A stretch of DNA of 45,664 nucleotides from a virus, in IMG/VR virus record IMGVR_UViG_3300032315_000272, positions 1 through 45,664 of that record; one strand, written 5' to 3'. Below the pieces are notes generated by a model, which worked only from the letters and a program-made list of their open reading frames with translations, was not told the DNA's origin and did no database searches. A program made the translations under genes and the position numbers. This document shows positions 1 to 45,664 of this stretch, piece after piece. The first letter of the stretch is position 1, and each line of letters begins with the position of its first letter.

Positions 1-374
1 ACAGAAGCTGCCTTGACTTGTTTGGTGTATGCCATAGCACGGGCCAAAGCTTTGGTGTAGCGAGCAGACAAGCTGTCGTACAAGTTATCTTCAATCGCTT
101 CTTCAGTGATTGAGAAACCCAAGGCAATGGTTTCGTGGTTGTAGCGTGCTGTGAACGCTTCCTGCGCATTGTCATAAGCAATGGCAGAACCTTCGTTCTT
201 AACAGGAGCTGCACCGAAGCCGGCCAACTTGGTTTCTTCTTCAAAGCTACGCTCAGATTTCTCTGTCTCGTAGATTTCCTTGTGCTCTTCGCCGTAGCGT
301 GCGTACTCCATGCCGAACAAAGCGTTCAGGCCGGGAAGCAATTCTTTGAGCAGTTGTGCGCGTGAAATAGCCAT
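1..374 (-). CDS. Major capsid protein, N-terminal part (cut by window edge)
   Basis: The first 124 residues of a major head protein are present and the rest lies beyond the left edge. The start is the ATG at 374, preceded by AGGAG at good spacing. The N-terminus carries the arm typical of capsid proteins in aquatic podovirus-like phages: R5-A-Q-L-L-K-E-L-L-P, then L-N-A-L-F-G and E-Y-A-R-Y. A segment with T-I-A-L-G-F-S-I-T-E-E-A-I-E-D-N follows. The gene is the last one visible in the left late block, after terminase, portal and scaffold, which is the expected place. Identification rests on the N-terminal arm and gene order. The fold-bearing middle and C-terminus are not in the window. The arm is closely mirrored in an early protein encoded at 18884-19297. 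Confidence 0.85.
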   Translation of the reverse strand, partial: MAISRAQLLKELLPGLNALFGMEYARYGEEHKEIYETEKSERSFEEETKLAGFGAAPVKNEGSAIAYDNAQEAFTARYNHETIALGFSITEEAIEDNLYDSLSARYTKALARAMAYTKQVKAAS

Positions 375-387
375 TTTTTAGCTCCTA

Positions 388-1029
388 TTACAGACCAACA
401 GCGTTGCTGTAAGAGTGGTATCCGGGGTTGAACTTCACCAGAATGTCAGTATAGGCGTCGCCCACAGTCGAGAAGCCCTGCATGTCCACAAAACCAACGA
501 CGCGGAAAGCGGCGGTAGTAGTAACAGCAGAAGAACCGGCTACAACAGCAGTGTTTGAGTTGCCAGTGGTGGTGCTACCTGTGGAGGTAGATTGCACGGC
601 GTTCAAGAACACGTTTGCGCCCAAAGCGGCTTGCGTCACAGAGCCAGCGGACTGGACTTGGAACACAGCGCGGTCGTCGTCAATCACGTAAGCAGTGATA
701 AGCGTGCCAGCAGGTGCCACAGTGTTAGCTGGGTAGTACTGAGCGTAGATTACTTGGCCTTGTGCGTTGACGTACGAGCAACCAACAAACACACCGATAC
801 AACCAGTGTTAGCAGTACCAGTGGGGAAACCGTTGGTAGTAGCGTCAGCACCAGTAGAGGTAGCGATTTGCAAGTAGCCTGAAGTGTTCACAAACACGAG
901 TGAACCATTAAAGATGTTCGTGTTGTAGCCAGCAGGGTTAATTTGAAACTGGCGGGTGCTACCAGAGTAAGGTAGACCTCCCAGCTCATTTACGGCACGA
1001 AAGCCGTAGGGAGAAGCAACTGATGCCAT
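388..1029 (-). CDS. Virion-associated protein next to capsid gene, possible head decoration protein
   Basis: 213 aa, opening with M-A-S-V-A-S-P-Y-G-F-R. It is rich in Ala, Thr, Ser, Gly and Val, with few charged residues, and has a long Thr/Ser/Gly-rich stretch at about residues 145-170. This looks like an all-beta secreted or virion-type protein. It sits 13 nt upstream of the capsid gene and 15 nt downstream of the preceding virion gene, in the same direction, so it should be co-expressed with the head genes. I recognise the type as a conserved companion of this capsid family. A decoration or minor capsid role is inferred from position and composition, not from a motif. No signal peptide or membrane segment is seen. 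Confidence 0.6.
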   Translation of the reverse strand: MASVASPYGFRAVNELGGLPYSGSTRQFQINPAGYNTNIFNGSLVFVNTSGYLQIATSTGADATTNGFPTGTANTGCIGVFVGCSYVNAQGQVIYAQYYPANTVAPAGTLITAYVIDDDRAVFQVQSAGSVTQAALGANVFLNAVQSTSTGSTTTGNSNTAVVAGSSAVTTTAAFRVVGFVDMQGFSTVGDAYTDILVKFNPGYHSYSNAVGL

Positions 1030-1044
1030 TTAAGGACTCCTTGT

Positions 1045-1497
1045 TTACTTAGAACCTGAACCAAAACCCCCGCCACGAGTGTTCGTTGACTTGCGGTCGC
1101 TGAACAAAGGCATCCGAGGATCGTTGTTTCGCATGAAGTGGTTGTCCACTGAATCCATCTGGTTCTGCGCTTGCTTGCTAAAATAATCATCCCGGGCTTG
1201 CGCTTTTTCAGCGGACATCTTGCATAGCATGAGGCCGCCAATTTCCACGTTCCCAGTTTTCTCATTGCCAAACAGTTGCAGTTCTGGATGGTCTTCTGCC
1301 TTCACCGGCTCCCAGCCTTCGCGCATCTTACGAGACACGTTAGTTGGGTCTGCCTGTCCTAGTACGTGAGTCGCAATCCAGCGATACAAATACCCGGGCT
1401 CAGGCGTTGGGTCTGGCAGAGATGTCGGCGGTACATAGACTGCGCGAGCATTAGTTTCGCGTGACACGAGATCACGAGGTGTGCGAGTACTGGTCAT
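1045..1497 (-). CDS. Conserved virion-cluster protein of unknown function
   Basis: 150 aa, hydrophilic. A Pro-rich stretch lies at about residues 22-34, W-I-A-T-H-V-L-G-Q at about 40-48 and W-E-P-V at about 62-65. The C-terminal tail is Gly/Ser-rich. Its start overlaps the scaffold gene's stop by 4 nt (ATGA at 1494-1497), so its translation is probably coupled to the scaffold. Position between scaffold and the decoration-like gene argues for a head assembly role, perhaps a minor head or completion protein. No catalytic motif is visible. Function is unassigned. Confidence 0.6.
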   Translation of the reverse strand: MTSTRTPRDLVSRETNARAVYVPPTSLPDPTPEPGYLYRWIATHVLGQADPTNVSRKMREGWEPVKAEDHPELQLFGNEKTGNVEIGGLMLCKMSAEKAQARDDYFSKQAQNQMDSVDNHFMRNNDPRMPLFSDRKSTNTRGGGFGSGSK

Positions 1498-2429
1498 TGT
1501 TGATTCTCCAATTTTGCTACTTGTGCAGCGTATTGCTGCGGGGTCAATCCAAATTTCTTAGCCAGAGCGATCTGGGTATTCGTCAATTGGACTTTTTTAG
1601 CCCCCGACGATCTTGTGGCAGGGGCTACGACGGAAGCAGGTTTTCTTGGAGACTCGGTTTGTGACCGGTCTTCGCCCCCGAAAACTTCGGGGAATTTACT
1701 CTTCACGCGAGCATCAATCTGCTCGAAATACTCATCAGACCTTGGGTCGGCCCCTGAGTTCACTAGTTTTTGATGCAGCCCTAATGCGTAGCTGGTAACT
1801 TCTTCGAACCCATTTGCTCCGAACCACTGGTTTTTAGCTTGCCAGCGCAAGGTTTTTTCGTCCGGTTGTACGCGTTGGGATTCGCGATAGCTAGTTTGTA
1901 CCTCATCTTCGTCAACTTGTAAAGGGGCTGGACGAAAATTTTTCGTTGCCTCCATTTTTATCTTGGCGTCGAGGAGGGCTTCTTGAGCAGCAAGGATGGC
2001 ATCGGAATCAAAAGACTCCTGTGCTGCCTTGTACTCTCGGCGGGCTTTGTCCAACTCTGACTCGGCCAGAGTCTTAGCCTGCGCTACAAACTGCTCAGTA
2101 CCTGTGTTGACGTTACGGCGGAGACTCTTGTTCTCCTCCATCAACTGTTGTGCAAGACGCTCAAGCTCTTGCTTTTCGCGCAGAGTAGCTTCTTTGGCAC
2201 GGCGCTCATCATGGCGGGCATGTGTGAGTTCCTTGATGCGATCTTGAGCACCCTTGGTGTACTTCTCGATTTCGTCATCGGTGGGGTCTTCGACCTCACG
2301 GTCCAAAGGCTTACGGCCACGGTCTTTTTCAGGCGTGTCGTCAATTATTTCGACTTCAATGTCGTTGTCCGTTGTAATCTCGACTTTACTTTCTTCGAGC
2401 TCGTCCGGAAACTTGTATTCGTCCGTCAT
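1494..2429 (-). CDS. Putative capsid scaffolding protein
   Basis: 311 aa. The N-terminal 60 residues are strongly acidic. A long charged helical/coiled-coil region follows at about residues 60-175, rich in E, K, R, Q and A with heptad-like spacing. The C-terminus has a basic patch near A-K-K-V-Q-L-T and a short helix ending K-L-E-N-Q-Q. An acidic, helical, low-hydrophobicity protein just upstream of the capsid gene is the classic signature of a scaffold that guides procapsid assembly and is then released or cleaved. Basic C-terminal helices bind the shell in known scaffolds (P22), and the same is plausible here. The assignment is from composition and synteny; there is no sequence motif that proves it. 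Confidence 0.7.
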   Translation of the reverse strand: MTDEYKFPDELEESKVEITTDNDIEVEIIDDTPEKDRGRKPLDREVEDPTDDEIEKYTKGAQDRIKELTHARHDERRAKEATLREKQELERLAQQLMEENKSLRRNVNTGTEQFVAQAKTLAESELDKARREYKAAQESFDSDAILAAQEALLDAKIKMEATKNFRPAPLQVDEDEVQTSYRESQRVQPDEKTLRWQAKNQWFGANGFEEVTSYALGLHQKLVNSGADPRSDEYFEQIDARVKSKFPEVFGGEDRSQTESPRKPASVVAPATRSSGAKKVQLTNTQIALAKKFGLTPQQYAAQVAKLENQQ

Positions 2430-2438
2430 TTCTACTCC

Positions 2439-2885
2439 TTATGCGCGGGTTATACCGCGAGGGTCTTGCACAACAGCATCCACCTGATCGTCGTTAATCA
2501 GACGGAACTCTTTTCCGAAAATTTTGAAACGCGTACCGGAATATGTACGTACGAGCACAAAGTCACCTTCTTTGCACCAAGCACCGTTGGGGAACTTGGC
2601 AGTGTCTTTATACGCGTCTGGGCCAACGCGAAGCACGAACAGCACGGTTGTGGCGTGGCTGTCTTGCTGCATGGAAGCATAATCTCTTACGAGATCGAGC
2701 GTTGTGCCAGCGATCTTTTCATCGACTTCTGGTACTACGCACAGCAACTTCCAACCTGTTGGGGTCGGCAGTGCACCTGCTTTGGTTTCATTGTCCGCAT
2801 CTTCGTCTGGCTGGGTGGCCGTTTGAATGTGCGCTGGTAGGGCGATGCCCGGGGGCAGGATTAATCCTGAGTCTTCAGTTGTCAT
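2439..2885 (-). CDS. GroES-like co-chaperonin
   Basis: 148 aa from the ATG at 2885, which has GGAG 7 nt upstream. A longer in-frame start at 2939 lacks a Shine-Dalgarno sequence and lies deep inside the preceding gene. The protein follows the GroES plan: G-W-K-L-L-C-V-V-P (first strand), a flexible segment around A-G-T-T-L-D-L-V where the GroEL-binding mobile loop would sit, V-L-F-V-L-R-V-G-P, then W-C-K-E-G-D-F-V-L-V and F-R-L-I-N-D-D-Q-V-D-A-V-V. It is longer than bacterial GroES (about 97 aa) because of an N-terminal extension of about 40 residues. Phage co-chaperonins (T4 gp31, RB49 CocO) replace GroES to fold the capsid protein in GroEL. Location in the head-gene cluster fits that role. 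The match is at fold-pattern level. Confidence 0.72.
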   Translation of the reverse strand: MTTEDSGLILPPGIALPAHIQTATQPDEDADNETKAGALPTPTGWKLLCVVPEVDEKIAGTTLDLVRDYASMQQDSHATTVLFVLRVGPDAYKDTAKFPNGAWCKEGDFVLVRTYSGTRFKIFGKEFRLINDDQVDAVVQDPRGITRA

Positions 2886-3072
2886 TTGCTTTCTCCACTT
2901 TCTCAGCAAGGTCGATGATGTAACGCTCTGCAAGGGCAAGACCCTGAATCATCCCGCAGAGTTTTTGATACTGAGCAAAGTCCTGACAAACGCCGGTGGC
3001 GACGTCGTCAGCATAATTGTTCATGTCGGTGCGTATTTGTTCGCGCAATACGCGTGCGAAGTCTTGGATCAT
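2875..3072 (-). CDS. Small conserved helical protein between portal and co-chaperonin
   Basis: 65 aa, predicted all-helical, with aromatic and charged residues alternating (D-F-A-R-V-L-R-E-Q-I) and a C-terminal E-K-V-E-K-A-N tail. The start overlaps the portal stop by 4 nt (3069-3072) and the end overlaps the co-chaperonin start by 11 nt, so it is embedded in a tightly packed head operon. I recognise no domain. Small proteins placed just after the portal gene are often head-completion or assembly factors, but that is only positional inference. Confidence 0.6.
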   Translation of the reverse strand: MIQDFARVLREQIRTDMNNYADDVATGVCQDFAQYQKLCGMIQGLALAERYIIDLAEKVEKANDN

Positions 3073-5528
3073 TTCTTAGGTGTTCCGGTTGGTTTATTGA
3101 GCCCTTGACGGGACTTAGCGATGTCAATACCCATTTGGGTACCGGCACGTTCTTGTTCGGCGGCTAAGCGATCGCGGTTTGTCGCGGCTGTAACGGCCAG
3201 TTTCTTTTCTTCCAAGTGCATCTTGTCCGCTTTGTCGGCGGCTTCCATTTGCAGGCGTTTTTGCGCCAACTCCAAGTCTCCTTGCACCTTTTGGGCTTTG
3301 GTCTGGACTTCTTGCTGCTTGAGTTGCAACTCTTGTTGTTGCATTTGTACAACAGGGTCTTGGGCAGCTTGCTGCGCTTTTTGTTGCGCCGCTTGCGCTT
3401 GGTTCTGCTGAAGTACTTGATTAGCCGCTTGCGCCATCATGTTGGACAGTGCAAGCTCGACCTCGATCGGCAGCTTCTTGTCCTCGGGCGGCAACGCCAT
3501 GCCAAGCTGCTGCTCGATCTTCTGGCGATAGGCGAAGCCTGTGTGCTCGGCAATGTGGGCCATAAGTGCTGCCTGCATCTGCGGAGCCTTGGGGTTCTGG
3601 CCAATCAACTGCTGGATCATGGGGTCCTGAATCATGGCCATGTGCACCTTGATGTGGGCCTCGTGGTCTTGGTACTGGAACGCCTTGACCGGTGCACACT
3701 TGAGCACTTCTTGGTTCTCAGACACGGGGTCGGTCGGCTTCATGTCGTCTTCCAACGGGATGAGCTTCTCTGCGTTCTTGATGCCTAACACCTCCAACAT
3801 GTTGCGGTGCAACTGCGGCAGGTCGTAAATATCAGGAGCCATCTGAGCCATCTGGATCACGGCTTGGTACTGCACCACACGCTGGCTCATCGTCGCAGCA
3901 TTAGGGTCGCTTACTGGGATGATGTCGCAAGCGCTGTAGTCCGACTGCTTGGCTGTGCGGCTGCCTTCTTCTGGCTGGAACTCGTAGTCTGGGTCTGTGT
4001 AGTCGCGGATGATGGCTGCCAACAAACGCAACTCTTGTTTGAACGCGTAGTGCAGACGGGCTTGCACCGCTGTCATCACCTTTAGCTGACGCTCTAGCAA
4101 AGCAAGGGTCGTACCCACAGGGGCTTGGGAAGACATGTCGGACACCTTCATGTCCGCAGTAGCGGCGAAGCGACGGCCTTCCTCCACGATCTTGTCTAGC
4201 AAACCTGCCAACACGGCACTTGGCTCTTTATATGGGAGCGGCAAGATGCTGTCGCGCATGTTGCCGGAGCCGACGTCTACGTCGCGCCACTCGCCCGGTG
4301 CAATTGGAGTGTCATCACCTTTGATGCGAAGTCCCCGTGACTTGAGACCGCCGGGCAAGTTAGACAACGTTCCAGCGTCCACCAGTTGACGCATGATTGA
4401 CGTCGCTGACTTGGCGAAGCCTCCGATGAGATGGAACAGACCGAAGCCGTAGGCACCGAAACCCGGTATGTACTGGTAATGTACAAAATGCTGTCGCTTG
4501 AGACGTAAGTCATCGTCTTCCTTCCAGTTGCGGCGGATTGCCAAGATGTCGTTCGTGCCTTTCACCATGGTCACCACGTACGGCAACGCGATGCCTGTCT
4601 CTTCTCCGTCACCATCGGTGTCCTCGTAACCCTGAAGGTCCAAGTCCGCATGAATCTCAAGGATTGTGTAGCGGTCATCATCAATGTCGCTGAAGCCGGT
4701 CTCTTTGTCCTTGGCCTTTTGAATGTCCGTCTGTTCTTTGGTGGCTTCGCCCAACTCGCAGTCAAGGTAGAAACCAGCTTGCTGGAGCTTTTTGATCTCG
4801 TTCTCGGTCTTGCGCATGACGTGTGTCAAGCGGTAGCAAGTGTCCATGTCGGTCGTTCCGTACGGCAGAATAATGTCTTCCGCGGGGACAAACATCGAAA
4901 CCTGACGTCCCAAATTGGGATCGTAGTAAACCTTCTTAAAAGCAGAGCCGGTGGCCGGCAGTGACCACAGCATGCGTTCTTGTTCTGGGCGGAACTCGCG
5001 CATGACCTCAGTCAACTCGTAGTTCATGTCCTCCTGCACGCGCAGGGCTGCATCTTTCTTGTCTGGAGTCTCTTTGCCGACAATCTTGGTGCGCACTGGG
5101 CCCGCGGCTGGGAACATCTCGGTGATTGTTTCTGACTGGAACCTGACCACCGCCTCAGTAATCATGGGGTGGAACACGCCAGACGCGCCGTTCCAAGGCT
5201 CTGTGCGCTCTTCGTACTGGAGACCTAGCAGCTTCAAACCCTCGGTGTACGCCTTCTCCCAATCCTTGCGGCTGGCTTTGTCTTGATCGACCACTGCGGC
5301 CAGATCGCCGGCCAACGACTGCATCGCGCTTTGGTCCATGTACTCGGCAAGGTTGTCATCAAAGCCTTCGTCGTCTTTGTCTTTGCTGGGGATCAGGTCG
5401 ATCTCCATGCCATCGATGCCAATCTTGACTTCTTCAGGATCAACGATCTCAATTTCAATCGGCTCCTCGTCTTCTGCAAGGGCGTCAATGCCTACGGGGG
5501 CTTGGTACAGGGATTTGTCGATGGCCAT
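3069..5528 (-). CDS. Portal protein (head-tail connector)
   Basis: 819 aa. It forms the dodecameric ring at the capsid vertex through which DNA is packaged and ejected. After an acidic N-terminus (residues 1-60), the body shows typical P22/podovirus portal features: W-N-G-A-S-G-V-F-H-P-M-I-T-E-A near 115-130, F-Q-S-E-T-I-T-E-M-F-P and E-R-M-L-W-S-L-P-A-T-G-S-A-F-K-K-V-Y-Y. It later contains T-S-I-M-R-Q-L-V-D-A-G-T-L-S-N-L-P-G-G. The C-terminal 130 residues are a Gln/Ala/Lys-rich coiled coil, consistent with a barrel-like extension inside the head. At about 820 aa it is longer than T7 (536) or P22 (725) portals. It lies 8 nt downstream of the large terminase. Confidence 0.92.
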   Translation of the reverse strand: MAIDKSLYQAPVGIDALAEDEEPIEIEIVDPEEVKIGIDGMEIDLIPSKDKDDEGFDDNLAEYMDQSAMQSLAGDLAAVVDQDKASRKDWEKAYTEGLKLLGLQYEERTEPWNGASGVFHPMITEAVVRFQSETITEMFPAAGPVRTKIVGKETPDKKDAALRVQEDMNYELTEVMREFRPEQERMLWSLPATGSAFKKVYYDPNLGRQVSMFVPAEDIILPYGTTDMDTCYRLTHVMRKTENEIKKLQQAGFYLDCELGEATKEQTDIQKAKDKETGFSDIDDDRYTILEIHADLDLQGYEDTDGDGEETGIALPYVVTMVKGTNDILAIRRNWKEDDDLRLKRQHFVHYQYIPGFGAYGFGLFHLIGGFAKSATSIMRQLVDAGTLSNLPGGLKSRGLRIKGDDTPIAPGEWRDVDVGSGNMRDSILPLPYKEPSAVLAGLLDKIVEEGRRFAATADMKVSDMSSQAPVGTTLALLERQLKVMTAVQARLHYAFKQELRLLAAIIRDYTDPDYEFQPEEGSRTAKQSDYSACDIIPVSDPNAATMSQRVVQYQAVIQMAQMAPDIYDLPQLHRNMLEVLGIKNAEKLIPLEDDMKPTDPVSENQEVLKCAPVKAFQYQDHEAHIKVHMAMIQDPMIQQLIGQNPKAPQMQAALMAHIAEHTGFAYRQKIEQQLGMALPPEDKKLPIEVELALSNMMAQAANQVLQQNQAQAAQQKAQQAAQDPVVQMQQQELQLKQQEVQTKAQKVQGDLELAQKRLQMEAADKADKMHLEEKKLAVTAATNRDRLAAEQERAGTQMGIDIAKSRQGLNKPTGTPKK

Positions 5529-5536
5529 GGTGGTCC

Positions 5537-7078
5537 TTAATAGTATGCGTGTGTTTTGCGCTTGAAGAAGACGGGGTCGTCTTTCTCATCGCTGTCCAAT
5601 GGAATAAAGCCGCCTTGGCGGAAGCGCAGCAAAGCTTGAGACGTCGTGTCCACGTAGTCATCGTGCTCGCCGTTCGGGAACGATGCAACTTCTTCAATCA
5701 CTTCACGCGCCCAGCGCGTGTCGGGTGCCCAGACTTTACCTGAACTAAAGAGGTCGGCCACAGCGTTCATACGCACGATCTTATCGTTTCCGCGGCTCGG
5801 TGTAAATTCTTGGACGAAGATGCCCATGTTGCGTAACTCTTGGATCAACGGTGCGCCGGCAGCTTTCTTTTCGATCACGAACGCATCGGGCTCCCACTCT
5901 CGGTAGTGTTTCAGCGCTGTGGCCTTTAACTCTGGGAACTCCATCCGATCTTTGAACGCGTCCAGCAAGATGAGCTGGGGCGCATGGCCTTCCTCCTCGT
6001 TGTACCAAACACCCCACGTTGTGCACGCAGAATAGTCAGAACGAGTCTTAGCTTCAAAGGCCGTATCCCATGACTGGATGATGTATTCGCACTGAGGAGG
6101 TTCGTCCTCCGTCCAGATTCGCCACGCTTTTCTAGAAACAATAGCCGCGTTGTTGGATGTAGGCTGCTGCATGTACTGGGCGTTCCAGTACTGGGGGTCC
6201 ATCGACGCTTTCGCCTGCTTCAACGCATGCAGCGGCCACTGCTCCGGCCAGAGGGACTTCTCATCCTCGGTGTCTTCGTTCAAGATGGCCGGCAGCTCTA
6301 CGATTTCCCACGGCACAGCCTCTGGGTTCTTGGTCTGGTAGTCAATCAGGCGGCCAGTCAGGTCCAAAAGTGACCATCTTGTCATAATCACAATAATCGC
6401 ACCGCCCGGCATCAAGCGTTGCAACGGGCCCGTCTGGAACCACGACCACGCCGTATCAAAAGCCAGACGCGAGTTGGTTTTTACGTCCTGTTCAGAGTGG
6501 GGATCGTCAATAACGAACAGATCAGCGCCACGACCAGCCAGAGCGCCACCAACACCAGCAGCGTAATACTGACCTCCAGCACTCGTAGACCACTTGCCAG
6601 CAGCTTTTTGGTCGGCGGCCACGATAGTTTGGTTAAAAACTTCAGCATACTCCTCCGAATCAATCAAGTTACGCACCCGACGGCCAAAGTCCTCGGACAA
6701 ACCCGCAGTGTGGGTGCCCATAATGATCTTCTTCTCAGGGAATTTACCTAAAAAGTACGCTGGAAACAAATATGAACTGAACTCTGACTTGCCCATACGT
6801 GGCGCAATGTTGATGATGACGCGCTTTTTCTTGCCGGCAATCACGTCCTCAAAGATTTTGGCCAGCTTCCTGTGGTGCGGCCCCACTTTAAACCCCGGGT
6901 ACACCGCGTTGGCAAACCCCAGCATGCCAGAACTAGCCGCCTTGAGGCTGGCACGCCGCTCCCTGACGTCCAACATATCCATAAGCTCGATCTTCTCCGC
7001 CACCGTCATGGTGGGCAGAGCCTTTTGGAGCGCCGCAAGCTCAGGCTTCGTCAGACTGGTCAGAGCTTTTAGGTTCAT
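5537..7078 (-). CDS. Terminase large subunit (packaging ATPase and nuclease)
   Basis: 513 aa from the ATG at 7078. An in-frame GTG at 7102 would add 8 residues, and neither start has a clear Shine-Dalgarno. The ATPase domain has Walker A A-P-R-M-G-K-S near residue 95, Walker B L-F-V-I-D-D-P-H-S-E near 190 and coupling motif I-M-T-R-W. The RNase H-like nuclease domain has S-W-D-T-A-F with a first Asp, V-I-E-K-K with Glu, and G-E-H-D-D-Y-V-D with the last acidic residues. The protein cuts the concatemer and powers DNA through the portal. It overlaps the small terminase gene by 38 nt and is followed at once by the portal gene. The Glu after Asp-Asp in Walker B is displaced (D-D-P-H-S-E), as in many phage terminases. 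Confidence 0.95.
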   Translation of the reverse strand: MNLKALTSLTKPELAALQKALPTMTVAEKIELMDMLDVRERRASLKAASSGMLGFANAVYPGFKVGPHHRKLAKIFEDVIAGKKKRVIINIAPRMGKSEFSSYLFPAYFLGKFPEKKIIMGTHTAGLSEDFGRRVRNLIDSEEYAEVFNQTIVAADQKAAGKWSTSAGGQYYAAGVGGALAGRGADLFVIDDPHSEQDVKTNSRLAFDTAWSWFQTGPLQRLMPGGAIIVIMTRWSLLDLTGRLIDYQTKNPEAVPWEIVELPAILNEDTEDEKSLWPEQWPLHALKQAKASMDPQYWNAQYMQQPTSNNAAIVSRKAWRIWTEDEPPQCEYIIQSWDTAFEAKTRSDYSACTTWGVWYNEEEGHAPQLILLDAFKDRMEFPELKATALKHYREWEPDAFVIEKKAAGAPLIQELRNMGIFVQEFTPSRGNDKIVRMNAVADLFSSGKVWAPDTRWAREVIEEVASFPNGEHDDYVDTTSQALLRFRQGGFIPLDSDEKDDPVFFKRKTHAYY

Positions 7079-7646
7079 CTGATTCTGTTTCTGATACGTC
7101 ACTCACATCGACCACGTCGATGACGCCCATGAAGCGGTTGAGCTTCTCTTTGATCTTAGCGTCGATCTCGGCATCGGACAGCTCCACCTTTTTGATCTCG
7201 ACCTTGTCGGTGAACAGGCCCACTTCCGTGACTTTGCCAAGTAGGCCCAGTGCTTTTAAGCGGATGTTGGCGTTGGTGGACTTAGTCTCTTCAATAAGCT
7301 GGGCCACGGCGTAGCCGCGAATTTCTTTGGCCTGCTGCACGAACTCCCAGTCGTAGGCGGCCAGCATGCCCGTTAAGTGGCGCACGGCCTCTGGTGTTTT
7401 AATGGCCACAAGGTTGGCCACTTGCTCTGAAGTCTCAGCGTTTGTCGTCAATGCCCCGAAAGCAGTACGGGCCGCCTCGGTCTGCTGCTCTTTATCTTGT
7501 ACGGCGTCTGGGCGTACGCCCAGTTCTTCCAACCACTCGACCGTCTTGTGCTGGGCGGACAACACTTCCCCCGGCTCGGCATCATCGAGTTCTACAAAAT
7601 CCGGGTTGGTGACCCCCGGCTCAAATTGCACCAAGTGTTCGAACAT
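7041..7646 (-). CDS. Putative terminase small subunit
   Basis: 201 aa. The N-terminus is acidic and the middle is helical and Ala/Glu-rich (about residues 55-150, including R-H-L-T-G-M-L-A-A-Y-D-W and I-R-L-K-A-L-G-L-L-G-K). The K-V-E-I-K-K-V-E-L-S-D-A-E-I-D segment and the long acidic tail are typical of small terminases that sit directly before the large subunit. Position (first gene of the late block, overlapping the large terminase) is the strongest evidence. The ATG at 7646 has AAGGA about 9 nt upstream. No classical HTH is obvious. The N-terminal half may bind DNA in an unfamiliar way. Confidence 0.7.
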   Translation of the reverse strand: MFEHLVQFEPGVTNPDFVELDDAEPGEVLSAQHKTVEWLEELGVRPDAVQDKEQQTEAARTAFGALTTNAETSEQVANLVAIKTPEAVRHLTGMLAAYDWEFVQQAKEIRGYAVAQLIEETKSTNANIRLKALGLLGKVTEVGLFTDKVEIKKVELSDAEIDAKIKEKLNRFMGVIDVVDVSDVSETESDEPKSSDQSDEA

Positions 7647-7710
7647 TGTGCGCTGTCCTTGCGTTGTGTTTGGGCGGAGTGTACACTAACTTCCGGTAGT
7701 GGGTGACCAT
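7621..7710 (-). CDS. Possible leader peptide of the late operon
   Basis: A 29-codon reading frame starting at the ATG at 7710, behind the best Shine-Dalgarno in the region (AAGGAG, 5 nt spacing). It encodes a basic peptide starting M-V-T-H-Y-R-K-L-V-Y and ends at a TGA (7621-7623), overlapping the terminase small subunit start in another frame. It could be a leader ORF that brings ribosomes to the terminase start, or a chance ORF. The strong binding site is the only support. Confidence 0.3.
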   Translation of the reverse strand: MVTHYRKLVYTPPKHNARTAHNVRTLGAI

Positions 7711-7741
7711 TGCTTCTCCTTGGAGGCTTCGGCCTTCCTTC

Positions 7742-7771
7742 AACCCCAGCTCACAAGGCTGGGGTTTTTTT
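7742..7771 (+). terminator. Hairpin with T-run, plus-strand orientation
   Basis: Nine-base-pair stem AACCCCAGC / GCTGGGGTT (7742-7750 with 7758-7766), 7-nt loop, then a T-run to 7771. It reads as a rho-independent terminator on the plus strand, where no plus gene lies upstream, so it may stop antisense transcription into the late genes. On the minus strand the same stem would form in the 5' leader of the terminase transcript, next to a second small UUCG/CGAA-type hairpin (7724-7735). Confidence 0.55.
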
Positions 7772-7852
7772 GTATGTGTAACGTTTGACACGAGGTTTTT
7801 CCAAATTTTTTAAAAAATTTAGGGGGTGGGGTAAACCCTGATTTGCTGGGAA

Positions 7853-7870
7853 TTGTCTAAGATTTTACAA
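7853..7870. promoter_or_regulatory. Operator-like 18-bp palindrome (copy 1)
   Basis: TTGT-N10-ACAA spaced as 18 nt. It agrees at 13 of 18 positions with the site at 25581-25598. See also 12566-12583. The sites could bind a phage repressor, for which the HTH protein encoded at 27366-27644 is the only obvious candidate. Inference from repeated spacing and sequence only. Confidence 0.3.
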
Positions 7871-7963
7871 AATACTCGGTGCGGCTACGCAATAGTGTTC
7901 ACGGGACGACGTCGCCCTCCGCTGTATATGGGTTGGTGGGGGTATGGTGGGGTTCGCATATGC

Positions 7964-7991
7964 CAAATACGCCGCACAGCCACGCTGTCAA
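7964..7991 (-). promoter_or_regulatory. Candidate minus-strand (late) promoter
   Basis: Reading the minus strand, a consensus -35 box TTGACA (7986-7991) is followed after 16 nt by a weak -10 box TATTTG (7964-7969). It would drive the terminase operon with a leader of about 250 nt. The -10 is poor, so a phage-specific or activator-dependent late promoter elsewhere in the region is equally possible. Confidence 0.3.
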
Positions 7992-8011
7992 GGGTTCTCT
8001 ATAACCTGTTG

Positions 8012-8020
8012 TGCTATAAT
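8012..8020 (+). promoter_or_regulatory. Extended -10 promoter for the early block
   Basis: TGCTATAAT at 8012-8020 is a perfect extended -10 element (TGn plus TATAAT) for a sigma-70-type host polymerase. No good -35 is seen, which is normal for extended -10 promoters. Transcription would start near 8027, immediately before two hairpins and the first early gene. Confidence 0.65.
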
Positions 8021-8026
8021 AGATTC

Positions 8027-8083
8027 ATCGGTTGGGGATTGCCTCGACCGCTGTGCTGCCTCGCCACTTTGCGAGGCTTTTTA
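8027..8083 (+). ncRNA. Two-hairpin leader or small RNA ending in an intrinsic terminator
   Basis: Starting about where the extended -10 promoter would initiate, hairpin 1 is C-G-G-T-T-G-G-G-G / CCTCGACCG (8029-8037 with 8042-8050; 9 bp including two G-U, loop ATTG). Hairpin 2 is GCCTCGC / GCGAGGC (8058-8064 with 8071-8077), followed by TTTTT. The compact promoter-hairpin-hairpin-U-tract layout is that of a small RNA or an attenuated leader. The hexamer GCCTCG occurs both at 8041-8046 and 8058-8063, so the first copy could compete for the terminator's 3' arm and act as an antiterminator. No known family is recognised. Confidence 0.5.
8058..8083 (+). terminator. Intrinsic terminator or attenuator before first early gene
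   Basis: Perfect 7-bp stem GCCTCGC / GCGAGGC with a 6-nt loop, followed by five T residues. It lies 15 nt before the ATG at 8098 and downstream of the extended -10 promoter, so read-through must be regulated or partial for the early genes to be expressed from that promoter. Confidence 0.65.
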
Positions 8084-8097
8084 TTTGGAGCTTAATC

Positions 8098-8484
8098 ATG
8101 AAACTTGCAATCAACCGCGCGGCTATCTACGCCGTGTTCACAGATGCGGACAACCAGTCCGCATCGTTCGCTGTTCGCCTCATGGAGTTGGGCATTGCAT
8201 CACGTGCCGAGGCGAAGCCGTTCGCTATGGAATGGGCATCGAAGAAGCATGGCAACGAACCTATCAAGCAGGGCTTGCAGGGTATGACGTTCGTGAAGCG
8301 GGACACAGCCGCCGAGCGAGCAATGAACAGGGTCTTGTCCGTGTGTTACCCCAAGGCAGACATGCCCAAGCCTAAGAAGACCACGGCCAACAAGACTGAC
8401 CCAGTCACAAAGCTGTTCACACAATGGAAAGCGCTCACGGCGGCAGAGAAGCGCCGCTTCACTACTATGCAACTCAAGGCTTGA
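8098..8484 (+). CDS. First early gene, hypothetical basic protein
   Basis: 128 aa from the ATG at 8098 (GGAG 7 nt upstream). A longer in-frame start at 8032 would run through the terminator hairpin and is unlikely. The protein is basic, with a helical N-terminus (A-V-R-L-M-E-L-G-I-A-S-R-A-E-A-K) that could form a small helix-turn-helix-like unit. Around residues 90-105 it is Lys/Pro/Thr-rich, and it has a final helix with W-K-A-L-T-A-A-E-K-R-R-F. No family recognised. As the first gene behind the early promoter it may take over or modulate host or phage functions, but nothing in the sequence names a target. A copy of the dispersed 23-nt palindrome lies inside its coding region (8143-8165). 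Confidence 0.65.
   Translation: MKLAINRAAIYAVFTDADNQSASFAVRLMELGIASRAEAKPFAMEWASKKHGNEPIKQGLQGMTFVKRDTAAERAMNRVLSVCYPKADMPKPKKTTANKTDPVTKLFTQWKALTAAEKRRFTTMQLKA
8143..8165. repeat. Dispersed palindrome, copy inside a coding sequence
   Basis: GATGCGGAC / GTCCGCATC (9-bp stem, loop AACCA). It differs at only one of 23 positions from the intergenic copy at 9935-9957. Here it is translated in frame as D-A-D-N-Q-S-A-S within the first early protein. Confidence 0.8.
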
Positions 8485-8498
8485 GTTTGTTTCGACAC

Positions 8499-8527
8499 GA
8501 TGCGGACACGCTGTCCGCATCAGTTTT
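8499..8527 (+). terminator. Dispersed palindrome acting as terminator
   Basis: Perfect 10-bp stem GATGCGGACA / TGTCCGCATC (8499-8508 with 8512-8521), 3-nt loop, then AGTTTTTT. It lies 14 nt after the stop of the first early gene and 65 nt before the next start, so it should terminate or attenuate early transcription. It is the clearest member of the 23-nt palindrome family. Confidence 0.8.
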
Positions 8528-8592
8528 TTCCGAACGGCGCAAGCGGGAGGCTTGGCCGTTATTCCTTTTTCTGTCAATCATCGGAGCACATC

Positions 8593-8781
8593 ATGAAAAA
8601 CACATCTATCAAAGAAATCACCCTCGCCAAACTCGCAGTCCTACGCGACGAGATCGTGCGTGACCAACGTGACAACAAGCGGCGAGCCGAAGCCCTACGC
8701 CGCGCAGAAGAAGCCGATATGGGTTGGGAGTTGGTCAAGCTAGGCGCTCGCCCGATACGTCAACGCCGCCTCTTTAAATGA
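8593..8781 (+). CDS. Small basic early protein
   Basis: 62 aa from the ATG at 8593 with GGAG 6 nt upstream. Very rich in Arg, Lys and Glu, predicted as one long helix (residues 8-45, with R-R-A-E-A-L-R-R-A-E-E-A-D). It ends in a basic tail R-Q-R-R-L-F-K, suggesting nucleic-acid or protein binding. It is flanked by palindromic terminators on both sides, so it is expressed as its own unit. No family recognised. Confidence 0.6.
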   Translation: MKNTSIKEITLAKLAVLRDEIVRDQRDNKRRAEALRRAEEADMGWELVKLGARPIRQRRLFK

Positions 8782-8785
8782 CCAC

Positions 8786-8808
8786 GATGCGGACAACTTG
8801 TCCGCTTC
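8786..8808. repeat. Dispersed palindrome copy
   Basis: GCGGACA / TGTCCGC 7-bp stem (8789-8795 with 8799-8805), 3-nt loop, starting 4 nt after the stop of the 62-aa gene. The outer three pairs are partly lost (TTC instead of ATC). No long T-run follows. A separate terminator lies just downstream. Confidence 0.75.
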
Positions 8809-8825
8809 TCCATAACACGTTAGCA

Positions 8826-8848
8826 AACACTCAAAAGTGTTGTTTTTT
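8826..8848 (+). terminator. Intrinsic terminator
   Basis: AACACT / AGTGTT 6-bp stem (8826-8831 with 8836-8841), loop CAAA, then G and six T residues. It ends the transcription unit of the 62-aa gene and separates it from the long inverted-repeat region. Confidence 0.65.
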
Positions 8849-8875
8849 AACACATACCCACCATTCCTGCGCTCT

Positions 8876-9107
8876 GGACACACACATGGGCTGTCGTAAC
8901 CCGCATGAACATTGGCGTCGCATAAAAACTGACCAACACGTCTATATATATATAAGAGTAAATCAGATAGATATATATATTCAGGTTTTCGTGGGTATGG
9001 TTTCAGCCTTGTATGTTGAAGCTCTCTCGAAAAACCATGGACTAGTAGGTCAGCTTTGCCTCAAAGCCAATGTTCATGCGGATATTCACTGGCCCACGTA
9101 TATGTCC
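8876..9107. repeat. Nested long-range inverted repeat around an AT-rich core; possible origin or structured RNA
   Basis: A perfect 16-bp inverted repeat, CCGCATGAACATTGGC at 8901-8916 and its complement at 9066-9081, is flanked outside by a second pair matching at 13 of 16 positions (8876-8891 with 9092-9107). A third pair lies inside (CTGACCAACACGTC at about 8929-8942 with 9041-9054, 11 of 14). The gaps are nearly symmetric (9 and 10 nt). The centre holds TA-repeats. Symmetry at three levels argues against chance. Replication origins and large structured RNAs both look like this; the sequence alone does not decide. Confidence 0.7.
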
Positions 9108-9111
9108 TGTA

Positions 9112-9141
9112 CTCGCAACACGTGGACAAATCGAGTATATT
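9112..9141 (+). promoter_or_regulatory. Candidate early promoter before the 243-aa gene
   Basis: CTCGCA (9112-9117), 18-nt spacer, TATATT (9136-9141). The 18-mer at 9112-9129 matches the promoter/operator site at 12566-12583 at 12 positions, including the shared TGGACAA, and a TATA box follows within a few bases in both. Modest evidence. Confidence 0.35.
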
Positions 9142-9175
9142 TTAGGACTGTTTACACACTTTTAAGGACAAACAC

Positions 9176-9907
9176 ATGGAATACGAAGACAAACTCTGTG
9201 CTCAATGCCAACGCATCAAGCCCCACGCACAGTTCAAACGACTGCTCACCCGAGCACAAAGCAAGGCACGAGGCTACGTTGGGCACCATCGTGTCGAGAT
9301 AGACAGCAAGCTATGCAAGGACTGCCAACCCAAACTCAAGCCCGTTGAGCGCCTCACCAAAAAAGAAATACGCAACCGCGTTGCGGCGGGTGACATGCAT
9401 CCCATGATTGGCGAAGGCATCATCAAAGAGCGTGACGACACAGTGAATCAACGCCGAGCGGCAAAGACTGCGTCACGTTGGGCTGACCTGCAAAGTGTCG
9501 AATGGCGCAAACTAATCAAAGCCATCGGAGCAGAGATCACGATCACACGACAGCAACTAAAGTATGCAGAGAACATAGGTGACCACACCCGAGAAGTGTT
9601 TGCTCTGACCTACCTTGTGATGATGAACAAGTTGCGGGCGAAGATGCGCGTTGCCGCGCTCAAACCTCAAGGTGCCCCCGAGTCGGTGTATTGGGTCGAC
9701 CACCTGCACCGAGAAGAAATACAACAAGTGCGTGATGTATGGGAGCAGATACCGATGCTGGCCCGATCACGCATGAAGATGCCCCTTGCCCTGCGTCACC
9801 GCACGATGGGCGAGAGCGAGTACCGACCCGAGCTGAAGCTCAGAGGGAAGGACTACAAGACACCCGCCGAGCGCATCGCTCCCTTCAAAGGGAACGGTCA
9901 CGCGTAG
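9176..9907 (+). CDS. Zinc-ribbon-like early protein of unknown function
   Basis: 243 aa, ATG with AAGGA 8 nt upstream. The N-terminus has two Cys pairs, C8-x2-C11 and C47-x2-C50, with H37-H38 between them, a likely zinc-binding treble-clef or ribbon. The rest is basic and helical (W-R-K-L-I-K-A-I-G-A near 110-120) with a conserved-looking tail E-Y-R-P-E-L-K-L-R-G-K-D-Y-K-T-P. A nucleic-acid-binding role is plausible; no named family is recognised. After the stop comes a G5/C5 hairpin (9912-9927) and then the palindrome terminator. Confidence 0.65.
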   Translation: MEYEDKLCAQCQRIKPHAQFKRLLTRAQSKARGYVGHHRVEIDSKLCKDCQPKLKPVERLTKKEIRNRVAAGDMHPMIGEGIIKERDDTVNQRRAAKTASRWADLQSVEWRKLIKAIGAEITITRQQLKYAENIGDHTREVFALTYLVMMNKLRAKMRVAALKPQGAPESVYWVDHLHREEIQQVRDVWEQIPMLARSRMKMPLALRHRTMGESEYRPELKLRGKDYKTPAERIAPFKGNGHA

Positions 9908-9911
9908 TTTT

Positions 9912-9962
9912 TGGGGGATTTCCCCCACAACCCCGATGCGGACAACCTGTCCGCATCTTTTT
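9912..9962 (+). terminator. G/C hairpin followed by palindrome terminator
   Basis: First hairpin TGGGGG / CCCCCA (9912-9917 with 9922-9927, loop ATTT), then the dispersed palindrome GATGCGGACA / TGTCCGCATC (9935-9944 with 9948-9957) followed by TTTTT. Two stems in tandem after one stop codon make a strong termination or RNA-end-protection site. Confidence 0.8.
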
Positions 9963-9984
9963 CAACTGTAACTAGGAGCACATC

Positions 9985-10464
9985 ATGACAGACCAAACCC
10001 CCATCAACACACCCGAGCAACACAGCGTACTCATCGACAACATAGGCAAATACCTAGTCGGCATGATCGAGGGCATCGTGGAGCGCAAAGTCAACGAGAT
10101 ATTCGACAGCCACGCAACGATGACGCTCATCAACGAGAAGACAGAGGAGCGACTGCGCGAGATAGCAGAAGCTGTAATCGACGTACACGAGGGCGACTTC
10201 GAGCATCACAGCACAGACGACATAAGCGACACAGTAGCAACCTATGTTCACAACATCGACCTCGCAGACAAAGTTAAGTACGCAGTACACGAACTCATGA
10301 GCGATGGTGACTACGCCACCGAGGATCGTGTGCAAGAAATGATCGACGAGAGTGACTACGTCACAGAAAGCCGAGTGCACGAGATGGTGGAGGAGCAGGT
10401 GCAAGAGGCGATTGACGAGCACGACTACGAGGAGTCGGTCAAACAAGTGTTACGTAACATCTAA
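9985..10464 (+). CDS. Acidic repeat protein of unknown function
   Basis: 159 aa, very acidic, predicted helical. The C-terminal half is built of a repeated unit of about 13-15 residues (D-Y-A-T-E-D-R-V-Q-E-M-I-D, D-Y-V-T-E-S-R-V-H-E-M-V-E, then D-Y-E-E-S-V). Such acidic repeats can mimic DNA or form protein scaffolds, but this is only a composition argument. GGAG lies upstream of the ATG. The stop is 12 nt before the next gene, with which it is probably co-transcribed. Confidence 0.6.
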   Translation: MTDQTPINTPEQHSVLIDNIGKYLVGMIEGIVERKVNEIFDSHATMTLINEKTEERLREIAEAVIDVHEGDFEHHSTDDISDTVATYVHNIDLADKVKYAVHELMSDGDYATEDRVQEMIDESDYVTESRVHEMVEEQVQEAIDEHDYEESVKQVLRNI

Positions 10465-10476
10465 AGGAGAGTAATC

Positions 10477-11148
10477 ATGCCAACTGAAATCACAGTCACC
10501 GCATACAAGTTCGAGGAACTAGAAGGCAGGGCAAAAGAAAAAGCCCACGCAAAACTCACCGAGTGGATAACAGACCATGAGTGGTGGGACAGCGTGTATG
10601 AGAACGCAAAGGAAGACGGCGACAAGCTGGGCTTTGAGATCAACGATATCAGGTTCAGCGGGTTTTCATCGCAAGGTGACGGCGCACATTGGACAGGGCG
10701 TATTGACTTGCAGACTTTTGTTGAGACTAACCTCGATGAGCGTAGTGCATGGTACGCAGAGGACGTCCTCTTGGTTGCGTTGTGGGAGGAGGGGTGGATT
10801 GACAGATGGATAAGTATCGACAACCACAACTATCGCTACTGCCACTCGGGTGGCATGAGTATGTCCGACCACCCCAACAACTCGTTGAATGTAGATGATG
10901 ACGATGTCGCTGAGCTACAACATGGTGCGTTAGCAGGCGCAACCATCTATCAACTCAAAGAATCGTTTGACTACGAGCAACGCATCACCGAGTGGTGTGA
11001 CGAAGCGCTGACACAAGCACGTGCCTTCGCCGATGACATCTACAAGAAACTTGAGAAAGAGTATGACGACCTGACGAGCGAGGCTTCATTGATTGAGTTC
11101 GCAGGTGTGCATGACTATGTGTTTGATGAACGCGGCAATATGCTGTAA
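10477..11148 (+). CDS. Conserved phage protein with F-S-G-F-S-S-Q-G-D-G motif
   Basis: 223 aa. The N-terminus (Y-K-F-E-E-L-E-G-R-A-K-E-K-A) and the motif I-R-F-S-G-F-S-S-Q-G-D-G-A (residues 58-70) are typical of a protein seen in many phages and some bacteria, to my knowledge without an assigned function. The rest is acidic, with many Trp and Tyr residues (W-W-D-S-V-Y near 36-41). AAGGAG precedes the ATG. It lies in a run of early genes with 11-23 nt gaps. The strongly acidic character would fit a DNA-mimic or inhibitor role, but I have no motif for that. Confidence 0.65.
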   Translation: MPTEITVTAYKFEELEGRAKEKAHAKLTEWITDHEWWDSVYENAKEDGDKLGFEINDIRFSGFSSQGDGAHWTGRIDLQTFVETNLDERSAWYAEDVLLVALWEEGWIDRWISIDNHNYRYCHSGGMSMSDHPNNSLNVDDDDVAELQHGALAGATIYQLKESFDYEQRITEWCDEALTQARAFADDIYKKLEKEYDDLTSEASLIEFAGVHDYVFDERGNML

Positions 11149-11159
11149 AGGAGAATGAA

Positions 11160-11531
11160 ATGGGATACAGAAGCGATGTTGCATACGTCATCAAATTCGA
11201 TGACATACAAACGAGAGATGCCTACGTCACGTTGATGTTGGCACACGATGACCCCGAGGTACGCAAAGCAATCGAGGAATGTGAGTACGACAATGAACGT
11301 GACCCCATCATTACGTTCAAAGAGACAGACATCAAGTGGTATGCAGGATACCCCGGCGTGATAGCGCACAAGTTTATCTACGAGAACGCATACGCGTTGG
11401 AGATGGGTAGCTATCGCATCGTCACGCTAGGAGAGGATGGCGCAGAAGATTTCGACTCGGAAGAAATACATGACGGACACGACCTGTATGAGTACATCAC
11501 CACACGCCACGAGTTAGTCACAAGTTTTTAA
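11160..11531 (+). CDS. Conserved hypothetical, M-G-Y-R-S-D-V family
   Basis: 123 aa, opening with M-G-Y-R-S-D-V-A-Y-V-I-K-F, a start seen in many phage and plasmid proteins without known role. Acidic. A conserved-looking core I-K-W-Y-A-G-Y-P-G-V lies around residue 60. Binding site AAGGAG 7 nt upstream. Co-transcribed with its neighbours by spacing. Confidence 0.62.
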   Translation: MGYRSDVAYVIKFDDIQTRDAYVTLMLAHDDPEVRKAIEECEYDNERDPIITFKETDIKWYAGYPGVIAHKFIYENAYALEMGSYRIVTLGEDGAEDFDSEEIHDGHDLYEYITTRHELVTSF

Positions 11532-11554
11532 CCACCAAAGAAAGAGAGCACATC

Positions 11555-12538
11555 ATGAGTTTTGGACACGTAGGTAGCGTAGCAACCATCAATAGCTACG
11601 AACGAGCAGACAGTTACTTCAACAGCAGGACAGCGCACACTAGGTGCAAGGGCTGGCAATCACACGAGCGCTGTCTCAAGGAGAGAGCATCGGGCAACAG
11701 ACACTACCGCATTGAGCGACACAATGACGGCGAGTATTACGATGTGTGTCTGTATCAACAAGTCATGGCTAGGTTCTACAAGCCTAACGAGCAGGGACAT
11801 AGCCGCGTGTTGTACTCAGGGCACAGCAGCGTGACGAGCAAGAGCTTTATGTGGAATGTGCTTGGTGTGTGGTATGCCATGACGAAACAAACGACAGACA
11901 ATCGCCACGTTGTTGCACCTGTCTATAACTGCAACGACATCATCGACAACAACGCCCAGTTCAGCTTAGACATGACGCTCGATGCCGAGCGTCGCATCAT
12001 CATCGACAAGTCACGACACACCACGCACTACACGCACAAGTCCAATGAAGAAGACAAGGCGAAGCGTGCGCGTATCAAAGAGAAGTTCAGCAACTACATC
12101 ATGCTTGCACAGATGCGTATGCCTGAGTATGCCGACAACTGTGTGCCGCAACATCACAAGGGTCGCCCCTTCGGTGGCTGTAATACGTCACACACCGAGC
12201 GTCTTGCTATCGAGGCTATATGGGATGAGGATATGCCCGAGCAATATGCAATCGACCACTTCTTTGAACTGTGCCAAGAGATATACGACACGCTTGTTTC
12301 TAAGCGTGGGTACGACCAAGGCGACTTCCACCTCGGGTATCGCTACGCAAGCTCCAATCAACCGCACTCGTCACCCTCAGACTTACGCAAACCTGTTACA
12401 GAGAAAGACTTTGAGAAAGCTATTCTCAACAATGTCTATAAGCTAGTGGGCGCTAACACTAAGAGTGAGGCTGTGCTTCAACCTCAGTTTATGGACAAGG
12501 ATTTATACCCTCGTTCGTCTATCACAACCTACCCATAA
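11555..12538 (+). CDS. Hypothetical early protein
   Basis: 327 aa, rich in His, Arg, Tyr and Asn. The N-terminal third has many aromatic and charged residues (Y-Y-D-V-C-L-Y-Q-Q-V-M-A-R-F-Y); the middle is basic (K-A-K-R-A-R-I-K-E-K-F). A C-terminal region has scattered Cys and His (D-N-C-V-P-Q-H-H-K-G-R-P-F-G-G-C) that might bind metal. No family recognised. It is last in the run of four early genes from 9985 and is followed by a start-stop element and a promoter. Confidence 0.6.
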   Translation: MSFGHVGSVATINSYERADSYFNSRTAHTRCKGWQSHERCLKERASGNRHYRIERHNDGEYYDVCLYQQVMARFYKPNEQGHSRVLYSGHSSVTSKSFMWNVLGVWYAMTKQTTDNRHVVAPVYNCNDIIDNNAQFSLDMTLDAERRIIIDKSRHTTHYTHKSNEEDKAKRARIKEKFSNYIMLAQMRMPEYADNCVPQHHKGRPFGGCNTSHTERLAIEAIWDEDMPEQYAIDHFFELCQEIYDTLVSKRGYDQGDFHLGYRYASSNQPHSSPSDLRKPVTEKDFEKAILNNVYKLVGANTKSEAVLQPQFMDKDLYPRSSITTYP

Positions 12539-12540
12539 AG

Positions 12541-12558
12541 AAAGGATTCAATATGTAA
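12541..12558 (+). other. Start-stop element with ribosome binding site
   Basis: AAAGGA at 12541-12546 is followed 6 nt later by ATG TAA (12553-12558), a complete initiation site whose reading frame stops at once. It may be the relic of a lost gene or a ribosome-holding element. It lies directly after the 327-aa gene's stop. Confidence 0.4.
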
Positions 12559-12565
12559 AAATATT

Positions 12566-12594
12566 CTGTCAAACAATGGACAATTCGGTATACT
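12566..12594 (+). promoter_or_regulatory. Promoter with overlapping operator-like palindrome before the MoxR operon
   Basis: -35-like CTGTCA (12566-12571), 17-nt spacer, -10-like TATACT (12589-12594). The 18-mer at 12566-12583 matches the palindrome TTGTC-N8-GACAA at 25581-25598 at 15 of 18 positions, so a repressor binding there would cover the -35 box. The dispersed palindrome hairpin follows at the start of the transcript. Confidence 0.5.
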
Positions 12595-12603
12595 AACCAT
12601 TCG

Positions 12604-12627
12604 GATGCGGACAAGGTGTCCGCAATC
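12604..12627. repeat. Dispersed palindrome copy in MoxR leader
   Basis: GCGGACA / TGTCCGC stem (12607-12613 with 12617-12623), loop AGG, with partial extension of the outer pairs. It lies about 10 nt after the TATACT box, so it would form at the very 5' end of the MoxR operon RNA; TCTTTTTAGG follows 12 nt later. Confidence 0.75.
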
Positions 12628-12655
12628 CCATCAATCTTTTTAGGAGCTTTCAATC

Positions 12656-13783
12656 ATGAATAAATATCTTTCTTTCACTCAGGTTCAAAACCTTATCGCT
12701 AACGCAGGTGACAAGCGCACCATCATTGTCGAGGGCGAGAACGGCATCGGCAAGACTGCACTCTTTCACGCACTCAAAGCCATGCCCAAGTTCGCCGACC
12801 ACATTGCTGTTGACCCTGTCGATTGCACCCAGTTGTCCGATGGTTCTGTGTGGATGCCTGACCTCGATCGTGAGAACGGCGTGTCGCGTGAGTTGCCCAA
12901 CGAGCGTTTCGGTGTATCCAAGACTAACCAACTCGGCATCAATGGTGCACGACCTATCCTTGTGATGCTTGATGAGATTGCCAAAGCACCGCAGTTCATC
13001 AAGAACGTGCTTGCCCCAATCATCTACGAGCGCCGCGTTGGTAACTATCACATGCCCGAGGGTAGCGTTGTCTTCTGTGCTACCAACCTCAGCACCGAGG
13101 GTCTCGGCGATAGCATCCAAGCTCACCTGCGTAATCGTCTCGTGTTCGTCAAGATGCGCAAGCCTACTGTCGATGAGTGGATCAACAACTACGCTATCCC
13201 ACGCGGTATCAATGCCAACGTGACTGCCTTCTGCCACAACTACCCACAAGTATTCGATTCATTCATTGACTACGACAAGGGCGGCAAGTACGAGGGCAAG
13301 GACATGAGCAAGGACAATGGCTACATCTTCAACCCTCGCAGTATGCAACTCGCTTACGCATCCCCCCGCAGTTTGAACGCCGCTTCGGATATCTTGGACA
13401 GTTGCGATGGCGTTGTCGATGACGATACCCTTGAGGCGGCATTGATCGGCACCATCGGTGCTACTACTGCCGAGGCGCTTGGTTCATTCGTTCGCTTCGG
13501 TCGTGACATCTGTTCGTATGACCGCGTTATCAAAGACCCCAAGAACGCACCGATGTCCGACAACCCTACCGCGCAACTCGTGCAAGTGTTTCAGTTCGTA
13601 TCTCGTGCAGAGAATCGTGCCGAGGCAGAAGCTATCGTCGAGTATGTGTGGCGTATGCGTGCAGAGATGCAGTCCATCTTCTGCAACACCATCGCTTCAT
13701 CACAGCGCGTTGCTATGTTCGCAACCATCAATAGCTTCGGCAAGATGTTGCAGACACACAAAGTTTTCTTCTCAACCAAGTGA
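12656..13783 (+). CDS. MoxR-like AAA+ ATPase
   Basis: 375 aa. Walker A G-E-N-G-I-G-K-T (27-34), Walker B I-L-V-M-L-D-E-I (101-108), sensor-1 Asn in C-A-T-N (141-144) and candidate arginine fingers in H-L-R-N-R (157-161) show an active AAA+ domain of the MoxR/CbbQ type. MoxR ATPases work as chaperones that remodel protein complexes, usually with a VWA-domain partner, and the next gene (8 nt away) encodes exactly that. GGAG precedes the ATG. The C-terminal 150 residues are helical and phage-specific. It heads the operon of ATPase, VWA-metallopeptidase and DUF3150-like genes. The substrate is unknown; a role in building or dismantling a large protein complex is inferred. Confidence 0.88.
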   Translation: MNKYLSFTQVQNLIANAGDKRTIIVEGENGIGKTALFHALKAMPKFADHIAVDPVDCTQLSDGSVWMPDLDRENGVSRELPNERFGVSKTNQLGINGARPILVMLDEIAKAPQFIKNVLAPIIYERRVGNYHMPEGSVVFCATNLSTEGLGDSIQAHLRNRLVFVKMRKPTVDEWINNYAIPRGINANVTAFCHNYPQVFDSFIDYDKGGKYEGKDMSKDNGYIFNPRSMQLAYASPRSLNAASDILDSCDGVVDDDTLEAALIGTIGATTAEALGSFVRFGRDICSYDRVIKDPKNAPMSDNPTAQLVQVFQFVSRAENRAEAEAIVEYVWRMRAEMQSIFCNTIASSQRVAMFATINSFGKMLQTHKVFFSTK

Positions 13784-13791
13784 GGTGACAC

Positions 13792-14988
13792 ATGACATTC
13801 AATACACTTTCCCTTAACCAACGCATACAAGCGGCCAACATCGACTGTATGCGTCACCCTAAGTTCGCCTTGCTCTCAGGTCATATCTGTATGGGCAAGT
13901 CCGAGGTACGCGACGACATACCTACTGCGGGTACTGACGGCAAGAACAAGTTCTACGGCTCAGCGTTCATCGAGCCGATGACACGCAAGCAACTGCGCTA
14001 CCTTGTGCTTCACGAGAATGGTCACGTTGCATACAAGCATTGTGTCCTGCCCTACTACGAGCAACTCAGCAAGACACACGGCAACCGCATCTGCAACGTG
14101 GCTATGGACTACGTCATCAACGGGTTGATCGAGGAGATGGACCCCGAGTTCAAGTTCGTCGAGCGCCCCACGACTACGCCTCCGCTTGTCGACAAGAAGT
14201 ATGAGGGCAAGTCCTTTCCGCAGGTGTTGCAAGACTTACTCAAGGAGCAAGAAGAAAACCCTGACGACCCGCGCTTCCAAGAGGGTGGCGAGTTCGACGA
14301 GCACATCATCGACACGAGCAACATGACGCCTGACGAGCGCAAGGCGTTAGAGAAGATGATCGACGATGCCAATCGTCAGGGTGAGTTGTTGGTGCGCAAG
14401 ATGCGTGGCGATGGCAAGGGTGGGCGTGATGTGTTCGGTACTGCCGCCGAGCGTACGACCAACTGGAAAGATGCGTTGCTCGACTTCATTCAGACTGTGT
14501 GTCAGGGTGATGAGAACTCTCGCTTCTGTCCGCCCAACAAGCGCATGCTTGCCTCGGGTTTCGTTATGCCCTCGCACTTCGATGAGTCCATCGGCGAGTT
14601 GGTTGTAGCGTGTGACACGTCAGGCTCTATGCACTGGGCGTACCCCATCATCTTCGGTGAGATCGCTCGCGTGTGTGCCAACGTCAAGCCCGAGAAGGTA
14701 CGCATCTTGTGGTGGGACACCGAGGTAGCAGGTGACCAAGAGTTCTTGCCGCATGAGTACGAGCAGATCGCTACGCTCATGAAGCCCAAGGGTGGCGGCG
14801 GTACTACTGTGTCATGCGTTGCCGAGTACATAGCCGAGCACGAGATCAAGCCCAAGGCGGTCATCATGCTGACTGACGGGTACATCGAGTCCGACTACAA
14901 GGTAGCACCCTTCCCTCTGCTGTGGGGTGTCGTTGACAACGACGACTTCCTGCCGCACACAGGCAAGGTCATCCGCATCGTTCCATGA
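13792..14988 (+). CDS. VWA-domain protein with N-terminal putative metallopeptidase (DUF2201-like)
   Basis: 398 aa. The N-terminal domain has H74-E75-N-G-H78 within Y-L-V-L-H-E-N-G-H-V, and a downstream A-M-D106-Y-V-I-N110, the layout of the DUF2201-type putative metallopeptidase domain. The C-terminal domain is VWA-like, with MIDAS motif D275-T-S-G-S-M and a later L-T-D362-G-Y. A Gly-rich linker (G-D-G-K-G-G-R-D) separates them at about 205-215. Together with the MoxR ATPase upstream it forms the ATPase/VWA pair known from bacterial complex-remodelling systems. The stop overlaps the next start (ATGA). HExxH and MIDAS residues are all present, so both sites could be active; the substrate is unknown. 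Confidence 0.85.
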   Translation: MTFNTLSLNQRIQAANIDCMRHPKFALLSGHICMGKSEVRDDIPTAGTDGKNKFYGSAFIEPMTRKQLRYLVLHENGHVAYKHCVLPYYEQLSKTHGNRICNVAMDYVINGLIEEMDPEFKFVERPTTTPPLVDKKYEGKSFPQVLQDLLKEQEENPDDPRFQEGGEFDEHIIDTSNMTPDERKALEKMIDDANRQGELLVRKMRGDGKGGRDVFGTAAERTTNWKDALLDFIQTVCQGDENSRFCPPNKRMLASGFVMPSHFDESIGELVVACDTSGSMHWAYPIIFGEIARVCANVKPEKVRILWWDTEVAGDQEFLPHEYEQIATLMKPKGGGGTTVSCVAEYIAEHEIKPKAVIMLTDGYIESDYKVAPFPLLWGVVDNDDFLPHTGKVIRIVP

Positions 14989-15206
14989 TTACGGAGACTA
15001 AGTGGCTCGACAGGCGTGAGATACAAAGAGAAGTTACAGAAGAAGAACTGATGGTTATCACGCCTTACAAGAACAGCATCACGATCATGCTCAAGCACGG
15101 GATATGGTTGATGCAAGCAAGACACGATGGCGCAGATGAGGGCGGCGACATCGAGACACTAAAGATGCTGTGCCTTTATAGATTCAACAAAGGAGAAAAC
15201 TTATGA
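14985..15206 (+). CDS. Small protein in the MoxR-VWA operon
   Basis: 73 aa, start overlapping the VWA gene's stop by 4 nt and stop overlapping the next start by 4 nt, so it is translated with them. Mixed charge, with a core V-I-T-P-Y-K-N-S-I-T-I-M-L-K-H-G-I-W and a C-terminal helix. No family recognised. Its position suggests an accessory subunit of the ATPase/VWA system. Confidence 0.6.
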   Translation: MITETKWLDRREIQREVTEEELMVITPYKNSITIMLKHGIWLMQARHDGADEGGDIETLKMLCLYRFNKGENL

Positions 15207-15430
15207 CTGACCCAGTAACAACAGCCCTCGCCTTACAGATGGAGTATGGCGATGAGGATTTAAAGCGAGACATCGACAAACGCATTGAAGATATTGTCAA
15301 ACAAAAACTCATGTTCGCAATGAATGACCCAATGTTTTTCGAGCGCTTCATTACCAACAACGCATACGTGTTCAACAAGCAAGTGATGCGTGCGATGCGC
15401 GAACACATGAACAACACCATCAACTATTAA
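15203..15430 (+). CDS. Small helical protein in the MoxR-VWA operon
   Basis: 75 aa, predicted all-helical, Met- and Asn-rich (M-F-A-M-N-D-P-M-F-F-E-R-F-I near the middle). AAAGGAG lies upstream of the ATG, which overlaps the previous stop. No domain recognised. Confidence 0.6.
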   Translation: MTDPVTTALALQMEYGDEDLKRDIDKRIEDIVKQKLMFAMNDPMFFERFITNNAYVFNKQVMRAMREHMNNTINY

Positions 15431-15451
15431 CCAACCGAAAGAGAGTACATC

Positions 15452-16333
15452 ATGACAACACAACCACGTTACAACCTCGACACCTGCGCTATGTTGGTGG
15501 AGTTCAATGCTTCTGTGTGGACAGCACGCAAGCTAGACAAGAGCACCACCGATGAGGTAGTCGCAACCAAGAACGCAACAGCCAAGGATGCGGCACGCGT
15601 CAACAAGCACCTGCTCGCAGGTCGCACAGAACTCGATGTCATTCAACAGATGGTAGGCAGGGCACGCACGTATGTGTATGACCACACCTTACCTTGGTCT
15701 GACTCAGGTCTGCGCCTGTTACCTACTGTGAACTTCGTCGCCTTCACTGAGCGCATGAATCAATTCGAGGAGGAGTTCGAGCGCTTGGTTACCGAGTTCG
15801 TGACGATCTATCCTACGTTGATCTCTGCGCAAGCGATGTCGTTGGGGGATATGTTCAAGCGCTCTGACTACCCGACAGCCAACGAGATGGTGACCAAGTT
15901 TGCTTTTCGCATCGGCTTCCTACCTGTGCCTACTGCGGGGGACTTTCGTGTTGACATCGGCAACGATGCACAAGAGGAACTGCGCACACGTCTCAACGCA
16001 ATGGCAGAGGAACGCATCGAGTCTGCTATGCGTGACATCCGCGCACGACTGGGTGACCACATGAAGCGTATGTCTGATCGACTGACGACTGACTACGTGC
16101 AGGGTGAGGCCAAGCAACGCCGCTTCCACGACTCTCTTGTCGATGGTGCGTTGGAGTTGTGCGACTTGACCAAAGCGCTCAACGTAGTGGGGGATACCAC
16201 CCTTGAGGCGGCACGCAAAGAACTTGAGCAAGCGTTGCTAGGCGTGACTCCACAAGAGTTGCGTAAGAACGAGTACGTGCGCCAAGACACCAAGAAAGCT
16301 GTGGACTCTATCCTCAGCAAATTTAACTTCTAA
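15452..16333 (+). CDS. DUF3150-like protein
   Basis: 293 aa, mostly helical. The N-terminus L-V-E-F-N-A-S-V-W-T-A-R-K-L-D resembles the start of DUF3150 proteins, which in integrative elements and phages are often found near a MoxR-type ATPase and a VWA protein; the same trio occurs here within 3.7 kb. The middle (residues 90-150) has a long amphipathic helix (F-E-E-E-F-E-R-L-V-T-E-F). Function of the family is unknown; a structural or substrate role in the ATPase/VWA complex is inferred from linkage. The family assignment is from memory of the pattern and should be treated as probable. Confidence 0.65.
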   Translation: MTTQPRYNLDTCAMLVEFNASVWTARKLDKSTTDEVVATKNATAKDAARVNKHLLAGRTELDVIQQMVGRARTYVYDHTLPWSDSGLRLLPTVNFVAFTERMNQFEEEFERLVTEFVTIYPTLISAQAMSLGDMFKRSDYPTANEMVTKFAFRIGFLPVPTAGDFRVDIGNDAQEELRTRLNAMAEERIESAMRDIRARLGDHMKRMSDRLTTDYVQGEAKQRRFHDSLVDGALELCDLTKALNVVGDTTLEAARKELEQALLGVTPQELRKNEYVRQDTKKAVDSILSKFNF

Positions 16334-16347
16334 GAAAGGGAACGGTC

Positions 16348-16941
16348 ATGCCTACTTTACAAGACGAACTTCAAACAATCCTCCCCGCGTGGGAGGAGGA
16401 GCAAATGCTCATCGAGCAAGCCAAACAAATCAACCACAACCCGAAAGCAACTATGGAACAAATAACTAAACGCCACCTGTTCAAACCAACCAACAACGCG
16501 TCACGCGAAACATTCAATGCTGTGCGCGACTTCCCTAACCAAAAGCCTGTGTTCTACGTGAAGATGATGGAGAAGAAAGGTTTCAAGCACAACACAGTGC
16601 GTTCGTTGATCTATCAGATGACACGGCAGGGGCAGTTTAACCAAGACATTAGTGGCGCTCTGACCACGGTGGCTAACGCGTATGTGCCGTTGAAGTCGAG
16701 CAAGTCGCCCGTTGTTAAGCAATTGAAGATTAAGAAGCCTGCGAAGGTGAAGCCGCTTAGCGCACCTGTGCAAGCCGCTGGCATTGCCGCGCTACCTGCG
16801 CAAGATACCCCAGCTCCGCGCAAGGCTACGCACTCCCTGCTCGTTAACCATAACTGGAACGCACAAAGGGAAGTTGATAAACTGAGCGTGACGCAAGCTC
16901 GTGCTCTGTATGATTTACTTAAAATAATCTTCGGAGGTTGA
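16348..16941 (+). CDS. Putative DNA-binding protein with linker and second small domain
   Basis: 197 aa. Residues about 65-95 (F-Y-V-K-M-M-E-K-K-G-F-K-H-N-T-V-R-S-L-I-Y-Q-M) read like a winged-helix or HTH unit. A Lys/Pro/Ala-rich linker follows (residues 115-160), and a C-terminal helical segment (V-D-K-L-S-V-T-Q-A-R-A-L-Y-D-L-L-K). Two-domain layout with a flexible basic linker suggests a nucleic-acid-binding regulator. Not assigned to a family. Confidence 0.55.
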   Translation: MPTLQDELQTILPAWEEEQMLIEQAKQINHNPKATMEQITKRHLFKPTNNASRETFNAVRDFPNQKPVFYVKMMEKKGFKHNTVRSLIYQMTRQGQFNQDISGALTTVANAYVPLKSSKSPVVKQLKIKKPAKVKPLSAPVQAAGIAALPAQDTPAPRKATHSLLVNHNWNAQREVDKLSVTQARALYDLLKIIFGG

Positions 16942-16942
16942 T

Positions 16943-17014
16943 ATGAAATCCCAATGGTTTCCACTTGTCGTCACACTAATGGTGTGCGCAGCGTATTACC
17001 TAGCCAAGAACTAA
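16943..17014 (+). CDS. 23-aa single-span membrane microprotein
   Basis: ATG at 16943 with GGAGG 5 nt upstream, starting 1 nt after the previous stop and ending 7 nt before the next start. The peptide is one hydrophobic stretch (F-P-L-V-V-T-L-M-V-C-A-A-Y-Y-L-A) with a basic N-terminus (M-K-S) and C-terminus (A-K-N), as in a single transmembrane helix. Ideal binding site and operon spacing support translation. A role at the inner membrane (exclusion, lysis timing or modulation of a host membrane protein) is only a guess. Confidence 0.55.
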   Translation: MKSQWFPLVVTLMVCAAYYLAKN

Positions 17015-17021
17015 GGAGAAC

Positions 17022-17201
17022 ATGATGACACCTGAAGACGAAGAATTTAACCGCATTGAGCGTGAGTCGCGCATCAAGCAAGACTACGTGCGAGATATTA
17101 AGAAACCATCACGCGAGGCGTTACTAGCAGAGGTTGCAGTGCTGACTGAGATGGTGCGTGTGCTGTCGGCAAGGGTTGCAGAGTTGGAGAAGAACACATG
17201 A
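17022..17201 (+). CDS. Small coiled-coil protein
   Basis: 59 aa from ATG 17022 (AAGGAG upstream; a second ATG follows directly). The C-terminal 35 residues form a leucine/valine-rich heptad helix (A-L-L-A-E-V-A-V-L-T-E-M-V-R-V-L), likely a coiled coil for dimerisation. The stop overlaps the next start by 4 nt. Function unknown. Confidence 0.6.
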   Translation: MMTPEDEEFNRIERESRIKQDYVRDIKKPSREALLAEVAVLTEMVRVLSARVAELEKNT

Positions 17202-17416
17202 AAGTAAAAAACATCATTGAACACGAAGACGGCAGTGCAACCATCACGCTGTACATGACTAGTGAAGAACACATGGCTGTCATGGAGGGCGCATTAGTAC
17301 GAGGTATTGCGCTAGGGCTTGCTAGTAAACCAGAGAGCTGGGATGGCTTCACGCCCGAGGAGTGGCGCAACATTGTCAACAATGCCATCGAAGCTAAGAA
17401 GAAGGAGGCAACATGA
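17198..17416 (+). CDS. Small hypothetical protein
   Basis: 72 aa, acidic. A short beta-like N-terminus (K-V-K-N-I-I-E-H-E-D-G-S-A-T-I-T-L-Y-M) is followed by helices (A-V-M-E-G-A-L-V-R-G-I-A-L-G-L-A). Overlaps both neighbours by 4 nt, so it is part of a coupled translation chain. Not recognised. Confidence 0.6.
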   Translation: MKVKNIIEHEDGSATITLYMTSEEHMAVMEGALVRGIALGLASKPESWDGFTPEEWRNIVNNAIEAKKKEAT

Positions 17417-17634
17417 AAACGATCGTGCACGTCAACCAACACATCATTAAGTCAAACCGAGCAACAGGTGCAAACGACCCAGTGCTTACAGTAAAAACAT
17501 ACAAAGACAACCGCTACGCGCACGCTGTGGACATCAAAGGCCCAAGCAAAATTGTTTATTCACCCGACAAACCGTTGTCGTGTGGTGCGCATGTGTGGAT
17601 TGAAACCCAATCAGAAGTGGAGGTGTTCGCATGA
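17413..17634 (+). CDS. Small hypothetical protein
   Basis: 73 aa, predicted mostly beta (I-V-H-V-N-Q-H-I-I-K at the start, then V-L-T-V-K-T-Y and A-H-V-W-I-E-T). GGAG upstream; 4-nt overlaps on both sides. Its start resembles small phage proteins of unknown role. No motif. Confidence 0.6.
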   Translation: MKTIVHVNQHIIKSNRATGANDPVLTVKTYKDNRYAHAVDIKGPSKIVYSPDKPLSCGAHVWIETQSEVEVFA

Positions 17635-17738
17635 TTGAAAGTATTTTGTTGATGGCACTGCTGATGGCTATCGGAGGCGGTGTATTTGTTGCCGTAATGG
17701 TGGGGTTTGCATACTACTTGGAGACTATGGATGACTAA
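17631..17738 (+). CDS. 35-aa single-span membrane microprotein
   Basis: ATG at 17631 overlapping the previous stop (ATGA), with GGAGG about 9 nt upstream. After M-I-E-S, about 25 hydrophobic residues follow, including a Gly triplet (M-A-I-G-G-G-V-F-V-A-V-M-V-G-F-A-Y-Y). It ends with an acidic tail E-T-M-D-D. Topology would be one helix with an acidic C-terminus. This is the second membrane microprotein in the same coupled gene chain. Small size and a Gly-rich helix resemble pinholin-type or membrane-modulating peptides, but nothing proves that. Confidence 0.6.
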   Translation: MIESILLMALLMAIGGGVFVAVMVGFAYYLETMDD

Positions 17739-17841
17739 TACATGGCCCTTCCCAACACAACCGCTGACACCTTGGACTCCACAACAGGTCAAGGAGTACC
17801 AAGCGAAGCAACGTCAACAACTACCGGAGAGCCCGCTATGA
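17731..17841 (+). CDS. 36-aa Pro/Gln-rich peptide
   Basis: ATG at 17731 lies inside the end of the membrane microprotein gene (8-nt overlap), and its TGA overlaps the next ATG by 4 nt (17838-17841). The peptide has Pro/Trp-rich (W-P-F-P-T-Q-P-L-T-P-W) and Gln/Lys-rich halves. Support comes from the overlap pattern shared with every neighbour. It has no clear binding site of its own, so translation would be by re-initiation. Confidence 0.45.
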   Translation: MTNTWPFPTQPLTPWTPQQVKEYQAKQRQQLPESPL

Positions 17842-18023
17842 CAATCATGAACGCGTTTCATCCTGACTACATGAAGACGTTTCACCCCGACTTCATGAAA
17901 GACTTCCGCACGATTGCTGCCAACCAAGAGGAGCGCAAGATCAACGAGCCGCACAAGGTCATAAGAAAACCTAGGGCGGTAGAGCGTGCAGCCAAGCAAC
18001 ACTCAAAAACAGGAACCGAGTAA
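17838..18023 (+). CDS. Small protein with duplicated F-H-P-D motif
   Basis: 61 aa from the ATG at 17838. An in-frame ATG at 17742 would overlap the 36-aa gene and has no binding site. The N-terminus carries a tandem repeat: A-F-H-P-D-Y-M-K then T-F-H-P-D-F-M-K. The C-terminus is basic (R-K-P-R-A-V-E-R-A-A-K). Function unknown; the repeat could be a peptide-binding motif. Its stop shares one base with the next start (TAATG). Confidence 0.55.
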   Translation: MTIMNAFHPDYMKTFHPDFMKDFRTIAANQEERKINEPHKVIRKPRAVERAAKQHSKTGTE

Positions 18024-18502
18024 TGAGAAAGCAGAGCAAGTACAAGCCAAAGGGTGTCCGCGCTGACGTGATAAGCTACGTACTCAAAGGGCTGCAACCG
18101 TTCAAGACGGTGGAGTACAGTACAACACTGCGCATACGAAACCATGACGCCATGGACGCACTGCGTAGGGGAGACGCGACTGTCGCAGACCTCGACATTC
18201 TGATCGCTGCATTTAATATGTGTGAGGCATACGTGATGTTGCGACCTGAGTTGGGCAACGATTGGAAAGAAGAGATTACCGCTGGCTTAGACGCACTTCA
18301 TGCTGTGGGTAGGCGCGGTATCGAGTCCAAGCGATTCATCCTCAAGGCAGAAGAACTCAAGGCTATGAACTTGGTGCTTGAGATACACGACGCACAGCTG
18401 GACAACACGACAATCAGCGACATGGAGAAGGCGATGGACATCGTCACAAAAGAGTACCGCGCTAAACGTATGCGCCCGATAAAACAGAAGGAGCAAGCAT
18501 GA
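18023..18502 (+). CDS. Conserved hypothetical helical protein
   Basis: 159 aa, basic ends and a helical core (D-A-M-D-A-L-R-R-G-D-A-T-V-A-D-L-D-I-L-I-A-A-F-N-M). Residues 60-140 look like a three- or four-helix bundle. Coupled to its neighbours by overlaps at both ends. Not assigned. Confidence 0.6.
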   Translation: MRKQSKYKPKGVRADVISYVLKGLQPFKTVEYSTTLRIRNHDAMDALRRGDATVADLDILIAAFNMCEAYVMLRPELGNDWKEEITAGLDALHAVGRRGIESKRFILKAEELKAMNLVLEIHDAQLDNTTISDMEKAMDIVTKEYRAKRMRPIKQKEQA

Positions 18503-18714
18503 AAGCAGACGACCGACAAGTGGGCGGCAACCACTACAAAGAGATGCCAGTACAGCCGTGGGTAATCATGGAGCACGTACTGACACGCGAAGAATTTATT
18601 GGGTACTTGAAAGGCAACATCATCAAGTACAGTTTGCGCCAAGGTAAGAAGGACGAGTACGACATCGGCAAACTAGAACACTACATGCAAAAGCTAAAAG
18701 AACTGACAGGCTGA
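18499..18714 (+). CDS. DUF3310 protein (T7 gp1.7-like family)
   Basis: 71 aa. The DUF3310 pattern is clear: N-H-Y (11-13), V-Q-P-W (18-21), G-Y-L-K-G-N-I-I-K-Y-S-L-R (35-47), K-K-D (50-52) and a final helix. The family includes T7 gp1.7, a nucleotide kinase that affects dTMP handling; other members are unstudied. Its place just before the replication genes fits nucleotide metabolism. AAGGAG precedes the ATG, which overlaps the previous stop by 4 nt. Confidence 0.82.
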   Translation: MKADDRQVGGNHYKEMPVQPWVIMEHVLTREEFIGYLKGNIIKYSLRQGKKDEYDIGKLEHYMQKLKELTG

Positions 18715-18825
18715 GGTATTTCATGAAGCAACGTGTGCAAGCCTTGTAGATGCAAACACATTTTGTTGGTGGTGTGGGCCTCGGCCATAAGGATTGTCCC
18801 TGCACCGCTACGCTCTCAACGCAAC

Positions 18826-18854
18826 GAGGGGGTGCGTAATCTACTATCCCCCTC
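18826..18854. other. G5/C5 stem in the 169-bp gap before the MCP-arm-like gene
   Basis: GAGGGGG (18826-18832) pairs with CCCCCTC (18848-18854) over a 15-nt loop. No T-run. The surrounding gap (18715-18883) also contains two tiny open frames joined by TAGATG (18723-18749 and 18750-18839), the first with GAGG upstream. It may be a leader that controls the replication-gene transcript. Confidence 0.4.
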
Positions 18855-18883
18855 ACCCTTACTAAACACAACAGGAGAAGATC

Positions 18884-19297
18884 ATGAGTTTTGGAAAAGC
18901 CGTAGCAAAAGGTGAAGGTCAAATCGTTGACGAGTACCGCGAGCTAAGCGACAAAGAAAAGCTGCACCAAGCACAGCAGTACATCAAGCGCTTGCGTAAT
19001 CAAATCGACGATATAAAAGGCGAGGCAATGTTGTATCGCAGATTACGCCAGCTGGAAGTCATCATCATGGCAGAGGATGGCGCAAAGTATTTGAAAGGCG
19101 TTGACCTTGATCGCTACATTGATGATTTACCCCACATAGGTGGGTTCACCCGCACTGAGTTACTGAAAGAGCTAGTCCCTGCATTGAATAGTTTGTTTGG
19201 TGAGGAGTACGAGCGCTACCAAACGGAGCACGGGGTCGAAATAGCGGCGCACCTAGAGAAAATGGAGGCGATCAATGGCAATGACACCAGAGGCTAA
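18884..19297 (+). CDS. Early protein carrying a copy of the capsid protein N-terminal arm
   Basis: 137 aa, GGAG before the ATG. The N-terminal half is a charged coiled coil (K-E-K-L-H-Q-A-Q-Q-Y-I-K-R-L-R-N-Q at 25-40). Residues 90-116 match residues 5-31 of the major capsid protein encoded at 1-374 at 18 of 27 positions: L-L-K-E-L, P, L-N, L-F-G, E-Y, R-Y and E-H are all shared, and most other changes are conservative. The shared codons differ at many third positions, so this is an old relation kept at protein level, not a recent DNA copy. In the capsid protein this segment is the N-terminal arm. An early, non-structural protein with the same arm could bind a capsid partner (scaffold, chaperone, capsid itself) or share a host target. 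Function is not known. Confidence 0.65.
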   Translation: MSFGKAVAKGEGQIVDEYRELSDKEKLHQAQQYIKRLRNQIDDIKGEAMLYRRLRQLEVIIMAEDGAKYLKGVDLDRYIDDLPHIGGFTRTELLKELVPALNSLFGEEYERYQTEHGVEIAAHLEKMEAINGNDTRG

Positions 19298-19583
19298 AGT
19301 GAAGAAGCAAATCAGAAAGATACTGGACATAACCAAGACCTACTACGCTATGCCGATTGGTACGGGTTATGGTAGCAGCGGAGTGCCTGACTTCTTGGCG
19401 TGTCATGATGGGCACTTCGTCGGCATTGAAGCGAAGGCTGGTAAAGGCAAGACCACAGCGTTACAGGAAGACAACCTGCAACGTATCAGGGACAGTGGCG
19501 GTAGCACGCTGGTGATTAACGAGACCAACCTACATGAGTTGGAAACATTTTTAGGAGCGAGTAATGACAAGACGAACATTTGA
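19275..19583 (+). CDS. VRR-NUC domain nuclease
   Basis: 102 aa, a stand-alone VRR-NUC fold: S-G-V-P-D-F (35-40), G-I-E-A-K (50-54) and Q64 in T-A-L-Q-E give the PD-(D/E)xK-like active site (D39, E52, K54). VRR-NUC nucleases cut branched DNA, often Holliday junctions, so it is a good candidate for resolving replication and packaging intermediates. It starts inside the end of the previous gene (23-nt overlap) with GGAGG upstream; a second ATG two codons on is also possible. Confidence 0.85.
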   Translation: MAMTPEAKVKKQIRKILDITKTYYAMPIGTGYGSSGVPDFLACHDGHFVGIEAKAGKGKTTALQEDNLQRIRDSGGSTLVINETNLHELETFLGASNDKTNI

Positions 19584-19860
19584 GGAAACAAAAGAGTCGC
19601 TGGAGTTCATGGAACAGGTAGACAGCCTTAGCCAACAACAGCGCGATCACCTGCGCATCGTGGTGAAGAAGATCATCGCGTGCTATGTCGACCCAAAGCA
19701 TCACGCAGTCATTGTCGTGGGTAACGACGACAGCGAACAAGCCACGCTGTTGACGATCAACGCAGATGAGATGGAGGCTGCGACTATTCTGGCAAAACTG
19801 GAGGGCATGTTCTACGAACTAAACACGGTAGGCGCACCACCCAAGGAGATGATGAATTGA
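19564..19860 (+). CDS. Small protein before DNA polymerase
   Basis: 98 aa, acidic. A helical N-terminus (T-F-E-E-T-K-E-S-L-E-F-M-E-Q-V) is followed by a short beta segment (H-A-V-I-V-V-G-N-D-D) and a C-terminal helix. Overlaps the nuclease gene by 20 nt, and its stop overlaps the polymerase start. TTTAGGAG lies upstream. Not recognised; position suggests a replication accessory role. Confidence 0.6.
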   Translation: MTRRTFEETKESLEFMEQVDSLSQQQRDHLRIVVKKIIACYVDPKHHAVIVVGNDDSEQATLLTINADEMEAATILAKLEGMFYELNTVGAPPKEMMN

Positions 19861-21863
19861 GCGCACCATTTAAACAAATCGTAACCATCGACTTCGAGAC
19901 GCGTTGGGACAGCAAAGAGTACACGCTGTCGAAGATGACAACAGAGGAGTATGTTCGTGACCCAAGATTCAAAGCGTTCGGGGCTTGCCTCCATGTATAT
20001 GGAAGCGATGGAATTGTGCAATGGTATGGAGACAACGAGCTACCTAGAGTCTTATCAACATTCGACTGGGGACGAACCGCCATCCTTGCTCATAACGCCC
20101 AATTTGACGTCTCCATACTTGAATGGCGCTACGGAGTACACCCCTGCTTCATCTTCGACACGCTATCAATGGGACGCGCTTTACGAGGCGTGGAAGTTGG
20201 CAACTCCCTTGCAAAGCTGGCGCTCGACTTTGGACTTCGACCCAAGGGAACGGCGGTCTATAGCAGTGAGGGCCTCACATCAATTTCGCCAGAGATTGAA
20301 AGAGAACTTGCCGACTACTGCGCCCATGACGTGTACCTGTGCGAAGAAATTTTCACTCGGTTCATTGATGGATACCCCAAATCCGAACTGCGTCTGATTG
20401 ACATGACGTTGAAGATGTATACCCGCCCTGTCCTTGAACTTGACGGGCCAATGCTTGAGGAGGCACTGTATGACGAACGAACCAAACGTGAAGCGCTACT
20501 TGAAAAGCTCGGCGTGGAAGAAGCTGCTCTCGCGTCGAACGCACAGTTCGCGAAGGTTCTTGAATCTCTTGGCGTCCCTGCGCCGTATAAGAAAAGCAAG
20601 ACCACTGGCAAGCCAGCTCTTGCGCTTGCAAAGAACGATGCGCTATTCCAACAGCTCCTTAATGGGTCGAACGAAGACGTCTCCCTACTCTGCGAAGCGC
20701 GTCTTAAAGTTAAATCTACAACTGAGCGCACGCGAGCGCAGCGCTTTCTTGACATCTCCCGTCGTGGCGCGTTGCCTGTTCCCCTCTCGTACTACGGGGC
20801 ACTATCGGGCCGCTGGACAGCAAGCAAGGGTAGTGCCATCAACATGCAAAACCTCAAGCGAGGTTCGTTCTTACGCAAAGCAATTATGGCTCCCGAAGGT
20901 TGCGAACTGGTCGTGGGTGACCTCTCGCAGATTGAGCCGCGAGTACTCGCGTGGCTTGCAGACTACGAAGACATGCTTGACATCTTCCGTGCTGGCGGTG
21001 ACCCTTATGCCGCGTTCGGTGCTCAGATGTTTAACATTCCCGGCCTCACTAAAGAGAGCCACCCTGACCTGCGGCAGTCTGCAAAGAGCGCGTTGCTTGG
21101 TTGCGGTTATGGGCTTGGGTGGGCGTCTTTCGCAGCACAACTACTGGTCGGATTCCTCGGTGCGCCGCCACAACGCTATGACAAATCGTTTGCGAAGAAA
21201 CTTGGCGTTAATGCGACTTACGTCCAGTCGTTCATCGACTACAAAGACAACCTAGAAAAGATGGCCGAGATTCCCCACACCTGCACCGAGGAAGAACTTC
21301 TCACGCATTGTGTGGCGGCTAAGAAGATCATCGACATCTACCGCAGTACGGCGTACCCCGTGGTTGGCTTCTGGGAAATGTGTTCCTCGTTGATGGTGAG
21401 CGCACTGCACGATGGGCACGAGCATACTTACAAGTGCATTACGTTCCGCAAGGAAGAAATCGTCTTGCCAAACGGCATGAGTTTGCGGTATCCTAATCTG
21501 CGTCAAGTCAACAAGACCGAGAAGCTGGCCGATGGTACGATCAGAACTCTGAAAGAAAAAGAGTGGGTCTACGGCGAAGAAGGTGTAACGCCTACGAAGC
21601 TGTACGCGGGTAAGATTACCAACAACATCGTGCAAGGTGTTGCGCGTATCGTGATGACGGACGGCATGCTACGCGTTGATAAACGCTACCCTGTGAAGGG
21701 GACAGTGCATGACGAATTGATTGCTGTTGCACCAGCAGAAGAAGCAGCTGCCGCTAAGACTTGGGTCTTGGCGCAGATGACTATGGAGCCGAAGTACATG
21801 CCCGGGATTCCGCTTGATGCGGATGGCGGTCATCATCGACGGTATGGGTTAGCTAAAAACTAG
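19857..21863 (+). CDS. Family A DNA polymerase with 3'-5' exonuclease domain
   Basis: 668 aa. The proofreading domain has Exo I I-D12-F-E14-T, Exo II H-N-A-Q-F-D84 and Exo III Y154-C-A-H-D158. The polymerase domain has motif A D355-L-S-Q-I-E-P-R, motif B R406-Q-S-A-K410-S-A-L-L-G-C-G-Y-G and motif C V-H618-D619-E620-L. All catalytic residues are present, so it should be the replicative polymerase, as in T7-like phages. The start appears to be TTG at 19857, overlapping the previous TGA (TTGA) with AAGGAG 8 nt upstream; no later ATG keeps Exo I. At about 670 aa it is near T7 polymerase (704). An insertion lies in the fingers/palm between motifs B and C. Confidence 0.95.
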   Translation: MSAPFKQIVTIDFETRWDSKEYTLSKMTTEEYVRDPRFKAFGACLHVYGSDGIVQWYGDNELPRVLSTFDWGRTAILAHNAQFDVSILEWRYGVHPCFIFDTLSMGRALRGVEVGNSLAKLALDFGLRPKGTAVYSSEGLTSISPEIERELADYCAHDVYLCEEIFTRFIDGYPKSELRLIDMTLKMYTRPVLELDGPMLEEALYDERTKREALLEKLGVEEAALASNAQFAKVLESLGVPAPYKKSKTTGKPALALAKNDALFQQLLNGSNEDVSLLCEARLKVKSTTERTRAQRFLDISRRGALPVPLSYYGALSGRWTASKGSAINMQNLKRGSFLRKAIMAPEGCELVVGDLSQIEPRVLAWLADYEDMLDIFRAGGDPYAAFGAQMFNIPGLTKESHPDLRQSAKSALLGCGYGLGWASFAAQLLVGFLGAPPQRYDKSFAKKLGVNATYVQSFIDYKDNLEKMAEIPHTCTEEELLTHCVAAKKIIDIYRSTAYPVVGFWEMCSSLMVSALHDGHEHTYKCITFRKEEIVLPNGMSLRYPNLRQVNKTEKLADGTIRTLKEKEWVYGEEGVTPTKLYAGKITNNIVQGVARIVMTDGMLRVDKRYPVKGTVHDELIAVAPAEEAAAAKTWVLAQMTMEPKYMPGIPLDADGGHHRRYGLAKN

Positions 21864-21873
21864 GAGAAGCACT

Positions 21874-22194
21874 ATGAATATTCCATCACAGATCACAGTC
21901 GGCAAGACTACATACACCATCAAGTACGAGGACTCGTTGCTCGATGGTCGGTACATGGGCGAGGTCAATTACGACGAGGGCTACATAACCCTGTGTCGTA
22001 GTGCCACCATCAAGGTACCCAACGGCAACGTCATCCGCATGGAGTACGGCGACGAGGAGATGCACAACTCGTTCTGGCATGAGATAACGCACGCCATCCT
22101 GTACGACATGGGGCACAACCTACACAACAACGAGCACTTCGTTACACAGTTCGCCAACAGGCTCAGCGATGCGGTCGACAGCGCTAAGCTCTGA
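21874..22194 (+). CDS. Putative zinc metallopeptidase (HExxH)
   Basis: 106 aa. A beta-rich N-terminus (Q-I-T-V-G-K-T-T-Y-T-I-K) is followed by F-W-H69-E70-I-T-H73-A-I-L and a later N-N-E87-H-F-V, which together fit a minimal zinc site with a Glu third ligand. Such small HExxH proteins are common in phages near replication genes; their substrates are unknown. GGAG precedes the ATG by 8 nt. Confidence 0.72.
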   Translation: MNIPSQITVGKTTYTIKYEDSLLDGRYMGEVNYDEGYITLCRSATIKVPNGNVIRMEYGDEEMHNSFWHEITHAILYDMGHNLHNNEHFVTQFANRLSDAVDSAKL

Positions 22195-22372
22195 AGAACA
22201 GACGATGCTTGCTTTGATGGAGCTGCGCGGGTTTAAAGTGGTTGAGACCATGCGAGGGTTTTTTCTGGTTACGCCAGACGACTACCAGTTCGCTGTACAA
22301 CTTTTCCCCGACGTCAGCACCATCAAGTGCGTCTTCGCCGCCTTCGAAACCCTTAACCCACAATACCCATGA
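22169..22372 (+). CDS. Small hypothetical protein
   Basis: 67 aa if started at 22169 (26-nt overlap with the metallopeptidase); 55 aa if started at the ATG at 22205. Neither has a strong binding site. The core is G-F-K-V-V-E-T-M-R-G-F-F-L-V-T, then F-A-V-Q-L-F-P and V-F-A-A-F-E-T-L, an alternating beta-alpha pattern. Its stop overlaps the nuclease start (ATGA). Not recognised. Confidence 0.5.
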   Translation: MRSTALSSEEQTMLALMELRGFKVVETMRGFFLVTPDDYQFAVQLFPDVSTIKCVFAAFETLNPQYP

Positions 22373-23037
22373 AAAAACAGATCGCTTGGTCACACTCCTC
22401 CCTCAAAGATTTTGAGGGCTGCGCTCGGCGCTATCACGAAGTCAAGGTCTTGAAGAACTACCCGTTCACCGAGAACGAGGCAACACGCTACGGCAATCAG
22501 GTTCATGAGAGCTTGGAGTTGTACGTGCGTGAGGGCAAGCCAATCCCACCAGAGCATGCGCAGTTCAAGGATGTAGTTGATCGCCTCATGGAGAAGAACG
22601 GGCGCAAGATTGCCGAGCATGAGATGGCGTTGACTGCTGACCTGAAGCCGACTGAGTGGAAAGCAAAAGACGTATGGGTGCGCGGCATTGCTGACTTGTT
22701 GATCGTTGATGACGACAACTTGACGGCGTGGGTTGTTGACTACAAAACAGGTAACAACAAGTACCCTGACCGTGAGCAGTTGGTGCTTATGTCCATCATG
22801 GTGTTTGCGCACTTCCCGCATATCCGCAAGGTCAACTCAGCGTTGCTGTTTCTGGTCAAGAATGATATGGTGCGCATGCAGATGTTGCGTGAGCAAGCCG
22901 ATGCCTTTTGGTGGAAGTACCGCGAGCGTACAGCACGACTTGAAGCCAGCTTCGACAACAACGTATGGAACCCAAACCAAACGCCACTGTGCGGTTGGTG
23001 TCCGGTGAAGACATGCGAGTTCAACCCAAAACACTAG
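22369..23037 (+). CDS. Cas4/RecB-like PD-(D/E)xK nuclease with Fe-S-type cysteines
   Basis: 222 aa. RecB-family nuclease motifs: G-N-Q-V-H46-E, E-H-E-M near 83-86, G-I-A-D109-L-L-I, and V-D124-Y-K126-T-G. Four cysteines sit as in AddB, Dna2 and Cas4: one near the N-terminus (C18 in F-E-G-C-A-R-R-Y) and three at the C-terminus (C208-G-W-C211-P-V-K-T-C216), which in those enzymes hold a 4Fe-4S cluster. A single-strand exonuclease for recombination or end processing is the likely role. No CRISPR genes are nearby. Start overlaps the previous stop. Confidence 0.87.
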   Translation: MKKQIAWSHSSLKDFEGCARRYHEVKVLKNYPFTENEATRYGNQVHESLELYVREGKPIPPEHAQFKDVVDRLMEKNGRKIAEHEMALTADLKPTEWKAKDVWVRGIADLLIVDDDNLTAWVVDYKTGNNKYPDREQLVLMSIMVFAHFPHIRKVNSALLFLVKNDMVRMQMLREQADAFWWKYRERTARLEASFDNNVWNPNQTPLCGWCPVKTCEFNPKH

Positions 23038-23046
23038 GAGAAAATA

Positions 23047-23361
23047 ATGGGACTGCAAACACCAAACGATTTCAACATGACGCCGTGCAAGTGCCACATC
23101 TGCCACGGAGATATTAGAGAAGATCAACACGCAATAGAGCATGCTGGCGAAGGGCAGCTCTCGCAATCAAAAGACCCGCGTTTCAATAAAATTTTTGATT
23201 TAGTGGCAGGTTACACAACCTTGTGGTTTCACCCAGAATGTGCGACAGTTATGGCGCTGCGTTTAGCACATGACGTGATGAGAATCAAGAACGTCAAAGA
23301 CCAGCCTGCGCGTGTAGTCGATGGACTGCGTGCGCTCTCCCAAGTCAACCAAGCCAGATAG
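23047..23361 (+). CDS. Small zinc-finger protein
   Basis: 104 aa. C16-H-I-C19 and later F-H62-P-E-C65 form a CxxC...HxxC zinc site, with extra C14 and H20 close by. Treble-clef fingers of this type bind nucleic acids or proteins. GGAG precedes the ATG. It lies in the recombination gene cluster (nuclease before, HNH after). No named family. Confidence 0.62.
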   Translation: MGLQTPNDFNMTPCKCHICHGDIREDQHAIEHAGEGQLSQSKDPRFNKIFDLVAGYTTLWFHPECATVMALRLAHDVMRIKNVKDQPARVVDGLRALSQVNQAR

Positions 23362-23369
23362 GAAACATC

Positions 23370-23636
23370 ATGCCCTACAAAAACAAAGAAGACCGTATTC
23401 CGTACCCAGCGTATGACCAGAAGCCCGAGGTCAAGAAGAAACGCGCTGCCCGCAATCAAGCCCGCGCCATCATGGAGCGCGAAGGAAAAGTAACCAAAGG
23501 AGATGGCAAAGATGTTGACCACAAAAAACCCCTCAGCAAAGGCGGCACCACAACGCCAAGTAACCTACGAGTTAAATCTGCCAGCGCAAACAGAAGTTAC
23601 GCACGCAACTCTGACCACACAATCAAATCTAAATAG
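23370..23636 (+). CDS. HNH-type nuclease, minimal
   Basis: 88 aa, basic. The C-terminal half carries the HNH pattern: V-D50-H51-K-K-P-L-S-K-G-G (strand and catalytic His), S-N65-L-R-V and A-N74-R-S. The zinc cysteines of many HNH proteins are missing. It may nick DNA, for example in packaging or recombination, or be a mobile-type remnant; no intron or repeats surround it. The 3' half overlaps a second reading frame that starts at 23503 or 23512. Confidence 0.75.
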   Translation: MPYKNKEDRIPYPAYDQKPEVKKKRAARNQARAIMEREGKVTKGDGKDVDHKKPLSKGGTTTPSNLRVKSASANRSYARNSDHTIKSK

Positions 23637-23955
23637 CGTTACGGTATCCTCGTCTATGCTTCAAACCATCACGGGGAGCGTGCACAACACAACGAAAGTA
23701 AGCATGCCACCAGATCGGTGGCCCCACGCACAAACCAACATGGCCGAGCTCAATGAGCACGCAGCTTTTAAAGCACCCATAGCTGTGTTGGTTGATCTCT
23801 GGGTAACACGTTTTGGAAATGAATGGGTTGATCTAGAAACCGTTGAGGAAGATGAGTTCTTTCTCATAGTCTATAAACGATTGCGACAGATGGCGCACCT
23901 AGAAATGCACTACCTAACAGATCGAGCGCGATACGTTTGTAGAAAACCAGAATGA
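23503..23955 (+). CDS. Hypothetical protein overlapping the HNH gene
   Basis: 150 aa from 23503, or 147 aa from the ATG at 23512, which has AAAGGAG 9 nt upstream. Both lie inside the HNH gene in another frame (about 125-134 nt overlap). Later ATGs (23656, 23704) avoid the overlap but lack good binding sites. The first 75 residues are low-complexity (Thr, Gln, Ser, Asn); the second half looks folded (V-L-V-D-L-W-V-T-R-F-G-N-E-W-V-D and Y-K-R-L-R-Q-M-A-H-L). Function unknown; the folded part is certain to be a gene, the N-terminus is not. Confidence 0.5.
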   Translation: MAKMLTTKNPSAKAAPQRQVTYELNLPAQTEVTHATLTTQSNLNSVTVSSSMLQTITGSVHNTTKVSMPPDRWPHAQTNMAELNEHAAFKAPIAVLVDLWVTRFGNEWVDLETVEEDEFFLIVYKRLRQMAHLEMHYLTDRARYVCRKPE

Positions 23956-23973
23956 ATAACAGGAGAACGCGTA

Positions 23974-25533
23974 ATGCAGATCATTGAAGACAAGGCGTTG
24001 CTGTTACGTACACGCAACCCGCAGAAGTACAGCATCATCCCCAAGCACAAGGTAGTGTCTGAGAACAACGGTGTCTACGAAGTTGCTGTCTACTGGGGCT
24101 TAGATGAATGTCGTGTGTTGAAGAACCTCGGCGTGAAGAATGTCCCCATGCCGATCACTCGGCGCTACGATTGGCCCGGACGCTTCACCCCAATGGCTCA
24201 CCAGATTGAGACGTCTGCTTTCCTCACGGCACACCGCCGTGCGTTTTGTTTCAACGACCCCGGCACAGGTAAGACGCTCTCTGCATTGTGGGCCGCTGAC
24301 TACTTGATGAAGCGCGGTGAGGTTCGTCGTGTGCTGATTCTGTGCCCACTATCAATCATGCACAGCGCGTGGATGGGAGACATCGGTAGCAGCATCATTC
24401 ATCGCTCAGCAGTCGTAGCTCATCACGCACAGTCAACGCGCCGCATCGAGATGATTCAACAGGACTACGAGATCGTCATCGCCAACTACGACGGCTTGAA
24501 TTTAATTGCAGATGAGATCAACGCCAACGGCAAGTTTGACCTCGTGATTGTTGACGAAGCAAACGCATACAAGAACCCATCGACTCGTCGTTGGAAAGCC
24601 CTGTCGTCAATCATCAAACCCGAGACGTATCTGTGGATGATGACGGGTACTCCTGCTTCGCAGTCACCTGTGGATGCGTACGGCTTGGCTCGATTGGTGA
24701 ACCCGACTGGTGTGCCTAAGTTTCAAACTGCATGGCGCGACAAGGTAATGAACAAGGTCACGATGTTCAAGTGGGCCGCCAAGCCCGATGCACGTGACAA
24801 AGTATTCGAGGCGCTTCAACCAGCAATTCGTTTCACCAAGGCGCAGTGTCTTGACTTGCCTCCAGTTATCACGGTGACGCGTGAGGTGCCCATGACGCCC
24901 CAGCAGAACAAGTACTACAAGATGCTCAAAGAGCAGATGTTGGTGCGCACGGCGGGGGAAACAATCAGCGCGGTCAACGCAGGTGTTGCAGTCAACAAGC
25001 TGTTGCAAATCTCATGCGGCGCTGCGTACACAGACGACAAAGAAGTTGTTGAGTTCGATGCCGCTCCTAGACTCAACGTTTTAAGTGAGGTGCTCGAAGA
25101 AACCGAGAGGAAAGTGATTATCTTCGCGCTGTTCCGCTCAAGCATCGACACCATCGTGACCTACTTGACTAAGCATGGCTTCGGCGTGGGGCAGATTCAT
25201 GGTGACGTGACGGCAACCAAGCGCGGGCAGATCATCAACGACTTCCAGACCACCGACACCATTCGCGTGCTGGTGATGCAGCCTCAAGCTACTGCACACG
25301 GGATTACCCTGACAGCGGCGGACACGGTAGTATTTTTTGGCCCGTTGATGAGCGTTGAGCAATACGTTCAGTGTATTGCGCGAGCAGACCGCAAGGGGCA
25401 GGACTCAGACAAAGTAACCGTAGTGCATATTGAATCGAGTCCTATCGAGAAAAAGTTATTTAAAGCAATGAGTACCAAAGTCAACGACAGCGTACTTCTC
25501 ACTGACATGTTTGCGCAAGAAATGGAGGGCTAA
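23974..25533 (+). CDS. SNF2-like superfamily 2 helicase
   Basis: 519 aa. Motif I N-D95-P-G-T-G-K100-T, motif II V-I-V-D194-E195-A-N (DEAN instead of DEAH), motif III M-T-G-T-P-A near 222, motif V-like region A-T-A-H-G-I-T-L-T-A-A, and motif VI Q-C-I-A-R-A-D-R-K-G-Q near 468-478. Layout and R-x-x-R-K-G-Q-type motif VI match SNF2 helicases, which move along duplex DNA and displace proteins. Phage members of this type lie in replication clusters. GGAG precedes the ATG. It likely serves replication or recombination next to the nucleases. Confidence 0.88.
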   Translation: MQIIEDKALLLRTRNPQKYSIIPKHKVVSENNGVYEVAVYWGLDECRVLKNLGVKNVPMPITRRYDWPGRFTPMAHQIETSAFLTAHRRAFCFNDPGTGKTLSALWAADYLMKRGEVRRVLILCPLSIMHSAWMGDIGSSIIHRSAVVAHHAQSTRRIEMIQQDYEIVIANYDGLNLIADEINANGKFDLVIVDEANAYKNPSTRRWKALSSIIKPETYLWMMTGTPASQSPVDAYGLARLVNPTGVPKFQTAWRDKVMNKVTMFKWAAKPDARDKVFEALQPAIRFTKAQCLDLPPVITVTREVPMTPQQNKYYKMLKEQMLVRTAGETISAVNAGVAVNKLLQISCGAAYTDDKEVVEFDAAPRLNVLSEVLEETERKVIIFALFRSSIDTIVTYLTKHGFGVGQIHGDVTATKRGQIINDFQTTDTIRVLVMQPQATAHGITLTAADTVVFFGPLMSVEQYVQCIARADRKGQDSDKVTVVHIESSPIEKKLFKAMSTKVNDSVLLTDMFAQEMEG

Positions 25534-25551
25534 AAATATTTTCGAAAAGTT

Positions 25552-25581
25552 ATGGTGCACGGCAAAAAGTTCGTGTACCAT
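25552..25581. promoter_or_regulatory. Hairpin in the 81-bp gap after the helicase gene
   Basis: ATGGTGCACG (25552-25561) pairs with CGTGTACCAT (25572-25581) over a 10-nt loop; 10 bp with one G-U. It abuts the operator-like palindrome at 25581-25598. No T-run follows, so a regulatory or RNA-processing site is more likely than a terminator. Confidence 0.5.
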
Positions 25582-25598
25582 TGTCAAACACTAGACAA
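25581..25598. promoter_or_regulatory. Operator-like 18-bp palindrome (copy 3)
   Basis: TTGTC-N8-GACAA. It agrees at 15 of 18 positions with the -35-overlapping site at 12566-12583. It lies 16 nt before the ATG at 25615, so a bound protein would block a promoter or transcription here. No -10 box is seen at the right distance. Confidence 0.35.
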
Positions 25599-25614
25599 CT
25601 ACAAGGAGAAGCCA

Positions 25615-26067
25615 ATGAGCTACGATCTAGATGATGAAGGCGAAGTCGCCGCCAAAGAACCTGTTGAGCAGGTGTCCGTACCCATGGACAAACTTGCCAA
25701 GGTCTATCGTAAGATGTCCGTCCGAATTCAGGAACTGACCCGCGAGTACGAAACACAAGTCGAGGCTATCAAAGCCCAACAAGACGCTGTGAAAGTCGCA
25801 CTCAAAGACCAGATGCTGAAGCTCGGTGTGTCATCCGTGCGCACAGACCAAGGAACCGTAGTGCTGTCGACCTCGACACGCTACAACACACAAGACTGGG
25901 ATTCGTTCAAAGAGTTCGTTAAGGAACACGATGCCGTGGACCTGTTGGAGAAGCGTATTGCGCAGACCAACATGCGTACTTTTTTGGAAGAGAACCCCGG
26001 CCTCGTACCACCCGGCTTGAACTCGATGACCGAGTACAACGTATCAGTTAGGAAACCAACCAAATGA
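25615..26067 (+). CDS. Conserved coiled-coil protein next to SSB-like gene
   Basis: 150 aa from the ATG at 25615 (AAGGAG 6 nt upstream; an in-frame start at 25552 lies in the hairpin). Residues 25-75 form a coiled coil (M-S-V-R-I-Q-E-L-T-R-E-Y-E-T-Q-V). A beta segment T-D-Q-G-T-V-V-L-S follows, then a conserved-looking end L-L-E-K-R-I-A-Q-T-N-M and L-V-P-P-G-L-N. Similar proteins are common in podovirus replication clusters without assigned function. The coiled coil followed by a small globular domain recalls Gam-type nuclease inhibitors, but I cannot confirm this. Confidence 0.65.
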   Translation: MSYDLDDEGEVAAKEPVEQVSVPMDKLAKVYRKMSVRIQELTREYETQVEAIKAQQDAVKVALKDQMLKLGVSSVRTDQGTVVLSTSTRYNTQDWDSFKEFVKEHDAVDLLEKRIAQTNMRTFLEENPGLVPPGLNSMTEYNVSVRKPTK

Positions 26068-26294
26068 CCAAGAAGATCACACCTGAGAGCCTCGCGGAGT
26101 TGCCCGTGATGGTAGACACAGTAACCAGCGCGGGTCTTTCCGTTGCTGATAGCGAACCCAACAACTGGACGCGTTCCAACGCGCTTGAGCAAGCCCTTGC
26201 GTTCCACAAGAACAACGGCGGTATGTACCAAGCCAACCAAGTAGTCGCAACAGCGCAAGTATTTTTAGATTTCATCATAGGAGAAACCAAATGA
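26064..26294 (+). CDS. Small hypothetical protein
   Basis: 76 aa with 4-nt overlaps to both neighbours. Helical, with W-T-R-S-N-A-L-E-Q-A-L-A-F-H-K-N-N-G-G-M in the middle. Translationally coupled to the SSB-like gene that follows. Not recognised. Confidence 0.6.
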   Translation: MTKKITPESLAELPVMVDTVTSAGLSVADSEPNNWTRSNALEQALAFHKNNGGMYQANQVVATAQVFLDFIIGETK

Positions 26295-27277
26295 GCAACG
26301 TAGCAGTTTTTAACCCCGCAGCCGTACCCGCCTTCGTCAAGGCACGCGGTGAATTGTCCGCAGTAGCTAAAGCTCTCGCCGGTGGCGCGGGTGGTAGTGG
26401 TGGCAAGCGTATCTCAATCAAAGGCGGCGTGTTCCGTCTGGTGGCTGGTGGCAAAGAAGTCGCCGCTATCGAAGAACGCTACCTCGATGTGGTGATTGTG
26501 AACTCAGCCCCCAAAGTCAGCCGCGTGTTCTATATGGCTAAGTACGAAGCCGACAAGGTAGTTGCACCAGAGTGCTGGTCACAAGACGGCGACAAGCCAT
26601 CGCCAGAAGTCGAGACACCTCAAGCCACGACCTGCGTCGAGTGCCCACAAAACATCGCGGGTTCAGGCAACGGTAACAGCCGCGCATGCCGCTACCAAAA
26701 ACGTCTTGCTGTGGTCTTGGCCAACGACATGGAAGGCGACGTGCTCCAGTTGACCCTGCCAGCTACGTCAATCTTCGGTAAAGAAGAAGGCGACAACCGC
26801 CCCCTGCAAGCCTACGCTCGCTGGTTGGTGGCACAGAACATCGACCCCACCGAAGTCGTGACCCGTATGCGCTTCGACACCAAGTCCGAGTCACCCAAGC
26901 TGTTCTTCAAGACCATGCGCTACCTGACCGACGACGAGTACCCAGTGTGCACAGCGAAGGGCGCATCCGTTGAAGCCAAGCAAGCTGTTATCATGTCAAT
27001 CCCCAAGACAGACAAAGTCGCCGAGGTGACAAACCCAGTGCAGGGCACAAAGCCCAAGGCCGCAGCTAAGCCAATGGGCGAGATGATGGACGAAGAAGAG
27101 GACGCAGCGATTGCGGCTGAGCGAGCCAAGGCCACCAAGGCCAAGGCAAAAGCCAAAGCAGCCCCTGTTGTTGAAGACGACGAGCCAGTGGTCCGCAAGG
27201 AAGAAAAGAAGCCAAGCGCTGTCCCCACCCAGAAGGCCAACTTGGCCGATATGGTGGATGATTGGGACGCTGAGTAA
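26291..27277 (+). CDS. Zinc-binding, SSB-like protein with acidic C-terminal tail
   Basis: 328 aa. The N-terminal 240 residues form a globular domain starting I-S-I-K-G-G-V-F-R-L, with a four-cysteine zinc site (C95, C115-x2-C118, C133). The C-terminal 80 residues are a disordered Lys/Ala/Glu linker ending in a short acidic-aromatic tip, M-V-D-D-W-D-A-E. That arrangement (DNA-binding core, linker, acidic tip) is how T7 gp2.5 and bacterial SSB recruit polymerase and helicase. Homologues are common in phages beside polymerase and primase genes, usually unnamed. The SSB role is my inference; no OB-fold motif can be proven by eye. GGAG upstream. Confidence 0.6.
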   Translation: MSNVAVFNPAAVPAFVKARGELSAVAKALAGGAGGSGGKRISIKGGVFRLVAGGKEVAAIEERYLDVVIVNSAPKVSRVFYMAKYEADKVVAPECWSQDGDKPSPEVETPQATTCVECPQNIAGSGNGNSRACRYQKRLAVVLANDMEGDVLQLTLPATSIFGKEEGDNRPLQAYARWLVAQNIDPTEVVTRMRFDTKSESPKLFFKTMRYLTDDEYPVCTAKGASVEAKQAVIMSIPKTDKVAEVTNPVQGTKPKAAAKPMGEMMDEEEDAAIAAERAKATKAKAKAKAAPVVEDDEPVVRKEEKKPSAVPTQKANLADMVDDWDAE

Positions 27278-27284
27278 GGAGTTC

Positions 27285-27354
27285 GGGGGTGTAGTTGAAG
27301 ACGCCTCGGCCTGTACCCATGTGGTGCCGTTCAAAGCAGGTCCGCTACACCCCC
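27285..27354 (+). ncRNA. Strongly paired 70-nt intergenic element
   Basis: Perfect 10-bp closing stem GGGGGTGTAG (27285-27294) with CTACACCCCC (27345-27354). Inside it is a second stem, CGGCCTG with CAGGTCCG, 7 bp with one bulged T; the 3' arm stacks directly on the outer stem. It fills the gap between the SSB-like stop (27277) and the HTH gene start (27366). No T-run, so not a usual terminator. It could be a cis-regulatory leader of the HTH gene, an RNA-processing site or a small RNA. Confidence 0.55.
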
Positions 27355-27365
27355 ACCTAATCTAT

Positions 27366-27644
27366 ATGGCCTATTCAGAACAAATCATAAACACGGTCAA
27401 GCATGCGCCGAAGACGCTGGGTAACCAGCTCGGGCGCTGGGCTGTGCATCTGGACTTCCCAGTAACCAAGATTGCCAAGGCAACGGGCGCATCGCGTCAG
27501 TCGGTCTACAACTGGTTTGCTGGCGGCGAAGTCTTCGTGGCGTATCGACCTGTGGTCGAGGCGCTCCTCACAATTTTGAAGTCATCATCAACAGCGGATG
27601 ACGCATGGAGAAAAATATGCAAGCAATTCAACCTTCCAACCTGA
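27366..27644 (+). CDS. HTH (XRE/Cro-like) transcriptional regulator
   Basis: 92 aa from the ATG at 27366. The frame is open further upstream (for example ATG 27258), but that part overlaps the SSB-like gene and the stem element. The HTH is L-D-F-P-V-T-K-I-A-K-A-T-G-A-S-R-Q-S-V-Y (29-48), followed by N-W-F-A-G-G, typical of Cro/C1-type DNA-binding domains. No binding site lies close to the ATG, so the stem just upstream may control translation. It is the only clear HTH regulator in the window and a candidate binder of the 18-bp palindromes. Confidence 0.72.
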   Translation: MAYSEQIINTVKHAPKTLGNQLGRWAVHLDFPVTKIAKATGASRQSVYNWFAGGEVFVAYRPVVEALLTILKSSSTADDAWRKICKQFNLPT

Positions 27645-27841
27645 CAGACGAAGAAATCCTGCGCCAAGTTTATTTAATCGGCCCCGAGGGATTGCCTAAA
27701 GAGTGGGTCGAGGAGTTGTGCGCACGCTTGGCTGCTCGAATTGACGAGATCGCAGAGCTGGACCGCGAAAGTATTTACCACGAAGGTTTCACCGACGGCT
27801 TTGAGCAGGGCGTAAGCCACGCAAACGACGACTTTCAATAA
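27617..27841 (+). CDS. Small acidic protein before primase-helicase
   Basis: 74 aa from the ATG at 27617 (GGAG 6 nt upstream); the ATG at 27605 is also in frame. Overlaps the HTH gene end by 28 nt. Acidic and helical: L-T-D-E-E-I-L-R-Q-V-Y-L-I-G-P-E-G and a conserved-looking end Y-H-E-G-F-T-D-G-F-E-Q-G. No domain recognised. Confidence 0.6.
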   Translation: MQAIQPSNLTDEEILRQVYLIGPEGLPKEWVEELCARLAARIDEIAELDRESIYHEGFTDGFEQGVSHANDDFQ

Positions 27842-27855
27842 AACCAAGGACAGTT

Positions 27856-30795
27856 ATGACACCCGCTGAGTTTTTAGCGGTGGTTTTGCCGTCTTCTGGT
27901 TTAGGCCAGTACTGTGCGGTGGAACTCACAAAAAGAAAAGAGCATTTTTATGCGGAGACGATCGACGACCTCATCCCGAAGATAGACGCTTGGCATGCGG
28001 CCAAGTGCGATGTGTTCTTTGCCTTGGCTACCTTCGACGAGAAGCGCGGCGCAGAGCAAGCGCAGTATGTCCGTTCGTTCTTTATCGACATGGATGGCTA
28101 CGCCTCAAAGAAAGCTGCGGCTAATGCGCTGACGGACTTCTTGGCTGAGACGGGTTTGATTGCGCTAGGCAATCCTTGGGTGGTGGACTCTGGCGGTGGC
28201 TTGCACGCTTACTGGCCACTGCGCGAAGAAATCCCTGTGGCTATTTGGAAACCTGTTGCAGAGAACCTCAAGCGTCTGTGCAAGCAGTGCAATTTCAATA
28301 TAGACATGACGGTAACGGCTGACGCAGCCCGTATCTTGCGGGTGCCCGGCACGACCAACTACAAGAAGAAGTACACGACGCCGCGCCCTGTGCGCATAGT
28401 GCAGGAGGGTGACCTGTTCGATCTGGACACCTTCTCCACCGTGGTGTACGAGCACGTCGAGGAAATCTTCACTCCCAAACCTGTTGCTGAGCAGATCGAC
28501 GGCGTGCGCCCCAAGCGTGACCCAAACGCCGCCCAAGTCAAACTCATGGAGAACAGCGTCACGTTGTTCGAGAAGATAAAGCCCCAGTGCGCACAGGTGC
28601 AGGACTACATCGCGACAGCGCAGGATGACGGTAAGGAACCGATCTGGCGTGGGATTCTTTCGTGGACGCAGAAGTGCGAAGACGGTATGGCGCATGCCAT
28701 TGAGTTGAGCGACATGCACCCGTACCCGATGGCGCGTATGCAGCAGAAACTGGCCGAGATCAAAGGCCCGTATGCGTGTGCCAAGATGGACAGCGAGAAT
28801 CCCGGCATCTGCACGAAGTGCCCACACTTCAACAAGATCACCAACCCGTTGGTGCTCGGTAGGCAGGTACTGACCGACAACACTGAGAAAGAAATCCCCC
28901 TGACTCCTGCCCCAGCGCCCAAGATGGTGGACTTCGAGGTGAGCGCTGAGGATGAGGACTTCGAGCACGAGTTCGATGAGGACTTCGAGGACATTGACGT
29001 CAAGGACACAGCCCCCACAATTACGCGCCCCGCACCACCTCGCGGGTACAGCTACGGCAGAAACGGCGGTGTCTACAAGACGGTGTCGGACGAAGACGCC
29101 GAGGGGAAAAAGATTACCAAAGAGGTTCAGATTCTTGGCTACGACTTGTTTGTCGTTGACCTACTCAAGCAGGAGGCCGACCACTTGGTGCACATGGCCG
29201 CTGTGCGTCCCGAAGGCGTAATAACCCTGAACTTCCCCCAGCGCTCCATCGTGAGCAAGGACGAGACATTGAAGTGGCTGGCCAGCCAGAACATCGTGGC
29301 TGGCGGCATGCACCAGAAGAACCTGTACGACTACGTGCTGGCCTGTGTGGAGCAAGCATCCATGGAGAAAAAGGCCATCGTGGTTCCGTTCCAGTGCGGC
29401 TGGCAGGAAGATATGTCGTTTGTTTACAACAACCGCGTGTTTACGAAGGACGGGCGCGAGACACGTATACCCATGCCGGGCTTGGAGAACATCAACCGCA
29501 ACACCAACGGCAAGGGAACAGTCACGGAGTGGGCCAAAGTTTGGGAAGTCTTCAAAACCAAAAAGATGCACACCATGCTGGCGTTCTGCGCAGACTCGTT
29601 CGGGTCATCGCTTATGAAGTTCACCGAGTACGAGGGCTTCATGTGGCACATCGGCTCACGCCAGTCAGGTACAGGTAAGTCTTTGACGCTCAGCGCCAAG
29701 GCTGGTGTATGGGGTCACCCCGTAAGGTACAGGACAGGTAAGAGTACATCTCCAGTAGCCATGCAACAGCGTGCGGGTTTGCTCAACAGCATGCCCCTGC
29801 TCATTGACGAGATCACCAGCCGTAGCCGTGCGGACATGGAGTGGGCACCAACTTTCATCTTTGACTACGCCGAGGGACAGGGCAAAGAGCGTATGGAGTC
29901 AGGCTCCAACAAAGAGCGTATTAACAACAGTACGTGGGCGGCTACGGGCACGATGACCTCAAACGTGATGCTGCTGGACTACATGGCAGGTGCGCGTACC
30001 TTCAGCTCGAACGGCGAGTTGATGCGTATGTTGGAGTGGAACCCGACCGAAGAACTCAAGTGGTCTGCGGAGGAGCGCAGCATCCTCAAGGGGTTGAAGC
30101 AGAACTACGGCGTTGCGGGCGAGGCATGGGTGCGCTGGTTGACAAAGAACCAAGATACCGCCAAGCGTTTGCTCCACAAGGTAGACGAGCGCCTCAAAGA
30201 CAAGATGAAGTTCACGGACTTGGAGCGTTACTGGCATGCTGGCTGCACCACCACGGTGACAGCGGCTATCTTGCTGGGACCGAAGTACGCCAACCTGATC
30301 GAGATGCCTGTCGAGGGAATCATCGAAGCGTTGCAGGTACTGATTGACAAGGCACGCGCTAAGTTCAAGAGTAACATCCGCACAGCCGAGGACGTACTCA
30401 ACACCTACACCGGCAACAACTACGGCGGCTTCGTCATCATCAAGAAGAACGAGGAGAAGCGTGTGTTGGCCGCATGGGGCAGCGGTGAGACAGTCGACAA
30501 GTCAATCACCCGTAACAAGGTGCTGGGTCGTGTCGAGCATGAGTTGCTGACGCCGGGCTACGTGGACTACTTCATCGAGGAGCAACTGCTCAAGCAACAC
30601 TGCGTCGCTATGAGTTATGGTTATGACGACTTCAAAGAACAGCTCGGTTTGTTATTTACCGTGCACTACATCAAGAAGGATATGCTCTCGCGCACCAACG
30701 GCCCAAGCATGCGTGTCAACGTGATGCACATAAGCTGCAAGCAGGAGATTGTCGATGGCGCTACGCTATCCGTTGGCCAACCTAAAGCCGGGTGA
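27856..30795 (+). CDS. Primase-helicase (AEP-like primase fused to DUF927-type helicase)
   Basis: 979 aa. The N-terminal primase domain has F-F-I-D78-M-D80-G and V-D-S112-G-G-G-L-H117-A-Y-W, matching the DxD and SxH motifs of archaeo-eukaryotic primases. A Cys cluster (C-A-K-M ... G-I-C-T-K-C) lies near 305-325 and a very acidic linker at about 355-385. The C-terminal part resembles DUF927 helicases: G-S-R-Q-S-G-T-G-K608-S (Walker A) followed by K-A-G-V-W-G-H-P, and P-L-L-I-D651-E652 (Walker B). One protein can therefore prime and unwind, replacing T7 gp4. It is the last large gene of the early block and partner to the family A polymerase. Confidence 0.85.
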   Translation: MTPAEFLAVVLPSSGLGQYCAVELTKRKEHFYAETIDDLIPKIDAWHAAKCDVFFALATFDEKRGAEQAQYVRSFFIDMDGYASKKAAANALTDFLAETGLIALGNPWVVDSGGGLHAYWPLREEIPVAIWKPVAENLKRLCKQCNFNIDMTVTADAARILRVPGTTNYKKKYTTPRPVRIVQEGDLFDLDTFSTVVYEHVEEIFTPKPVAEQIDGVRPKRDPNAAQVKLMENSVTLFEKIKPQCAQVQDYIATAQDDGKEPIWRGILSWTQKCEDGMAHAIELSDMHPYPMARMQQKLAEIKGPYACAKMDSENPGICTKCPHFNKITNPLVLGRQVLTDNTEKEIPLTPAPAPKMVDFEVSAEDEDFEHEFDEDFEDIDVKDTAPTITRPAPPRGYSYGRNGGVYKTVSDEDAEGKKITKEVQILGYDLFVVDLLKQEADHLVHMAAVRPEGVITLNFPQRSIVSKDETLKWLASQNIVAGGMHQKNLYDYVLACVEQASMEKKAIVVPFQCGWQEDMSFVYNNRVFTKDGRETRIPMPGLENINRNTNGKGTVTEWAKVWEVFKTKKMHTMLAFCADSFGSSLMKFTEYEGFMWHIGSRQSGTGKSLTLSAKAGVWGHPVRYRTGKSTSPVAMQQRAGLLNSMPLLIDEITSRSRADMEWAPTFIFDYAEGQGKERMESGSNKERINNSTWAATGTMTSNVMLLDYMAGARTFSSNGELMRMLEWNPTEELKWSAEERSILKGLKQNYGVAGEAWVRWLTKNQDTAKRLLHKVDERLKDKMKFTDLERYWHAGCTTTVTAAILLGPKYANLIEMPVEGIIEALQVLIDKARAKFKSNIRTAEDVLNTYTGNNYGGFVIIKKNEEKRVLAAWGSGETVDKSITRNKVLGRVEHELLTPGYVDYFIEEQLLKQHCVAMSYGYDDFKEQLGLLFTVHYIKKDMLSRTNGPSMRVNVMHISCKQEIVDGATLSVGQPKAG

Positions 30796-30973
30796 GAGCT
30801 TCTTTGTAGCGGGTCTTGATCTAGAAGGAATAAGGGAGCGCGGCTTACTCGCTGCGCTCCCCTACCGGTACAAGATGCAAGCTACCTTCGGCGTCCAGAA
30901 CGGCTTTATTGGCGTGAGATTTCGTCGGCTGTCTGGCGGATTGTCAAGGCTAAGGTCTTCTTCATCTGCTTGA
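30755..30973 (+). CDS. Small basic protein at end of early block
   Basis: 72 aa from the ATG at 30755 (a TTG two codons earlier is possible). It overlaps the end of the primase gene by 41 nt and the 3' end of the opposite-strand giant gene by 68 nt. The N-terminus Y-P-L-A-N-L-K-P-G-E-S-F-F-V resembles small phage proteins of unknown function. The middle reads Q-A-T-F-G-V-Q-N-G-F-I-G-V-R-F-R-R and the end is Arg/Ser-rich, suggesting DNA or RNA binding. No strong binding site. Confidence 0.5.
   Translation: MALRYPLANLKPGESFFVAGLDLEGIRERGLLAALPYRYKMQATFGVQNGFIGVRFRRLSGGLSRLRSSSSA
30834..30861. terminator. Hairpin at the convergent junction (possible two-way terminator)
   Basis: Perfect 8-bp stem GGGAGCGC / GCGCTCCC (30834-30841 with 30854-30861), 12-nt loop, inside the 72-aa gene and 45 nt beyond the stop of the giant gene. 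No T-run on either strand, so termination would be weak or factor-assisted. Confidence 0.35.
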
Positions 30974-33900
30974 TCTCGTCGATGAGCACACGCTTCTCGG
31001 CGGGTGGCATGTCCATAGCCTGAACGGCACGCTCGTACTGGGTCAGCTCTTTCATCTGCGAAGTGAAGAAGTCGCCCACCTCACCAACAGCGTACTCGTT
31101 GCCAGTCTTCTGCAACAACTCGTTGGCATCCGCCTGACGGCCATCTTGGAATAGCTTGTCGACGGTGCGCTGCACCTTCATGGCGTCCTCGAATCGGTCG
31201 TAGGTAGCGTTGACAATACCGCCCGCGTCATTGGGTTGGAAAATCCCGCCGATGACAGGCATGTCCGACAAACGCTTGGTGGCTTGCTCTGGGGTGTTGC
31301 CCTTGGGGATACCCAGACTGACCGCTTGCAAGAACGCCAGACCCATTGCTCCGGTGTAGCCGTTGACCAACTGTTCCAAAATAATTGGTGATGTGCCTGT
31401 AATGCGGCCAGCCATCTTGGCGGCTTCGGATGTGTTGGTGCGGAACTGCTCCGCAGGTAACAGCCCTTTCTCGGCGCTGGTCAGAATGTCGCGCTCTGTG
31501 TAGAACGACTTGCCGAGCGCTGCCTCGATGGTGGGTTTAATCGCTTGCGGGATTGGGATTGGAATCGGCACACCGCCGATCGTAGGCATGCTGCCGCCGC
31601 CGGGGATTGTTTGCAGCAAGATGTGGCGGAAAGCCTTCACAGCCTCTTCGCTGCCGTGCTCGTTCATCATGGTGTTGTACAACGCCTCGGGCAAAGCCTT
31701 GAAGATGTAGCCAATTTCGAATGGTACGGGAATACGTACAGGTTGATCGACACCGGGGATGCGCACAAACCAGTTGCCGTACTTCTGCTCGGGGTTGGCG
31801 TCTTTGTACGCTTCGTCGTCCTGCATCATGGCGGCGTAGGCCAAAGTACCTGCGGCCAGCATAGCTCCGCGCTGCAACAACTTCTCCTGAATCTTCAGGC
31901 GTTCGTTGAACGGCATATTGCCAGTCATCGCCTTGTACAACACGTTCAGACCTTGAATCTGTGAGTTGAAGAAGGGAACCATGGACGCGATGATATGTAT
32001 GCTGGGTGACGCACCGCGTTTGCTAAAGTTCATGGACTCCAGCGCCATGAGCGTGGCCTCCATTTCCGACAGACCCTGTTCGATGTAGCTGTTGTACTGG
32101 GCGCGACGTGTTAGCGCATCGGCTTCCATACCAATCGCTTCAGCCTTGGCCAAGGCGCTCATCCACCCGGGTTTACCCGAAGTAATCTCGCGCAAGATCA
32201 TGGATAGGTCTTCGTTGTTACCTGTGAACTGCTGGCCACCAGTGATACCGCGGCGCTCCAAGAGCTCCTTAGTTGGTTTGTTGATCTGTCTCAATGCACC
32301 AAACACCGGCATAAAGTCAGCGCCGGACAGAATCGGGGCTGCCAACGAGTCACGGAACAACTGCCTTGCCGCGTAGATAGGCGATAGTGTCACTGCCTTA
32401 CGCAACAGACGCGACGGCATACCCAAGATGCGGAAAGCCAGCGGCATCTGCGTTGGAATACCTTCCATGCCTTTGACAATCAGATCACCGGGAATACCCT
32501 TAGTGCCCTCAACAGACGCATACTTGTCTTCGCCGTCTTCTTTGTACTTAACGATGTCTGGGCCGGATGTTGCGCCCACGATCTTGGCCATCTTCAAATC
32601 CACGAGTTCGTAGACAGCGTTCTTGGTGGCCAAGTTGCGCATGCCCATGTCCACCAGCATGTTGGTGTTCTGCACCGAGCTGGTCATGAAGTCGAGGATT
32701 GGCTTGTCGTCTCCCACCAACTCGTGCAGGTATGGCTGCTCGGCAATGCTGCCGATACGGATGCGGGACTCACCACCGATCATGAGCTCGGCAACGCCGT
32801 TGCTCTCACGATACCAAGGGATGTAGTCGTTTTCTTGGGTCAACTCTTTGCTCAACTGCTCGGAGATAGCGCCGGTGCTGGCCAAGAAATTCATCATGTC
32901 GCGGTTGTAGTCGTTGTATTCACGGCGGGCGTCGTCAAAGATTGCTTTGAGTTCTTTGTTGCCGTCGACAAACTTCTTTGCTTTACGCAGGTCTTGCTCT
33001 GTAACGTCTTTGGAAAAGCTCAACGAAGCAAAGCCCTTGCTGTCCGCACGGATGGCAGACATGTATGCAGTAAACATGCGGTTGACGGCTTCGCCGTTAC
33101 CGACGTAAGGCTGCGCATCCTTGAGGATTTGCACCACGCCCTTGATGCTTGCGCCGGGTTTGCTCTCGATGACGTACTCTTTCTGACCGTCCTTGCGGGT
33201 CTTTTCTACGCGAGCCAGAGCACCGTTGCCCACAGCTTGTGATGTGAAGTGCATGCGCTGGTCGTACATGCGGAGGTAGTACATCATCTGGCTACCCTTG
33301 AGCTCATCCATGACTTTGGAGAGTCGCTCCAGCGGAGCAAAACGGTCAACCAGTTGGGTCTCAAGGCCAAGGAAACCGCCAGCCGCAGCGCGTACTTTAT
33401 CGGTGGTTGACTTGTTACTAGCCATGAATTTGTCGATAGACTCACCCGCTTCGCGGGCTTCGTCATTGTTGTACGTAGCCGACACGCGATATAGGGCACC
33501 GCTTGTATCAATGAGTCCGCCTTGGCCGCCTTTACCTTTTTTAACGAAGCGGCGTGCGTTGGCTACGATTTGCTCGACCTCGGCATCCGACACATTCTTT
33601 ACGTTAAACGTACGTGCCAACCATTGTTTAATAGCGTACATAACGCGGCGTACAGCGTTGGCAAAGGGAGAACCGGCCAACTTACCTTCTTCGGCTTTCT
33701 CTGCCAAAACTTCTTCCACAGCAACTTCACGAGTCAAGTTTTTATTCTTGCCCATTTTGTTGTCAGCTTCGCGGCGTACAGCAGGATTGCCTTCATAGAT
33801 ACCGTTCATGGTCGAGGCGTACTTGTCGCCAAGCATCGAGCGCATACCAAAGTGACCTACGACTTCGTGAACTACGGTCAACGCCACATCATTGCCGTTG

Positions 33901-36900
33901 TGTAAGTTGTTGGCAACCAAGTAAACAATACCTGTTTTTGTATCAAACAAACCGGGAATCTTGCCGGTCATGCCGTCACGCTTAGCTTGATCTTGAATGT
34001 GCTGGGGCAACTGACTCTCGTCGGCTACTACCTCTACTGGCGGTACAACTTCCCAACCGTCCATGATCTTGTCGGCCAGACGAGCAACAGCTTGCTCATT
34101 CATGCCCGCGCCTTCACGTGTCTGCGTACGGAACAATCCGCCTAAATCGTTGTCGTACTCGTCAACTTCAATTCCGGCATCAAGAGCACGAGAAGGCGTA
34201 GTGGGCGTAACCTTTACCTCTGCCGCTGCTTTTGTGCCTCGTATACGTGAAGCAACCTCGTTGACCATGCGCTGTTCTTCACGGCTCATGGCTTGGTAGT
34301 CACGTTCACTCTTAGCGGCGATGTCGCCTGTACGGAAAGCTGTACGTGCAGATTGTTTTGCAGTTGTGTCAACAGTCAGCGCTTGTTGCTTGCGAGCGGG
34401 TCTGCCTTCCTCAGTTACTTCGCGCTGAGCTTCCAACTCCGTCAGTTTCTGCAACATGCCTAGTTTGGCTGTGGCGTCTATCATGTCTTGGTCTGAAGAC
34501 GTTTCGCTATCTACGATAGCGCGTAGCTCAGCTTGGTCATCAGGCAAATTCTCAACACCTGCCAACTCACCCACCACTTCGGCAATTTCTTTGTCAATCT
34601 CGGCAACCTGCACACGCTTAGTCTGTGCACGGATGTAAGCGTCGTCGGCCCTATCTTCGGCAGCAAACGCGTCATCGCGGAGTTTGTCTATGCGAAGTCG
34701 CTCGGTGGACGTAAGTGCCTCAACCTTACCTTCGACGCGGCGCTTACCAAAGCCGCCCCACATCTCGCGCCAAATATCTTCTAACTGACGGGCTTGGCTC
34801 TTGATCTCTTGCACAGTTTCTTTTTGCTGGCGCTCCGCGCCTTTGAGCTCGGCTTGCGCAGCCTTAAGGTCAACCTCCGCTTTTTGTGCAGCAAACGGAT
34901 ACTTCAGCGCGGGTATTACCGGGCCTTTTCCGGGTAGGGCTTTTGTGACGCTTTCACCGCGCATAGTGGCCAGATTGGTTTCTAGGTCGATGATGCGGTC
35001 ACGCAAAGCCTGAACCTTCTTGTCGCTGATAGCTTGCAGCACAGCGGCTGCCGTGTCGTGCGCATTTGTGCGCGTGTCCATTGAGTTTTCAAGATCGTCT
35101 AACTGATCTTTGATCTGCTTCTCAAGGTCTTCAATAATTGACTTTTTTTCCTCGTAGCGGAACTGCTCGTAGGTGACCAGCTGCGTGCGGTCTTTGCCAT
35201 CCGACTGGGCCAGTATGTCTTTGACTTTCTTCTGGATACGGTTCAGCTCAGCCTTTTCTTTTTCAAGAGTTTTCTGCGCTTTGTCTAAGTCGGCTTTTAC
35301 TTGCTTGATGTCTGGGTCAAGAATTTCAGCCAGCTTCGTGTCCATCTCTTCACGGGACTTTTTAAACAACTGCTCTACACGCTCGCGGTACTGGCCTTTG
35401 GCTTGTTCCGCTTTGGCTTCTAAAGCGTTGATGCGCTGAGACAGAGGGTCTTTGCGTTCTATTTTGCTGATCGAACGCAGATGTTTTAAGGCCGTATTCA
35501 TAACGGCCAGTTCTTGGCGCAACGTGGCTGCTTGGTTGCGAACACTCAGGTTAGCGTTCTGCATTGTTTGCAAAAGCTGGTTGTCCAAATCCTCAAGGCG
35601 GTTGCCTTGAGACACAAGCTGCATCGCTTCTTTCAAACGCTTCTGGTACTCAGGCACTTTGACTGAGTTGAACTGGCGCAGCAGTTCTGCTACTTGTTCT
35701 TTTTCAGTTTGAGACAAGCCGTTGCCTTTGTCGGCAAGATAGCGATCGACCAACGCTTGTTCGGCGGGGGTGTTGCCGATTTCAGGATAGCTGACATACG
35801 CTTTGGCTAAATCTTTATCCGTCCACCGTGTTGTGTTCGTCCAGAAAAACTTGGTATCGTTCTTGACACGTTCGATCTCGTCGTTGAGGCGTGCGATAGT
35901 TGTGGACACGGCCTTACTGCGGGTAGCAATAATCGCGTCTTTGTCGGCCTTGCGCTTTGCTGCGGCGCGTGCTTTACCCAATGCCTCCCATGCTTCACGA
36001 ATCTTCGGTGAGTTGGCAAAGTTCTTGGGCGACATGCGGATGTATCCGATGTCTTTATCTGTCTCAGGGAACAGCGACTTCTGACCAGCTTCTTTCTGCT
36101 CAGTTGTTGTTGGGCCAAGCGCAGCTAACGCATCCTTAATGTCTTGCTGGTACTCGCTCAGCGGTGCACGTTCTTCTTCGTAGCCAACAGTGGCGTACTT
36201 ACGGCGAACACCCTCACGGGGCTTACCTTCAACAAAATCAGTTTCTTCACCACGGGTCTTGGGCACCTGAGTTTCTGAAACACGTTTCTCAGAAACAATA
36301 TCGCGGCGTTTCGTCAACATGCTGCCGGTGTCTTCACCGCGCATAACGCGCTCAACTTGAGTATCAACAGCGTCAAGCAAATCTCGGCTCACGCGTTTGT
36401 TTTCAATTGCGGTACGGGCGCTCTCCAACACATCACGCAACTCGCTTTCGGCGGGTACGCGTTGCAACGCTTTTTCTAAGTTAGTTAGTGTGTACTCACT
36501 ACGACGACGTAGTTCACCGGCTAACGTTGTGGCTGTCTCGCCTTTTGCTTCGCCGACTTTCTTGGCTTCGGTGGCAGCAAACTGGGGCTTGAGCAAAGTC
36601 TCAACGCGAGTAGACGTAGAGGGCACTTCGCTGAGTTGGTTGCGCACAGCCTCGATGCGAGACTTAAAGTGTTTGACTTCGGCAGGGCTAATGCCTTGTA
36701 CGGCTGGCTTTACCTCAACACGTTTGGTAACAGCTGGGCGCACGATCTTGTTGGCACGCATCTGCGCTGGCTCAACAATCTGTTCTTCGTACTGGGCGGG
36801 CTGAGACTGCGTAGCGGAACGCTCCACCCAGTCGTTCACGGTATCGTAAAGTTTAGACGCGGCTTTGATGGCTTCGTCCTGAGTGAGTGAGGGCTTACCT

Positions 36901-39170
36901 GCTGCACGGCGGTGCAGCGCGGCTTCTTCCAATGCAGACGTAATAAAGTCAGCGCGGAGTTTTGCAGCACGGGTTGCCAAAGACTCGCGGGTGGCCGAGG
37001 CCATCTTGCCCTGCTCGTCCGTGCCTAATGTTTCGTCAGCCTTCAAACGCTGTGTTGTCTCTTCCAACTGCGCCAAGGTGGTGTCTTGCTTTTGGCGCAA
37101 CGGGATCAAAGTCTGCGCGTACGCATCACCGTTCTTGGACAAAGAGGTTAGCTCTTGACGAGCGACATCGCGACGTGCCAGTGCTGCATCGGCTGCTGCG
37201 TATTCTTTTGCTGCGCGTGCTTGACGTTCGTCACGCGATGCTTGTTCCATGTCGGCGTTGAGTTTGTCGATACGACCGCGCAGCTCTGGGGCCTTATCGT
37301 TAGGCTTGACGTCGGGGTTGACGGCTACTACTGCGGGTTTACCCTCAACTGCCTTCTCAAAGATTGGGTCAAGGTAGTCAAAGTTTGTCTCGCCAGTGCG
37401 GCGCAGTTCTTCAACATCCTCTGTAGAAGACTTAAACATGTCCAGCTGATCTTTTGGCTCGGTCAGTTTTTGTCCAGAAAGGTCTGCTTGGCGCTGCGCT
37501 AGTTCGGTTTTGCTATCCGCAATCCCCTGCTTTTCAATATCCTTCAAACGAAGGGCAACGCCGCCGTACAAAGCTGCCAAGTCTTTACGGGTAAACCCTT
37601 CTAACGCAGGGCGGTCAGTTACAACCTGCGCAGCCATTTTGGTGTTCTGCATCAAGTAGTCCGCCATGGAAGCTAAGTCCAACTGGCCAGATTCGCGTGC
37701 GGCCTGCACCTGTGTTTGTGCGTAGGTCTGTACAGGGTCTTGCTCTGCGGCAAGGGGTTCGTTTGTTACCTGACCAAACTCGTCGATACGGTATGGTGCA
37801 GGGGCTTTTGCGGCAACGGTCGCCTCGGGCATCTCTATGCCGAGGTACGACATCATGGCGTCTTCTGGAGAAATCTTGTCTAGCTCGGCCTTCTTGCGGA
37901 TAGTGTTGAGCAACGGCTTGACGGCGTTGTACTCCTTGGCGGCGGGGGCAATCTCGTTTCTACCCAAGTCGTCAATTTGTTTGTCAAGGTCTTTGTTAAA
38001 CGCCTTGTCAGCAGCAACAGTGGGCGATGCTTCGTCAATCTTGATGCGCTGGGCCTTGAGATCGGCACGCTTTTGTTCCAACGCCAAGTACTTCTTCTCT
38101 ACTTCAAAGGCGTAGTCGGGCGTTTGTTTACGGGCAAGGTCTTCAGCTTCGGCCAGACGGCGCTGCTCGCGCAGCTTCTTGTCTTCCTCGTCCTTGAGAC
38201 GTTGGTTTTCAGCTGCTGGTGAACGGATTGCGGCTATAGGACCTGCGGCCAGACCAGCCATTGCGGCTTCTTGTGCGGCTTGACCAGCAACACCTTGGAA
38301 AGTAGGGGTCTCAAAGCCGGCATTTTGCAGCGCAATGTTCGAGGCCATGCGTTCTTGGCCGCCTTGAACGCCCTCGAGCGGCGCTTCTTTAGCGATCGTT
38401 TGACCAACGCGACGGCCAAGACCAGCGGCAGCAGTTTTAGACGCACCCGGAGCCAACAACGCTTCAACGCCGGAACTGCCAGCAAACGCACCAATGCCAG
38501 CGCCAGCGGCAATCTGTCCTAAGTTTTTACCCGCGTAATCCTGTGCTGCAAGGGCTTGTTGACGAGCAACGGTATCGTTAGCGCCTTCTTCTTTAAGCTT
38601 GCCATACACCGCGTCGTAGATGCTGCCTTTGACGGCACCCGCACCTTGAGCTGCACCCATCAGGGCGTTGATTGTTTTGACGGTTGTGGGGAGAAGTTTG
38701 GCAGCAGCACCTACTCCGCCTGTGACGGCGTAAGGAACAATTGAGCCCAGACCCTGCGCAACGGACTGCAACGGAGCTTCGCCAACAGCGCCGAGGTTGG
38801 CTTTAATTTCTTCCCAAGTGCTGCCGGACTTTTCGGCTTCTTTGATGCGTTGCTGACGACGCTCAATCTCAGCTTGGCGCTGGGGTGTGTATGCGCGGGA
38901 AAGGGATTCACTAACGTCACCAAGAGCACGAGACGCGGCATTGTCAGCGCCAGCCACATCAGTGAGTGCCTTGACAGAACCTGTTGCACCAAGGCCGAAA
39001 GCAGTTGCAATGTCTCTAAGACTAGACGGCGCAGAAGATGTAGACGCCGCTTGCCCAGCATTTGGGTTCTGTCGCAGAACCTCAGCAATAACTTGATCTT
39101 GAGATGCCCCAGCAGGCCCCTCGATCTGGTATGTCTTACCGTTAGGGGCTTGTATGCTGTAGATGGGCAT
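30906..39170 (-). CDS. Giant polyvalent virion/ejection protein with peptidase motif and LPD38-like region
   Basis: 2754 aa, 18% of the window. It begins M-P-I-Y-S-I-Q-A-P-N-G-K-T-Y-Q-I, a start common in giant internal proteins of podoviruses. Order: Ala/Gly-rich region with hydrophobic stretches (150-310); long charged coiled coils (330-1600, with many K-R-x-E heptads); a possible zinc peptidase site H1768-E-V-V-G-H1773; then a C-terminal part whose run S-P-I-Y-A-A-R-Q-L-F-R-D and M-N-F-S-K-R-G-A-S-P, followed by V-P-F-F-N-S-Q-I-Q-G, is typical of LPD38 (large polyvalent protein-associated domain 38). Such proteins are packed in the head and ejected with DNA to build a channel or act early in the cell. 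It is the last gene of the late operon, meeting the early block tail-to-tail. Confidence 0.82.
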   Translation of the reverse strand: MPIYSIQAPNGKTYQIEGPAGASQDQVIAEVLRQNPNAGQAASTSSAPSSLRDIATAFGLGATGSVKALTDVAGADNAASRALGDVSESLSRAYTPQRQAEIERRQQRIKEAEKSGSTWEEIKANLGAVGEAPLQSVAQGLGSIVPYAVTGGVGAAAKLLPTTVKTINALMGAAQGAGAVKGSIYDAVYGKLKEEGANDTVARQQALAAQDYAGKNLGQIAAGAGIGAFAGSSGVEALLAPGASKTAAAGLGRRVGQTIAKEAPLEGVQGGQERMASNIALQNAGFETPTFQGVAGQAAQEAAMAGLAAGPIAAIRSPAAENQRLKDEEDKKLREQRRLAEAEDLARKQTPDYAFEVEKKYLALEQKRADLKAQRIKIDEASPTVAADKAFNKDLDKQIDDLGRNEIAPAAKEYNAVKPLLNTIRKKAELDKISPEDAMMSYLGIEMPEATVAAKAPAPYRIDEFGQVTNEPLAAEQDPVQTYAQTQVQAARESGQLDLASMADYLMQNTKMAAQVVTDRPALEGFTRKDLAALYGGVALRLKDIEKQGIADSKTELAQRQADLSGQKLTEPKDQLDMFKSSTEDVEELRRTGETNFDYLDPIFEKAVEGKPAVVAVNPDVKPNDKAPELRGRIDKLNADMEQASRDERQARAAKEYAAADAALARRDVARQELTSLSKNGDAYAQTLIPLRQKQDTTLAQLEETTQRLKADETLGTDEQGKMASATRESLATRAAKLRADFITSALEEAALHRRAAGKPSLTQDEAIKAASKLYDTVNDWVERSATQSQPAQYEEQIVEPAQMRANKIVRPAVTKRVEVKPAVQGISPAEVKHFKSRIEAVRNQLSEVPSTSTRVETLLKPQFAATEAKKVGEAKGETATTLAGELRRRSEYTLTNLEKALQRVPAESELRDVLESARTAIENKRVSRDLLDAVDTQVERVMRGEDTGSMLTKRRDIVSEKRVSETQVPKTRGEETDFVEGKPREGVRRKYATVGYEEERAPLSEYQQDIKDALAALGPTTTEQKEAGQKSLFPETDKDIGYIRMSPKNFANSPKIREAWEALGKARAAAKRKADKDAIIATRSKAVSTTIARLNDEIERVKNDTKFFWTNTTRWTDKDLAKAYVSYPEIGNTPAEQALVDRYLADKGNGLSQTEKEQVAELLRQFNSVKVPEYQKRLKEAMQLVSQGNRLEDLDNQLLQTMQNANLSVRNQAATLRQELAVMNTALKHLRSISKIERKDPLSQRINALEAKAEQAKGQYRERVEQLFKKSREEMDTKLAEILDPDIKQVKADLDKAQKTLEKEKAELNRIQKKVKDILAQSDGKDRTQLVTYEQFRYEEKKSIIEDLEKQIKDQLDDLENSMDTRTNAHDTAAAVLQAISDKKVQALRDRIIDLETNLATMRGESVTKALPGKGPVIPALKYPFAAQKAEVDLKAAQAELKGAERQQKETVQEIKSQARQLEDIWREMWGGFGKRRVEGKVEALTSTERLRIDKLRDDAFAAEDRADDAYIRAQTKRVQVAEIDKEIAEVVGELAGVENLPDDQAELRAIVDSETSSDQDMIDATAKLGMLQKLTELEAQREVTEEGRPARKQQALTVDTTAKQSARTAFRTGDIAAKSERDYQAMSREEQRMVNEVASRIRGTKAAAEVKVTPTTPSRALDAGIEVDEYDNDLGGLFRTQTREGAGMNEQAVARLADKIMDGWEVVPPVEVVADESQLPQHIQDQAKRDGMTGKIPGLFDTKTGIVYLVANNLHNGNDVALTVVHEVVGHFGMRSMLGDKYASTMNGIYEGNPAVRREADNKMGKNKNLTREVAVEEVLAEKAEEGKLAGSPFANAVRRVMYAIKQWLARTFNVKNVSDAEVEQIVANARRFVKKGKGGQGGLIDTSGALYRVSATYNNDEAREAGESIDKFMASNKSTTDKVRAAAGGFLGLETQLVDRFAPLERLSKVMDELKGSQMMYYLRMYDQRMHFTSQAVGNGALARVEKTRKDGQKEYVIESKPGASIKGVVQILKDAQPYVGNGEAVNRMFTAYMSAIRADSKGFASLSFSKDVTEQDLRKAKKFVDGNKELKAIFDDARREYNDYNRDMMNFLASTGAISEQLSKELTQENDYIPWYRESNGVAELMIGGESRIRIGSIAEQPYLHELVGDDKPILDFMTSSVQNTNMLVDMGMRNLATKNAVYELVDLKMAKIVGATSGPDIVKYKEDGEDKYASVEGTKGIPGDLIVKGMEGIPTQMPLAFRILGMPSRLLRKAVTLSPIYAARQLFRDSLAAPILSGADFMPVFGALRQINKPTKELLERRGITGGQQFTGNNEDLSMILREITSGKPGWMSALAKAEAIGMEADALTRRAQYNSYIEQGLSEMEATLMALESMNFSKRGASPSIHIIASMVPFFNSQIQGLNVLYKAMTGNMPFNERLKIQEKLLQRGAMLAAGTLAYAAMMQDDEAYKDANPEQKYGNWFVRIPGVDQPVRIPVPFEIGYIFKALPEALYNTMMNEHGSEEAVKAFRHILLQTIPGGGSMPTIGGVPIPIPIPQAIKPTIEAALGKSFYTERDILTSAEKGLLPAEQFRTNTSEAAKMAGRITGTSPIILEQLVNGYTGAMGLAFLQAVSLGIPKGNTPEQATKRLSDMPVIGGIFQPNDAGGIVNATYDRFEDAMKVQRTVDKLFQDGRQADANELLQKTGNEYAVGEVGDFFTSQMKELTQYERAVQAMDMPPAEKRVLIDEIKQMKKTLALTIRQTADEISRQ

Positions 39171-39182
39171 GTTGTATCTCGG

Positions 39183-40625
39183 TTACTGTACGACTTTGGC
39201 TTGACCCCATCCTTGGTTTGTTGCGCCAGACGCGCCGCCTGTTGTGGGGGTACCTGCATATCCTACCAGACCGGGGTATCTTTGCAACTCAATTTGCAGT
39301 CGGCGCTCAACTTCAGCCGCGCGTTTGGCAGCATTGAATTTGTAGATAGGGTCATCACCCAACTTGGCGTCGATGTTCTTACGAATAGTCTCCACCTGCG
39401 ATTGGTTGCGATAGTCGCCCGCGGTGTCGCGACTAAGCTTTGCCGCGCTGAGCGCCGCACTGGAGGCCATGTTTTGTTGGATGATGCCGGCCACGCCCTG
39501 CGCATAGCGATCGTCGCGCTTGGCGATCTGTTCGTTATACGCTTTGAGCGCGTCTTTTTTGCCTGTGGCTTCGTAACGAGCCAACTCCATCTCGGCCTTG
39601 GTGTTCTCTTGGGTCGCCTTGCGGAAGTCCTTGAGTGCACCTTTGTAGCTGGCAGCTCCGGTTGAGAAGCCTTTGGCAATATTTTGTATCGCGTTGGGGC
39701 TATCGCCAGCAGCCGCGGCCAAGCCACCTTCGATGAGAGACATGTAAAAGTCTTGCTCTTTATCAGTCTTCAACCGCGCGGATTCTTTGTTGATGCTTGC
39801 ACGCATGGCGTCCGCAACAGGCTTATCTATGTCCGTAAACTCTTTTTGAAGCGTTGCCTTGTCAGGCGAGTTCTTGTACACGGTGGATTCGTACTGCTTC
39901 AGCGCTGCGTTGAGTGAAGGTAAGCCGGGTTCAGCTGGAAGCTTCTGCCCCTTAGCAGCGGCTGCGTCTTGGGCTTTCTTATCCGCAATAGCTTTGTCCA
40001 CTACGCCCGGCTCTTTGTTAATCAGAGGGGAGGTCTGTGTGGTTGTGGTTGCCTTGTCCACATTGGGCACGAGCGTTTCTTTTACAACGGTTGGTTGCAA
40101 GTGAGGTGCGCTGTTGAAGGTAGGCATTGAAGGCAGCATGCCGCGAACCTTGCTGACAAAGTCAGACAGATTGCCCATAAACCCTTGACTACGCTGACGG
40201 TTGAATTCGGCAATCTCAGCCTCTGTTGCAGGCTTGGCTTGGGCTCCGTAGGGCGCATAAACCAAACCTTGGTTTTGAAAACGAGGAACCTCGCCACCTT
40301 CTTCAAACGCAATGATGCCGCCGCCTGCCATACCTTGAATGTTGTCAGCGGGAAGCTGAGCGATGCCGCTGTCTTCTGGCAAACCACCTGACATAACTTG
40401 GGAACGGTCACCCATTGCTTGCAGACTTTGGTCAACCACTTTAGGCTGCTCTTGGCCCGCCATTTTTGCTTGCTGCGCAGAACGCAGCCGTTGGCGTGTT
40501 TGACTCTCTTGGAAAGCCAGCGGGAAGATGAACGGGTCGTTCTTGTGCATCGCAGCAAACTGCTGTAACTCGGTGTCCGACTTCATACGCAAGTCCGACA
40601 TAATGGTGTTTGGGTTCATTGCCAT
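39183..40625 (-). CDS. Internal virion protein
   Basis: 480 aa. The N-terminus (M-S-D-L-R-M-K-S-D-T-E-L-Q-Q-F-A-A-M-H-K-N-D-P) and a Gly-rich motif G-M-A-G-G-G-I-I-A-F-E-E-G-G (98-111) are characteristic of internal virion proteins in podovirus-like aquatic phages. The C-terminal half is helical and Ala/Lys-rich (L-A-A-A-A-G-D-S-P-N-A, then A-S-Y-K-G-A-L-K-D). It lies between the Gln-rich protein and the giant ejection protein, 12 nt from the latter, matching the T7 order of internal core proteins. AAGGA lies upstream of the ATG. Confidence 0.75.
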   Translation of the reverse strand: MAMNPNTIMSDLRMKSDTELQQFAAMHKNDPFIFPLAFQESQTRQRLRSAQQAKMAGQEQPKVVDQSLQAMGDRSQVMSGGLPEDSGIAQLPADNIQGMAGGGIIAFEEGGEVPRFQNQGLVYAPYGAQAKPATEAEIAEFNRQRSQGFMGNLSDFVSKVRGMLPSMPTFNSAPHLQPTVVKETLVPNVDKATTTTQTSPLINKEPGVVDKAIADKKAQDAAAAKGQKLPAEPGLPSLNAALKQYESTVYKNSPDKATLQKEFTDIDKPVADAMRASINKESARLKTDKEQDFYMSLIEGGLAAAAGDSPNAIQNIAKGFSTGAASYKGALKDFRKATQENTKAEMELARYEATGKKDALKAYNEQIAKRDDRYAQGVAGIIQQNMASSAALSAAKLSRDTAGDYRNQSQVETIRKNIDAKLGDDPIYKFNAAKRAAEVERRLQIELQRYPGLVGYAGTPTTGGASGATNQGWGQAKVVQ

Positions 40626-40634
40626 GATTTTTCC

Positions 40635-42371
40635 TTAGCCCATCTTCGACAAAGCCAACTCGGCCAAACCGGCTGGGCGCTTTTTAATGTCTTTGGTCGA
40701 GCCACCCTTTGCACCGCCGGGGCCTCTAGCCAAGCCGTACGCACCAGCCGCGGCAGTGCCGAGACCCGCCACTTGGGACAACATTGAGGGATTTGAGTAC
40801 ACACTTTGTGTAGACGACGAGATGGGCAGGCCTGACAGCATGCTCTGCTGGAACGCCAACTGGTTGTACGGGTTTTGCCTCTGTGCGATGAAGTCTTGGT
40901 ACTTCTGGTTGAGGATGTTCTGCTGCTGCTGTTGCTGCTGCGTGCCCAACTGGTTCTGCATGTTGATGTTGCCAGTAGTCTGAGCGTACTGGTTCTGGCC
41001 CAACTGACCCAACGTAGCCGCAGCTTGGTTCGCGGCTTGCAAGCTTTGCAGCCCTAAGTTAGCGCCAAACTGCTGTTGGTTGGCATTGAGCGCGTTAGCA
41101 GCTTGGCCGTACTGAGCCAAGTTTTGAGCGTTGGCTGCCTGTTGGCCGTAACCAAACTGATTGGCCTGTTGCTGCGCCTGTTGTGTGGCCAAGTTTGTGG
41201 ACTGGTTAGCCAGCTGCCCCTGCATGTTTTGCCCTGCGCCCAACTGTTGAACGCCAAGGTTTGCCGCCAAGTTTTGTTGGCCAGTAGTAAGACCGGCTTG
41301 CTGGTTTGCCAGAGCCGCCTGCAATGCTTGCTGGGCGTTCATGCCCATCGCTTGGTTTTGTGCGGCTTGGTTTTGGACTGCGGCCTGCTGCTGGTTGTTG
41401 AGGTTGGCCAAGGATGTTTGCAAACCAATTTGACCTGCGCCCAACTGTTGAACGCCAAGGTTTGCTGCCAAGTTTTGTTGGCCGACTGTGAGCCCCGCAG
41501 CTTGGTTGGCTTGTTGCGCTTGCAATTGACGGGCTTGGTCAGCGTTGAACTGCTGTTGTGCTTGTTGGTAAGCTGCTTGTAAGCCTGTGGCTTGGATGTC
41601 ACCCTTTTGAGTGGCTAGGTTACGAGCAGCTTCGGCTTCCATAACGGCTTGGCGAGAACCACCAAACGCACCCATTCTGGCCGCTTGAGCACCGCGTTGA
41701 GTACCGGCGATGTCTGCGCTGCGTTGGGCTTCGCGCTGTTGCACGTCCACCACGTTCTGCATGTACGGAGACATGTAGTCTTGGGCCGACTGGCCACCAA
41801 AGTTCTGAACGCCAACCCGTTCGGCGGGTCCCATCTGGTAGTTTTGCAGGTTGGGGTTGTACCCGGTTTGTGCGCCTTGCATAGACGCAGCGTTGTACCC
41901 TTGAGACTGCACGTCTGCTGGGCCTTGCATCTGATAGTTCTGCAAGTTGGGGGCAGAATCCGACTGTTGGTTGTACTGGCCGGGGTTGTATGGTTGCAAG
42001 CCTTGGTAAGCATTGCCAAACTGTCCGCCTCGATACTGAGTGCCAAGCGCTCCGATGCCAGCCTGAGCTGCCATGTTAGATGCGTCAGTGGTTTGCTGCG
42101 CCGTGCCTAAATTACCCGCTGCACCAAACGCAGTGTTTTGTAAGTCAGTAAAGTCAGCAGTGCGTTGGCCACCGTATGTCTGGTATGGTGCTTCAGTCAA
42201 TGCCTCGGTTTTACCGAGCATTTTTTCTACATACGGAGCCGCAAACGCGGAGACCGCGTTCTCTTGTCTAATCGTCTGGTTTGCTGGAGCACTGCCACCA
42301 CCACCGCCACCACCCATGTCAAGGTGCAACTTAGGCATGAAAAAGTTAACAAAATCTTTGATCTTAAACAT
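40635..42371 (-). CDS. Gln/Ala/Asn-rich repeat virion protein
   Basis: 578 aa; residues 85-510 are extremely rich in Q, A, N and G, with repeated blocks Q-Q-N-L-A-A-N-L-G-V-Q-Q-L-G-A-G-Q (two near-identical copies 67 residues apart) and a poly-Q run near 475. The start has AAGGAG 7 nt upstream; a Met at residue 12 opens the common M-P-K-L-H-L-D-M-G-G-G-G form seen in relatives. Composition resembles internal virion proteins that unfold and pass through the portal during ejection. The position in the internal-protein cluster supports this. No enzymatic motif. Confidence 0.7.
   Translation of the reverse strand: MFKIKDFVNFFMPKLHLDMGGGGGGGSAPANQTIRQENAVSAFAAPYVEKMLGKTEALTEAPYQTYGGQRTADFTDLQNTAFGAAGNLGTAQQTTDASNMAAQAGIGALGTQYRGGQFGNAYQGLQPYNPGQYNQQSDSAPNLQNYQMQGPADVQSQGYNAASMQGAQTGYNPNLQNYQMGPAERVGVQNFGGQSAQDYMSPYMQNVVDVQQREAQRSADIAGTQRGAQAARMGAFGGSRQAVMEAEAARNLATQKGDIQATGLQAAYQQAQQQFNADQARQLQAQQANQAAGLTVGQQNLAANLGVQQLGAGQIGLQTSLANLNNQQQAAVQNQAAQNQAMGMNAQQALQAALANQQAGLTTGQQNLAANLGVQQLGAGQNMQGQLANQSTNLATQQAQQQANQFGYGQQAANAQNLAQYGQAANALNANQQQFGANLGLQSLQAANQAAATLGQLGQNQYAQTTGNINMQNQLGTQQQQQQQNILNQKYQDFIAQRQNPYNQLAFQQSMLSGLPISSSTQSVYSNPSMLSQVAGLGTAAAGAYGLARGPGGAKGGSTKDIKKRPAGLAELALSKMG
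41233..41483. repeat. 50-bp direct repeat inside the Gln-rich gene
   Basis: 41233-41282 and 41434-41483 agree at 49 of 50 bases, 201 bp apart and in the same frame. High DNA identity shows recent duplication or ongoing homogenisation within the gene. Confidence 0.85.
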
Positions 42372-42810
42372 CTAAGTGCTCCTTGCGGTAGTCGTCAAAC
42401 CGCTCGTAAAAAACTGATTTCCACATATCGGGAATTTGCTTGGATGCTTCTTCTGGCCCGACACAAACATGGATGGCGTAGGCAATGATGTTACCCGCAG
42501 CGTAGCGCAGGGAGTGCGCAATCTCGATACCGTGTGGGTCTTTCTCGCGCTCAAACTGGTTTGCTGCTGCATAGCCTGACACCACGGTCAACCACATTGG
42601 GAAGATTTGGTCTTGAATATGGCGGTAGAACGGATTGGCGGGGAGGTACACAAGGCATGTCAGGAACGCTTCGTTTATCTGTTTTTCAGTTAACGGCTTG
42701 TCTTTATCCACCATGTCGTCCCATGTATGCAACAACGCATTGAAGGCGCGGTACATGTTGAGCGCGTCTAGGTTGCCCCCAAACCATTCTGCTTTGCCGA
42801 CCTCTTTCAT
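42364..42810 (-). CDS. Conserved helical protein in the virion cluster
   Basis: 148 aa, all-helical. W-D-D-M-V-D-K-D (30-37) and N-P-F-Y (59-62) look conserved in similar phage proteins that I know only as hypothetical. The D-D-M-V-D string matches the DDxxD metal motif of isoprenoid synthases, but the protein is far too short and has no second acidic motif, so I do not call it an enzyme. It overlaps both neighbours (8 nt and 4 nt), so it is coupled to structural genes. Confidence 0.6.
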   Translation of the reverse strand: MKEVGKAEWFGGNLDALNMYRAFNALLHTWDDMVDKDKPLTEKQINEAFLTCLVYLPANPFYRHIQDQIFPMWLTVVSGYAAANQFEREKDPHGIEIAHSLRYAAGNIIAYAIHVCVGPEEASKQIPDMWKSVFYERFDDYRKEHLDV

Positions 42811-44150
42811 GCTGCCATGACCTTCCTAGGATTTACTTCGGGGGCTTGCTTCTTCTTGCCCGTGCGTTGGGCGCGGATACGGTCCATCATGCTGTACAAC
42901 TGTCGTGCACCAGCATCTGTAGAACCGTTGCCTAAATGAGACACAACGTCAGCAGGAATTACAAACTCGCCATCCGCCAAACGAGCGGGTTGCTTGGAGC
43001 CAATCTGCGCAGGGATATTGTCGGACATACCATCGCCGGGGCCTTTCAACAAACGACCACCATCAGAGTAGCTGCCTAAATTGGAGATGCCACCCGCCGC
43101 AAACCGAGTCTGCTCGCCCGTCATAGGGTTTACACCAGTATCAGCGGACCCTTGCACTACGTTTTGGCTGACGGGAGTTTGGTAAGGCGTTGCGTACGTA
43201 GCTTTGTTGACGTCGGCCATTGGGTAGCCAGTGTTTGCGCCAATAGCGTTTGCGTTGGACATAGCTTCTATAGGACCGCCGCCAGCCAAGGACATCAGAC
43301 CACCGCCAGCAGCTTTGTATGGGGGCAGTGGTGTGAACTTGGGTTGGAAGTACAAGCGCTCGCTTGTGTCTTGGCCGTCTTGGCGGGTTGTACCGATAGG
43401 GTTGGATACCTGTTGCCTGTTGTAATCAAACGTATAGGGCCGGATCATGCCTTTGTCTGCTTCTGGCGGTGTGCCTTTGGGAGACATTGCGTCCATGATT
43501 GCTGGCGCGGCTCCCGCAGCTGCGTAGCCTTTGTGCTGCATAATCAAATCGCCAACTGAAGGTGCCTGTGGAGGAAGCGGGTTGGCCAGCAAGTTACCTT
43601 TGGGGAGGCTAGACGCTAGCTGTTCAGTGTCTGCGCCAATTACATCTCTAAAGATTGGGCTAGTATCTGGCCCGACCATGTTTGGGTGTAATGCTGTTGG
43701 CCCTGCCAGATTAGGAGCAGCGGGAACCGTTGCGGCGTCAGCACCGCCAAACATGCCAGAACTTTGAGCCGCACCACCAAGACCTGCACCGCCGTAAGCA
43801 CCGAGGCCGGACATGATGCCTTTGCCGAGATCGCCTGTACGCATTGTCTCCAACGCACCGATTCCGCCACCAATAATGGCTGCGTTGCTCACGCCTGCCA
43901 TACCCAACCCCGCGCCAAGACTCATACCGCCCGTGGCGTACGCCAGACCAGCGCCCACAATCATAGGCATCAGTTTGTCTAGGAACCCTGCTTCTGCCAA
44001 ACCTGTTTCTGGGTTGATCGTCAACGAGCCGCCATGTGCTCTTGCAATGGCTTGCAACCCCGACACTTCCCGCGGGGTCATATGGACAAGCGTTGTGTCC
44101 GGCCCACGGCCTTGGGCAGCGAGATGTTTTGCGGCGTTGTGAAGGCTCAT
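42807..44150 (-). CDS. Internal virion / tail-associated structural protein
   Basis: 447 aa. The N-terminal region is Gly/Ala/Met-rich with hydrophobic stretches (60-130, A-G-L-A-Y-A-T-G-G-M-S-L-G-A-G-L). The C-terminal 80 residues hold a block conserved in many phages: G-P-G-D-G-M-S-D-N-I-P-A, then A-R-L-A-D-G-E-F-V-I-P-A-D-V-V and L-G-N-G-S-T-D-A-G-A. This block marks a structural protein of podovirus-like phages; exact role (core or tape-measure-like) is unknown. Its start overlaps the 104-aa gene stop by 4 nt. Confidence 0.7.
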   Translation of the reverse strand: MSLHNAAKHLAAQGRGPDTTLVHMTPREVSGLQAIARAHGGSLTINPETGLAEAGFLDKLMPMIVGAGLAYATGGMSLGAGLGMAGVSNAAIIGGGIGALETMRTGDLGKGIMSGLGAYGGAGLGGAAQSSGMFGGADAATVPAAPNLAGPTALHPNMVGPDTSPIFRDVIGADTEQLASSLPKGNLLANPLPPQAPSVGDLIMQHKGYAAAGAAPAIMDAMSPKGTPPEADKGMIRPYTFDYNRQQVSNPIGTTRQDGQDTSERLYFQPKFTPLPPYKAAGGGLMSLAGGGPIEAMSNANAIGANTGYPMADVNKATYATPYQTPVSQNVVQGSADTGVNPMTGEQTRFAAGGISNLGSYSDGGRLLKGPGDGMSDNIPAQIGSKQPARLADGEFVIPADVVSHLGNGSTDAGARQLYSMMDRIRAQRTGKKKQAPEVNPRKVMAA

Positions 44151-44461
44151 ACTTTTACTTTCAATACGTTGCTGGCCGAAGTGTCCACGTAGACATCCCC
44201 AGAACGGAGGTTAGCAAGATCGGCCTGTGTTGGCAAGCTGATTGTAAACTGCCCGGGGGTTGTTGGGCTTGGCTGCGCAAAGGTCAAACCAGAAATTACG
44301 TTCGTTGCGCCTACGTTCTGGGATGCGGCCAACATGGGCGACGGGTTGTCTAGCTGCGTGAAGTAAAGGCGCAAGATGTTCGTCAGCTGGTCCATGTACT
44401 GCTGGCTGTACTCAACAGGCGCGGCGGGTAGGCGCGGGGCAACAAATGTTTTACTAGCCAT
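44147..44461 (-). CDS. Small virion structural protein
   Basis: 104 aa. N-terminal helix E-Y-S-Q-Q-Y-M-D-Q-L-T-N-I-L-R-L-Y-F-T-Q-L-D-N is a pattern I know from small structural genes next to tail proteins in this group. The C-terminal part is beta-like (G-D-V-Y-V-D-T-S-A-S-N-V-L-K-V-K-V). AGGAG lies upstream of the ATG at 44461, 2 nt after the upstream gene's stop. Possibly a small tail or fibre-base component. Confidence 0.62.
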   Translation of the reverse strand: MASKTFVAPRLPAAPVEYSQQYMDQLTNILRLYFTQLDNPSPMLAASQNVGATNVISGLTFAQPSPTTPGQFTISLPTQADLANLRSGDVYVDTSASNVLKVKV

Positions 44462-44463
44462 GC

Positions 44464-45664
44464 TTATCTCCTACCATCAGGACGTACATCCAAACGCGGC
44501 ATACCTAACTGCCACGCTACGCCAAGATCATCTGAACCCACACGGAACGCCATCTGACGCCCGCGCACTCGGACGTAGACATACTGGGTGAACTGCTGCA
44601 CGTTGTAGTAACGCTGATTTAAGTAGTTGTCCACGCTCACCACATCTGGATTGTCTGATGTTCCGTAATTTGCACCGGGAGCTTGACGTGGACGCACACC
44701 AAACGTCACAGTCGGCGAAGCCACAGTCGAGCCGTCAAAAGTCAAGTCAGGAATGATACGAGTCACCAAACCAAAGTTGTGGCCGTCACCAATGTCGAAG
44801 TCTGAAGATTGGCAATACGAAACAATAGGGCTGGCAGGGGTTGTGGTGCCGTCATCATTACCTGTTTCGTGGTACACAAGTGCGCCAGCATTGCCAGTAG
44901 AGGTAATGAACGTAGCCATAGGCTGTTCACGCAGGGGACTGTCCAGCCACGCAGTACGCTCCATGTTGCCGTAGTACCAAGTACGTTCAAGGTGGTTAAA
45001 GATGACGTACTTGTCGATGACGTCAGAGTCCGCCGAGCAGTAAAACCACCAGATTTCGTTATAGCCTTCGTTCGTACCAGCAAAAAACTGGAACGATTGC
45101 AGCATGTTGATGTCTTCGTACACGTACTGGCGCAGGGCACAGGGTAGTGTTTCCACGCGACCTGAGTACATATAGAACTTGTCTGTGCCCATCCAGTAGG
45201 TCACGTTGTTGGCTGTTGTGACAACGTTTGGCCCCGCAATAGATATATTCTCGCCCATGATCTGGAAGCCCCAGACGTAAGGTGGGCCAAGGTACTGCAT
45301 AGAGTAAACCGCAGCATCAGTAAACACCAAAATTTCTTGACGAGTTTGCTGTGTAGCAATGATCTCTGAGCCACTAGAAAGTCGGTAGTCACCAGCTTGG
45401 TTGGTAATGGCTGGAATCCATGTGCCGTAGTCTTCTTGGTTAGACCAACGAATCAACAGTGGGTCTTGTGTGGCAGAGAAGTACACGCCCGAGGGGTCGT
45501 TTGTACCAAAGCAAATCACAAACCGTGAAGCGTCTGACACCATAACGTGGTTAACGATAGAAGGCGTTGTTGAGTCAAGAGCCACGCCGCCGACGGTAGT
45601 ACCTGCGGCCATGATGACACCGCGATCAAAAATGTTTGGGTTGGCGTTCACATCCCAGTAGTAC
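44464..45664 (-). CDS. Tail/connector structural protein, C-terminal part (cut by window edge)
   Basis: 400 codons are visible and the frame stays open past the right edge (Y-Y-W-D-V-N-A-N-P at the cut), so the GTG at 45651 is an internal Val codon, not the start. The sequence has a rich aromatic beta pattern: G-G-V-A-L-D-S, F-V-I-C-F-G-T-N-D, L-L-I-R-W-S-N-Q-E-D, A-V-Y-S-M-Q-Y-L-G-P-P-Y-V-W-G-F, Y-W-M-G-T-D-K-F-Y and a C-terminal R-V-R-G-R-Q-M-A-F-R-V. I know this type as a conserved tail-associated or stabilisation-type protein in podovirus-like phages. A propeller-like fold is suggested by the repeating strands. Confidence 0.68.
   Translation of the reverse strand, partial: YYWDVNANPNIFDRGVIMAAGTTVGGVALDSTTPSIVNHVMVSDASRFVICFGTNDPSGVYFSATQDPLLIRWSNQEDYGTWIPAITNQAGDYRLSSGSEIIATQQTRQEILVFTDAAVYSMQYLGPPYVWGFQIMGENISIAGPNVVTTANNVTYWMGTDKFYMYSGRVETLPCALRQYVYEDINMLQSFQFFAGTNEGYNEIWWFYCSADSDVIDKYVIFNHLERTWYYGNMERTAWLDSPLREQPMATFITSTGNAGALVYHETGNDDGTTTPASPIVSYCQSSDFDIGDGHNFGLVTRIIPDLTFDGSTVASPTVTFGVRPRQAPGANYGTSDNPDVVSVDNYLNQRYYNVQQFTQYVYVRVRGRQMAFRVGSDDLGVAWQLGMPRLDVRPDGRR

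Follow-up and report, generated by a model that had tools for sequence, protein, structure and literature searches.

Why should a virus carry the N-terminal arm of its major capsid protein (MCP) a second time, on a small protein encoded beside its replication genes? This question is raised by P0001, a 137-aa protein in the window analysed here, which is the whole 45,664-nucleotide stretch of IMG/VR record IMGVR_UViG_3300032315_000272. The window features that bear on the answer are as follows.

1..374, minus strand: major capsid protein (MCP), 5' part, cut by the contig end (phrog_371 major head protein, E 4e-9)
282..362, minus strand: MCP N-terminal arm, residues 5-31, the copied segment that matches the P0001 block
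1494..2429, minus strand: probable scaffold protein (phrog_28737, E 1e-31; full-length match to the scaffold profile)
18884..19297, plus strand: P0001, 137 aa, with a long helix/coiled coil (residues 11-56), a core (residues 57-85) and a C-terminal MCP-arm tail
19141..19189, plus strand: variable-site stretch of the P0001 gene, in which all five sites that vary between the window and L003-L006 fall within 49 nt, at or just before the block
19151..19231, plus strand: captured MCP N-arm segment, P0001 residues 90-116
19857..21863, plus strand: family A DNA polymerase (Pfam DNA_pol_A, 2.5e-24)
23503..23955, plus strand: LW-family protein (winged-helix-like), 150 aa

The capsid arm of P0001 is a captured gene segment

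P0001 is probably an early protein, judging from the position of its gene, which lies beside those for DNA polymerase A, a nuclease and an SNF2 helicase, whereas the head genes are on the other strand. A good ribosome-binding site precedes the start codon (AGGAGAAGATC-ATG), and four more contigs encode a protein that is 99% identical. Structure prediction gives, with moderate confidence, one long helix (H11-56) for the N-terminal half; the core is a beta-hairpin plus a helix with the pattern YRxLRxxxVxxxxxGxxYLKGxDLDxY. No PHROG or Pfam family could be assigned to P0001, and neither a sequence search of solved structures nor Foldseek returned anything significant.

The capsid likeness noticed in the preliminary description, 18 identities in 27 positions between RTELLKELVPALNSLFGEEYERYQTEH (P0001 residues 90-116) and RAQLLKELLPGLNALFGMEYARYGEEH (MCP residues 5-31), was confirmed by translation and by own-genome searches, which recovered the pair in both directions (E ~1e-7). 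The reported silent-site differences are equally real: the block is identical to the virus's own MCP gene at 54 of 96 nucleotides, with many silent codon sites differing. The two proteins have some 30 residues in common, and this is not full-length MCP homology. The DNA of the block matches the MCP gene of another phage (77% over 75 nt, E 3e-11); it is therefore a captured fragment of an MCP gene, and convergence is ruled out. A second capsid piece, at P0001 residues 2-18, is only suggestive: MSFGKAVAKGEGQIVDEY resembles MCP residues 49-68 (GFGAAPVKNEGSAIAYDN), with an iE of 0.02-0.03 in L109 and no significance for P0001 alone.

The MCP belongs to phrog_371, a group with the HK97 fold, and has 597 relatives in viral contigs. 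The gene at 1494..2429 probably encodes the scaffold, as its position between the GroES-like and MCP genes and its family suggest, and it is annotated as scaffold in none of the named relatives. As to the host, MCP matches in genome bins fall in bins of mixed phyla, the best being a Burkholderiales MAG contig (95%). The structural strand also holds a 2754-aa open reading frame at 30906-39170.

Tails are exchanged on a conserved core

L and G numbers denote the loci and records compared, which are metagenomic contigs (L168 is record G053). Orthologues of P0001 were located via the neighbouring DNA polymerase gene, upstream of which they lie in L091-L094, and then in L231 and L318. A clear arm is found in L003-L006, L092, L093, L231 and the more distant homologue L318, and a diverged arm occupies the same place in L091 and L094, so the capsid link persists in the orthologues. 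In named phages, neither P0001 nor any such tailed protein was found. Some orthologues have neighbouring paralogues that share the core (YRxLRxxxVxxxDGxxKYLKGxDLDxY) and differ in their tails. G061 carries three tandem P0001-core paralogues at 9746-10945 (minus strand), each with a C-terminal tail of its own; one of these tails alone is a clear MCP arm.

Substitution rates tell how these differences arose. Across L091, L092 and L094, the core has a dN of 0.014-0.03 and a dS of 0.35-0.56, and the arm block a dN of 0.40-0.48 with a dS above 1 or saturated. A core this nearly unchanged next to an arm with saturated dS means that tails have been replaced and not merely mutated; in other words, the carrier domain is retained and the tail on it is exchanged. 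The clustering at the block of the five sites that vary between the window and L003-L006 is also significant within the gene (P = 8e-4). Where the arm is kept, dN/dS is mostly 0.19-0.49, rough values from short alignments, with L092/L093 higher at 0.68. The residues P10, L12, F16, E19, Y20 and Y23 are kept in 10-11 of 11 arm tails. A14 and G11 (positions in the 27-residue block) are invariant in 166 MCPs and replaced in nearly all arm tails, on all carriers; their loss may mark a contact that the shell needs and the mimic does not.

Capsid and scaffold segments occur on several small-protein families

P0001, the one case in the preliminary description, belongs to a wider pattern. In related contigs, several unrelated families of small proteins with genes close to those for DNA polymerase and helicase bear MCP segments. 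An MCP profile run against 35,526 ORFs found some 35 such small non-capsid ORFs. The captured regions are the arm (within residues 1-47), residues 91-135 (the spine-helix region), 161-214 and 276-301 (the C-terminal strand). The carriers are the P0001 core family, in which the segment is a C-terminal tail, as in P0001 itself; the LW family, whose genes are flanked by an HNH gene and that for the SNF2 helicase, with an N-terminal tail; an L140 protein with a twin-arginine-like signal (a weak match); an unrelated 119-aa protein in G011; and short proteins in G050 and L131. Scaffold is represented as well: 17 LW tails of relatives bear at the N terminus the motif with which the scaffold-like protein ends (LTATEVALAKKLGVSAQMYA versus LTPSQVAIAKKLGVPLEEYAKYVK in the latter).

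Several segments may occur in one record. In G061, four small proteins carry the arm (10227-10607), the scaffold motif (4094-4459), the spine region (3717-4187) and the MCP C terminus (3400-3753). L289 and L292 have spine, arm and C terminus on three consecutive small genes. G060 encodes a full MCP and scaffold of its own, plus tails with the scaffold motif and the MCP C terminus, and a spine-like tail seen by eye only. In the window, the P0001 arm block is the single recognisable piece, and the N-terminal tail of the LW protein at 23503..23955 matches neither MCP nor scaffold.

Residues 61-124 of the LW protein are modelled as H-H-H-E-E with a pLDDT of about 90 or higher; outside this domain, the predicted models are of modest confidence. 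The best Foldseek matches of the domain are mostly CRP/FNR-like and not significant (E >= 0.2), and a single-sequence scan of bacterial genomes found no LW relatives. In every cluster, the LW gene that comes first (23503-23955 in the window) combines a conserved C-terminal domain with a hypervariable N-terminal tail (for example APGGVITDVDSVTMADLDS and TITGSVHNTTKVSMPPDRW). These hypervariable tails have no significant match; some look tail-fibre-like by eye, a resemblance that searches of tails against gene profiles did not support.

Other small proteins of these contigs deserve mention in their own right. The L140 protein (4205-4489) combines the twin-arginine-like signal RRGFLGAIFAAAAAPAIVRA with a C terminus, LTRQQMIDQLLPELNKLFNIEHSKYMEN, that weakly resembles the MCP arm (E 0.02-0.9 by profile). 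At L094:719-2318, L097:1294-2983, L107 and L159, consecutive small early ORFs of differing sequence share near-identical C termini (AIEAKLKEKNT/KEKNNG), many of them with a WVGLTDEE motif, and make up a further family of this early region with shared tails.

The matches are specific to MCP and scaffold

The possibility that the likeness reflects chance or helical low complexity is ruled out by reversed and shuffled profiles, and the pattern is uncommon in unrelated helical proteins. A reversed MCP profile gave no match in the 35,526 ORFs, none in 25 records scanned singly and none among 154 tails of the two main families, and no match of four shuffled profiles to the first ORF set fell below 0.3. 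Of these 154 tails, 35 match MCP and 17 match scaffold (E<0.02); as some of the matches are orthologues, these counts exceed the number of independent captures.

Capture of just any phage gene is likewise ruled out. When 54 profiles made from the genes of a complete relative were run against the 154 tails, scaffold matched 17 (best 5e-9) and the other 53 matched 0-1 each, which is chance level; MCP, which the gene caller had missed in this set, was tested separately. Apart from truncated or distant homologues, profiles of 20 other window proteins found no short fragments save for a few marginal ones, one of which is a scaffold C terminus in L168 and belongs to the pattern. A portal-like tail in L239 (HLAxHMSAM), good by eye, scored E 0.01-0.11 and is at chance level. 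PHROG models, which were built by others and are independent of our profiles, give the same picture: four LW proteins match phrog_28737, to which the scaffold-like protein of the window belongs, and L094:4054-4494 matches phrog_371 (major head protein). The occurrence of MCP and scaffold segments as exchangeable tails on early proteins is thus well supported, and the block of P0001 is one captured segment of a repertoire spread over several small-protein families.

What the tails may do

In P22 and 80alpha, the coat-scaffold contact has the MCP N-arm on one face and the scaffold C terminus on the other; in P22, a spine-helix residue takes part as well. That MCP and scaffold appear as tails, and no third protein does, suggests binding at the interface used in procapsid assembly. 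We infer that the tails are mimics of this interface. The arm tail would attach to the partner of the capsid arm, probably the motif at the scaffold C terminus, and the scaffold tail to MCP. Since the carriers (a coiled coil, a winged-helix-like domain) lack the shell fold, a carrier bound in this way would cap or divert assembly and not join it. Captured mimics of the coat-scaffold interface that act as competitors while the procapsid is assembled, with other phages perhaps as the target, are the reading that we favour, tentatively and at somewhat under an even chance. The likeliest benefit would be interference with the assembly of co-infecting related phages or satellites, as some tails resemble proteins of another clade and change fast; control of the phage's own assembly would be an alternative benefit. 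Two observations count against such a mechanism: no scaffold contacts are known for MCP segments 161-214 and 276-301, and many LW tails match nothing at all, with a single recognisable piece in the window.

The question of whose capsid is imitated has a mixed answer over all tails. The arm of the window is as near to the virus's own MCP as to its own clade in general, and arm tails resemble their own clade and others equally, giving no signal of own or foreign origin. It follows that an arm-based poison could hurt its maker. A foreign signal is found in scaffold and some C-terminal tails. The scaffold tail of G060, a clade A record, scores 53 with its own scaffold, and all 62 scaffolds of clade B, to which DSL-LC04 belongs, score higher (median 87); the scaffold tail of G053 and the C-terminal tail of G065 are also nearer to another clade than to their own proteins. 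The clade favoured by these three tails is DSL-LC04-like or QDWS535-like. That the tails are a repertoire refreshed by recombination from various phage lineages, and serve to poison the assembly of related phages that share the cell, is a bolder proposal that we regard as doubtful.

The sole close precedent is the CpmB motif of satellites. CpmB of the Staphylococcus satellite SaPI1 outcompetes scaffold with the same C-terminal motif at the MCP N-arm (PMC5644958), and, like the LW proteins with scaffold tails, is a small protein that shares the MCP-binding motif of the scaffold C terminus. CpmB is satellite-encoded, has one motif and redirects capsid size, whereas the tailed proteins lie in phage genomes, bear both MCP and scaffold segments and have several carriers. 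P0001 differs further, as it carries the opposite face of the contact, the arm and not the scaffold motif, and its record also encodes MCP, portal, terminase and polymerase, so it is not satellite-encoded. A phage-encoded blocker of another phage's assembly is also known: Tab, from a Pseudomonas prophage, stops virion assembly via the tape measure protein (PMC10884400). Tab acts on tail assembly, and its abstract mentions no segments of structural proteins. The interface tails and these two precedents are what make us favour interference or competition, which would rank ahead of capsid-sensing decoys, docking tags and functionless fusions.

Tails might instead show capsid and scaffold surfaces to the host, occupying or jamming its sensors before the real MCP appears. 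Several defences are triggered by capsid proteins: CapRel contacts the P-domain sheet and spine helix of MCP, a short MCP peptide triggers Lit, and Thoeris senses MCP (PMC9712102, PMC11312562). In Lit/Gol, CapRel and Thoeris, short MCP regions including the spine helix are recognition signals, tails cover the spine region, and rapid exchange of tails fits an arms race. Those signals, however, lie in the real MCP, and here copies sit on early proteins; we found no described phage decoy bearing capsid segments in the literature. The scaffold C terminus is no known trigger, the known triggers portal and tail tube are absent from the tails, and decoys should resemble the phage's own protein, whereas several tails look foreign. 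PADLOC, moreover, gave no credible defence-model match for P0001 or five family members. We rate anti-defence decoys as unlikely, if the least so of these three alternatives.

Internal proteins of T4 carry one N-terminal capsid-targeting leader, which the prohead protease cleaves, and they resemble the tailed proteins in being non-shell proteins with a short head-targeting segment. By analogy, tails could dock their carriers in the procapsid as internal or ejected proteins, an idea that gains from the binding of the scaffold C-terminal motif to the shell interior in P22 and 80alpha and from the presence of such tails on several unrelated carriers. One constant tag would be enough for this purpose, whereas the segments of the tailed proteins, from MCP and from scaffold, are of several kinds, may sit at the N or the C terminus, are swapped and are often missing; the carriers also sit in the replication cluster, and spine and C-terminal pieces of MCP would make poor tags. 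Docking strikes us as improbable. Just as improbable is that abundant recombination has simply attached scraps of capsid genes to small accessory genes, leaving tails without function. DNA-level homology to MCP genes, frequent exchange and the many members without a recognisable tail are what such a process would leave, but random capture should sample all genes, and the tails hold pieces of MCP and scaffold alone. Unrelated carriers repeatedly have the same segments in frame, and the low dN/dS of most arms, with the same core residues kept in several orthologues, also speaks against lack of function.

The roles first suggested for P0001 include these leading hypotheses, namely holding back or seeding assembly, occupying the scaffold and binding a host factor, all as putative functions; a link of replication to packaging and an action on the co-chaperonin gained no support.

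Significance

As far as we could find, early proteins tailed in this way occur in no described phage. If the tails bind coat or scaffold, the procapsid-assembly interface has been taken apart and its pieces re-used as portable modules, which would open a new route to virus-virus interference, to blunting capsid-sensing immunity or to loading heads with proteins, and would provide a natural library of peptides for coat-scaffold interfaces. Should the mechanism be CpmB-like, the tailed proteins would be kin to CpmB, and an exchanged set of several proteins would still be undescribed as far as we found. And if the poison repertoire proves true, these phages would wield a protein-level weapon made from pieces of their rivals' virions.
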